Shown piece after piece: positions 1 to 64,000 of a DNA stretch of 64,000 nucleotides. The DNA is from Loxodes magnus (taxonomy: Eukaryota > Ciliophora > Karyorelictea > Loxodida > Loxodidae), in contig CAMPDV010002178.1 in the NCBI GenBank assembly GCA_946699065.1, forward strand, positions 1-64,000, given 5' to 3'. Both the position numbers and the translations under genes were made by a program. The notes beneath the pieces are model-generated. The model was not told where the DNA came from. It saw only the letters and a program-made list of their open reading frames with translations, and searched no databases. Position 1 is the stretch's first letter; every line of letters starts with the position of its first letter.

Positions 1-98
1 GTGATTTTTAAAGTAAAAAAAAACATTGTTTTAGTTTTGAAGTGAGAATACGAAATTTTAATACCAGAGTGAGTTAACAATGTATGAAAAATAGTTGA
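1..98 (+). repeat. Reference 98-bp satellite monomer
   Basis: This copy represents the commonest form. It holds GTGATTTTTAAAG (1-13), an A9 tract (15-23), CATTG (24-28), the short linker TTTTAGTTTTG (29-39), AAGTGAGAATA (40-50), a single CpG (51-52), the AAATTTTAAT core (53-62), and a GTTAAC HpaI site (73-78). ACATTGTT (23-30) and AACAATGT (76-83) are an 8-bp inverted pair. Composition by hand count is about 42 A, 33 T, 18 G and 5 C, so the strand is purine-rich with strong G over C. Two monomers (196 bp) approach a typical nucleosome repeat length, which is common for satellites but proves nothing here. Confidence 0.97.
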
Positions 99-200
99 GT
101 GATTTTTAAAGTAAAACAAACATTGTTTTATAAGTGTTTTGAAGTGAGAATACGAAATTTTAATACCAGAGTGAGTTAACAATGTATGAAAAAAAGTTGA
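99..200 (+). repeat. 102-bp long-linker monomer variant
   Basis: This is the first copy of the long variant. The A-tract is interrupted as AAAACAAA (one base shorter) and the linker after CATTG reads TTTTATAAGTGTTTTG in place of TTTTAGTTTTG (five bases longer), giving a net gain of 4 bp. The two changes nearly always travel together in the first 9.3 kb, so they mark one monomer lineage. An A9 version with the same ATAAGTG linker appears repeatedly after about 9.3 kb and looks like a recombinant between the two types. The last AAAACAAA copy I noted is near 12,132. Confidence 0.9.
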
Positions 201-3162
201 GTGATTTTTAAAGTAAAAAAAAACATTGTTTTAGTTTTGAAGTGAGAATACGAAATTTTAATACCAGAGTGAGTTAACAATGTATGAAAAATAGTTGAGT
301 GATTTTTAAAGTAAAAAAAAACATTGTTTTAGTTTTGAAGTGAGAATACTAAATTTTAATACCAGAGTGAGTTAACAATGTATGAAAAATAGTTGAGTGA
401 TTTTTAAAGTAAAACAAACATTGTTTTATAAGTGTTTTGAAGTGAGAATACGAAATTTTAATACCAGAGTGAGTTAACAATGTATGAAAAAAAGTTGAGT
501 GATTTTTAAAGTAAAAAAAAACATTGTTTTAGTTTTGAAGTGAGAATACGAAATTTTAATACCAGAGTGAGTTAACAATGTATGAAAAAAAGTTGAGTGA
601 TTTTTAAAGTAAAAAAAAACATTGTTTTAGTTTTGAAGTGAGAATACGAAATTTTAATACCAGAGTGAGTTAACAATGTATGAAAAATAGTTGAGTGATT
701 TTTAAAGTAAAACAAACATTGTTTTATAAGTGTTTTGAAGTGAGAATACGAAATTTTAATACCAGAGTGAGTTAACAATGTATGAAAAAAAGTTGAGTGA
801 TTTTTAAAGTAAAAAAAAACATTGTTTTAGTTTTGAAGTGAGAATACGAAATTTTAATACCAGAGTGAGTTAACAATGTATGAAAAATAGTTGAGTGATT
901 TTTAAAGTAAAAAAAAACATTGTTTTAGTTTTGAAGTGAGAATACGAAATTTTAATACCAGAGTGAGTTAACAATGTATGAAAAATAGTTGAGTGATTTT
1001 TAAAGTAAAAAAAACATTGTTTTAGTTTTGAAGTGAGAATACGAAATTTTAATACCAGAGTGAGTTAACAATGTATGAAAAATAGTTGAGTGATTTTTAA
1101 AGTAAAAAAAAACATTGTTTTGGTTTTGAAGTGAGAATACGAAATTTTAATACCAGAGTGAGTTAACAATGTATGAAAAATAGTTGAGTGATTTTTAAAG
1201 TAAAACAAACATTGTTTTATAAGTGTTTTGAAGTGAGAATACGAAATTTTAATACCAGAGTGAGTTAACAATGTATGAAAAATAGTTGAGTGATTTTTAA
1301 AGTAAAACAAACATTGTTTTATAAGTGTTTTGAAGTGAGAATACGAAATTTTAATACCAGAGTGAGTTAACAATGTATGAAAAATAGTTGAGTGATTTTT
1401 AAAGTAAAAAAAAACATTGTTTTAGTTTTGAAGTGAGAATACGAAATTTTAATACCAGAATGAGTTAACAATGTATGAAAAATAGTTGAGTGATTTTTAA
1501 AGTAAAACAAACATTGTTTTATAAGTGTTTTGAAGTGAGAATACTAAATTTTAATACCAGAGTGAGTTAACAATGTATGAAAAATAGTTGAGTGATTTTT
1601 AAAGTAAAACAAACATTGTTTTATAAGTGTTTTGAAGTGAGAATACGAAATTTTAATACCAGAATGAGTTAACAATGTATGAAAAATAGTTGAGTGATTT
1701 TTAAAGTAAAACAAACATTGTTTTATAAGTGTTTTGAAGTGAGAATACTAAATTTTAATACCAGAGTGAGTTAACAATGTATGAAAAATAGTTGAGTGAT
1801 TTTTAAAGTAAAACAAACATTGTTTTATAAGTGTTTTGAAGTGAGAATACGAAATTTTAATACCAGAGTGAGTTAACAATGTATGAAAAAAAGTTGAGTG
1901 ATTTTTAAAGTAAAAAAAAACATTGTTTTAGTTTTGAAGTGAGAATACGAAATTTTAATACCAGAGTGAGTTAACAATGTATGAAAAATAGTTGAGTGAT
2001 TTTTAAAGTAAAAAAAAACATTGTTTTATAAGTGTTTTGAAGTGAGAATACGAAATTTTAATACCAGAGTGAGTTAACAATGTATGAAAAATAGTTGAGT
2101 GATTTTTAAAGTAAAAAAAAACATTGTTTTAGTTTTGAAGTGAGAATACGAAATTTTAATACCAGAGTGAGTTAACAATGTATGAAAAATAGTTGAGTGA
2201 TTTTTAAAGTAAAACAAACATTGTTTTATAAGTGTTTTGAAGTGAGAATACGAAATTTTAATACCAGAGTGAGTTAACAATGTATGAAAAATAGTTGAGT
2301 GATTTTTAAAGTAAAAAAAAACATTGTTTTAGTTTTGAAGTGAGAATACGAAATTTTAATACCAGAGTGAGTTAACAATGTATGAAAAATAGTTGAGTGA
2401 TTTTTAAAGTAAAAAAAAACATTGTTTTAGTTTTGAAGTGAGAAATTAAAATTTTAATACCAGAGTGAGTTAACAATGTATGAAAAATAGTTGAGTGATT
2501 TTTAAAGTAAAAAAAAACATTGTTTTAGTTTTGAAGTGAGAATACGAAATTTTAATACCAGAATGAGTTAACAATGTATGAAAAATAGTTGAGTGATTTT
2601 TAAAGTAAAACAAACATTGTTTTATAAGTGTTTTGAAGTGAGAATACTAAATTTTAATACCAGAGTGAGTTAACAATGTATGAAAAATAGTTGAGTGATT
2701 TTTAAAGTAAAAAAAAACATTGTTTTAGTTTTGAAGTGAGAATACGAAATTTTAATACCAGAGTGAGTTAACAATGTATGAAAAATAGTTGAGTGATTTT
2801 TAAAGTAAAACAAACATTGTTTTATAAGTGTTTTGAAGTGAGAATACGAAATTTTAATACCAGAGTGAGTTAACAATGTATGAAAAATAGTTGAGTGATT
2901 TTTAAAGTAAAAAAAAACATTGTTTTAGTTTTGAAGTGAGAATACGAAATTTTAATACCAGAGTGAGTTAACAATGTATGAAAAATAGTTGAGTGATTTT
3001 TAAAGTAAAAAAAACATTGTTTTAGTTTTGAAGTGAGAATACGAAATTTTAATACCAGAGTGAGTTAACAATGTATGAAAAATAGTTGAGTGATTTTTAA
3101 AGTAAAAAAAAACATTGTTTTGGTTTTGAAGTGAGAATACGAAATTTTAATACCAGAGTGAG

Positions 3163-4354
3163 TTAACAATGTATGAAAAATAGTTGAGTGATTTTTAAAG
3201 TAAAAAAAAACATTGTTTTGGTTTTGAAGTGAGAATACGAAATTTTAATACCAGAGTGAGTTAACAATGTATGAAAAATAGTTGAGTGATTTTTAAAGTA
3301 AAACAAACATTGTTTTATAAGTGTTTTGAAGTGAGAATACGAAATTTTAATACCAGAGTGAGTTAACAATGTATGAAAAATAGTTGAGTGATTTTTAAAG
3401 TAAAAAAAAACATTGTTTTAGTTTTGAAGTGAGAATACGAAATTTTAATACCAGAGTGAGTTAACAATGTATGAAAAATAGTTGAGTGATTTTTAAAGTA
3501 AAAAAAAACATTGTTTTAGTTTTGAAGTGAGAATACGAAATTTTAATACCAGAGTGAGTTAACAATGTATGAAAAATAGTTGAGTGATTTTTAAAGTAAA
3601 ACAAACATTGTTTTATAAGTGTTTTGAAGTGAGAATACGAAATTTTAATACCAGAGTGAGTTAACAATGTATGAAAAAAAGTTGAGTGATTTTTAAAGTA
3701 AAAAAAAACATTGTTTTAGTTTTGAAGTGAGAATACGAAATTTTAATACCAGAGTGAGTTAACAATGTATGAAAAATAGTTGAGTGATTTTTAAAGTAAA
3801 AAAAAACATTGTTTTAGTTTTGAAGTGAGAATACGAAATTTTAATACCAGAGTGAGTTAACAATGTATGAAAAATAGTTGAGTGATTTTTAAAGTAAAAC
3901 AAACATTGTTTTATAAGTGTTTTGAAGTGAGAATACGAAATTTTAATACCAGAGTGAGTTAACAATGTATGAAAAAAAGTTGAGTGATTTTTAAAGTAAA
4001 AAAAAACATTGTTTTAGTTTTGAAGTGAGAATACGAAATTTTAATACCAGAGTGAGTTAACAATGTATGAAAAAAAGTTGAGTGATTTTTAAAGTAAAAA
4101 AAAACATTGTTTTAGTTTTGAAGTGAGAATACGAAATTTTAATACCAGAGTGAGTTAACAATGTATGAAAAATAGTTGAGTGATTTTTAAAGTAAAACAA
4201 ACATTGTTTTATAAGTGTTTTGAAGTGAGAATACGAAATTTTAATACCAGAGTGAGTTAACAATGTATGAAAAAAAGTTGAGTGATTTTTAAAGTAAAAA
4301 AAAACATTGTTTTAGTTTTGAAGTGAGAATACGAAATTTTAATACCAGAGTGAG
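3163..4354 (+). repeat. Four consecutive 298-bp trimer units
   Basis: Identical landmarks recur at 3,163, 3,461, 3,759 and 4,057, exactly 298 bp apart, which makes this one of the cleanest runs of the trimer in the window. Each unit has two short-linker 98-bp monomers and one 102-bp monomer with the AAAACAAA tract and ATAAGTG linker. Units differ by single bases such as GAAAAATAG versus GAAAAAAAG before TTGAG. Similar runs start at 5,831 (three units) and 4,843 (two units). Confidence 0.9.
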
Positions 4355-7300
4355 TTAACAATGTATGAAAAATAGTTGAGTGATTTTTAAAGTAAAAAAA
4401 AACATTGTTTTAGTTTTGAAGTGAGAATACGAAATTTTAATACCAGAGTGAGTTAACAATGTATGAAAAATAGTTGAGTGATTTTTAAAGTAAAAAAAAC
4501 ATTGTTTTAGTTTTGAAGTGAGAATACGAAATTTTAATACCAGAGTGAGTTAACAATGTATGAAAAATAGTTGAGTGATTTTTAAAGTAAAAAAAAACAT
4601 TGTTTTGGTTTTGAAGTGAGAATACGAAATTTTAATACCAGAGTGAGTTAACAATGTATGAAAAATAGTTGAGTGATTTTTAAAGTAAAAAAAACATTGT
4701 TTTAGTTTTGAAGTGAGAATACGAAATTTTAATACCAGAGTGAGTTAACAATGTATGAAAAATAGTTGAGTGATTTTTAAAGTAAAAAAAAACATTGTTT
4801 TGGTTTTGAAGTGAGAATACGAAATTTTAATACCAGAGTGAGTTAACAATGTATGAAAAATAGTTGAGTGATTTTTAAAGTAAAAAAAAACATTGTTTTA
4901 GTTTTGAAGTGAGAATACGAAATTTTAATACCAGAGTGAGTTAACAATGTATGAAAAATAGTTGAGTGATTTTTAAAGTAAAACAAACATTGTTTTATAA
5001 GTGTTTTGAAGTGAGAATACGAAATTTTAATACCAGAGTGAGTTAACAATGTATGAAAAAAAGTTGAGTGATTTTTAAAGTAAAAAAAAACATTGTTTTA
5101 GTTTTGAAGTGAGAATACGAAATTTTAATACCAGAGTGAGTTAACAATGTATGAAAAAAAGTTGAGTGATTTTTAAAGTAAAAAAAAACATTGTTTTAGT
5201 TTTGAAGTGAGAATACGAAATTTTAATACCAGAGTGAGTTAACAATGTATGAAAAATAGTTGAGTGATTTTTAAAGTAAAACAAACATTGTTTTATAAGT
5301 GTTTTGAAGTGAGAATACGAAATTTTAATACCAGAGTGAGTTAACAATGTATGAAAAAAAGTTGAGTGATTTTTAAAGTAAAAAAAAACATTGTTTTAGT
5401 TTTGAAGTGAGAATACGAAATTTTAATACCAGAGTGAGTTAACAATGTATGAAAAAAAGTTGAGTGATTTTTAAAGTAAAAAAAAACATTGTTTTAGTTT
5501 TGAAGTGAGAATACGAAATTTTAATACCAGAGTGAGTTAACAATGTATGAAAAATAGTTGAGTGATTTTTAAAGTAAAAAAAAACATTGTTTTAGTTTTG
5601 AAGTGAGAATACGAAATTTTAATACCAGAGTGAGTTAACAATGTATGAAAAATAGTTGAGTGATTTTTAAAGTAAAAAAAAACATTGTTTTAGTTTTGAA
5701 GTGAGAATACTAAATTTTAATACCAGAGTGAGTTAACAATGTATGAAAAATAGTTGAGTGATTTTTAAAGTAAAAAAAAACATTGTTTTGGTTTTGAAGT
5801 GAGAATACGAAATTTTAATACCAGAGTGAGTTAACAATGTATGAAAAATAGTTGAGTGATTTTTAAAGTAAAAAAAAACATTGTTTTAGTTTTGAAGTGA
5901 GAATACGAAATTTTAATACCAGAGTGAGTTAACAATGTATGAAAAATAGTTGAGTGATTTTTAAAGTAAAACAAACATTGTTTTATAAGTGTTTTGAAGT
6001 GAGAATACGAAATTTTAATACCAGAGTGAGTTAACAATGTATGAAAAAAAGTTGAGTGATTTTTAAAGTAAAAAAAAACATTGTTTTAGTTTTGAAGTGA
6101 GAATACGAAATTTTAATACCAGAGTGAGTTAACAATGTATGAAAAATAGTTGAGTGATTTTTAAAGTAAAAAAAAACATTGTTTTAGTTTTGAAGTGAGA
6201 ATACGAAATTTTAATACCAGAGTGAGTTAACAATGTATGAAAAATAGTTGAGTGATTTTTAAAGTAAAACAAACATTGTTTTATAAGTGTTTTGAAGTGA
6301 GAATACGAAATTTTAATACCAGAGTGAGTTAACAATGTATGAAAAAAAGTTGAGTGATTTTTAAAGTAAAAAAAAACATTGTTTTAGTTTTGAAGTGAGA
6401 ATACGAAATTTTAATACCAGAGTGAGTTAACAATGTATGAAAAAAAGTTGAGTGATTTTTAAAGTAAAAAAAAACATTGTTTTAGTTTTGAAGTGAGAAT
6501 ACGAAATTTTAATACCAGAGTGAGTTAACAATGTATGAAAAATAGTTGAGTGATTTTTAAAGTAAAACAAACATTGTTTTATAAGTGTTTTGAAGTGAGA
6601 ATACGAAATTTTAATACCAGAGTGAGTTAACAATGTATGAAAAATAGTTGAGTGATTTTTAAAGTAAAAAAAAACTTTGTTTTAGTTTTGAAGTGAGAAT
6701 ACGAAATTTTAATACCAGAGTGAGTTAACAATGTATGAAAAATAGTTGAGTGATTTTTAAAGTAAAAAAAAACATTGTTTTATAAGTGTTTTGAAGTGAG
6801 AATACGAAATTTTAATACCAGAGTGAGTTAACAATGTATGAAAAATAGTTGAGTGATTTTTAAAGTAAAAAAAAACATTGTTTTAGTTTTGAAGTGAGAA
6901 TACGAAATTTTAATACCAGAGTGATTTAACAATGTATGAAAAATAGTTGAGTGATTTTTAAAGTAAAAAAAAACATTGTTTTAGTTTTGAAGTGAAAATA
7001 CTAAATTTTAATACCAGAGTGAGTTAACAATGTATGAAAAATAGTTGAGTGATTTTTAAAGTAAAAAAAAACATTGTTTTAGTTTTGAAGTGAGAAATTA
7101 AAATTTTAATACCAGAGTGAGTTAACAATGTATGAAAAATAGTTGAGTGATTTTTAAAGTAAAAAAAAACATTGTTTTAGTTTTGAAGTGAGAATACTAA
7201 ATTTTAATACCAGAGTGAGTTAACAATGTATGAAAAAAAGTTGAGTGATTTTTAAAGTAAAAAAAAACATTGTTTTGGTTTTGAAGTGAGAATACGAAAT

Positions 7301-9300
7301 TTTAATACCAGAGTGAGTTAACAATGTATGAAAAATAGTTGAGTGATTTTTAAAGTAAAAAAAAACATTGTTTTAGTTTTGAAGTGAGAATACGAAATTT
7401 TAATACCAGAGTGAGTTAACAATGTATGAAAAATAGTTGAGTGATTTTTAAAGTAAAAAAAAACATTGTTTTAGTTTTGAAGTGAGAATACGAAATTTTA
7501 ATACCAGAGTGAGTTAACAATGTATGAAAAATAGTTGAGTGATTTTTAAAGTAAAACAAACATTGTTTTATAAGTGTTTTGAAGTGAGAATACGAAATTT
7601 TAATACCAGAGTGAGTTAACAATGTATGAAAAAAAGTTGAGTGATTTTTAAAGTAAAAAAAAACTTTGTTTTAGTTTTGAAGTGAGAATACGAAATTTTA
7701 ATACCAGAGTGAGTTAACAATGTATGAAAAAAAGTTGAGTGATTTTTAAAGTAAAAAAAAACATTGTTTTAGTTTTGAAGTGAGAATACGAAATTTTAAT
7801 ACCAGAGTGAGTTAACAATGTATGAAAAATAGTTGAGTGATTTTTAAAGTAAAAAAAACATTGTTTTAGTTTTGAAGTGAGAATACGAAATTTTAATACC
7901 AGAGTGAGTTAACAATGTATGAAAAATAGTTGAGTGATTTTTAAAGTAAAACAAACATTGTTTTATAAGTGTTTTGAAGTGAGAATACGAAATTTTAATA
8001 CCAGAGTGAGTTAACAATGTATGAAAAAAAGTTGAGTGATTTTTAAAGTAAAAAAAAACATTGTTTTAGTTTTGAAGTGAGAATACGAAATTTTAATACC
8101 AGAGTGAGTTAACAATGTATGAAAAAAAGTTGAGTGATTTTTAAAGTAAAAAAAAACATTGTTTTAGTTTTGAAGTGAGAATACGAAATTTTAATACCAG
8201 AGTGAGTTAACAATGTATGAAAAATAGTTGAGTGATTTTTAAAGTAAAAAAAAACTTTGTTTTATAAGTGTTTTGAAGTGAGAATACGAAATTTTAATAC
8301 CAGAATGAGTTAACAATGTATGAAAAATAGTTGAGTGATTTTTAAAGTAAAACAAACATTGTTTTATAAGTGTTTTGAAGTGAGAATACGAAATTTTAAT
8401 ACCAGAGTGAGTTAACAATGTATGAAAAATAGTTGAGTGATTTTTAAAGTAAAAAAAAACTTTGTTTTAGTTTTGAAGTGAGAATACGAAATTTTAATAC
8501 CAGAGTGAGTTAACAATGTATGAAAAATAGTTGAGTGATTTTTAAAGTAAAAAAAAACATTGTTTTAGTTTTGAAGTGAGAATACGAAATTTTAATACCA
8601 GAGTGAGTTAACAATGTATGAAAAATAGTTGAGTGATTTTTAAAGTAAAAAAAAACTTTGTTTTAGTTTTGAAGTGAGAATACGAAATTTTAATACCAGA
8701 GTGAGTTAACAATGTATGAAAAATAGTTGAGTGATTTTTAAAGTAAAAAAAAACTTTGTTTTAGTTTTGAAGTGAGAATACGAAATTTTAATACCAGAGT
8801 GAGTTAACAATGTATGAAAAATAGTTGAGTGATTTTTAAAGTAAAAAAAAACATTGTTTTAGTTTTGAAGTGAGAATACTAAATTTTAATACCAGAGTGA
8901 GTTAACAATGTATGAAAAATAGTTGAGTGATTTTTAAAGTAAAAAAAAACATTGTTTTAGTTTTGAAGTGAGAATACGAAATTTTAATACCAGAGTGAGT
9001 TAACAATGTATGAAAAATAGTTGAGTGATTTTTAAAGTAAAAAAAAACATTGTTTTAGTTTTGAAGTGAGAATACGAAATTTTAATACCAGAATGAGTTA
9101 ACAATGTATGAAAAATAGTTGAGTGATTTTTAAAGTAAAAAAAAAGTTTGTTTTAGTTTTGAAGTGAGAATACGAAATTTTAATACCAGAGTGAGTTAAC
9201 AATGTATGAAAAATAGTTGAGTGATTTTTAAAGTAAAACAAACATTGTTTTATAAGTGTTTTGAAGTGAGAATACGAAATTTTAATACCAGAGTGAGTTA

Positions 9301-12300
9301 ACAATGTATGAAAAAAAGTTGAGTGATTTTTAAAGTAAAAAAAAACATTGTTTTATAAGTGTTTTGAAGTGAGAATACGAAATTTTAATACCAGAGTGAG
9401 TTAACAATGTATGAAAAAAAGTTGAGTGATTTTTAAAGTAAAAAAAAACATTGTTTTATAAGTGTTTTGAAGTGAGATCACGAAATTTTAATACCAGAGT
9501 GAGTTAACAATGTATGAAAAATAGTTGAGTGATTTTTAAAGTAAAAAAAAACTTTGTTTTAGTTTTGAAGTGAGAATACGAAATTTTAATACCAGAGTGA
9601 GTTAACAATGTATGAAAAATAGTTTAGTGATTTTTAAAGTAAAAAAAAACATTGTTTTAGTTTTGAAGTGAGAATACGAAATTTTAATACCAGAGTGAGT
9701 TAACAATGTATGAAAAATAGTTGAGTGATTTTTAAAGTAAAAAAAAACTTTGTTTTAGTTTTGAAGTGAGAATACGAAATTTTAATACCAGAGTGAGTTA
9801 ACAATGTATGAAAAATAGTTGAGTGATTTTTAAAGTAAAAAAAAACATTGTTTTATAAGTGTTTTGAAGTGAGAATACGAAATTTTAATACCAGAGTGAG
9901 TTAACAATGTATGAAAAATAGTTGAGTGATTTTTAAAGTAAAAAAAAACATTGTTTTAGTTTTGAAGTGAGAATACGAAATTTTAATACCAGAGTGAGTT
10001 AACAATGTATGAAAAATAGTTGAGTGATTTTTAAAGTAAAAAAAAACATTGTTTTAGTTTTGAAGTGAGAAATTAAAATTTTAATACCAGAGTGAGTTAA
10101 CAATGTATGAAAAATAGTTGAGTGATTTTTAAAGTAAAAAAAAACATTGTTTTATAAGTGTTTTGAAGTGAGAATACGAAATTTTAATACCAGAGTGAGT
10201 TAACAATGTATGAAAAAAAGTTGAGTGATTTTTAAAGTAAAAAAAAACATTGTTTTATAAGTGTTTTGAAGTGAGAATACGAAATTTTAATACCAGAGTG
10301 AGTTAACAATGTATGAAAAATAGTTGAGTGATTTTTAAAGTAAAAAAAAACATTGTTTTAGTTTTGAAGTGAGAATACGAAATTTTAATACCAGAGTGAG
10401 TTAACAATGTATGAAAAATAGTTGAGTGATTTTTAAAGTAAAAAAAAACATTGTTTTAGTTTTGAAGTGAGAATACGAAATTTTAATACCAGAGTGAGTT
10501 AACAATGTATGAAAAATAGTTGAGTGATTTTTAAAGTAAAAAAAAACATTGTTTTAGTTTTGAAGTGAGAATACGAAATTTTAATACCAGAGTGAGTTAA
10601 CAATGTATGAAAAATAGTTGAGTGATTTTTAAAGTAAAAAAAAACATTGTTTTATAAGTGTTTTGAAGTGAGAATACGAAATTTTAATACCAGAGTGAGT
10701 TAACAATGTATGAAAAATAGTTGAGTGATTTTTAAAGTAAAAAAAAACATTGTTTTAGTTTTGAAGTGAGAATACGAAATTTTAATACCAGAGTGAGTTA
10801 ACAATGTATGAAAAATAGTTGAGTGATTTTTAAAGTAAAAAAAAACATTGTTTTATAAGTGTTTTGAAGTGAGAATACGAAATTTTAATACCAGAATGAG
10901 TTAACAATGTATGAAAAATAGTTGAGTGATTTTTAAAGTAAAAAAAAACATTGTTTTATAAGTGTTTTGAAGTGAGAATACGAAATTTTAATACCAGAAT
11001 GAGTTAACAATGTATGAAAAATAGTTGAGTGATTTTTAAAGTAAAAAAAAACATTGTTTTAGTTTTGAAGTGAGAATACGAAATTTTAATACCAGAGTGA
11101 GTTAACAATGTATGAAAAATAGTTGAGTGATTTTTAAAGTAAAAAAAAACATTGTTTTATATGTTTTGAAGTGAGAATACGAAATTTTAATACCAGAGTG
11201 AGTTAACAATGTATGAAAAATAGTTGAGTGATTTTTAAAGTAAAAAAAAACATTGTTTTAGTTTTGAAGTGAGAATACGAAATTTTAATACCAGAGTGAG
11301 TTAACAATGTATGAAAAATAGTTTAGTGATTTTTAAAGTAAAAAAAAACATTGTTTTAGTTTTGAAGTGAGAATACGAAATTTTAATACCAGAGTGAGTT
11401 AACAATGTATGAAAAATAGTTGAGTGATTTTTAAAGTAAAAAAAAACATTGTTTTAGTTTTGAAGTGAGAATACGAAATTTTAATACCAGAATGAGTTAA
11501 CAATGTATGAAAAAAAGTTGAGTGATTTTTAAAGTAAAAAAAAACATTGTTTTATAAGTGTTTTGAAGTGAGAATACGAAATTTTAATACCAGAGTGAGT
11601 TAACAATGTATGAAAAATAGTTGAGTGATTTTTAAAGTAAAAAAAAACTTTGTTTTAGTTTTGAAGTGAGAATACGAAATTTTAATACCAGAGTGAGTTA
11701 ACAATGTATGAAAAATAGTTGAGTGATTTTTAAAGTAAAAAAAAACATTGTTTTATAAGTGTTTTGAAGTGAGAATACGAAATTTTAATACCAGAATGAG
11801 TTAACAATGTATGAAAAATAGTTTAGTGATTTTTAAAGTAAAAAAAAACATTGTTTTAGTTTTGAAGTGAGAATACGAAATTTTAATACCAGAGTGAGTT
11901 AACAATGTATGAAAAATAGTTGAGTGATTTTTAAAGTAAAAAAAAACATTGTTTTAGTTTTGAAGTGAGAATACGAAATTTTAATACCAGAGTGAGTTAA
12001 CAATGTATGAAAAATAGTTGAGTGATTTTTAAAGTAAAAAAAAACATTGTTTTAGTTTCGAAGTGAGAATACGAAATTTTAATACCAGAGTGAGTTAACA
12101 ATGTATGAAAAATAGTTGAGTGATTTTTAAAGTAAAACAAACATTGTTTTATAAGTGTTTTGAAGTGAGAATACGAAATTTTAATACCAGAATGAGTTAA
12201 CAATGTATGAAAAATAGTTGAGTGATTTTTAAAGTAAAAAAAAACATTGTTTTAGTTTCGAAGTGAGAATACGAAATTTTAATACCAGAGTGAGTTAACA

Positions 12301-15300
12301 ATGTATGAAAAATAGTTGAGTGATTTTTAAAGTAAAAAAAAACATTGTTTTTGATATGTTTTGAAGTGAGAATACGAAATTTTAATACCAGAGTGAGTTA
12401 ACAATGTATGAAAAATAGTTGAGTGATTTTTAAAGTAAAAAAAAACATTGTTTTTGATATGTTTTGAAGTGAGAATACGAAATTTTAATACCAGAGTGAG
12501 TTAACAATGTATGAAAAATAGTTGAGTGATTTTTAAAGTAAAAAAAAACATTGTTTTTGATATGTTTCGAAGTGAGAATACGAAATTTTAATACCAGAGT
12601 GAGTTAACAATGTATGAAAAATAGTTGAGTGATTTTTAAAGTAAAAAAAAACATTGTTTTAGTTTTGAAGTGAGAATACGAAATTTTAATACCAGAGTGA
12701 GTTAACAATGTATGAAAAATAGTTGAGTGATTTTTAAAGTAAAAAAAAACATTGTTTTGGTTTTGAAGTGAGAATACGAAATTTTAATACCAGAGTGAGT
12801 TAACAATGTATGAAAAATAGTTGAGTGATTTTTAAAGTAAAAAAAAACATTGTTTTTGATATGTTTCGAAGTGAGAATACGAAATTTTAATACCAGAGTG
12901 AGTTAACAATGTATGAAAAATAGTTGAGTGATTTTTAAAGTAAAAAAAAACATTGTTTTAGTTTTGAAGTGAGAATACGAAATTTTAATACCAGAGTGAG
13001 TTAACAATGTATGAAAAATAGTTGAGTGATTTTTAAAGTAAAAAAAAACATTGTTTTATAAGTGTTTTGAAGTGAGAATACGAAATTTTAATACCAGAGT
13101 GAGTTAACAATGTATGAAAAATAGTTGAGTGATTTTTAAAGTAAAAAAAAACATTGTTTTAGTTTTGAAGTGAGAATACGAAATTTTAATACCAGAGTGA
13201 GTTAACAATGTATGAAAAATAGTTGAGTGATTTTTAAAGTAAAAAAAAACATTGTTTTATATGTTTTGAAGTGAGAATACGAAATTTTAATACCAGAGTG
13301 AGTTAACAATGTATGAAAAATAGTTGAGTGATTTTTAAAGTAAAAAAAAACATTGTTTTAGTTTTGAAGTGAGAATACGAAATTTTAATACCAGAGTGAG
13401 TTAACAATGTATGAAAAATAGTTTAGTGATTTTTAAAGTAAAAAAAAACATTGTTTTAGTTTCGAAGTGAGAATACGAAATTTTAATACCAGAGTGAGTT
13501 AACAATGTATGAAAAATAGTTGAGTGATTTTTAAAGTAAAAAAAAACATTGTTTTAGTTTTGAAGTGAGAATACGAAATTTTAATACCAGAGTGAGTTAA
13601 CAATGTATGAAAAATAGTTGAGTGATTTTTAAAGTAAAAAAAAACATTGTTTTATATGTTTTGAAGTGAGAATACGAAATTTTAATACCAGAGTGAGTTA
13701 ACAATGTATGAAAAATAGTTGAGTGATTTTTAAAGTAAAAAAAAACATTGTTTTAGTTTTGAAGTGAGAATACGAAATTTTAATACCAGAGTGAGTTAAC
13801 AATGTATGAAAAATAGTTTAGTGATTTTTAAAGTAAAAAAAAACATTGTTTTAGTTTCGAAGTGAGAATACGAAATTTTAATACCAGAGTGAGTTAACAA
13901 TGTATGAAAAATAGTTGAGTGATTTTTAAAGTAAAAAAAAACATTGTTTTAGTTTTGAAGTGAGAATACGAAATTTTAATACCAGAGTGAGTTAACAATG
14001 TATGAAAAATAGTTGAGTGATTTTTAAAGTAAAAAAAAAGTTTGTTTTAGTTTTGAAGTGAGAATACGAAATTTTAATACCAGAGTGAGTTAACAATGTA
14101 TGAAAAATAGTTGAGTGATTTTTAAAGTAAAAAAAAACATTGTTTTAGTTTTGAAGTGAGAATACTAAATTTTAATACCAGAGTGAGTTAACAATGTATG
14201 AAAAATAGTTGAGTGATTTTTAAAGTAAAAAAAAACATTGTTTTAGTTTTGAAGTGAGAATACGAAATTTTAATACCAGAGTGAGTTAACAATGTATGAA
14301 AAATAGTTGAGTGATTTTTAAAGTAAAAAAAAACATTGTTTTAGTTTTGAAGTGAGAATACGAAATTTTAATACCAGAGTGAGTTAACAATGTATGAAAA
14401 ATAGTTGAGTGATTTTTAAAGTAAAAAAAAACTTTGTTTTAGTTTTGAAGTGAGAATACGAAATTTTAATACCAGAGTGAGTTAACAATGTATGAAAAAT
14501 AGTTGAGTGATTTTTAAAGTAAAAAAAAACATTGTTTTAGTTTTGAAGTGAGAATACGAAATTTTAATACCAGAGTGAGTTAACAATGTATGAAAAATAG
14601 TTGAGTGATTTTTAAAGTAAAAAAAAAGTTTGTTTTAGTTTTGAAGTGAGAATACGAAATTTTAATACCAGAGTGAGTTAACAATGTATGAAAAATAGTT
14701 GAGTGATTTTTAAAGTAAAAAAAAACATTGTTTTATATGTTTTGAAGTGAGAATACGAAATTTTAATACCAGAGTGAGTTAACAATGTATGAAAAATAGT
14801 TGAGTGATTTTTAAAGTAAAAAAAAACATTGTTTTAGTTTTGAAGTGAAAATACGAAATTTTAATACCAGAGTGAGTTAACAATGTATGAAAAATAGTTG
14901 AGTGATTTTTAAAGTAAAAAAAAACATTGTTTTAGTTTTGAAGTGAGAATACGAAATTTTAATACCAGAGTGAGTTAACAATGTATGAAAAATAGTTGAG
15001 TGATTTTTAAAGTAAAAAAAAACATTGTTTTATATGTTTTGAAGTGAGAATACGAAATTTTAATACCAGAGTGAGTTAACAATGTATGAAAAATAGTTGA
15101 GTGATTTTTAAAGTAAAAAAAAACATTGTTTTAGTTTTGAAGTGAAAATACGAAATTTTAATACCAGAGTGAGTTAACAATGTATGAAAAATAGTTGAGT
15201 GATTTTTAAAGTAAAAAAAAACATTGTTTTAGTTTTGAAGTGAGAATACTAAATTTTAATACCAGAGTGAGTTAACAATGTATGAAAAATAGTTGAGTGA

Positions 15301-16950
15301 TTTTTAAAGTAAAAAAAAACATTGTTTTAGTTTTGAAGTGAGAATACGAAATTTTAATACCAGAGTGAGTTAACAATGTATGAAAAATAGTTGAGTGATT
15401 TTTAAAGTAAAAAAAAACATTGTTTTATATGTTTTGAAGTGAGAATACGAAATTTTAATACCAGAGTGAGTTAACAATGTATGAAAAATAGTTGAGTGAT
15501 TTTTAAAGTAAAAAAAAACATTGTTTTAGTTTTGAAGTGAGAATACTAAATTTTAATACCAGAGTGAGTTAACAATGTATGAAAAATAGTTGAGTGATTT
15601 TTAAAGTAAAAAAAAACATTGTTTTATATGTTTTGAAGTGAGAATACGAAATTTTAATACCAGAGTGAGTTAACAATGTATGAAAAATAGTTGAGTGATT
15701 TTTAAAGTAAAAAAAAACATTGTTTTAGTTTTGAAGTGAGAATACGAAATTTTAATACCAGAGTGAGTTAACAATGTATGAAAAATAGTTGAGTGATTTT
15801 TAAAGTAAAAAAAAACATTGTTTTAGTTTTGAAGTGAGAATACGAAATTTTAATACCAGAGTGAGTTAACAATGTATGAAAAATAGTTGAGTGATTTTTA
15901 AAGTAAAAAAAAACATTGTTTTAGTTTTGAAGTGAGAATACGAAATTTTAATACCAGAGTGAGTTAACAATGTATGAAAAATAGTTGAGTGATTTTTAAA
16001 GTAAAAAAAAACATTGTTTTCGATGTGTTTTGAAGTGAGAATACGAAATTTTAATACCAGAGTGAGTTAACAATGTATGAAAAATAGTTGAGTGATTTTT
16101 AAAGTAAAAAAAAACATTGTTTTAGTTTTGAAGTGAGAATACGAAATTTTAATACCAGAGTGAGTTAACAATGTATGAAAAATAGTTGAGTGATTTTTAA
16201 AGTAAAAAAAAACATTGTTTTAGTTTTGAAGTGAGAATACTAAATTTTAATACCAGAGTGAGTTAACAATGTATGAAAAATAGTTGAGTGATTTTTAAAG
16301 TAAAAAAAAAGTTTTTTTTAGTTTTGAAGTGAGAATACGAAATTTTAATACCAGAGTGAGTTAACAATGTATGAAAAATAGTTGAGTGATTTTTAAAGTA
16401 AAAAAAAACATTGTTTTAGTTTTGAAGTGAGAATACTAAAATTTTAATACCAGAGTGAGTTAACAATGTATGAAAAATAGTTGAGTGATTTTTAAAGTAA
16501 AAAAAAACATTGTTTTAGTTTTGAAGTGAGAATACGAAATTTTAATACCAGAGTGAGTTAACAATGTATGAAAAATAGTTGAGTGATTTTTAAAGTAAAA
16601 AAAAACATTGTTTTAGTTTTGAAGTGAGAATACGAAATTTTAATACCAGAGTGAGTTAACAATGTATGAAAAATAGTTGAGTGATTTTTAAAGTAAAAAA
16701 AAACATTGTTTTAGTTTTGAAGTGAGAATACGAAATTTTAATACCAGAGTGAGTTAACAATGTATGAAAAATAGTTGAGTGATTTTTAAAGTAAAAAAAA
16801 ACATTGTTTTAGTTTTGAAGTGAAAATACGAAATTTTAATACCAGAGTGAGTTAACAATGTATGAAAAATAGTTGAGTGATTTTTAAAGTAAAAAAAAAC
16901 ATTGTTTTAGTTTTGAAGTGAGAATACTAAATTTTAATACCAGAGTGAGT
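9301..16950 (+). repeat. Mixed-linker satellite domain
   Basis: The regular trimer is lost and several linker and tract variants intermix. These are the A9 tract with the ATAAGTG linker (for example near 9,350 and 10,150), TATATG linkers (near 11,160, 13,260, 13,650, 14,735 and 15,430), a cluster of TTGATATG linkers (12,351-12,860), CGATGTG near 16,020, CTTTG in place of CATTG (near 8,461, 9,550 and 14,432) and AGTTTG (14,040 and 14,628). GAATGAG and TAGTTTAGTG point variants also recur. Short blocks such as TATATG monomer, normal monomer, TTTAG monomer repeat near 11.15, 13.25 and 13.65 kb. The domain limits are judged by eye. Confidence 0.75.
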
Positions 16951-19769
16951 TAACAATGTATGAAAAATAGTTGAGTGATTTTTAAAGTAAAAAAAAACAT
17001 TGTTTTAGTTTTGAAGTGAGAATACGAAATTTTAATACCAGAGTGAGTTAACAATGTATGAAAAATAGTTGAGTGATTTTTAAAGTAAAAAAAAAGCATT
17101 GTTTTATATGTTTTGAAGTGAGAATACGAAATTTTAATACCAGAGTGAGTTAACAATGTATGAAAAATAGTTGAGTGATTTTTAAAGTAAAAAAAAGCAT
17201 TGTTTTAGTTTTGAAGTGAAAATACTAAATTTTAATACCAGAGTGAGTTAACAATGTATGAAAAATAGTTGAGTGATTTTTAAAGTAAAAAAAAAAGTTT
17301 GTTTTAGTTTTGAAGTGAGAATACGAAATTTTAATACCAGAGTGAGTTAACAATGTATGAAAAATAGTTGAGTGATTTTTAAAGTAAAAAAAAACATTGT
17401 TTTAGTTTTGAAGTGAGAATACGAAATTTTAATACCAGAGTGAGTTAACAATGTATGAAAAATAGTTGAGTGATTTTTAAAGTAAAAAAAAACATTGTTT
17501 TTTAGTTTTGAAGTGAGAATACGAAATTTTAATACCAGAGTGAGTTAACAATGTATGAAAAATAGTTGAGTGATTTTTAAAGTAAAAAAAAACATTGTTT
17601 TAGTTTTGAAGTGAGAATACGAAATTTTAATACCAGAGTGAGTTAACAATGTATGAAAAATAGTTGAGTGATTTTTAAAGTAAAAAAAAAGCATTGTTTT
17701 AGTTTTGAAGTGAGAATACGAAATTTTAATACCAGAGTGAGTTAACAATGTATGAAAAATAGTTGAGTGATTTTTAAAGTAAAAAAAAACATTGTTTTAG
17801 TTTTGAAGTGAGAATACGAAATTTTAATACCAGAGTGAGTTAACAATGTATGAAAAATAGTTGAGTGATTTTTAAAGTAAAAAAAAAGCATTGTTTTAGT
17901 TTTGAAGTGAGAATACGAAATTTTAATACCAGAGTGAGTTAACAATGTATGAAAAATAGTTGAGTGATTTTTAAAGTAAAAAAAAGCATTGTTTTAGTTT
18001 TGAAGTGAAAATACTAAATTTTAATACCAGAGTGAGTTAACAATGTATGAAAAATAGTTGAGTGATTTTTAAAGTAAAAAAAAACATTGTTTTGATATGT
18101 TTTGAAGTGAGAATACTAAATTTTAATACCAGAGTGAGTTAACAATGTATGAAAAATAGTTGAGTGATTTTTAAAGTAAAAAAAAACATTGTTTTAGTTT
18201 TGAAGTGAGAATACTAAATTTTAATACCAGAGTGAGTTAACAATGTATGAAAAATAGTTGAGTGATTTTTAAAGTAAAAAAAAACATTGTTTTAGTTTTG
18301 AAGTGAGAAATTAAAATTTTAATACCAGAGTGAGTTAACAATGTATGAAAAATAGTTGAGTGATTTTTAAAGTAAAAAAAAACATTGTTTTTGATATGTT
18401 TTGAAGTGAGAATACGAAATTTTAATACCAGAGTGAGTTAACAATGTATGAAAAATAGTTGAGTGATTTTTAAAGTAAAAAAAAACATTGTTTTAGTTTT
18501 GAAGTGAGAATACGAAATTTTAATACCAGAGTGAGTTAACAATGTATGAAAAATAGTTGAGTGATTTTTAAAGTAAAAAAAAACATTGTTTTAGTTTTGA
18601 AGTGAGAATACGAAATTTTAATACCAGAGTGAGTTAACAATGTATGAAAAAAAGTTGAGTGATTTTTAAAGTAAAAAAAAACATTGTTTTATAAGTGTTT
18701 TGAAGTGAGAATACGAAATTTTAATACCAGAGTGAGTTAACAATGTATGAAAAATAGTTTAGTGATTTTTAAAGTAAAAAAAAACATTGTTTTAGTTTTG
18801 AAGTGAGAATACGAAATTTTAATACCAGAGTGAGTTAACAATGTATGAAAAATAGTTGAGTGATTTTTAAAGTAAAAAAAAACATTGTTTTAGTTTTGAA
18901 GTGAGAATACGAAATTTTAATACCAGAGTGAGTTAACAATGTATGAAAAATAGTTGAGTGATTTTTAAAGTAAAAAAAAACATTGTTTTAGTTTTGAAGT
19001 GAGAATACGAAATTTTAATACCAGAGTGAGTTAACAATGTATGAAAAATAGTTGAGTGATTTTTAAAGTAAAAAAAAACATTGTTTTAGTTTTGAAGTGA
19101 AAATACTAAATTTTAATACCAGAGTGAGTTAACAATGTATGAAAAATAGTTGAGTGATTTTTAAAGTAAAAAAAAACATTGTTTTAGTTTTGAAGTGAGA
19201 ATACGAAATTTTAATACCAGAGTGAGTTAACAATGTATGAAAAATAGTTTAGTGATTTTTAAAGTAAAAAAAAACATTGTTTTAGTTTTGAAGTGAGAAT
19301 ACGAAATTTTAATACCAGAGTGAGTTAACAATGTATGAAAAATAGTTGAGTGATTTTTAAAGTAAAAAAAAACATTGTTTTAGTTTTGAAGTGAGAATAC
19401 GAAATTTTAATACCAGAGTGAGTTAACAATGTATGAAAAATAGTTGAGTGATTTTTAAAGTAAAAAAAAACATTGTTTTAGTTTTGAAGTGAGAATACGA
19501 AATTTTAATACCAGAGTGAGTTAACAATGTATGAAAAATAGTTTAGTGATTTTTAAAGTAAAAAAAAACATTGTTTTAGTTTTGAAGTGAGAATACGAAA
19601 TTTTAATACCAGAGTGAGTTAACAATGTATGAAAAATAGTTGAGTGATTTTTAAAGTAAAAAAAAACATTGTTTTAGTTTTGAAGTGAGAATACGAAATT
19701 TTAATACCAGAGTGAGTTAACAATGTATGAAAAATAGTTGAGTGATTTTTAAAGTAAAAAAAAACATTG
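16951..19769 (+). repeat. G-insert (GCATTG) monomer domain with dimers
   Basis: From about 17,095 many monomers carry an extra G between the A-tract and CATTG, which gives 99 bp with the A9 tract. Some copies with a shorter A-tract stay at 98 bp and are usually followed by TGAAAATACT instead of TGAGAATACG. At 17,545-17,945 two successive units of 197 bp (98+99) form a short dimeric higher-order repeat. After about 18,100 the plain 98-bp type dominates again, mixed with TTTAG variants. The GCATTG type recurs in later domains and on the inverted arm (as AATGC), so it is a stable subfamily and not a sequencing slip. Confidence 0.75.
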
Positions 19770-19820
19770 TTTTTTTTGAAGTGAGAATACGAAAAATACC
19801 AGAGTGAGTTAACATTGTTT
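19766..19820 (+). repeat. Collapsed satellite monomer
   Basis: One monomer is badly shortened. The linker is reduced to TTTTTTTTGAAG, the ATTTTAAT core is lost so that ACGAAA runs straight into AATACC, and GTTAAC joins directly to the next copy's CATTG, removing the stretch that normally runs from AATGTATG through the A-tract. The flanking monomers are intact. This is one of only a few damaged sites in the first 51 kb and it lies just before the start of the 2.47-kb duplication. Confidence 0.85.
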
Positions 19821-19829
19821 TAGTTTTGA

Positions 19830-22330
19830 AGTGAGAATACGAAATTTTAATACCAGAGTGAGTTAACAATGTATGAAAAATAGTTGAGTGATTTTTAAAG
19901 TAAAAAAAAACATTGTTTTATATGTTTTGAAGTGAGAAATTAAAATTTTAATACCAGAGTGAGTTAACAATGTATGAAAAATAGTTGAGTGATTTTTAAA
20001 GTAAAAAAAAACATTGTTTTAGTTTTGAAGTGAGAATACTAAATTTTAATACCAGAGTGAGTTAACAATGTATGAAAAATAGTTGAGTGATTTTTAAAGT
20101 AAAAAAAAACATTGTTTTTGATATGTTTTGAAGTGAGAATACTAAATTTTAATACCAGACTGAGTTAACAATGTATGAAAAATAGTTGAGTGATTTTTAA
20201 AGTAAAAAAAAACATTGTTTTAGTTTTGAAGTGAGAAATTAAAATTTTAATACCAGAGTGAGTTAACAATGTATGAAAAATAGTTTAGTGATTTTTAAAG
20301 TAAAAAAAAACATTGTTTTAGTTTTGAAGTGAGAATACGAAATTTTAATACCAGAGTGAGTTAACAATGTATGAAAAATAGTTGAGTGATTTTTAAAGTA
20401 AAAAAAAACATTGTTTTATAAGTGTTTTGAAGTGAGAATACGAAATTTTAATACCAGAGTGAGTTAACAATGTATGAAAAATAGTTGAGTGATTTTTAAA
20501 GTAAAAAAAAACATTGTTTTAGTTTTGAAGTGAGAAATTAAAATTTTAATACCAGAGTGAGTTAACAATGTATGAAAAATAGTTGAGTGATTTTTAAAGT
20601 AAAAAAAAACATTGTTTTAGTTTTGAAGTGAGAAATTAAAATTTTAATACCAGAGTGAGTTAACAATGTATGAAAAATAGTTGAGTGATTTTTAAAGTAA
20701 AAAAAAACATTGTTTTAGTTTTGAAGTGAGAAATTAAAATTTTAATACCAGAGTGAGTTAACAATGTATGAAAAATAGTTGAGTGATTTTTAAAGTAAAA
20801 AAAAACATTGTTTTAGTTTTGAAGTGAGAATACGAAATTTTAATACCAGAGTGAGTTAACAATGTATGAAAAATAGTTGAGTGATTTTTAAAGTAAAAAA
20901 AAAGCATTGTTTTAGTTTAAAAATACGAAATTTTAATACCAGAGTGAGTTTGTTTTGAGTTTTGAAGTGAGAATACTAAATTTTAATACCAGAGTGAGTT
21001 AACAATGTATGAAAAATAGTTGAGTGATTTTTAAAGTAAAAAAAAACAAAAGTGAAATACATACCAGAGTGAGTTTTAGTTTGAGTGAAGTAAAAAAAAA
21101 GAGTTTTAGTTTTGAAGTGAGAATACGAAATTTTAATACCAGAGTGAGTTAACAATGTATGAAAAATAGTTGAGTGATTTTTAAAGTAAAAAAAAACATT
21201 GTTTTTGATATGTTTTGAAGTGAAAATACTAAATTTTAATACCAGAGTGAGTTAACAATGTATGAAAAATAGTTGAGTGATTTTTAAAGTAAAAAAAAAC
21301 ATTGTTTTATATGTTTTGAAGTGAGAATACGAAATTTTAATACCAGAGTGAGTTAACAATGTATGAAAAATAGTTGAGTGATTTTTAAAGTAAAAAAAAA
21401 CATTGTTTTAGTTTTGAAGTGAGAATACGAAATTTTAATACCAGAGTGAGTTAACAATGTATGAAAAATAGTTGAGTGATTTTTAAAGTAAAAAAAAACA
21501 TTGTTTTAGTTTTGAAGTGAGAATACGAAATTTTAATACCAGAGTGAGTTAACAATGTATGAAAAATAGTTGAGTGATTTTTAAAGTAAAAAAAAACATT
21601 GTTTTAGTTTTGAAGTGAAAATACTAAATTTTAATACCAGAGTGAGTTAACAATGTATGAAAAATAGTTGAGTGATTTTTAAAGTAAAAAAAAACATTGT
21701 TTTAGTTTTGAAGTGAGAAATTAAAATTTTAATACCAGAGTGAGTTAACAATGTATGAAAAATAGTTGAGTGATTTTTAAAGTAAAAAAAAACATTGTTT
21801 TAGTTTTGAAGTGAGAATACGAAATTTTAATACCAGAGTGAGTTAACAATGTATGAAAAATAGTTGAGTGATTTTTAAAGTAAAAAAAAACATTGTTTTA
21901 GTTTTGAAGTGAGAATACGAAATTTTAATACCAGAGTGAGTTAACAATGTATGAAAAATAGTTGAGTGATTTTTAAAGTAAAAAAAAACATTGTTTTAGT
22001 TTTGAAGTGAGAATACGAAATTTTAATACCAGAGTGAGTTAACAATGTATGAAAAATAGTTTAGTGATTTTTAAAGTAAAAAAAAACATTGTTTTAGTTT
22101 TGAAGTGAGAATACGAAATTTTAATACCAGAGTGAGTTAACAATGTATGAAAAATAGTTGAGTGATTTTTAAAGTAAAAAAAAAGTTTGTTTTAGTTTTG
22201 AAGTGAGAATACGAAATTTTAATACCAGAGTGAGTTAACAATGTATGAAAAATAGTTGAGTGATTTTTAAAGTAAAAAAAAACATTGTTTTAGTTTTGAA
22301 GTGAGAATACGAAATTTTAATACCAGAGTG
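19830..22330 (+). repeat. Long higher-order duplication, copy A
   Basis: This block of about 25 monomers matches 22,300-24,900 variant by variant. With an offset of 2,470 bp, the TATATG+AATTA monomer (19,911), the TTGATATG+CAGACTGAG monomer (20,116-20,161), the TTTAG monomer (20,281), the ATAAGTG linker (20,411) and three successive AATTA monomers (20,531-20,740) all have partners. After the damaged patch at 20,919-21,103 the match resumes with an offset of 2,571 bp, including the TTGATATG (21,201), TATATG (21,307), AATTA (21,711) and AGTTTG (22,184) monomers. The order of rare variants makes chance agreement very unlikely. Confidence 0.9.
20919..21103 (+). repeat. Scrambled patch inside satellite copy A
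   Basis: These 185 bp are made only of satellite words, but in broken order: TTTAAAAATACG, GAGTGAGTTTGTTTTGAG, AAAAGTGAAATACATACC, GAGTTTTAGTTTGAGTGAAG. The partner segment 23,389-23,674 is 286 bp of intact monomers, so the patch is best explained by several internal deletions summing to 101 bp. No foreign sequence is visible. It could be true decay in one copy or uncorrected read error. Confidence 0.85.
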
Positions 22331-24900
22331 AGTTAACAATGTATGAAAAATAGTTGAGTGATTTTTAAAGTAAAAAAAAACATTGTTTTATATGTTTTGA
22401 AGTGAGAAATTAAAATTTTAATACCAGAGTGAGTTAACAATGTATGAAAAATAGTTGAGTGATTTTTAAAGTAAAAAAAAACATTGTTTTAGTTTTGAAG
22501 TGAGAATACTAAATTTTAATACCAGAGTGAGTTAACAATGTATGAAAAATAGTTGAGTGATTTTTAAAGTAAAAAAAAACATTGTTTTTGATATGTTTTG
22601 AAGTGAGAATACTAAATTTTAATACCAGACTGAGTTAACAATGTATGAAAAATAGTTGAGTGATTTTTAAAGTAAAAAAAAACATTGTTTTAGTTTTGAA
22701 GTGAGAAATTAAAATTTTAATACCAGAGTGAGTTAACAATGTATGAAAAATAGTTTAGTGATTTTTAAAGTAAAAAAAAACATTGTTTTAGTTTTGAAGT
22801 GAGAATACGAAATTTTAATACCAGAGTGAGTTAACAATGTATGAAAAATAGTTGAGTGATTTTTAAAGTAAAAAAAAACATTGTTTTATAAGTGTTTTGA
22901 AGTGAGAATACGAAATTTTAATACCAGAGTGAGTTAACAATGTATGAAAAATAGTTGAGTGATTTTTAAAGTAAAAAAAAACATTGTTTTAGTTTTGAAG
23001 TGAGAAATTAAAATTTTAATACCAGAGTGAGTTAACAATGTATGAAAAATAGTTGAGTGATTTTTAAAGTAAAAAAAAACATTGTTTTAGTTTTGAAGTG
23101 AGAAATTAAAATTTTAATACCAGAGTGAGTTAACAATGTATGAAAAATAGTTGAGTGATTTTTAAAGTAAAAAAAAACATTGTTTTAGTTTTGAAGTGAG
23201 AAATTAAAATTTTAATACCAGAGTGAGTTAACAATGTATGAAAAATAGTTGAGTGATTTTTAAAGTAAAAAAAAACATTGTTTTAGTTTTGAAGTGAGAA
23301 TACGAAATTTTAATACCAGAGTGAGTTAACAATGTATGAAAAATAGTTGAGTGATTTTTAAAGTAAAAAAAAAGCATTGTTTTAGTTTTGAAGTGAGAAT
23401 ACGAAATTTTAATACCAGAGTGAGTTAACAATGTATGAAAAATAGTTGAGTGATTTTTAAAGTAAAAAAAAGCATTGTTTTAGTTTTGAAGTGAAAATAC
23501 TAAATTTTAATACCAGAGTGAGTTAACAATGTATGAAAAATAGTTGAGTGATTTTTAAAGTAAAAAAAAACATTGTTTTAGTTTTGAAGTGAGAATACGA
23601 AATTTTAATACCAGAGTGAGTTAACAATGTATGAAAAATAGTTGAGTGATTTTTAAAGTAAAAAAAAAGCATTGTTTTAGTTTTGAAGTGAGAATACGAA
23701 ATTTTAATACCAGAGTGAGTTAACAATGTATGAAAAATAGTTGAGTGATTTTTAAAGTAAAAAAAAACATTGTTTTTGATATGTTTTGAAGTGAAAATAC
23801 TAAATTTTAATACCAGAGTGAGTTAACAATGTATGAAAAATAGTTGAGTGATTTTTAAAGTAAAAAAAAACATTGTTTTATATGTTTTGAAGTGAGAATA
23901 CGAAATTTTAATACCAGAGTGAGTTAACAATGTATGAAAAATAGTTGAGTGATTTTTAAAGTAAAAAAAAACATTGTTTTAGTTTTGAAGTGAGAATACG
24001 AAATTTTAATACCAGAGTGAGTTAACAATGTATGAAAAATAGTTGAGTGATTTTTAAAGTAAAAAAAAACATTGTTTTAGTTTTGAAGTGAGAATACGAA
24101 ATTTTAATACCAGAGTGAGTTAACAATGTATGAAAAATAGTTGAGTGATTTTTAAAGTAAAAAAAAACATTGTTTTAGTTTTGAAGTGAAAATACTAAAT
24201 TTTAATACCAGAGTGAGTTAACAATGTATGAAAAATAGTTGAGTGATTTTTAAAGTAAAAAAAAACATTGTTTTAGTTTTGAAGTGAGAAATTAAAATTT
24301 TAATACCAGAGTGAGTTAACAATGTATGAAAAATAGTTGAGTGATTTTTAAAGTAAAAAAAAACATTGTTTTAGTTTTGAAGTGAGAATACGAAATTTTA
24401 ATACCAGAGTGAGTTAACAATGTATGAAAAATAGTTGAGTGATTTTTAAAGTAAAAAAAAACATTGTTTTAGTTTTGAAGTGAGAATACGAAATTTTAAT
24501 ACCAGAGTGAGTTAACAATGTATGAAAAATAGTTGAGTGATTTTTAAAGTAAAAAAAAACATTGTTTTAGTTTTGAAGTGAGAATACGAAATTTTAATAC
24601 CAGAGTGAGTTAACAATGTATGAAAAATAGTTTAGTGATTTTTAAAGTAAAAAAAAACATTGTTTTAGTTTTGAAGTGAGAATACGAAATTTTAATACCA
24701 GAGTGAGTTAACAATGTATGAAAAATAGTTGAGTGATTTTTAAAGTAAAAAAAAAGTTTGTTTTAGTTTTGAAGTGAGAATACGAAATTTTAATACCAGA
24801 GTGAGTTAACAATGTATGAAAAATAGTTGAGTGATTTTTAAAGTAAAAAAAAACATTGTTTTAGTTTTGAAGTGAGAATACGAAATTTTAATACCAGAGT
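22300..24900 (+). repeat. Long higher-order duplication, copy B
   Basis: This is the undamaged partner of 19,830-22,330. The segment 23,389-23,674 is regular here, with three GCATTG monomers and GAAAATACT, while copy A is scrambled and 101 bp shorter at the same place. A further partial repeat begins at 25,148, where the TATATG+AATTA monomer of 22,381 reappears after 2,767 bp. That third copy soon diverges in monomer order. The arrangement suggests repeated tandem duplication of a unit of about 2.5 kb followed by local gain and loss of single monomers. Confidence 0.88.
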
Positions 24901-25938
24901 GAGTTAACAATGTATGAAAAATAGTTTAGTGATTTTTAAAGTAAAAAAAAACATTGTTTTAGTTTTGAAGTGAGAATACGAAATTTTAATACCAGAGTGA
25001 GTTAACAATGTATGAAAAATAGTTGAGTGATTTTTAAAGTAAAAAAAAACATTGTTTTAGTTTTGAAGTGAGAATACTAAATTTTAATACCAGAGTGAGT
25101 TAACAATGTATGAAAAATAGTTGAGTGATTTTTAAAGTAAAAAAAAACATTGTTTTATATGTTTTGAAGTGAGAAATTAAAATTTTAATACCAGAGTGAG
25201 TTAACAATGTATGAAAAATAGTTGAGTGATTTTTAAAGTAAAAAAAAACATTGTTTTAGTTTTGAAGTGAGAATACTAAATTTTAATACCAGAGTGAGTT
25301 AACAATGTATGAAAAATAGTTGAGTGATTTTTAAAGTAAAAAAAAACATTGTTTTAGTTTTGAAGTGAGAATACTAAATTTTAATACCAGAGTGAGTTAA
25401 CAATGTATGAAAAATAGTTGAGTGATTTTTAAAGTAAAAAAAAACATTGTTTTTGATATGTTTTGAAGTGAGAATACGAAATTTTAATACCAGAGTGAGT
25501 TAACAATGTATGAAAAATAGTTGAGTGATTTTTAAAGTAAAAAAAAACATTGTTTTAGTTTTGAAGTGAGAATACGAAATTTTAATACCAGAGTGAGTTA
25601 ACAATGTATGAAAAATAGTTGAGTGATTTTTAAAGTAAAAAAAAACATTGTTTTAGTTTTGAAGTGAGAATACGAAATTTTAATACCAGAGTGAGTTAAC
25701 AATGTATGAAAAATAGTTGAGTGATTTTTAAAGTAAAAAAAAACATTGTTTTAGTTTTGAAGTGAGAATACTAAATTTTAATACCAGACTGAGTTAACAA
25801 TGTATGAAAAATAGTTGAGTGATTTTTAAAGTAAAAAAAAACATTGTTTTAGTTTTGAAGTGAGAAATTAAAATTTTAATACCAGAGTGAGTTAACAATG
25901 TATGAAAAATAGTTGAGTGATTTTTAAAGTAAAAAAAA

Positions 25939-27000
25939 GCATTGTTTTAGTTTTGAAGTGAAAATACTAAATTTTAATACCAGAGTGAGTTAACAATGTA
26001 TGAAAAATAGTTGAGTGATTTTTAAAGTAAAAAAAAACATTGTTTTAGTTTTGAAGTGAGAAATTAAAATTTTAATACCAGAGTGAGTTAACAATGTATG
26101 AAAAATAGTTGAGTGATTTTTAAAGTAAAAAAAAACATTGTTTTAGTTTTGAAGTGAGAAATTAAAATTTTAATACCAGAGTGAGTTAACAATGTATGAA
26201 AAATAGTTGAGTGATTTTTAAAGTAAAAAAAAGCATTGTTTTAGTTTTGAAGTGAAAATACTAAATTTTAATACCAGAGTGAGTTAACAATGTATGAAAA
26301 ATAGTTGAGTGATTTTTAAAGTAAAAAAAAACATTGTTTTAGTTTTGAAGTGAGAAATTAAAATTTTAATACCAGAGTGAGTTAACAATGTATGAAAAAT
26401 AGTTGAGTGATTTTTAAAGTAAAAAAAAAGCATTGTTTTAGTTTTGAAGTGAGAATACGAAATTTTAATACCAGAGTGAGTTAACAATGTATGAAAAATA
26501 GTTGAGTGATTTTTAAAGTAAAAAAAAGCATTGTTTTAGTTTTGAAGTGAAAATACTAAATTTTAATACCAGAGTGAGTTAACAATGTATGAAAAATAGT
26601 TGAGTGATTTTTAAAGTAAAAAAAAACATTGTTTTAGTTTTGAAGTGAGAATACGAAATTTTAATACCAGAGTGAGTTAACAATGTATGAAAAATAGTTG
26701 AGTGATTTTTAAAGTAAAAAAAAAGCATTGTTTTAGTTTTGAAGTGAGAATACGAAATTTTAATACCAGAGTGAGTTAACAATGTATGAAAAATAGTTGA
26801 GTGATTTTTAAAGTAAAAAAAAACATTGTTTTTGATATGTTTTGAAGTGAAAATACTAAATTTTAATACCAGAGTGAGTTAACAATGTATGAAAAATAGT
26901 TGAGTGATTTTTAAAGTAAAAAAAAACATTGTTTTATATGTTTTGAAGTGAGAATACGAAATTTTAATACCAGAGTGAGTTAACAATGTATGAAAAATAG
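25939..27000 (+). repeat. 1,588-bp-offset duplication, first copy
   Basis: Starting at the short GCATTG monomer with TGAAAATACT, the order of variants (AATTA, AATTA, GCATTG+GAAAATACT, AATTA, GCATTG, and so on to a TTGATATG+GAAAATACT monomer near 26,830 and a TATATG monomer near 26,937) is repeated at 27,527-28,590. The GC of the first monomer lies at 25,939 and at 27,527, and identical landmarks at 26,284/27,872 and 26,579/28,167 keep the 1,588-bp spacing. Inside the block a 295-bp trimer (98+98+99) is recognisable. Confidence 0.9.
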
Positions 27001-27526
27001 TTGAGTGATTTTTAAAGTAAAAAAAAACATTGTTTTTGATATGTTTTGAAGTGAGAATACGAAATTTTAATACCAGAGTGAGTTAACAATGTATGAAAAA
27101 TAGTTGAGTGATTTTTAAAGTAAAAAAAAACATTGTTTTAGTTTTGAAGTGAGAAATTAAAATTTTAATACCAGAGTGAGTTAACAATGTATGAAAAATA
27201 GTTTAGTGATTTTTAAAGTAAAAAAAAACATTGTTTTAGTTTTGAAGTGAGAATACGAAATTTTAATACCAGAGTGAGTTAACAATGTATGAAAAATAGT
27301 TGAGTGATTTTTAAAGTAAAAAAAAACATTGTTTTATAAGTGTTTTGAAGTGAGAATACGAAATTTTAATACCAGAGTGAGTTAACAATGTATGAAAAAT
27401 AGTTGAGTGATTTTTAAAGTAAAAAAAAACATTGTTTTAGTTTTGAAGTGAGAAATTAAAATTTTAATACCAGAGTGAGTTAACAATGTATGAAAAATAG
27501 TTGAGTGATTTTTAAAGTAAAAAAAA

Positions 27527-28590
27527 GCATTGTTTTAGTTTTGAAGTGAAAATACTAAATTTTAATACCAGAGTGAGTTAACAATGTATGAAAAATAGTT
27601 GAGTGATTTTTAAAGTAAAAAAAAACATTGTTTTAGTTTTGAAGTGAGAAATTAAAATTTTAATACCAGAGTGAGTTAACAATGTATGAAAAATAGTTGA
27701 GTGATTTTTAAAGTAAAAAAAAACATTGTTTTAGTTTTGAAGTGAGAAATTAAAATTTTAATACCAGAGTGAGTTAACAATGTATGAAAAATAGTTGAGT
27801 GATTTTTAAAGTAAAAAAAAGCATTGTTTTAGTTTTGAAGTGAAAATACTAAATTTTAATACCAGAGTGAGTTAACAATGTATGAAAAATAGTTGAGTGA
27901 TTTTTAAAGTAAAAAAAAACATTGTTTTAGTTTTGAAGTGAGAAATTAAAATTTTAATACCAGAGTGAGTTAACAATGTATGAAAAATAGTTGAGTGATT
28001 TTTAAAGTAAAAAAAAAGCATTGTTTTAGTTTTGAAGTGAGAATACGAAATTTTAATACCAGAGTGAGTTAACAATGTATGAAAAATAGTTGAGTGATTT
28101 TTAAAGTAAAAAAAAGCATTGTTTTAGTTTTGAAGTGAAAATACTAAATTTTAATACCAGAGTGAGTTAACAATGTATGAAAAATAGTTGAGTGATTTTT
28201 AAAGTAAAAAAAAACATTGTTTTAGTTTTGAAGTGAGAATACGAAATTTTAATACCAGAGTGAGTTAACAATGTATGAAAAATAGTTGAGTGATTTTTAA
28301 AGTAAAAAAAAAGCATTGTTTTAGTTTTGAAGTGAGAATACGAAATTTTAATACCAGAGTGAGTTAACAATGTATGAAAAATAGTTGAGTGATTTTTAAA
28401 GTAAAAAAAAACATTGTTTTTGATATGTTTTGAAGTGAAAATACTAAATTTTAATACCAGAGTGAGTTAACAATGTATGAAAAATAGTTGAGTGATTTTT
28501 AAAGTAAAAAAAAACATTGTTTTATATGTTTTGAAGTGAGAATACGAAATTTTAATACCAGAGTGAGTTAACAATGTATGAAAAATAGTT
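27527..28590 (+). repeat. 1,588-bp-offset duplication, second copy
   Basis: Partner of 25,939-27,000. Agreement in monomer order continues through the TATATG monomer near 28,525. After that the second copy has an extra GCATTG monomer before the TTGATATG+TACG monomer that comes directly in the first copy, so exact spacing is lost at about 28,590. A further partial echo (TTGATATG+GAAAATACT followed by TATATG) appears at 29,031-29,130. Confidence 0.87.
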
Positions 28591-31500
28591 GAGTGATTTT
28601 TAAAGTAAAAAAAAAGCATTGTTTTAGTTTTGAAGTGAGAATACGAAATTTTAATACCAGAGTGAGTTAACAATGTATGAAAAATAGTTGAGTGATTTTT
28701 AAAGTAAAAAAAAACATTGTTTTTGATATGTTTTGAAGTGAGAATACGAAATTTTAATACCAGAGTGAGTTAACAATGTATGAAAAATAGTTGAGTGATT
28801 TTTAAAGTAAAAAAAAACATTGTTTTAGTTTTGAAGTGAGAATACGAAATTTTAATACCAGAGTGAGTTAACAATGTATGAAAAATAGTTGAGTGATTTT
28901 TAAAGTAAAAAAAAAGCATTGTTTTAGTTTTGAAGTGAGAATACGAAATTTTAATACCAGAGTGAGTTAACAATGTATGAAAAATAGTTGAGTGATTTTT
29001 AAAGTAAAAAAAAACATTGTTTTTGATATGTTTTGAAGTGAAAATACTAAATTTTAATACCAGAGTGAGTTAACAATGTATGAAAAATAGTTGAGTGATT
29101 TTTAAAGTAAAAAAAAACATTGTTTTATATGTTTTGAAGTGAGAATACGAAATTTTAATACCAGAGTGAGTTAACAATGTATGAAAAATAGTTGAGTGAT
29201 TTTTAAAGTAAAAAAAAACATTGTTTTAGTTTTGAAGTGAGAATACGAAATTTTAATACCAGAGTGAGTTAACAATGTATGAAAAATAGTTGAGTGATTT
29301 TTAAAGTAAAAAAAAACATTGTTTTTGATATGTTTTGAAGTGAGAATACTAAGATTTAATACCAGAGTGAGTTAACAATGTATGAAAAATAGTTGAGTGA
29401 TTTTTAAAGTAAAAAAAAACATTGTTTTTGATATGTTTTGAAGTGAGAATACTAAATTTTAATACCAGACTGAGTTAACAATGTATGAAAAATAGTTGAG
29501 TGATTTTTAAAGTAAAAAAAAACATTGTTTTAGTTTTGAAGTGAGAATACGAAATTTTAATACCAGAGTGAGTTAACAATGTATGAAAAATAGTTGAGTG
29601 ATTTTTAAAGTAAAAAAAAACATTGTTTTAGTTTTGAAGTGAGAATACGAAATTTTAATACCAGAGTGAGTTAACAATGTATGAAAAATAGTTGAGTGAT
29701 TTTTAAAGTAAAAAAAAACATTGTTTTATAAGTGTTTTGAAGTGAGAATACGAACTTTTAATACCAGAATGAGTTAACAATGTATGAAAAATAGTTGAGT
29801 GATTTTTAAAGTAAAAAAAAACATTGTTTTAGTTTTGAAGTGAGAATACGAAATTTTAATACCAGAGTGAGTTAACAATGTATGAAAAATAGTTGAGTGA
29901 TTTTTAAAGTAAAAAAAAACATTGTTTTAGTTTTGAAGTGAGAATACTAAATTTTAATACCAGAGTGAGTTAACAATGTATGAAAAATAGTTGAGTGATT
30001 TTTAAAGTAAAAAAAAACATTGTTTTAGTTTTGAAGTGAGAATACTAAATTTTAATACCAGACTGAGTTAACAATGTATGAAAAATAGTTGAGTGATTTT
30101 TAAAGTAAAAAAAAACATTGTTTTAGTTTTGAAGTGAGAAATTAAAATTTTAATACCAGAGTGAGTTAACAATGTATGAAAAATAGTTGAGTGATTTTTA
30201 AAGTAAAAAAAAACATTGTTTTAGTTTTGAAGTGAGAAATTAAAATTTTAATACCAGAGTGAGTTAACAATGTATGAAAAATAGTTGAGTGATTTTTAAA
30301 GTAAAAAAAAACATTGTTTTAGTTTTGAAGTGAGAATACGAAATTTTAATACCAGAGTGAGTTAACAATGTATGAAAAATAGTTGAGTGATTTTTAAAGT
30401 AAAAAAAAACATTGTTTTAGTTTTGAAGTGAGAATACGAAATTTTAATACCAGAGTGAGTTAACAATGTATGAAAAATAGTTGAGTGATTTTTAAAGTAA
30501 AAAAAAACATTGTTTTAGTTTTGAAGTGAGAATACGAAATTTTAATACCAGAGTGAGTTAACAATGTATGAAAAATAGTTGAGTGATTTTTAAAGTAAAA
30601 AAAAACATTGTTTTAGTTTTGAAGTGAGAATACTAAATTTTGATACCAGACTGAGTTAACAATGTATGAAAAATAGTTGAGTGATTTTTAAAGTAAAAAA
30701 AAACATTGTTTTAGTTTTGAAGTGAGAATACGAAATTTTAATACCAGAGTGAGTTAACAATGTATGAAAAATAGTTGAGTGATTTTTAAAGTAAAAAAAA
30801 ACATTGTTTTAGTTTTGAAGTGAGAATACGAAATTTTAATACCAGAGTGAGTTAACAATGTATGAAAAATAGTTGAGTGATTTTTAAAGTAAAAAAAAAC
30901 ATTGTTTTAGTTTTGAAGTGAGAATACGAAATTTTAATACCAGAGTGAGTTAACAATGTATGAAAAATAGTTGAGTGATTTTTAAAGTAAAAAAAAACAT
31001 TGTTTTAGTTTTGAAGTGAGAATACGAAATTTTAATACCAGAGTGAGTTAACAATGTATGAAAAATAGTTGAGTGATTTTTAAAGTAAAAAAAAACATTG
31101 TTTTAGTTTTGAAGTGAGAATACGAAATTTTAATACCAGAGTGAGTTAACAATGTATGAAAAATAGTTGAGTGATTTTTAAAGTAAAAAAAAACATTGTT
31201 TTAGTTTTGAAGTGAGAATACTAAATTTTAATACCAGACTGAGTTAACAATGTATGAAAAATAGTTGAGTGATTTTTAAAGTAAAAAAAAACATTGTTTT
31301 AGTTTTGAAGTGAGAAATTAAAATTTTAATACCAGAGTGAGTTAACAATGTATGAAAAATAGTTGAGTGATTTTTAAAGTAAAAAAAAACATTGTTTTAG
31401 TTTTGAAGTGAGAAATTAAAATTTTAATACCAGAGTGAGTTAACAATGTATGAAAAATAGTTGAGTGATTTTTAAAGTAAAAAAAAACATTGTTTTAGTT

Positions 31501-32874
31501 TTGAAGTGAGAATACGAAATTTTAATACCAGAGTGAGTTAACAATGTATGAAAAATAGTTGAGTGATTTTTAAAGTAAAAAAAAACATTGTTTTAGTTTT
31601 GAAGTGAGAATACGAAATTTTAATACCAGAGTGAGTTAACAATGTATGAAAAATAGTTGAGTGATTTTTAAAGTAAAAAAAAACATTGTTTTAGTTTTGA
31701 AGTGAGAATACGAAATTTTAATACCAGAGTGAGTTAACAATGTATGAAAAATAGTTGAGTGATTTTTAAAGTAAAAAAAAACATTGTTTTAGTTTTGAAG
31801 TGAGAATACGAAATTTTAATACCAGAGTGAGTTAACAATGTATGAAAAATAGTTGAGTGATTTTTAAAGTAAAAAAAAACATTGTTTTAGTTTTGAAGTG
31901 AGAATACGAAATTTTAATACCAGAGTGAGTTAACAATGTATGAAAAATAGTTGAGTGATTTTTAAAGTAAAAAAAAACATTGTTTTTGATATGTTTCGAA
32001 GTGAGAATACGAAATTTTAATACCAGAGTGAGTTAACAATGTATGAAAAATAGTTGAGTGATTTTTAAAGTAAAAAAAAACATTGTTTTAGTTTTGAAGT
32101 GAGAATACGAAATTTTAATACCAGAGTGAGTTAACAATGTATGAAAAATAGTTGAGTGATTTTTAAAGTAAAAAAAAACTTTGTTTTAGTTTTGAAGTGA
32201 GAATACGAAATTTTAATACCAGAGTGAGTTAACAATGTATGAAAAATAGTTGAGTGATTTTTAAAGTAAAAAAAAACATTGTTTTAGTTTTGAAGTGAGA
32301 ATACGAAATTTTAATACCAGAGTGAGTTAACAATGTATGAAAAATAGTTGAGTGATTTTTAAAGTAAAAAAAAACATTGTTTTAGTTTTGAAGTGAGAAT
32401 ACGAAATTTTAATACCAGAGTGAGTTAACAATGTATGAAAAATAGTTGAGTGATTTTTAAAGTAAAAAAAAACATTGTTTTAGTTTTGAAGTGAGAATAC
32501 GAAATTTTAATACCAGAGTGAGTTAACAATGTATGAAAAATAGTTGAGTGATTTTTAAAGTAAAAAAAAACATTGTTTTAGTTTTGAAGTGAGAATACGA
32601 AATTTTAATACCAGAGTGAGTTAACAATGTATGAAAAATAGTTGAGTGATTTTTAAAGTAAAAAAAAACATTGTTTTAGTTTTGAAGTGAGAATACGAAA
32701 TTTTAATACCAGAGTGAGTTAACAATGTATGAAAAATAGTTGAGTGATTTTTAAAGTAAAAAAAAACATTGTTTTAGTTTTGAAGTGAGAAATTAAAATT
32801 TTAATACCAGAGTGAGTTAACAATGTATGAAAAATAGTTGAGTGATTTTTAAAGTAAAAAAAAACATTGTTTTT

Positions 32875-33957
32875 GATATGTTTCGAAGTGAGAATACGAA
32901 ATTTTAATACCAGAGTGAGTTAACAATGTATGAAAAATAGTTGAGTGATTTTTAAAGTAAAAAAAAACATTGTTTTAGTTTTGAAGTGAGAATACGAAAT
33001 TTTAATACCAGAGTGAGTTAACAATGTATGAAAAATAGTTGAGTGATTTTTAAAGTAAAAAAAAACATTGTTTTAGTTTTGAAGTGAGAATACGAAATTT
33101 TAATACCAGAGTGAGTTAACAATGTATGAAAAATAGTTGAGTGATTTTTAAAGTAAAAAAAAACATTGTTTTAGTTTTGAAGTGAGAATACGAAATTTTA
33201 ATACCAGAGTGAGTTAACAATGTATGAAAAATAGTTGAGTGATTTTTAAAGTAAAAAAAAACATTGTTTTAGTTTTGAAGTGAGAATACGAAATTTTAAT
33301 ACCAGAGTGAGTTAACAATGTATGAAAAATAGTTGAGTGATTTTTAAAGTAAAAAAAAACATTGTTTTAGTTTTGAAGTGAGAAATTAAAATTTTAATAC
33401 CAGAGTGAGTTAACAATGTATGAAAAATAGTTGAGTGATTTTTAAAGTAAAAAAAAACTTTGTTTTAGTTTTGAAGTGAGAATACGAAATTTTAATACCA
33501 GAGTGAGTTAACAATGTATGAAAAATAGTTGAGTGATTTTTAAAGTAAAAAAAAACATTGTTTTAGTTTTGAAGTGAGAATACGAAATTTTAATACCAGA
33601 GTGAGTTAACAATGTATGAAAAATAGTTGAGTGATTTTTAAAGTAAAAAAAAACATTGTTTTAGTTTTGAAGTGAGAATACTAAATTTTAATACCAGACT
33701 GAGTTAACAATGTATGAAAAATAGTTGAGTGATTTTTAAAGTAAAAAAAAACATTGTTTTAGTTTTGAAGTGAGAATACGAAATTTTAATACCAGAGTGA
33801 GTTAACAATGTATGAAAAATAGTTGAGTGATTTTTAAAGTAAAAAAAAACATTGTTTTAGTTTTGAAGTGAGAATACGAAATTTTAATACCAGAGTGAGT
33901 TAACAATGTATGAAAAATAGTTGAGTGATTTTTAAAGTAAAAAAAAACATTGTTTTT
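32875..33957 (+). repeat. 11-mer higher-order unit, copy 1 (1,083 bp)
   Basis: The unit starts at a GATATGTTTCGAAG linker (32,875) and contains, in order, plain monomers, an AATTA monomer (33,380), a CTTTG monomer (33,457), and a TACT+CAGACTGAG monomer (33,695). All four marks recur exactly 1,083 bp later (33,958, 34,463, 34,540, 34,780). Ten 98-bp monomers plus one 103-bp GATATG monomer give 1,083 bp. Confidence 0.92.
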
Positions 33958-34830
33958 GATATGTTTCGAAGTGAGAATACGAAATTTTAATACCAGAGTG
34001 AGTTAACAATGTATGAAAAATAGTTGAGTGATTTTTAAAGTAAAAAAAAACATTGTTTTAGTTTTGAAGTGAGAATACGAAATTTTAATACCAGAGTGAG
34101 TTAACAATGTATGAAAAATAGTTGAGTGATTTTTAAAGTAAAAAAAAACATTGTTTTAGTTTTGAAGTGAGAATACGAAATTTTAATACCAGAGTGAGTT
34201 AACAATGTATGAAAAATAGTTGAGTGATTTTTAAAGTAAAAAAAAACATTGTTTTAGTTTTGAAGTGAGAATACGAAATTTTAATACCAGAGTGAGTTAA
34301 CAATGTATGAAAAATAGTTGAGTGATTTTTAAAGTAAAAAAAAACATTGTTTTAGTTTTGAAGTGAGAATACGAAATTTTAATACCAGAGTGAGTTAACA
34401 ATGTATGAAAAATAGTTGAGTGATTTTTAAAGTAAAAAAAAACATTGTTTTAGTTTTGAAGTGAGAAATTAAAATTTTAATACCAGAGTGAGTTAACAAT
34501 GTATGAAAAATAGTTGAGTGATTTTTAAAGTAAAAAAAAACTTTGTTTTAGTTTTGAAGTGAGAATACGAAATTTTAATACCAGAGTGAGTTAACAATGT
34601 ATGAAAAATAGTTGAGTGATTTTTAAAGTAAAAAAAAACATTGTTTTAGTTTTGAAGTGAGAATACGAAATTTTAATACCAGAGTGAGTTAACAATGTAT
34701 GAAAAATAGTTGAGTGATTTTTAAAGTAAAAAAAAACATTGTTTTAGTTTTGAAGTGAGAATACTAAATTTTAATACCAGACTGAGTTAACAATGTATGA
34801 AAAATAGTTGAGTGATTTTTAAAGTAAAAA
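33958..34830 (+). repeat. 11-mer higher-order unit, copy 2 (partial)
   Basis: Adjacent second copy of the 1,083-bp unit. The match runs through the TACT+CAGACTGAG monomer at 34,780 and then breaks, because the next monomer has a TATATG linker (near 34,843) that has no partner in copy 1. The pair CTTTG then CAGACTGAG occurs a third time at 35,327/35,565, 787 bp further on, which suggests an older shorter duplicate. Confidence 0.88.
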
Positions 34831-36560
34831 AAAACATTGTTTTATATGTTTTGAAGTGAGAATACGAAATTTTAATACCAGAGTGAGTTAACAATGTATG
34901 AAAAATAGTTGAGTGATTTTTAAAGTAAAAAAAAACATTGTTTTAGTTTTGAAGTGAGAATACGAAATTTTAATACCAGAGTGAGTTAACAATGTATGAA
35001 AAATAGTTGAGTGATTTTTAAAGTAAAAAAAAACATTGTTTTAGTTTTGAAGTGAGAATACGAAATTTTAATACCAGAGTGAGTTAACAATGTATGAAAA
35101 ATAGTTGAGTGATTTTTAAAGTAAAAAAAAACATTGTTTTAGTTTTGAAGTGAGAATACGAAATTTTAATACCAGAGTGAGTTAACAATGTATGAAAAAT
35201 AGTTGAGTGATTTTTAAAGTAAAAAAAAACATTGTTTTAGTTTTGAAGTGAGAATACGAAATTTTAATACCAGAGTGAGTTAACAATGTATGAAAAATAG
35301 TTGAGTGATTTTTAAAGTAAAAAAAAACTTTGTTTTAGTTTTGAAGTGAGAATACGAAATTTTAATACCAGAGTGAGTTAACAATGTATGAAAAATAGTT
35401 GAGTGATTTTTAAAGTAAAAAAAAACATTGTTTTAGTTTTGAAGTGAGAATACGAAATTTTAATACCAGAGTGAGTTAACAATGTATGAAAAATAGTTGA
35501 GTGATTTTTAAAGTAAAAAAAAACATTGTTTTAGTTTTGAAGTGAGAATACTAAATTTTAATACCAGACTGAGTTAACAATGTATGAAAAATAGTTGAGT
35601 GATTTTTAAAGTAAAAAAAAACATTGTTTTAGTTTTGAAGTGAGAATACGAAATTTTAATACCAGAGTGAGTTAACAATGTATGAAAAATAGTTGAGTGA
35701 TTTTTAAAGTAAAAAAAAACATTGTTTTAGTTTTGAAGTGAGAATACGAAATTTTAATACCAGAGTGAGTTAACAATGTATGAAAAATAGTTGAGTGATT
35801 TTTAAAGTAAAAAAAAACATTGTTTTAGTTTTGAAGTGAGAATACGAAATTTTAATACCAGAGTGAGTTAACAATGTATGAAAAATAGTTGAGTGATTTT
35901 TAAAGTAAAAAAAAACATTGTTTTAGTTTTGAAGTGAGAATACGAAATTTTAATACCAGAGTGAGTTAACAATGTATGAAAAATAGTTGAGTGATTTTTA
36001 AAGTAAAAAAAAACATTGTTTTAGTTTTGAAGTGAGAATACGAAATTTTAATACCAGAGTGAGTTAACAATGTATGAAAAATAGTTGAGTGATTTTTAAA
36101 GTAAAAAAAAACATTGTTTTAGTTTTGAAGTGAGAATACGAAATTTTAATACCAGAGTGAGTTAACAATGTATGAAAAATAGTTGAGTGATTTTTAAAGT
36201 AAAAAAAAACATTGTTTTAGTTTTGAAGTGAGAATACGAAATTTTAATACCAGAGTGAGTTAACAATGTATGAAAAATAGTTGAGTGATTTTTAAAGTAA
36301 AAAAAAACATTGTTTTAGTTTTGAAGTGAGAATACGAAATTTTAATACCAGAGTGAGTTAACAATGTATGAAAAATAGTTGAGTGATTTTTAAAGTAAAA
36401 AAAAACATTGTTTTAGTTTTGAAGTGAGAATACGAAATTTTAATACCAGAGTGAGTTAACAATGTATGAAAAATAGTTGAGTGATTTTTAAAGTAAAAAA
36501 AAACATTGTTTTAGTTTTGAAGTGAGAATACGAAATTTTAATACCAGAGTGAGTTAACAA

Positions 36561-37450
36561 TGTATGAAAAAAAGTTGAGTGATTTTTAAAGTAAAAAAAA
36601 ACATTGTTTTTGATATGTTTTGAAGTGAGAATACTAAATTTTAATACCAGACTGAGTTAACAATGTATGAAAAATAGTTGAGTGATTTTTAAAGTAAAAA
36701 AAAACATTGTTTTAGTTTTGAAGTGAGAAATTAAAATTTTAATACCAGAGTGAGTTAACAATGTATGAAAAATAGTTGAGTGATTTTTAAAGTAAAAAAA
36801 AACATTGTTTTAGTTTTGAAGTGAGAATACTAAATTTTAATACCAGACTGAGTTAACAATGTATGAAAAAAAGTTGAGTGATTTTTAAAGTAAAAAAAAA
36901 CATTGTTTTAGTTTTGAAGTGAGAATACTAAATTTTAATACCAGAGTGAGTTAACAATGTATGAAAAATAGTTGAGTGATTTTTAAAGTAAAAAAAAACA
37001 TTGTTTTAGTTTTGAAGTGAGAATACGAAATTTTAATACCAGAGTGAGTTAACAATGTATGAAAAATAGTTGAGTGATTTTTAAAGTAAAAAAAAACATT
37101 GTTTTAGTTTTGAAGTGAGAATACTAAATTTTAATACCAGAGTGAGTTAACAATGTATGAAAAATAGTTGAGTGATTTTTAAAGTAAAAAAAAACATTGT
37201 TTTAGTTTTGAAGTGAGAAATTAAAATTTTAATACCAGAGTGAGTTAACAATGTATGAAAAAAAGTTGAGTGATTTTTAAAGTAAAAAAAAACATTGTTT
37301 TTGATATGTTTTGAAGTGAGAATACTAAATTTTAATACCAGACTGAGTTAACAATGTATGAAAAATAGTTGAGTGATTTTTAAAGTAAAAAAAAACATTG
37401 TTTTAGTTTTGAAGTGAGAAATTAAAATTTTAATACCAGAGTGAGTTAAC
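36561..37450 (+). repeat. 7-mer repeat block (691-bp offset)
   Basis: A GAAAAAAAGTTGAG monomer followed by a TTGATATG+TACT+CAGACTGAG monomer and an AATTA monomer occurs at 36,561-36,740 and again at 37,252-37,431. The spacing is exactly 691 bp, which equals six 98-bp monomers plus one 103-bp monomer. The monomers after the AATTA copy differ between the two, so only about 200 to 300 bp is strictly shared. This block marks the point where CT-type and AATTA-type monomers become frequent. Confidence 0.82.
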
Positions 37451-39214
37451 AATGTATGAAAAATAGTTGAGTGATTTTTAAAGTAAAAAAAAACATTGTT
37501 TTTGATATGTTTTGAAGTGAGAATACTAAATTTTAATACCAGAGTGAGTTAACAATGTATGAAAAATAGTTGAGTGATTTTTAAAGTAAAAAAAAACATT
37601 GTTTTAGTTTTGAAGTGAGAATACGAAATTTTAATACCAGAGTGAGTTAACAATGTATGAAAAATAGTTGAGTGATTTTTAAAGTAAAAAAAAACATTGT
37701 TTTAGTTTTGAAGTGAGAATACTAAATTTTAATACCAGAGTGAGTTAACAATGTATGAAAAATAGTTTAGTGATTTTTAAAGTAAAAAAAAACATTGTTT
37801 TAGTTTTGAAGTGAGAATACTAAATTTTAATACCAGAGTGAGTTAACAATGTATGAAAAATAGTTGAGTGATTTTTAAAGTAAAAAAAAACATTGTTTTA
37901 TATGTTTTGAAGTGAGAATACGAAATTTTAATACCAGAGTGAGTTAACAATGTATGAAAAATAGTTGAGTGATTTTTAAAGTAAAAAAAAACATTGTTTT
38001 AGTTTTGAAGTGAGAATACGAAATTTTAATACCAGAGTGAGTTAACAATGTATGAAAAATAGTTGAGTGATTTTTAAAGTAAAAAAAAACATTGTTTTAG
38101 TTTTGAAGTGAGAATACTAAATTTTAATACCAGAGTGAGTTAACAATGTATGAAAAATAGTTGAGTGATTTTTAAAGTAAAAAAAAACATTGTTTTAGTT
38201 TTGAAGTGAGAATACTAAATTTTAATACCAGACTGAGTTAACAATGTATGAAAAATAGTTGAGTGATTTTTAAAGTAAAAAAAAACATTGTTTTAGTTTT
38301 GAAGTGAGAATACGAAATTTTAATACCAGAGTGAGTTAACAATGTATGAAAAATAGTTGAGTGATTTTTAAAGTAAAAAAAAACATTGTTTTAGTTTTGA
38401 AGTGAGAATACGAAATTTTAATACCAGAGTGAGTTAACAATGTATGAAAAATAGTTGAGTGATTTTTAAAGTAAAAAAAAACATTGTTTTAGTTTTGAAG
38501 TGAGAATACTAAATTTTAATACCAGAGTGAGTTAACAATGTATGAAAAATAGTTGAGTGATTTTTAAAGTAAAAAAAAACATTGTTTTTGATATGTTTTG
38601 AAGTGAGAATACTAAATTTTAATACCAGAGTGAGTTAACAATGTATGAAAAATAGTTGAGTGATTTTTAAAGTAAAAAAAAACATTGTTTTAGTTTTGAA
38701 GTGAGAATACGAAATTTTAATACCAGAGTGAGTTAACAATGTATGAAAAATAGTTGAGTGATTTTTAAAGTAAAAAAAAAGCATTGTTTTAGTTTTGAAG
38801 TGAGAATACGAAATTTTAATACCAGACTGAGTTAACAATGTATGAAAAATAGTTGAGTGATTTTTAAAGTAAAAAAAACATTGTTTTAGTTTTGAAGTGA
38901 GAATACGAAATTTTAATACCAGAGTGAGTTAACAATGTATGAAAAATAGTTGAGTGATTTTTAAAGTAAAAAAAAACATTGTTTTAGTTTTGAAGTGAGA
39001 ATACGAAATTTTAATACCAGAGTGAGTTAACAATGTATGAAAAATAGTTGAGTGATTTTTAAAGTAAAAAAAAACATTGTTTTAGTTTTGAAGTGAGAAT
39101 ACTAAATTTTAATACCAGAGTGAGTTAACAATGTATGAAAAATAGTTGAGTGATTTTTAAAGTAAAAAAAAACATTGTTTTAGTTTTGAAGTGAGAATAC
39201 TAAATTTTAATACC

Positions 39215-39345
39215 AGAGTGATAACAATGTATGAAAAATAGTTGAGTGATTTTTAAAGTACATTGTTTTAGTTTTGAAGTGAGAATACTAAATTTTAATA
39301 CCTGAGTTAACAATGTATGAAAAATAGTTTAGTGATTTTGAAAGT
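39215..39345 (+). repeat. Satellite patch with several small deletions
   Basis: Three successive monomers carry different deletions. GAGTGAGTTAAC is shortened to GAGTGATAAC near 39,217, the A-tract is gone so that AAAGTA joins CATTG near 39,257, and CCAGAGTGAGTT is shortened to CCTGAGTT at 39,301. The next monomer has TTTAGTGATTTTGAAAG with a GCATTG tract. The CCTGAG and TTTTGAAAG variants recur cleanly elsewhere (41,656, 42,685, 44,125, 44,511, 45,034, 46,384, 49,831), so they are inherited variants. The first two deletions look local. Confidence 0.85.
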
Positions 39346-42300
39346 AAAAAAAAGCATTGTTTTAGTTTTGAAGTGAGAATACGAAATTTTAATACCAGAG
39401 TGAGTTAACAATGTATGAAAAATAGTTGAGTGATTTTTAAAGTAAAAAAAAACATTGTTTTAGTTTTGAAGTGAGAAATTAAAATTTTAATACCAGAGTG
39501 AGTTAACAATGTATGAAAAATAGTTGAGTGATTTTTAAAGTAAAAAAAAAGCATTGTTTTAGTTTTGAAGTGAGAATACTAAATTTTAATACCAGAGTGA
39601 GTTAACAATGTATGAAAAATAGTTGAGTGATTTTTAAAGTAAAAAAAAACATTGTTTTAGTTTTGAAGTGAGAATACTAAATTTTAATACCAGAGTGAGT
39701 TAACAATGTATGAAAAATAGTTGAGTGATTTTTAAAGTAAAAAAAAACATTGTTTTAGTTTTGAAGTGAGAATACTAAATTTTAATACCAGAGTGAGTTA
39801 ACAATGTATGAAAAATAGTTGAGTGATTTTTAAAGTAAAAAAAAACATTGTTTTAGTTTTGAAGTGAGAATACTAAATTTTAATACCAGAGTGAGTTAAC
39901 AATGTATGAAAAATAGTTGAGTGATTTTTAAAGTAAAAAAAAACATTGTTTTAGTTTTGAAGTGAGAATACGAAATTTTAATACCAGAGTGAGTTAACAA
40001 TGTATGAAAAATAGTTGAGTGATTTTTAAAGTAAAAAAAAACATTGTTTTAGTTTTGAAGTGAGAATACTAAATTTTAATACCAGAGTGAGTTAACAATG
40101 TATGAAAAATAGTTGAGTGATTTTTAAAGTAAAAAAAAACATTGTTTTAGTTTTGAAGTGAGAAATTAAAATTTTAATACCAGAGTGAGTTAACAATGTA
40201 TGAAAAAAAGTTGAGTGATTTTTAAAGTAAAAAAAAAGTTTGTTTTAGTTTTGAAGTGAGAATACGAAATTTTAATACCAGAGTGAGTTAACAATGTATG
40301 AAAAATAGTTGAGTGATTTTTAAAGTAAAAAAAAGCATTGTTTTAGTTTTGAAGTGAGAATACGAAATTTTAATACCAGAGTGAGTTAACAATGTATGAA
40401 AAATAGTTGAGTGATTTTTAAAGTAAAAAAAAACATTGTTTTAGTTTTAAAGTGAGAATACTAAATTTTAATACCAGAGTGAGTTAACAATGTATGAAAA
40501 ATAGTTGAGTGATTTTTAAAGTAAAAAAAAACATTGTTTTAATTTTGAAGTGAGAAATTAAAATTTTAATACCAGAGTGAGTTAACAATGTATGAAAAAT
40601 AGTTGAGTGATTTTTAAAGTAAAAAAAAAGTTTGTTTTAGTTTTGAAGTGAGAATACGAAATTTTAATACCAGAGTGAGTTAACAATGTATGAAAAATAG
40701 TTGAGTGATTTTTAAAGTAAAAAAAAACATTGTTTTAGTTTTGAAGTGAGAAATTAAAATTTTATTACCAGAGTGAGTTAACAATGTATGAAAAATAGTT
40801 GAGTGATTTTTAAAGTAAAAAAAAAGCATTGTTTTAGTTTTGAAGTGAGAATACTAAATTTTAATACCAGAGTGAGTTAACAATGTATGAAAAATAGTTG
40901 AGTGATTTTTAAAGTAAAAAAAACATTGTTTTAGTTTTGAAGTGAGAATACGAAATTTTAATACCAGAGTGAGTTAACAATGTATGAAAAATAGTTGAGT
41001 GATTTTTAAAGTAAAAAAAAACATTGTTTTAGTTTTGAAGTGAGAATACTAAATTTTAATACCAGAGTGAGTTAACAATGTATGAAAAATAGTTGAGTGA
41101 TTTTTAAAGTAAAAAAAAACATTGTTTTAGTTTTGAAGTGAGAAATTAAAATTTTAATACCAGAGTGAGTTAACAATGTATGAAAAATAGTTGAGTGATT
41201 TTTAAAGTAAAAAAAAACATTGTTTTAGTTTTGAAGTGAGAAATTAAAATTTTAATACCAGAGTGAGTTAACAATGTATGAAAAATAGTTGAGTGATTTT
41301 TAAAGTAAAAAAAAACATTGTTTTAGTTTTGAAGTGAGAATACGAAATTTTAATACCAGAGTGAGTTAACAATGTATGAAAAATAGTTGAGTGATTTTTA
41401 AAGTAAAAAAAAACATTGTTTTAGTTTTGAAGTGAGAATACGAAATTTTAATACCAGAGTGAGTTAACAATGTATGAAAAATAGTTGAGTGATTTTTAAA
41501 GTAAAAAAAAACATTGTTTTAGTTTTGAAGTGAGAATACGAAATTTTAATACCAGAGTGAGTTAACAATGTATGAAAAATAGTTGAGTGATTTTCAAAGT
41601 AAAAAAAAACATTGTTTTTGATATGTTTTGAAGTGAGAATACTAAATTTTAATACCTGAGTTAACAATGTATGAAAAATAGTTGAGTGATTTTTAAAGTA
41701 AAAAAAAACATTGTTTTAGTTTTGAAGTGAGAATACGAAATTTTAATACCAGAGTGAGTTAACAATGTATGAAAAATAGTTGAGTGATTTTTAAAGTAAA
41801 AAAAAACATTGTTTTTGATATGTTTTGAAGTGAGAAATTAAAATTTTAATACCAGAGTGAGTTAACAATGTATGAAAAATAGTTGAGTGATTTTTAAAGT
41901 AAAAAAAAAGCATTGTTTTAGTTTTGAAGTGAGAATACTAAATTTTAATACCAGAGTGAGTTAACAATGTATGAAAAATAGTTGAGTGATTTTTAAAGTA
42001 AAAAAAAACATTGTTTTAGTTTTGAAGTGAGAATACGAAATTTTAATACCAGAGTGAGTTAACAATGTATGAAAAATAGTTGAGTGATTTTTAAAGTAAA
42101 AAAAAACATTGTTTTAGTTTTGAAGTGAGAATACGAAATTTTAATACCAGAGTGAGTTAACAATGTATGAAAAATAGTTGAGTGATTTTTAAAGTAAAAA
42201 AAAACATTGTTTTAGTTTTGAAGTGAGAATACTAAATTTTAATACCAGAGTGAGTTAACAATGTATGAAAAATAGTTGAGTGATTTTTAAAGTAAAAAAA

Positions 42301-45300
42301 AACATTGTTTTATATGTTTTGAAGTGAGAATACGAAATTCTAATACCAGAGTGAGTTAACAATGTATGAAAAATAGTTGAGTGATTTTTAAAGTAAAAAA
42401 AAACATTGTTTTTGATATGTTTTGAAGTGAGAATACTAAATTTTAATACCAGAGTGAGTTAACAATGTATGAAAAATAGTTGAGTGATTTTTAAAGTAAA
42501 AAAAAACATTGTTTTAGTTTTGAAGTGAGAAATTAAAATTTTAATACCAGAGTGAGTTAACAATGTATGAAAAATAGTTGAGTGATTTTTAAAGTAAAAA
42601 AAAACATTGTTTTAGTTTTGAAGTGAGAATACTAAATTTTAATACCAGAGTGAGTTAACAATGTATGAAAAATAGTTTAGTGATTTTGAAAGTAAAAAAA
42701 AGCATTGTTTTAGTTTTGAAGTGAGAATACTAAATTTTAATACCAGAGTGAGTTAACAATGTATGAAAAATAGTTGAGTGATTTTTAAAGTAAAAAAAAA
42801 CATTGTTTTAGTTTTGAAGTGAGAATACGAAATTTTAATACCAGAGTGAGTTAACAATGTATGAAAAATAGTTGAGTGATTTTTAAAGTAAAAAAAAACA
42901 TTGTTTTAGTTTTGAAGTGAGAATACGAAATTTTAATACCAGAGTGAGTTAACAATGTATGAAAAATAGTTGAGTGATTTTTAAAGTAAAAAAAAACATT
43001 GTTTTAGTTTTGAAGTGAGAATACTAAATTTTAATACCAGAGTGAGTTAACAATGTATGAAAAATAGTTGAGTGATTTTTAAAGTAAAAAAAAACATTGT
43101 TTTAGTTTTGAAGTGAGAATACTAAATTTTAATACCAGAGTGAGTTAACAATGTATGAAAAATAGTTGAGTGATTTTTAAAGTAAAAAAAAACATTGTTT
43201 TAGTTTTGAAGTGAGAATACGAAATTTTAATACCAGAGTGAGTTAACAATGTATGAAAAATAGTTGAGTGATTTTTAAAGTAAAAAAAAAGCATTGTTTT
43301 AGTTTTGAAGTGAGAATACTAAATTTTAATACCAGAGTGAGTTAACAATGTATGAAAAATAGTTGAGTGATTTTTAAAGTAAAAAAAAACATTGTTTTAG
43401 TTTTGAAGTGAGAATACTAAATTTTAATACCAGAGTGAGTTAACAATGTATGAAAAATAGTTGAGTGATTTTTAAAGTAAAAAAAAACATTGTTTTAGTT
43501 TTGAAGTGAGAATACGAAATTTTAATACCAGAGTGAGTTAACAATGTATGAAAAATAGTTGAGTGATTTTTAAAGTAAAAAAAAACATTGTTTTATATGT
43601 TTTGAAGTGAGAATACGAAATTCTAATACCAGAGTGAGTTAACAATGTATGAAAAATAGTTGAGTGATTTTTAAAGTAAAAAAAAACATTGTTTTTGATA
43701 TGTTTTGAAGTGAGAATACTAAATTTTAATACCAGAGTGAGTTAACAATGTATGAAAAATAGTTGAGTGATTTTTAAAGTAAAAAAAAACATTGTTTTAG
43801 TTTTGAAGTGAGAAATTAAAATTTTATTACCAGAGTGAGTTAACAATGTATGAAAAATAGTTGAGTGATTTTTAAAGTAAAAAAAAACATTGTTTTAGTT
43901 TTGAAGTGAGAATACGAAATTTTAATACCAGAGTGAGTTAACAATGTATGAAAAATAGTTGAGTGATTTTTAAAGTAAAAAAAAACATTGTTTTAGTTTT
44001 GAAGTGAGAATACGAAATTTTAATACCAGAGTGAGTTAACAATGTATGAAAAATAGTTGAGTGATTTTTAAAGTAAAAAAAAACATTGTTTTAGTTTTGA
44101 AGTGAGAATACTAAATTTTAATACCTGAGTTAACAATGTATGAAAAATAGTTGAGTGATTTTTAAAGTAAAAAAAAACATTGTTTTAGTTTTGAAGTGAG
44201 AATACTAAATTTTAATACCAGAGTGAGTTAACAATGTATGAAAAATAGTTGAGTGATTTTTAAAGTAAAAAAAAACATTGTTTTAGTTTTGAAGTGAGAA
44301 TACTAAATTTTAATACCAGAGTGAGTTAACAATGTATGAAAAATAGTTGAGTGATTTTTAAAGTAAAAAAAAACATTGTTTTAGTTTTGAAGTGAGAATA
44401 CTAAATTTTAATACCAGAGTGAGTTAACAATGTATGAAAAATAGTTGAGTGATTTTTAAAGTAAAAAAAAACATTGTTTTAGTTTTGAAGTGAGAATACT
44501 AAATTTTAATACCTGAGTTAACAATGTATGAAAAATAGTTGAGTGATTTTTAAAGTAAAAAAAAAGCATTGTTTTAGTTTTGAAGTGAGAATACGAAATT
44601 TTAATACCAGAGTGAGTTAACAATGTATGAAAAATAGTTGAGTGATTTTTAAAGTAAAAAAAAACATTGTTTTAGTTTTGAAGTGAGAATACTAAATTTT
44701 AATACCAGAGTGAGTAACAATGTATGAAAAATAGTTGAGTGATTTTTAAAGTAAAAAAAAACATTGTTTTAGTTTTGAAGTGAGAATACGAAATTTTAAT
44801 ACCAGAGTGAGTTAACAATGTATGAAAAATAGTTGAGTGATTTTTAAAGTAAAAAAAAACATTGTTTTTGATATGTTTTGAAGTGAGAATACTAAATTTT
44901 AATACCAGAGTGAGTTAACAATGTATGAAAAATAGTTGAGTGATTTTTAAAGTAAAAAAAAACATTGTTTTAGTTTTGAAGTGAGAATACGAAATTTTAA
45001 TACCAGAGTGAGTTAACAATGTATGAAAAATAGTTTAGTGATTTTGAAAGTAAAAAAAAGCATTGTTTTAGTTTTGAAGTGAGAATACTAAATTTTAATA
45101 CCAGAGTGAGTTAACAATGTATGAAAAATAGTTGAGTGATTTTTAAAGTAAAAAAAAACATTGTTTTAGTTTTGAAGTGAGAATACGAAATTTTAATACC
45201 AGAGTGAGTTAACAATGTATGAAAAATAGTTGAGTGATTTTTAAAGTAAAAAAAAACATTGTTTTAGTTTTGAAGTGAGAATACGAAATTTTAATACCAG

Positions 45301-48300
45301 AGTGAGTTAACAATGTATGAAAAATAGTTGAGTGATTTTTAAAGTAAAAAAAAACATTGTTTTATATGTTTTGAAGTGAGAATACGAAATTCTAATACCA
45401 GAGTGAGTTAACAATGTATGAAAAATAGTTGAGTGATTTTTAAAGTAAAAAAAAACATTGTTTTTGATATGTTTTGAAGTGAGAATACTAAATTTTAATA
45501 CCAGAGTGAGTTAACAATGTATGAAAAATAGTTGAGTGATTTTTAAAGTAAAAAAAAACATTGTTTTAGTTTTGAAGTGAGAAATTAAAATTTTAATACC
45601 AGAGTGAGTTAACAATGTATGAAAAATAGTTGAGTGATTTTTAAAGTAAAAAAAAAGCATTGTTTTAGTTTTGAAGTGAGAATACTAAATTTTAATACCA
45701 GAGTGAGTTAACAATGTATGAAAAATAGTTGAGTGATTTTTAAAGTAAAAAAAACATTGTTTTAGTTTTGAAGTGAGAATACGAAATTTTAATACCAGAG
45801 TGAGTTAACAATGTATGAAAAATAGTTGAGTGATTTTTAAAGTAAAAAAAAACATTGTTTTAGTTTTGAAGTGAGAAATTAAAATTTTAATACCAGAGTG
45901 AGTTAACAATGTATGAAAAATAGTTGAGTGATTTTTAAAGTAAAAAAAAAGCATTGTTTTAGTTTTGAAGTGAGAATACTAAATTTTAATACCAGAGTGA
46001 GTTAACAATGTATGAAAAATAGTTGAGTGATTTTTAAAGTAAAAAAAAACATTGTTTTAGTTTTGAAGTGAGAATACGAAATTTTAATACCAGACTGAGT
46101 TAACAATGTATGAAAAATAGTTGAGTGATTTTTAAAGTAAAAAAAAACATTGTTTTAGTTTTGAAGTGAGAATACTAAATTTTAATACCAGAGTGAGTTA
46201 ACAATGTATGAAAAATAGTTGAGTGATTTTTAAAGTAAAAAAAAACATTGTTTTAGTTTTGAAGTGAGAATACTAAATTTTAATACCAGAGTGAGTTAAC
46301 AATGTATGAAAAATAGTTGAGTGATTTTTAAAGTAAAAAAAAACATTGTTTTAGTTTTGAAGTGAGAATACTAAATTTTAATACCTGAGTTAACAATGTA
46401 TGAAAAATAGTTTAGTGATTTTGAAAGTAAAAAAAAGCATTGTTTTAGTTTTGAAGTGAGAATACTAAATTTTAATACCAGAGTGAGTTAACAATGTATG
46501 AAAAATAGTTGAGTGATTTTTAAAGTAAAAAAAAACATTGTTTTAGTTTTGAAGTGAGAATACGAAATTTTAATACCAGAGTGAGTTAACAATGTATGAA
46601 AAATAGTTGAGTGATTTTTAAAGTAAAAAAAACATTGTTTTAGTTTTGAAGTGAGAATACGAAATTTTAATACCAGAGTGAGTTAACAATGTATGAAAAA
46701 TAGTTGAGTGATTTTTAAAGTAAAAAAAAACATTGTTTTAGTTTTGAAGTGAGAATACGAAATTTTAATACCAGAGTGAGTTAACAATGTATGAAAAATA
46801 GTTGAGTGATTTTTAAAGTAAAAAAAAACATTGTTTTAGTTTTGAAGTGAGAATACGAAATTTTAATACCAGAGTGAGTTAACAATGTATGAAAAATAGT
46901 TGAGTGATTTTTAAAGTAAAAAAAAACATTGTTTTATATGTTTTGAAGTGAGAATACGAAATTCTAATACCAGAGTGAGTTAACAATGTATGAAAAATAG
47001 TTGAGTGATTTTTAAAGTAAAAAAAAACATTGTTTTTGATATGTTTTGAAGTGAGAATACTAAATTTTAATACCAGAGTGAGTTAACAATGTATGAAAAA
47101 TAGTTGAGTGATTTTTAAAGTAAAAAAAAACATTGTTTTAGTTTTGAAGTGAGAAATTAAAATTTTAATACCAGAGTGAGTTAACAATGTATGAAAAATA
47201 GTTGAGTGATTTTTAAAGTAAAAAAAAAGCATTGTTTTAGTTTTGAAGTGAGAATACTAAATTTTAATACCAGAGTGAGTTAACAATGTATGAAAAATAG
47301 TTGAGTGATTTTTAAAGTAAAAAAAACATTGTTTTAGTTTTGAAGTGAGAATACGAAATTTTAATACCAGAGTGAGTTAACAATGTATGAAAAATAGTTG
47401 AGTGATTTTTAAAGTAAAAAAAAACATTGTTTTAGTTTTGAAGTGAGAATACTAAATTTTAATACCAGAGTGAGTTAACAATGTATGAAAAATAGTTGAG
47501 TGATTTTTAAAGTAAAAAAAAACATTGTTTTAGTTTTGAAGTGAGAATACTAAATTTTAATACCAGAGTGAGTTAACAATGTATGAAAAATAGTTGAGTG
47601 ATTTTTAAAGTAAAAAAAAACATTGTTTTAGTTTTGAAGTGAGAATACGAAATTTTAATACCAGACTGAGTTAACAATGTATGAAAAATAGTTGAGTGAT
47701 TTTTAAAGTAAAAAAAAACATTGTTTTAGTTTTGAAGTGAGAATACTAAATTTTAATACCAGAGTGAGTTAACAATGTATGAAAAATAGTTTAGTGATTT
47801 TTAAAGTAAAAAAAAACATTGTTTTAGTTTTGAAGTGAGAATACTAAATTTTAATACCAGAGTGAGTTAACAATGTATGAAAAATAGTTGAGTGATTTTT
47901 AAAGTAAAAAAAAACATTGTTTTAGTTTTGAAGTGAGAATACTAAATTTTAATACCAGAGTGAGTTAACAATGTATGAAAAATAGTTGAGTGATTTTTAA
48001 AGTAAAAAAAAACATTGTTTTAGTTTTGAAGTGAGAATACTAAATTTTAATACCAGAGTGAGTTAACAATGTATGAAAAATAGTTGAGTGATTTTTAAAG
48101 TAAAAAAAAAGCATTGTTTTAGTTTTGAAGTGAGAATACGAAATTTTAATACCAGACTGAGTTAACAATGTATGAAAAATAGTTGAGTGATTTTTAAAGT
48201 AAAAAAAAACATTGTTTTAGTTTTGAAGTGAGAATACTAAATTTTAATACCAGAGTGAGTTAACAATGTATGAAAAATAGTTGAGTGATTTTTAAAGTAA

Positions 48301-51253
48301 AAAAAAACATTGTTTTTGATATGTTTTGAAGTGAGAATACTAAATTTTAATACCAGAGTGAGTTAACAATGTATGAAAAATAGTTGAGTGATTTTTAAAG
48401 TAAAAAAAAACATTGTTTTAGTTTTGAAGTGAGAATACGAAATTTTAATACCAGAGTGAGTTAACAATGTATGAAAAATAGTTGAGTGATTTTTAAAGTA
48501 AAAAAAAAGCATTGTTTTAGTTTTGAAGTGAGAATACTAAATTTTAATACCAGAGTGAGTTAACAATGTATGAAAAATAGTTGAGTGATTTTTAAAGTAA
48601 AAAAAAACATTGTTTTAGTTTTGAAGTGAGAATACGAAATTTTAATACCAGAGTGAGTTAACAATGTATGAAAAATAGTTGAGTGATTTTTAAAGTAAAA
48701 AAAAACATTGTTTTAGTTTTGAAGTGAGAATACGAAATTTTAATACCAGAGTGAGTTAACAATGTATGAAAAATAGTTGAGTGATTTTTAAAGTAAAAAA
48801 AAACATTGTTTTATATGTTTTGAAGTGAGAATACGAAATTCTAATACCAGAGTGAGTTAACAATGTATGAAAAATAGTTGAGTGATTTTTAAAGTAAAAA
48901 AAAACATTGTTTTTGATATGTTTTGAAGTGAGAATACTAAATTTTAATACCAGAGTGAGTTAACAATGTATGAAAAATAGTTGAGTGATTTTTAAAGTAA
49001 AAAAAAACATTGTTTTAGTTTTGAAGTGAGAAATTAAAATTTTAATACCAGAGTGAGTTAACAATGTATGAAAAATAGTTGAGTGATTTTTAAAGTAAAA
49101 AAAAACATTGTTTTAGTTTTGAAGTGAGAATACTAAATTTTAATACCAGAGTGAGTTAACAATGTATGAAAAATAGTTGAGTGATTTTTAAAGTAAAAAA
49201 AACATTGTTTTAGTTTTGAAGTGAGAATACGAAATTTTAATACCAGAGTGAGTTAACAATGTATGAAAAATAGTTGAGTGATTTTTAAAGTAAAAAAAAA
49301 CATTGTTTTAGTTTTGAAGTGAGAATACGAAATTTTAATACCAGAGTGAGTTAACAATGTATGAAAAATAGTTGAGTGATTTTTAAAGTAAAAAAAAACA
49401 TTGTTTTAGTTTTGAAGTGAGAATACGAAATTTTAATACCAGAGTGAGTTAACAATGTATGAAAAATAGTTGAGTGATTTTTAAAGTAAAAAAAAACATT
49501 GTTTTAGTTTTGAAGTGAGAATACGAAATTTTAATACCAGACTGAGTTAACAATGTATGAAAAATAGTTGAGTGATTTTTAAAGTAAAAAAAAACATTGT
49601 TTTAGTTTTGAAGTGAGAATACGAAATTTTAATACCAGAGTGAGTTAACAATGTATGAAAAATAGTTGAGTGATTTTTAAAGTAAAAAAAAACATTGTTT
49701 TAGTTTTGAAGTGAGAATACTAAATTTTAATACCAGAGTGAGTTAACAATGTATGAAAAATAGTTGAGTGATTTTTAAAGTAAAAAAAAACATTGTTTTA
49801 GTTTTGAAGTGAGAATACTAAATTTTAATACCTGAGTTAACAATGTATGAAAAATAGTTTAGTGATTTTGAAAGTAAAAAAAAGCATTGTTTTAGTTTTG
49901 AAGTGAGAATACTAAATTTTAATACCAGAGTGAGTTAACAATGTATGAAAAATAGTTGAGTGATTTTTAAAGTAAAAAAAAACATTGTTTTAGTTTTGAA
50001 GTGAGAAATTAAAATTTTAATACCAGAGTGAGTTAACAATGTATGAAAAATAGTTGAGTGATTTTTAAAGTAAAAAAAAAGCATTGTTTTAGTTTTGAAG
50101 TGAGAATACTAAATTTTAATACCAGAGTGAGTTAACAATGTATGAAAAATAGTTGAGTGATTTTTAAAGTAAAAAAAAACATTGTTTTAGTTTTGAAGTG
50201 AGAATACGAAATTTTAATACCAGAGTGAGTTAACAATGTATGAAAAATAGTTGAGTGATTTTTAAAGTAAAAAAAACATTGTTTTAGTTTTGAAGTGAGA
50301 AATTAAAATTTTAATACCAGAGTGAGTTAACAATGTATGAAAAATAGTTGAGTGATTTTTAAAGTAAAAAAAAACATTGTTTTAGTTTTGAAGTGAGAAT
50401 ACTAAATTTTAATACCAGAGTGAGTTAACAATGTATGAAAAATAGTTGAGTGATTTTTAAAGTAAAAAAAAACATTGTTTTAGTTTTGAAGTGAGAATAC
50501 TAAATTTTAATACCAGAGTGAGTTAACAATGTATGAAAAATAGTTGAGTGATTTTTAAAGTAAAAAAAAACATTGTTTTAGTTTTGAAGTGAGAAATTAA
50601 AATTTTAATACCAGAGTGAGTTAACAATGTATGAAAAATAGTTGAGTGATTTTTAAAGTAAAAAAAAACATTGTTTTAGTTTTGAAGTGAGAAATTAAAA
50701 TTTTAATACCAGAGTGAGTTAACAATGTATGAAAAAATGTTGAGTGATTTTTAAAGTAAAAAAAAACATTGTTTTAGTTTTGAAGTGAGAAATTAAAATT
50801 TTAATACCAGAGTGAGTTAACAATGTATGAAAAAAAGTTGAGTGATTTTTAAAGTAAAAAAAAAGTTTGTTTTAGTTTTGAAGTGAGAATACGAAATTTT
50901 AATACCAGAGTGAGTTAACAATGTATGAAAAATAGTTGAGTGATTTTTAAAGTAAAAAAAAACATTGTTTTAGTTTTGAAGTGAGAATACGAAATTTTAA
51001 TACCAGAGTGAGTTAACAATGTATGAAAAATAGTTGAGTGATTTTTAAAGTAAAAAAAAGCATTGTTTTAGTTTTGAAGTGAGAATACGAAATTTTAATA
51101 CCAGAGTGAGTTAACAATGTATGAAAAATAGTTGAGTGATTTTTAAAGTAAAAAAAAGCATTGTTTTAGTTTTGAAGTGAGAATACTAAATTTTAATACC
51201 AGAGTGAGTTAACAATGTATGAAAAATAGTTGAGTGATTTTTAAAGTAAAAAA
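39346..51253 (+). repeat. Diverse domain with TTCTAAT-tagged repeat blocks
   Basis: This domain mixes TACG, TACT and AATTA monomers with GCATTG, A8, TTGATATG, TATATG, CCTGAG and TTTTGAAAG variants. A rare base change in the core (ATTCTAATACC for ATTTTAATACC), always on a TATATG monomer, occurs at 42,338, 43,621, 45,390, 46,962 and 48,839. Each is followed by a TTGATATG+TACT monomer and then an AATTA monomer. The copies at 45,390 and 46,962 share further monomers (GCATTG+TACT, then A8+TACG) at a spacing of 1,572 bp, which is 16 monomers. The five tags therefore mark copies of one long higher-order unit with variable length. Confidence 0.85.
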
Positions 51254-53475
51254 AAAGCAGTTTTTGAGAATACTAATTTTAATACCTGAGTTAACAATTT
51301 GAGTTGAGTGATTTTTAAAGATTGTTTTAAATGAGAATAAAATTTTAATACCAGAGTGAGTTAACAATGTATGAAAAATAGTTGAGTGATTTTTAAAGTA
51401 AAAAAACATTGTTTTAGTTTTTGAGAAATTAAAATTTTAATACCAGAGTGAGTTAACAATTATGAAGTGAGATTTTTAAAGTAAAAAAAAACATTGTTTT
51501 AGTTTGAAGTGAAATTTTAATACCAGAGTGAGTTAACAATGTATGAAAAATAGTTGAGTGATTTTTAAAGTAAAAAAAAACATTGTTTTTATGTTTTGAA
51601 GTGAGAATACGAAATTTTAATACCAGAGTGAGTTAACAATGTATGAAAAATAGTTGAGTGATTTTTAAAGTAAAAAAAAACATTGTTTTAGTTTTGAAGT
51701 GAGAATACTAAATTTTTAATACCAGAGTGAGTTAACAATGTATGAAAAATAGTTGAGTGATTTTTTAAAGTAAAAAAAAACATTGTTTTAGTTTTGAAGT
51801 GAGAATACGAAATTTTAATACCAGAGTGAGTTAACAATGTATGAAAAATAGTTGAGTGATTTTTAAAGTAAAAAAAAACATTGTTTTAGTTTTGAAGTGA
51901 GAATACTAAATTTTAATACCAGAGTGAGTTAACAATGTATGAAAAATATGTTGAGTGATTTTTAAAGTAAAAAAAAACATTGTTTTAGTTTTGAAGTGAG
52001 AAATAAAATTTTAATACCAGAGTGAGTTAACAATGTATGAAAAATAGTTGAGTGATTTTTAAAGTAAAAAAAAAGTTTTTTTGATAGTTTTGAAGTGAGA
52101 ATACGAAATTTTAATACCAGAGTGAGTTAACAATGTATGAAAAATAGTTGAGTGATTTTTAAAGTAAAAAAAAAAACATTGTTTTAGTTTTGAAGTGAGA
52201 ATACGAAATTTTAATACCAGAATGAGTTAACAATGTATGAAAAATAGTTGAGTGATTTTTAAAGTAAAAAAAACATTGTTTTGATGTGTTTTGAAGTGAG
52301 AATACGAAATTTTAATACCAGAGTGAGTTAACAATGTATGAAAAATAGTTGAGTGATTTTTAAAGTAAAAAAAAAGCATTGTTTTAGTTTTGAAGTGAGA
52401 ATACTAAATTTTAATACCAGAGTGAGTTAACAATGTATGAAAAATAGTTGAGTGATTTTTAAAGTAAAAAAAAACATTGTTTTAGTTTTGAAGTGAGAAT
52501 ACTAAATTTTAATACCAGAGTGAGTTAACAATGTATGAAAAATAGTTGAGTGATTTTTAAAGTAAAAAAAAAAGTTTGTTTTAGTTTTGAAGTGAGAATA
52601 CGAAATTTTAATACCAGAGTGAGTTAACAATGTATGAAAAATAGTTGAGTGATTTTTAAGTAAAAAAAAACATTGTTTTAGTTTTGAAGTGAGAATACGA
52701 AATTTTAATACCAGAGTGAGTTAACAATGTATGAAAAATAGTTGAGATTTTTGATTTTGATAAAGTGAAAAAAAAATACCATAACAATGTATTTTGTGTA
52801 ATTTTTAAGTAAAAAAAAACATAGTTTTGAAGTGAGAATACTAAATTTTAATACCAGAGTGAGTTAACAATGTATGAAAAATAGTTGAGTGATTTTTAAA
52901 GTAAAAAAAAACATTGTTTTAGTTTTGAAGTGAGAAATTAAAATTTTAATACCAGAGTGAGTTAACAATGTATGAAAAATAGTTGAGTGATTTTTTAAAG
53001 TAAAAAAAAAGCATTGTTTTAGTTTTGAAGTGAGAATACTAAATTTTAATACCAGAGTGAGTTAACAATGTATGAAAAATAGTTGAGTGATTTTTAAAGT
53101 AAAAAAAACATTGTTTTAGTTTTGAAGTGAGAAATTAAAAATTTTAATACCAGAGTAGTTTATGAAGTGATTTTTAAAGTAAAAAAAAACATTGTTTTTG
53201 ATACGAAGTGAGAAATTTTAATACCAGAGTGAGTTAACAATGTATGAAAAATAGTTGAGTGATTTTTAAAGTAAAAAAAAACATTGTTTTAGTTTTGAAG
53301 TGAGAATACGAAATTTTAATACCAGAGTGAGTTAACAATGTATGAAAAAATAGTTGAGTGATTTTTAAAGTAAAAAAAAAACATTGTTTTAGTTTTGAAG
53401 TGAGAATACGAAATTTTAATACCAGAGTGAGTTAACAATGTATGAAAAAATTTGAGTGATTTTTTAAAGTAAAAA
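51254..53475 (+). repeat. Degenerate left arm of satellite palindrome
   Basis: Monomers here suffer many small deletions and homopolymer changes, for example at 51,254-51,350, 51,420-51,520, 52,741-52,830 and 53,150-53,215. Despite the damage, rare variants appear in mirrored order relative to the clean sequence right of 53,476: CGAAG next to GATA (53,200), AATTA (53,131 and 52,933), TGTGTAATTTTTAAGT (52,795), GATGTG linker (52,283), CCAGAATGAG (52,217), A11 tract (52,166) and GCAG with CCTGAG (51,257 and 51,285). The arm is about 160 bp shorter than its partner, so loss dominates. Beyond about 51.25 kb I could not extend the mirror match. Some monomers between the marks disagree (TACG against TAG), so the match is imperfect. 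Confidence 0.8.
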
Positions 53476-53507
53476 CAATGTTTTTTTTTACTTTAAAAAT
53501 CACTCAA
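53452..53507. other. Inversion point with short-loop hairpin
   Basis: The forward array stops inside an A-tract (A5 at 53,471-53,475) and the inverted array starts with CAATG at 53,476. The bases 53,452-53,475 can pair with 53,485-53,507, through TTGAGTGA, the T-run, AAAGT and AAAAA, with one bulged T in the left T6 run. The unpaired loop is about 9 nt (53,476-53,484, CAATGTTTT). A spacer this short at the centre of a long inverted repeat is typical of fold-back template switching or of a fold-back read artefact. I cannot separate these from sequence alone. Confidence 0.9.
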
Positions 53508-55860
53508 CTATTTTTCATACATTGTTAACTCACTCTGGTATTAAAATTTCGTATTCTCACTTCAAAACTAAAACAATGTTTTTTTTTACTTTAAAAATCA
53601 CTCAACTATTTTTCATACATTGTTAACTCACTCTGGTATTAAAATTTAGTATTCTCACTTCAAAACTAAAACAATGTTTTTTTTTACTTTAAAAATCACT
53701 CAACTATTTTTCATACATTGTTAACTCACTCTGGTATTAAAATTTAGTATTCTCACTTCGAAACATATCAAAAACAATGTTTTTTTTTACTTTAAAAATC
53801 ACTCAACTATTTTTCATACATTGTTAACTCACTCTGGTATTAAAATTTTAATTTCTCACTTCAAAACTAAAACAATGTTTTTTTTTACTTTAAAAATCAC
53901 TCAACTATTTTTCATACATTGTTAACTCACTCTGGTATTAAAATTTAGTATTCTCACTTCAAAACTAAAACAATGTTTTTTTTTACTTTAAAAATCACTC
54001 AACTATTTTTCATACATTGTTAACTCACTCTGGTATTAAAATTTTAATTTCTCACTTCAAAACTAAAACAATGTTTTTTTTTACTTTAAAAATCACTCAA
54101 CTATTTTTCATACATTGTTAACTCACTCTGGTATTAAAATTTCGTATTCTCACTTCAAAACTAAAACAATGTTTTTTTTTACTTAAAAATTACACAACTA
54201 TTTTTCATACATTGTTAACTCACTCTGGTATTAAAATTTCGTATTCTCACTTCAAAACATATCAAAAACAATGTTTTTTTTTACTTTAAAAATCACTCAA
54301 CTATTTTTCATACATTGTTAACTCACTCTGGTATTAAAATTTCGTATTCTCACTTCAAAACTAAAACAATGTTTTTTTTTACTTTAAAAATCACTCAACT
54401 ATTTTTCATACATTGTTAACTCACTCTGGTATTAAAATTTAGTATTCTCACTTCAAAACTAAAACAATGTTTTTTTTTACTTTAAAAATCACTCAACTAT
54501 TTTTCATACATTGTTAACTCACTCTGGTATTAAAATTTCGTATTCTCACTTCAAAACTAAAACAATGTTTTTTTTTACTTAAAAATTACACAACTATTTT
54601 TCATACATTGTTAACTCACTCTGGTATTAAAATTTAGTATTCTCACTTCAAAACTAAAACAATGTTTTTTTTTACTTTAAAAATCACTCAACTATTTTTC
54701 ATACATTGTTAACTCACTCTGGTATTAAAATTTCGTATTCTCACTTCAAAACACATCAAAAACAATGTTTTTTTTTACTTTAAAAATCACTCAACTATTT
54801 TTCATACATTGTTAACTCATTCTGGTATTAAAATTTCGTATTCTCACTTCAAAACTAAAACAATGTTTTTTTTTTACTTTAAAAATCACTCAACTATTTT
54901 TCATACATTGTTAACTCACTCTGGTATTAAAATTTCGTATTCTCACTTCAAAACATATCAAAAACAATGTTTTTTTTTACTTTAAAAATCACTCAACTAT
55001 TTTTCATACATTGTTAACTCACTCTGGTATTAAAATTTCGTATTCTCACTTCAAAACTAAAACAATGTTTTTTTTTACTTTAAAAATCACTCAACTATTT
55101 TTCATACATTGTTAACTCACTCTGGTATTAAAATTTAGTATTCTCACTTCAAAACTAAAACAATGTTTTTTTTTACTTTAAAAATCACTCAACTATTTTT
55201 CATACATTGTTAACTCACTCTGGTATTAAAATTTCGTATTCTCACTTCAAAACTAAAACAATGTTTTTTTTTACTTTAAAAATCACTCAACTATTTTTCA
55301 TACATTGTTAACTCACTCTGGTATTAAAATTTAGTATTCTCACTTCAAAACTAAAACAATGTTTTTTTTTACTTTAAAAATCACTCAACTATTTTTCATA
55401 CATTGTTAACTCACTCTGGTATTAAAATTTCGTATTCTCACTTCAAAACTAAAACAATGTTTTTTTTTACTTTAAAAATCACTCAACTATTTTTCATACA
55501 TTGTTAACTCACTCTGGTATTAAAATTTTAATTTATCACTTCAAAACTAAAACAATGTTTTTTTTTACTTTAAAAATCACTCAACTATTTTTCATACATT
55601 GTTAACTCACTCTGGTATTAAAATTTTAATTTCTCACTTCAAAACTAAAACAATGTTTTTTTTTACTTTAAAAATCACTCAACTATTTTTCATACATTGT
55701 TAACTCACTCTGGTATTAAAATTTCGTATTCTCACTTCAAAACTAAAACAATGTTTTTTTTTACTTTAAAAATCACTCAACTATTTTTCATACATTGTTA
55801 ACTCAGGTATTAAAATTTAGTATTCTCACTTCAAAACTAAAACAATGCTTTTTTTTTACT
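53476..55860 (-). repeat. Intact right arm of satellite palindrome
   Basis: This clean inverted stretch carries the partners of the left-arm marks at increasing distance from the centre: CTTCGAAACATATC (53,756), TAATTT (about 53,848 and 54,045), ACTTAAAAATTACACA (54,181), CACATC (54,752), CTCATTCTGG (54,817), T10 (54,866), CTCAGG (55,802) and the GC insert (55,848). Distances from 53,476 are slightly larger than on the left at every mark, as expected if the left arm has lost bases steadily. The monomers themselves are regular and full length. Confidence 0.8.
54570..55050 (-). repeat. Inverted-arm repeat block, copy 1 of 3
   Basis: The block contains, in plus-strand order, an ACTTAAAAATTACACA monomer (54,577), an ACACATC linker (54,751), a CTCATTCTGG monomer with a T10 tract, and an ACATATC linker (54,951). 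The same order occurs at 57,918/58,089/58,289 and 59,889/60,063/60,263. The spacing from ACACATC to ACATATC is 200 bp in all three. The linked rare variants show one ancestral block copied twice. Confidence 0.9.
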
Positions 55861-56740
55861 TTAAAAATCACTCAACTATTTTTCATACATTGTTAACTCA
55901 CTCTGGTATTAAAATTTCGTATTCTCACTTCAAAACTAAAACAATGCTTTTTTTTACTTTAAAAATCACTCAACTATTTTTCATACATTGTTAACTCACT
56001 CTGGTATTAAAATTTCGTATTCTCACTTCAAAACTAAAACAATGTTTTTTTTTACTTTAAAAATCACTCAACTATTTTTCATACATTGTTAACTCACTCT
56101 GGTATTAAAATTTAGTATTCTCACTTCAAAACTAAAACAATGTTTTTTTTTACTTTAAAAATCACTCAACTATTTTTCATACATTGTTAACTCACTCTGG
56201 TATTAAAATTTAGTATTCTCACTTCAAAACTAAAACAATGCTTTTTTTTTACTTTAAAAATCACTCAACTATTTTTCATACATTGTTAACTCACTCTGGT
56301 ATTAAAATTTCGTATTCTCACTTCAAAACTAAAACAATGTTTTTTTTTACTTTAAAAATCACTCAACTATTTTTCATACTTTGTTAACTCATTCTGGTAT
56401 TAAAATTTCGTATTCTCACTTCAAAACTAAAACAATGTTTTTTTTTACTTTAAAAATCACTCAACTATTTTTCATACATTGTTAACTCACTCTGGTATTA
56501 AAATTTAGTATTCTCACTTCAAAACTAAAACAATGCTTTTTTTTTACTTTAAAAATCACTCAACTATTTTTCATACATTGTTAACTCACTCTGGTATTAA
56601 AATTTCGTATTCTCACTTCAAAACTAAAACAATGTTTTTTTTTACTTTAAAAATCACTCAACTATTTTTCATACATTGTTAACTCACTCTGGTATTAAAA
56701 TTTCGTATTCTCACTTAAACTAAAACAAACTTTTTTTTTA
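55400..56740 (-). repeat. 1.3-kb duplication in inverted arm, copy 1
   Basis: A run of about 14 monomers matches 60,322-61,662 at an offset of 4,921 to 4,922 bp. Shared marks include two TAATTT monomers (55,527 and 55,625), CTCAGG+GC (55,800), TCG+GC, TCG, TAG, TAG+GC, the rare CTTTGTTAAC with CTCATTCTGG (56,379), TAG+GC (56,511) and the TTAAACTAAAACAAAC linker (56,714). One monomer differs (a GC insert only in the second copy near 60,674). The match ends after the TTAAAC monomer. Confidence 0.9.
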
Positions 56741-57909
56741 CTTTAAAAATCACTCAACTATTTTTCATACATTGTTAACTCACTCTGGTATTAAAATTTA
56801 GTATTCTCACTTCAAAACTAAAACAATGTTTTTTTTTACTTTAAAAATCACTCAACTATTTTTCATACATTGTTAACTCACTCTGGTATTAAAATTTCGT
56901 ATTCTCACTTCAAAACTAAAACAATGTTTTTTTTTACTTTAAAAATCACTCAACTATTTTTCATACATTGTTAACTCACTCTGGTATTAAAATTTCGTAT
57001 TCTCACTTCAAAACTAAAACAATGCTTTTTTTTTACTTTAAAAATCACTCAACTATTTTTCATACATTGTTAACTCACTCTGGTATTAAAATTTTAATTT
57101 CTCACTTCAAAACTAAAACAATGTTTTTTTTTACTTTAAAAATCACTCAACTATTTTTCATACATTGTTAACTCACTCTGGTATTAAAATTTCGTATTCT
57201 CACTTCAAAACTAAAACAATGTTTTTTTTTACTTTAAAAATCACTCAACTATTTTTCATACATTGTTAACTCACTCTGGTATTAAAATTTAGTATTCTCA
57301 CTTCAAAACTAAAACAATGTTTTTTTTTACTTTAAAAATCACTCAACTATTTTTCATACATTGTTAACTCACTCTGGTATTAAAATTTCGTATTCTCACT
57401 TCAAAACTAAAACAATGCTTTTTTTTTACTTTAAAAATCACTCAACTATTTTTCATACATTGTTAACTCACTCTGGTATTAAAATTTCGTATTCTCACTT
57501 CAAAACTAAAACAATGTTTTTTTTTACTTTAAAAATCACTCAACTATTTTTCATACATTGTTAACTCACTCTGGTATTAAAATTTAGTATTCTCACTTCA
57601 AAACTAAAACAATGTTTTTTTTTACTTTAAAAATCACTCAACTATTTTTCATACATTGTTAACTCACTCTGGTATTAAAATTTCGTATTCTCACTTCAAA
57701 ACTAAAACAATGTTTTTTTTTACTTTAAAAATCACTCAACTATTTTTCATACATTGTTAACTCACTCTGGTATTAAAATTTAGTATTCTCACTTCAAAAC
57801 TAAAACAATGTTTTTTTTTACTTTAAAAATCACTCAACTATTTTTCATACATTGTTAACTCACTCTGGTATTAAAATTTCGTATTCTCACTTCAAAACTA
57901 AAACAATGT

Positions 57910-58390
57910 TTTTTTTTACTTAAAAATTACACAACTATTTTTCATACATTGTTAACTCAGGTATTAAAATTTAGTATTCTCACTTCAAAACTAAAACAAT
58001 GCTTTTTTTTTACTTTAAAAATCACTCAACTATTTTTCATACATTGTTAACTCACTCTGGTATTAAAATTTCGTATTCTCACTTCAAAACACATCAAAAA
58101 CAATGTTTTTTTTTACTTTAAAAATCACTCAACTATTTTTCATACATTGTTAACTCATTCTGGTATTAAAATTTCGTATTCTCACTTCAAAACTAAAACA
58201 ATGTTTTTTTTTTACTTTAAAAATCACTCAACTATTTTTCATACATTGTTAACTCACTCTGGTATTAAAATTTCGTATTCTCACTTCAAAACATATCAAA
58301 AACAATGTTTTTTTTTACTTTAAAAATCACTCAACTATTTTTCATACATTGTTAACTCACTCTGGTATTAAAATTTCGTATTCTCACTTC
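57910..58390 (-). repeat. Inverted-arm repeat block, copy 2 of 3
   Basis: Partner of 54,570-55,050, offset 3,338 bp at the ACACATC mark. It differs by a CTCAGG-type deletion and a GC insert in the monomer after ACTTAAAAATTACACA, so the distance between the first two marks is 171 bp instead of 174 bp. Confidence 0.88.
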
Positions 58391-59879
58391 AAAACTAAAA
58401 CAATGTTTTTTTTTACTTTAAAAATCACTCAACTATTTTTCATACATTGTTAACTCACTCTGGTATTAAAATTTAGTATTCTCACTTCAAAACTAAAACA
58501 ATGTTTTTTTTTACTTTAAAAATCACTCAACTATTTTTCATACATTGTTAACTCACTCTGGTATTAAAATTTCGTATTCTCACTTCAAAACTAAAACAAT
58601 GTTTTTTTTTACTTTAAAAATCACTCAACTATTTTTCATACATTGTTAACTCACTCTGGTATTAAAATTTTAATTTCTCACTTCAAAACTAAAACAATGT
58701 TTTTTTTTACTTTAAAAATCACTCAACTATTTTTCATACATTGTTAACTCACTCTGGTATTAAAATTTTAATTTCTCACTTCAAAACTAAAACAATGTTT
58801 TTTTTTACTTTAAAAATCACTCAACTATTTTTCATACATTGTTAACTCACTCTGGTATTAAAATTTAGTATTCTCACTTCAAAACTAAAACAATGCTTTT
58901 TTTTTACTTTAAAAATCACTCAACTATTTTTCATACATTGTTAACTCACTCTGGTATTAAAATTTCGTATTCTCACTTCAAAACTAAAACAATGTTTTTT
59001 TTTACTTTAAAAATCACTCAACTATTTTTCATACATTGTTAACTCACTCTGGTATTAAAATTTCGTATTCTCACTTAAACTAAAACAAACTTTTTTTTTA
59101 CTTTAAAAATCACTCAACTATTTTTCATACATTGTTAACTCACTCTGGTATTAAAATTTAGTATTTTCACTTCAAAACATATCAAAAACAATGTTTTTTT
59201 TTACTTTAAAAATCACTCAACTATTTTTCATACATTGTTAACTCACTCTGGTATTAAAATTTAGTATTCTCACTTCAAAACTAAAACAATGTTTTTTTTT
59301 ACTTTAAAAATCACTCAACTATTTTTCATACATTGTTAACTCACTCTGGTATTAAAATTTCGTATTCTCACTTCAAAACTAAAACAATGTTTTTTTTTAC
59401 TTTAAAAATCACTCAACTATTTTTCATACATTGTTAACTCACTCTGGTATTAAAATTTCGTATTCTCACTTCAAAACTAAAACAATGTTTTTTTTTACTT
59501 TAAAAATCACTCAACTATTTTTCATACATTGTTAACTCACTCTGGTATTAAAATTTAGTATTCTCACTTCAAAACTAAAACAATGTTTTTTTTTACTTTA
59601 AAAATCACTCAACTATTTTTCATACATTGTTAACTCACTCTGGTATTAAAATTTCGTATTCTCACTTCAAAACTAAAACAATGTTTTTTTTTACTTTAAA
59701 AATCACTCAACTATTTTTCATACATTGTTAACTCACTCTGGTATTAAAATTTAGTATTCTCACTTCAAAACTAAAACAATGTTTTTTTTTACTTTAAAAA
59801 TCACTCAACTATTTTTCATACATTGTTAACTCACTCTGGTATTAAAATTTCGTATTCTCACTTCAAAACTAAAACAATG

Positions 59880-60360
59880 TTTTTTTTTACTTAAAAATTA
59901 CACAACTATTTTTCATACATTGTTAACTCACTCTGGTATTAAAATTTAGTATTCTCACTTCAAAACTAAAACAATGTTTTTTTTTACTTTAAAAATCACT
60001 CAACTATTTTTCATACATTGTTAACTCACTCTGGTATTAAAATTTCGTATTCTCACTTCAAAACACATCAAAAACAATGTTTTTTTTTACTTTAAAAATC
60101 ACTCAACTATTTTTCATACATTGTTAACTCATTCTGGTATTAAAATTTCGTATTCTCACTTCAAAACTAAAACAATGTTTTTTTTTTACTTTAAAAATCA
60201 CTCAACTATTTTTCATACATTGTTAACTCACTCTGGTATTAAAATTTCGTATTCTCACTTCAAAACATATCAAAAACAATGTTTTTTTTTACTTTAAAAA
60301 TCACTCAACTATTTTTCATACATTGTTAACTCACTCTGGTATTAAAATTTCGTATTCTCA
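59880..60360 (-). repeat. Inverted-arm repeat block, copy 3 of 3
   Basis: Partner of 54,570-55,050 at an offset of 5,312 bp and of 57,910-58,390 at 1,974 bp. Mark spacings (174 and 200 bp) equal those of copy 1, so copies 1 and 3 are the closest pair. Confidence 0.88.
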
Positions 60361-61662
60361 CTTCAAAACTAAAACAATGTTTTTTTTTACTTTAAAAATC
60401 ACTCAACTATTTTTCATACATTGTTAACTCACTCTGGTATTAAAATTTTAATTTCTCACTTCAAAACTAAAACAATGTTTTTTTTTACTTTAAAAATCAC
60501 TCAACTATTTTTCATACATTGTTAACTCACTCTGGTATTAAAATTTTAATTTCTCACTTCAAAACTAAAACAATGTTTTTTTTTACTTTAAAAATCACTC
60601 AACTATTTTTCATACATTGTTAACTCACTCTGGTATTAAAATTTCGTATTCTCACTTCAAAACTAAAACAATGCTTTTTTTTTACTTTAAAAATCACTCA
60701 ACTATTTTTCATACATTGTTAACTCAGGTATTAAAATTTAGTATTCTCACTTCAAAACTAAAACAATGCTTTTTTTTTACTTTAAAAATCACTCAACTAT
60801 TTTTCATACATTGTTAACTCACTCTGGTATTAAAATTTCGTATTCTCACTTCAAAACTAAAACAATGCTTTTTTTTTACTTTAAAAATCACTCAACTATT
60901 TTTCATACATTGTTAACTCACTCTGGTATTAAAATTTCGTATTCTCACTTCAAAACTAAAACAATGTTTTTTTTTACTTTAAAAATCACTCAACTATTTT
61001 TCATACATTGTTAACTCACTCTGGTATTAAAATTTAGTATTCTCACTTCAAAACTAAAACAATGTTTTTTTTTACTTTAAAAATCACTCAACTATTTTTC
61101 ATACATTGTTAACTCACTCTGGTATTAAAATTTAGTATTCTCACTTCAAAACTAAAACAATGCTTTTTTTTTACTTTAAAAATCACTCAACTATTTTTCA
61201 TACATTGTTAACTCACTCTGGTATTAAAATTTCGTATTCTCACTTCAAAACTAAAACAATGTTTTTTTTTACTTTAAAAATCACTCAACTATTTTTCATA
61301 CTTTGTTAACTCATTCTGGTATTAAAATTTCGTATTCTCACTTCAAAACTAAAACAATGTTTTTTTTTACTTTAAAAATCACTCAACTATTTTTCATACA
61401 TTGTTAACTCACTCTGGTATTAAAATTTAGTATTCTCACTTCAAAACTAAAACAATGCTTTTTTTTTACTTTAAAAATCACTCAACTATTTTTCATACAT
61501 TGTTAACTCACTCTGGTATTAAAATTTCGTATTCTCACTTCAAAACTAAAACAATGTTTTTTTTTACTTTAAAAATCACTCAACTATTTTTCATACATTG
61601 TTAACTCACTCTGGTATTAAAATTTCGTATTCTCACTTAAACTAAAACAAACTTTTTTTTTA
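60322..61662 (-). repeat. 1.3-kb duplication in inverted arm, copy 2
   Basis: Partner of 55,400-56,740, with CTTTGTTAAC at 61,301 and the TTAAAC linker near 61,635. The next monomer carries TATTTTC with an ACATATC linker, while the first copy has an ordinary TAG monomer. The TATTTTC version agrees instead with the copies near 59,158 and 62,214. Confidence 0.9.
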
Positions 61663-62419
61663 CTTTAAAAATCACTCAACTATTTTTCATACATTGTTAA
61701 CTCACTCTGGTATTAAAATTTAGTATTTTCACTTCAAAACATATCAAAAACAATGTTTTTTTTTACTTTAAAAATCACTCAACTATTTTTCATACATTGT
61801 TAACTCACTCTGGTATTAAAATTTAGTATTCTCACTTCAAAACTAAAACAATGTTTTTTTTTACTTTAAAAATCACTCAACTATTTTTCATACATTGTTA
61901 ACTCACTCTGGTATTAAAATTTAGTATTCTCACTTCAAAACTAAAACAATGCTTTTTTTTTACTTTAAAAATCACTCAACTATTTTTCATACATTGTTAA
62001 CTCACTCTGGTATTAAAATTTCGTATTCTCACTTCAAAACTAAAACAATGTTTTTTTTTACTTTAAAAATCACTCAACTATTTTTCATACATTGTTAACT
62101 CACTCTGGTATTAAAATTTCGTATTCTCACTTAAACTAAAACAAACTTTTTTTTTACTTTAAAAATCACTCAACTATTTTTCATACATTGTTAACTCACT
62201 CTGGTATTAAAATTTAGTATTTTCACTTCAAAACATATCAAAAACAATGTTTTTTTTTACTTTAAAAATCACTCAACTATTTTTCATACATTGTTAACTC
62301 ACTCTGGTATTAAAATTTAGTATTCTCACTTCAAAACTAAAACAATGTTTTTTTTTACTTTAAAAATCACTCAACTATTTTTCATACATTGTTAACTCAC
62401 TCTGGTATTAAAATTTCGT
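61430..62419 (-). repeat. 495-bp tandem duplication (5-mer)
   Basis: Two adjacent units of 495 bp run TAG+GC, TCG, TCG with TTAAACTAAAACAAAC, TAG with TATTTTC and ACATATC, and TAG. Marks at 61,632/62,127 and 61,719/62,214 keep the same spacing. A related single block lies at 58,870-59,260, 2,561 bp before the first unit, and a partial one near 56,511-56,800. Exact adjacency and near identity suggest a recent event. Confidence 0.9.
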
Positions 62420-64000
62420 ATTCTCACTTCAAAACTAAAACAATGCTTTTTTTTTACTTTAAAAATCACTCAACTATTTTTCATACATTGTTAACTCACT
62501 CTGGTATTAAAATTTCGTATTCTCACTTCAAAACTAAAACAATGTTTTTTTTTACTTTAAAAATCACTCAACTATTTTTCATACATTGTTAACTCACTCT
62601 GGTATTAAAATTTAGTATTCTCACTTCAAAACTAAAACAATGTTTTTTTTTACTTTAAAAATCACTCAACTATTTTTCATACATTGTTAACTCACTCTGG
62701 TATTAAAATTTAGTATTCTCACTTCAAAACTAAAACAATGTTTTTTTTTACTTTAAAAATCACTCAACTATTTTTCATACATTGTTAACTCACTCTGGTA
62801 TTAAAATTTAGTATTCTCACTTCAAAACTAAAACAATGCTTTTTTTTTACTTTAAAAATCACTCAACTATTTTTCATACATTGTTAACTCACTCTGGTAT
62901 TAAAATTTCGTATTCTCACTTCAAAACTAAAACAATGTTTTTTTTTACTTTAAAAATCACTCAACTATTTTTCATACATTGTTAACTCACTCTGGTATTA
63001 AAATTTCGTATTCTCACTTCAAAACATATCAAAAACAATGCTTTTTTTTACTTTAAAAATCACTCAACTATTTTTCATACATTGTTAACTCACTCTGGTA
63101 TTAAAATTTCGTATTCTCACTTCGAAACATATCAAAAACAATGTTTTTTTTTACTTTAAAAATCACTCAACTATTTTTCATACATTGTTAACTCACTCTG
63201 GTATTAAAATTTTAATTTCTCACTTCAAAACTAAAACAATGTTTTTTTTTACTTTAAAAATCACTCAACTATTTTTCATACATTGTTAACTCACTCTGGT
63301 ATTAAAATTTAGTATTCTCACTTCAAAACTAAAACAATGTTTTTTTTTACTTTAAAAATCACTCAACTATTTTTCATACATTGTTAACTCACTCTGGTAT
63401 TAAAATTTCGTATTCTCACTTCAAAACTAAAACAATGTTTTTTTTTACTTTAAAAATCACTCAACTATTTTTCATACATTGTTAACTCACTCTGGTATTA
63501 AAATTTTAATTTCTCACTTCAAAACTAAAACAATGTTTTTTTTTACTTTAAAAATCACTCAACTATTTTTCATACATTGTTAACTCACTCTGGTATTAAA
63601 ATTTAGTATTCTCACTTCAAAACTAAAACAATGCTTTTTTTTTACTTTAAAAATCACTCAACTATTTTTCATACATTGTTAACTCACTCTGGTATTAAAA
63701 TTTCGTATTCTCACTTCAAAACTAAAACAATGTTTTTTTTTACTTTAAAAATCACTCAACTATTTTTCATACATTGTTAACTCACTCTGGTATTAAAATT
63801 TAGTATTCTCACTTCAAAACTAAAACAATGTTTTTTTTTACTTTAAAAATCACTCAACTATTTTTCATACATTGTTAACTCACTCTGGTATTAAAATTTA
63901 GTATTCTCACTTCAAAACTAAAACAATGTTTTTTTTTACTTTAAAAATCACTCAACTATTTTTCATACATTGTTAACTCACTCTGGTATTAAAATTTAGT

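Follow-up and report, generated by a model that had tools for sequence, protein, structure and literature searches.

An orientation switch in a 98-bp satellite array of Loxodes magnus is probably a technical fold-back join

The window analysed here, 64,000 bases of contig CAMPDV010002178.1 from the ciliate Loxodes magnus, is occupied over its whole length by a single AT-rich satellite with a monomer of 98 bp, as given both by TRF and by a wrap-around cut. In the latter, which replaced an anchor-based cut that had left multiples, monomers are delimited by wrap-around alignment. It yields 542 monomers or pieces of monomers in the plus orientation over 1-53,475 and 108 in the inverted orientation over 53,476-64,000, and they fall into 103 types when long A-tracts are made equal. 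A fuzzy anchor detects one strand switch in the 64,000 bases and no mixing of orientations on either side of it, with 467 forward hits (to 53,421) and 99 reverse hits (from 53,509); GC skew changes sign at the same point. Exact matches to a 25-base core of the satellite were absent from genome_contigs and viral_contigs, and 1,001 bases of the window gave no match to plasmids. The array left of the switch (53,475 bases) is referred to below as the left arm and the inverted array as the right arm; the features discussed are collected in Table 1.

Table 1. Features of the satellite array and of the mirrored stretch around the strand switch
Feature	Position	Strand	Basis
Satellite array, 98-bp monomers, clean except 19,765-21,103	1..50896	+	TRF, monomer cut, singleton count
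Clean piece of types t0-t6(A8)-t4 that may be the outer end of the mirror	50897..51190	+	1 edit vs 55,816-56,110; implies slippage by one monomer at 51,191
Left mirror copy, rich in errors	51191..53475	+	Monomer types, placement ranking, homopolymers
Sole left-arm copy of TTTTGATGTG; right partner read from 54,761 towards 54,752	52279..52288	+	Motif search
Sole left-arm copy of TGTGTAATTTTTAAGT; right partner read from 54,196 towards 54,181	52795..52810	+	Motif search
Turn, AAAGTAAAAA / CAATGTTTTTTTTTACTTT	53466..53494	.	Sequence, alignments, hairpin fold
Right copy of the mirrored stretch, clean	53476..55914	-	Monomer types, alignments
Remaining inverted array; at mirrored places not the best partner of the left array	56111..64000	-	Placement comparisons

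The turn itself is short. Read from the right, the strand passes through AAAGTAAAAAAAAACATTG and then into TTTTTACTTT, at a place where the native array has TTTTAG. Four T residues at the turn are common to the copied and the native sequence, and nine bases of the complement are skipped, so that the left copy is without 9 bases present in the right one. A TTTT overlap of 4 nt is possible between native sequence ending in CATTGTTTT and the copied TTTTTACTTT, and annealing of a 3' end finishing in CATTGTTTT to the A-tract could have primed the turn. The segment 53,446-53,506 folds as a hairpin (z -6.0), which is to be expected at any strand switch. As in fold-back artefacts, the reverse complement starts within about 200 bases of the turn.

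An earlier note on this DNA had pointed out that a set of rare sequence variants recurs in mirrored order on the two sides of the switch, and had taken this to mean that the two arms are copies of one sequence. Each of the named marks is indeed found at, or within a few bases of, the place it was assigned; their rarity is another matter. TGTGTAATTTTTAAGT (four copies in the right arm) and TTTTGATGTG (three) each have one copy in the left arm, where an A11 tract is likewise unique. The remaining marks cannot be called rare: with GAGAAATTAAAA as the search string, the AATTA variant occurs 57 times in the left arm and 10 times in the right, AGAATGAG 12 and 5 times, CCTGAG 7 and 3 times, and TTTCGAAGTG 9 and 2 times. 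TGTGTAATTTTTAAGT and TTTTGATGTG are diagnostic for the mirror, being two right-arm variants that occur once each in the left arm, near the mirrored place. The step from t4 to t6 beside the CCTGAG unit behaves similarly; it is seen twice in the right arm and once in the left, at the mirrored place only. There are 23 20-mers with a single copy in the left arm and two or more in the right, and all 23 lie inside 50,897-53,475, but they form only four clusters. We did not retain this count as evidence for the mirror, as in the alignments two of the four clusters (near 52,655 and 53,363) have the look of homopolymer errors with a chance likeness to variants of the right arm.

Placement of the left side against the whole array points the same way as the diagnostic variants. 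With 50,897-53,475 as the query, the mirror is at the top of 572 placements; neighbouring mirror placements score 4646 and 4568, the next place off the mirror scores 4520, and the rest average 4400 (sd 53). The piece 51,176-53,475 differs from its mirror by 188 edits, and none of 84 right-arm and 499 left-arm placements does better, the best of them requiring 195. For 51,343-53,475, compared at 579 placements, the mirror has the fewest substitutions (9-10, against 11 at the next other place and a median of 23) and the fewest events (55-58, against 60 and a median of 81). The margins over the runners-up are modest, at 9 versus 11 substitutions and 188 versus 195 edits. Single short pieces may also fit better elsewhere: 53,176-53,475 is matched better than by the mirror at 20 of 104 right-arm and 91 of 539 left-arm placements, and for 52,426-52,725 other places are likewise superior.

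The opposite choice of query gives a different answer. The earlier note had proposed aligning the reverse complement of the right arm to the left one, and would have given up its claim if the mirror fitted no better than random satellite positions. In a close version of this comparison the mirror ranks 564-569 of 570, counted from 0, and for the first 500 bases of the right arm 520 of 540 places surpass it. Taken at face value, this outcome speaks against mirrored arms, and we keep it as a result against them; we judge it, however, to be a misleading false negative, because the indel load of the left copy penalises every comparison in which that copy takes part. The two query directions disagree because these indels depress all comparisons with the left copy without changing which partner fits it best. 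By the ranks obtained with the left query and the lowest number of substitutions, the arms are opposite-orientation copies of one sequence over about 2.3-2.6 kb round 53,476. They are not mirrored as wholes, since further out the mirror place ceases to be the best match.

How far the mirror extends can be stated more closely on its inner part than on its outer one. Among four right ends that were tried, left 51,191-53,475 pairs best with right 53,476-55,914, and the left copy is 154 bases shorter than this partner (2,285 versus 2,439). Immediately outside, the match of 50,897-51,190 to 55,816-56,110 is the only one with at most one edit among 107 right-arm and 545 left-arm bins; 12 bins, the best included, have two edits or fewer. 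Since both pairings use the right monomer 55,816-55,914, that monomer is present in duplicate on the left, and the register slips by one unit where the noise ends. A smooth mirror out to 50,897 was rejected on these grounds, namely that the noisy part ends best at 55,914 and the outer piece overlaps it by one right monomer. The extension to 50,897 and 56,110 is perhaps part of the mirror. Still further left, the mirror of 50,397-50,896 is surpassed by 22 of 102 right-arm and 61 of 531 left-arm placements, and that of 48,397-50,896 by 8 of 82 and 65 of 470. Six left pieces within 45,897-50,896 are matched better by 0-51 right-arm and 31-205 left-arm placements; for one piece, 48,897-49,896, no right-arm placement is better than the mirror and 31 of 516 left-arm ones are, and a few windows within 49,276-50,325 have few or no better right-arm placements. 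We treat such near-mirror fits outside 50,896 as similarity within the array. The clear mirror thus ends at 51,191 and 55,914 (possibly at 50,897 and 56,110), and because the mirror place beyond it is not the best match, a second join is needed.

The two copies differ conspicuously in quality. Monomer types seen only once (singletons) make up 16 of 23 monomers in left 51,191-53,413. Elsewhere in the left arm they account for 39 of 517, with no more than 6 in any 24 monomers; the right partner (53,547-55,815) has 2 among 23, and the array further right 2 among 83. Fisher tests were applied to these counts, from which the junction monomers and the incomplete units at the window ends were excluded. 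Six of the 23 monomers of the noisy part fall outside 96-104 bp, the damaged units measuring 66, 74, 80, 86, 92 and 143 bp. T6 replaces T5 in 3 of 22 such tracts of the noisy part and in none of the 103 right-arm tracts or of the 512 elsewhere in the left arm; A-tracts of ten or more bases number 3 among the 23 monomers of the noisy part and 1 among the other 517 of its arm. The right arm has three A10 tracts, one of which, at 54,877, faces the A11 tract of the left copy.

Direct comparison shows what kind of difference this is. Relative to its partner, 51,343-53,475 has lost 130 bases in 33 deletion events and gained 17 in 16 insertion events, and there are 10 substitutions; at six control placements of the right partner (three best and three mid-ranking) the figures are 12-27 substitutions, 12-18 deletion events and 8-20 insertion events. 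When gaps are made cheap, four single-base substitutions remain, all at a G/T site that is variable throughout the array. As a control, 24 windows of the left array were aligned at one placement in three; at the best match, 21 of them have 0-35 deleted bases and the other three 57, 103 and 110; the values 57 and 103 come from a stretch near 20-22 kb, described at the end. The noise starts at the turn, is confined to one arm and stops at about 51,190, so that accuracy is lowered, with bases missed, in one arm only, as is characteristic of fold-back artefacts. The earlier note had remarked that several monomers between its marks disagree. Most of this disagreement consists of bursts of missing bases and homopolymer slips in the left copy only, and the bursts look like poor base calling; the four G/T-site substitutions and the monomers at about 52,450-52,602 are real disagreements, and not obviously base-calling noise.

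We consider the strand switch most likely to be a technical fold-back join, probably an artefact of assembly and not a feature of the chromosome; a recheck that narrowed the extent of the mirror left our confidence in this reading where it was. A fragment from the right-hand array, with A9-CATTG-TTTT-3' at its end, would have snapped back, with TTTT pairing with the A-tract, and would have been extended into a hairpin-capped molecule; alternatively, a palindromic molecule may have come from amplification. Palindromic reads produced by whole-genome amplification are reportedly the subject of PMC13265396. A long read of such a molecule would follow the clean strand to 53,476, go round the turn and return on the complement from 53,475 to about 51,191, the second pass being badly called in the manner described for nanopore inverted duplicates. 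The assembler would then have stitched the tail of the read onto other satellite sequence near 51,191-50,897; the slip by one monomer just where the noise ends looks like such a stitch. If, on the other hand, the mirror does reach 50,897, its last 294 bases are clean, which argues against a raw read tail unless other reads corrected it. A fold-back read with a poor second half would account in one step for the mirror, the onset of noise at the turn, its one-sidedness, the missing bases and the shortening by 154 bases.

Both elements of this explanation have published counterparts. Fold-back artefact reads (duplicated inversion) in long-read data are described by Heinz, Meyerson and Li 2026 (PMC12870357), who cite another study for a typical frequency of 1-4% of genomic reads and 20-30% in some cases. 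As in such reads, which often have little unmatched sequence at the turn, a sequence is followed here by its own reverse complement after a short turn; unlike them, the present case is known from an assembled contig and not from a read. Nanopore sequencing of inverted duplicates yields a second arm of low quality and reduced length, as reported by Spealman, Burrell and Gresham 2020 (PMC7229812), and the noise that begins at the junction, is limited to one arm, consists of missed bases and leaves that arm shorter agrees with this account. In contrast to that account, similar noise is present once in a direct duplicate in the window.

The competing possibilities share parts of the same evidence. 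A genuine inverted duplication of about 2.3-2.6 kb is unlikely. It would have arisen where the short near-palindrome AACAWTGTT adjoins the A-tract, by template switching or fold-back priming, and its left copy would owe its degradation solely to one-sided long-read errors. Template-switch inverted duplications do produce a mirror with a short turn, noise would likewise be one-sided if the right were the source of all of the few crossing reads, and array-scale inversions of satellites exist (PMC13081366). This scheme requires two rearrangements, however, the turn and the outer join, and it requires that no clean read entered from the left, where the adjoining array is clean and reads should have given a clean left arm. 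If a real inverted array were read from both sides, noise, or its correction, should be seen in both arms; the one-sided errors bear only indirectly on whether both sides contribute reads to the junction. In a satellite, moreover, the entire second arm can pair, and the noise should pass 51,190. That it has ended by this point, even though more of the left array was available for pairing with the inverted one, suggests a lack of other reads in this stretch alone. These expectations about reads are arguments and have the weight of arguments, not of measurements. An inversion that is real but old, with mutational decay of its left side at the boundary of an array, is very unlikely, even if unusual truncated monomers cluster beside the turn. 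The edges of satellite arrays are generally known to diverge, but here the decay is one-armed and consists of homopolymer slips and of small deletions in clusters, substitutions being few, and the six control placements have more substitutions and balanced indels.

The opposite extreme, in which unrelated parts of the array were joined head to head and the marks are mirrored by chance, would explain why the right-arm query puts the mirror among the worst matches, why several named marks are common in the array and why other places come close (195 versus 188 edits). We find it hardly credible, as the left query ranks the mirror first of 572, substitutions there are the fewest of 579, two variants that are otherwise exclusive to the right arm lie near their mirrored places, and in the left arm the t4-t6 step beside the CCTGAG unit is present at the mirrored place alone. 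The preference of the earlier note for a fold-back or sister-type inversion over a fusion of two unrelated arrays is therefore borne out as regards the fold-back, which explains the switch better, and not as regards an inversion in the chromosome, for which we see no support. To a natural closed hairpin end of linear DNA, that is, a hairpin telomere capping the right-hand array and read through by the sequencer, we assign next to no probability. The loop at the turn is at most about 9 bases long, and such an end would be indistinguishable from a snap-back hairpin; an independent sign of a chromosome end and a second example are both absent from the window, and the snapped-back end of a fragment accounts for the same data.

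If this is indeed a technical fold-back join, it would be wrong to treat the switch in orientation as satellite biology. The switch would then be an example of a fold-back read that has entered a repeat assembly, and the one-sided excess of deletions beside a strand switch would be a warning sign usable without access to reads. In the satellites of Tribolium madens, macro-dyad symmetries are described (PMC13081366), with conserved and recurrent inversion sites and subarrays of many kilobases. In common with these macro-dyads, one satellite array switches orientation at a defined point, and if the join is real the window holds long inverted subarrays, 53.5 kb in the plus orientation and 10.5 kb inverted. 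Unlike them, the L. magnus array shows a single site within the window, and its mirror, in which one of the arms is rich in errors, spans about 2.3-2.6 kb. Should the artefact reading be wrong, a hairpin within the monomer itself would be a candidate for priming satellite inversions. It is improbable, in our estimate, that the fold-back took place in the organism, with recurrent snap-back priming at the A9-CATTG-TTTT hairpin of many monomers driving orientation switches of the satellite.

One other part of the window resembles the left copy in its errors. Positions 19,765-21,103 are noisy and lie in a direct duplicate, namely in the left one of two neighbouring copies that each measure about 2.5 kb (about 19,699-22,216 and 22,217-24,788); from 19,643 to 22,000 there are one substitution and two bursts of missing bases. 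Since these deletion bursts occur where there is no fold-back, such noise is not specific to inverted DNA, and the explanation by nanopore reading of a hairpin becomes less specific. We take the noise at 19,765-21,103 as a sign that the contig contains other badly supported joins.

Within the right, inverted arm of the satellite array, stretches of sequence recur with very little change; for example, 60,101-61,600 differs from 55,101-56,700 by 3 substitutions, and this is one of its internal near-copies. When monomers are sorted into types, with long A-tracts equalised, t21, t28 and t29 are each represented by 3-4 copies in this arm, and none of the three occurs in the left arm between its start and 51,190.

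Repeated segments of the satellite array
Feature	Coordinates
Right arm, with internal near-copies and its own monomer types	53476-64000
Direct duplicate, two copies of about 2.5 kb side by side	19699-24788

The direct pair in the left arm looks like the product either of a poorly supported join that created a false duplication or of a tandem duplication that happened recently. Its left copy contains bursts of missing bases at 19,765-19,811 and 20,919-21,103, and a single substitution across 19,643-22,000.

Types t3, t5 and t14 occur only within the window's first 15 kb (1-15000), so that the composition of the left array shifts along its length. At 39205-39386, an 88-bp monomer without most of its A-tract is followed by a 94-bp monomer carrying the CCTGAG variant, each a type found once.
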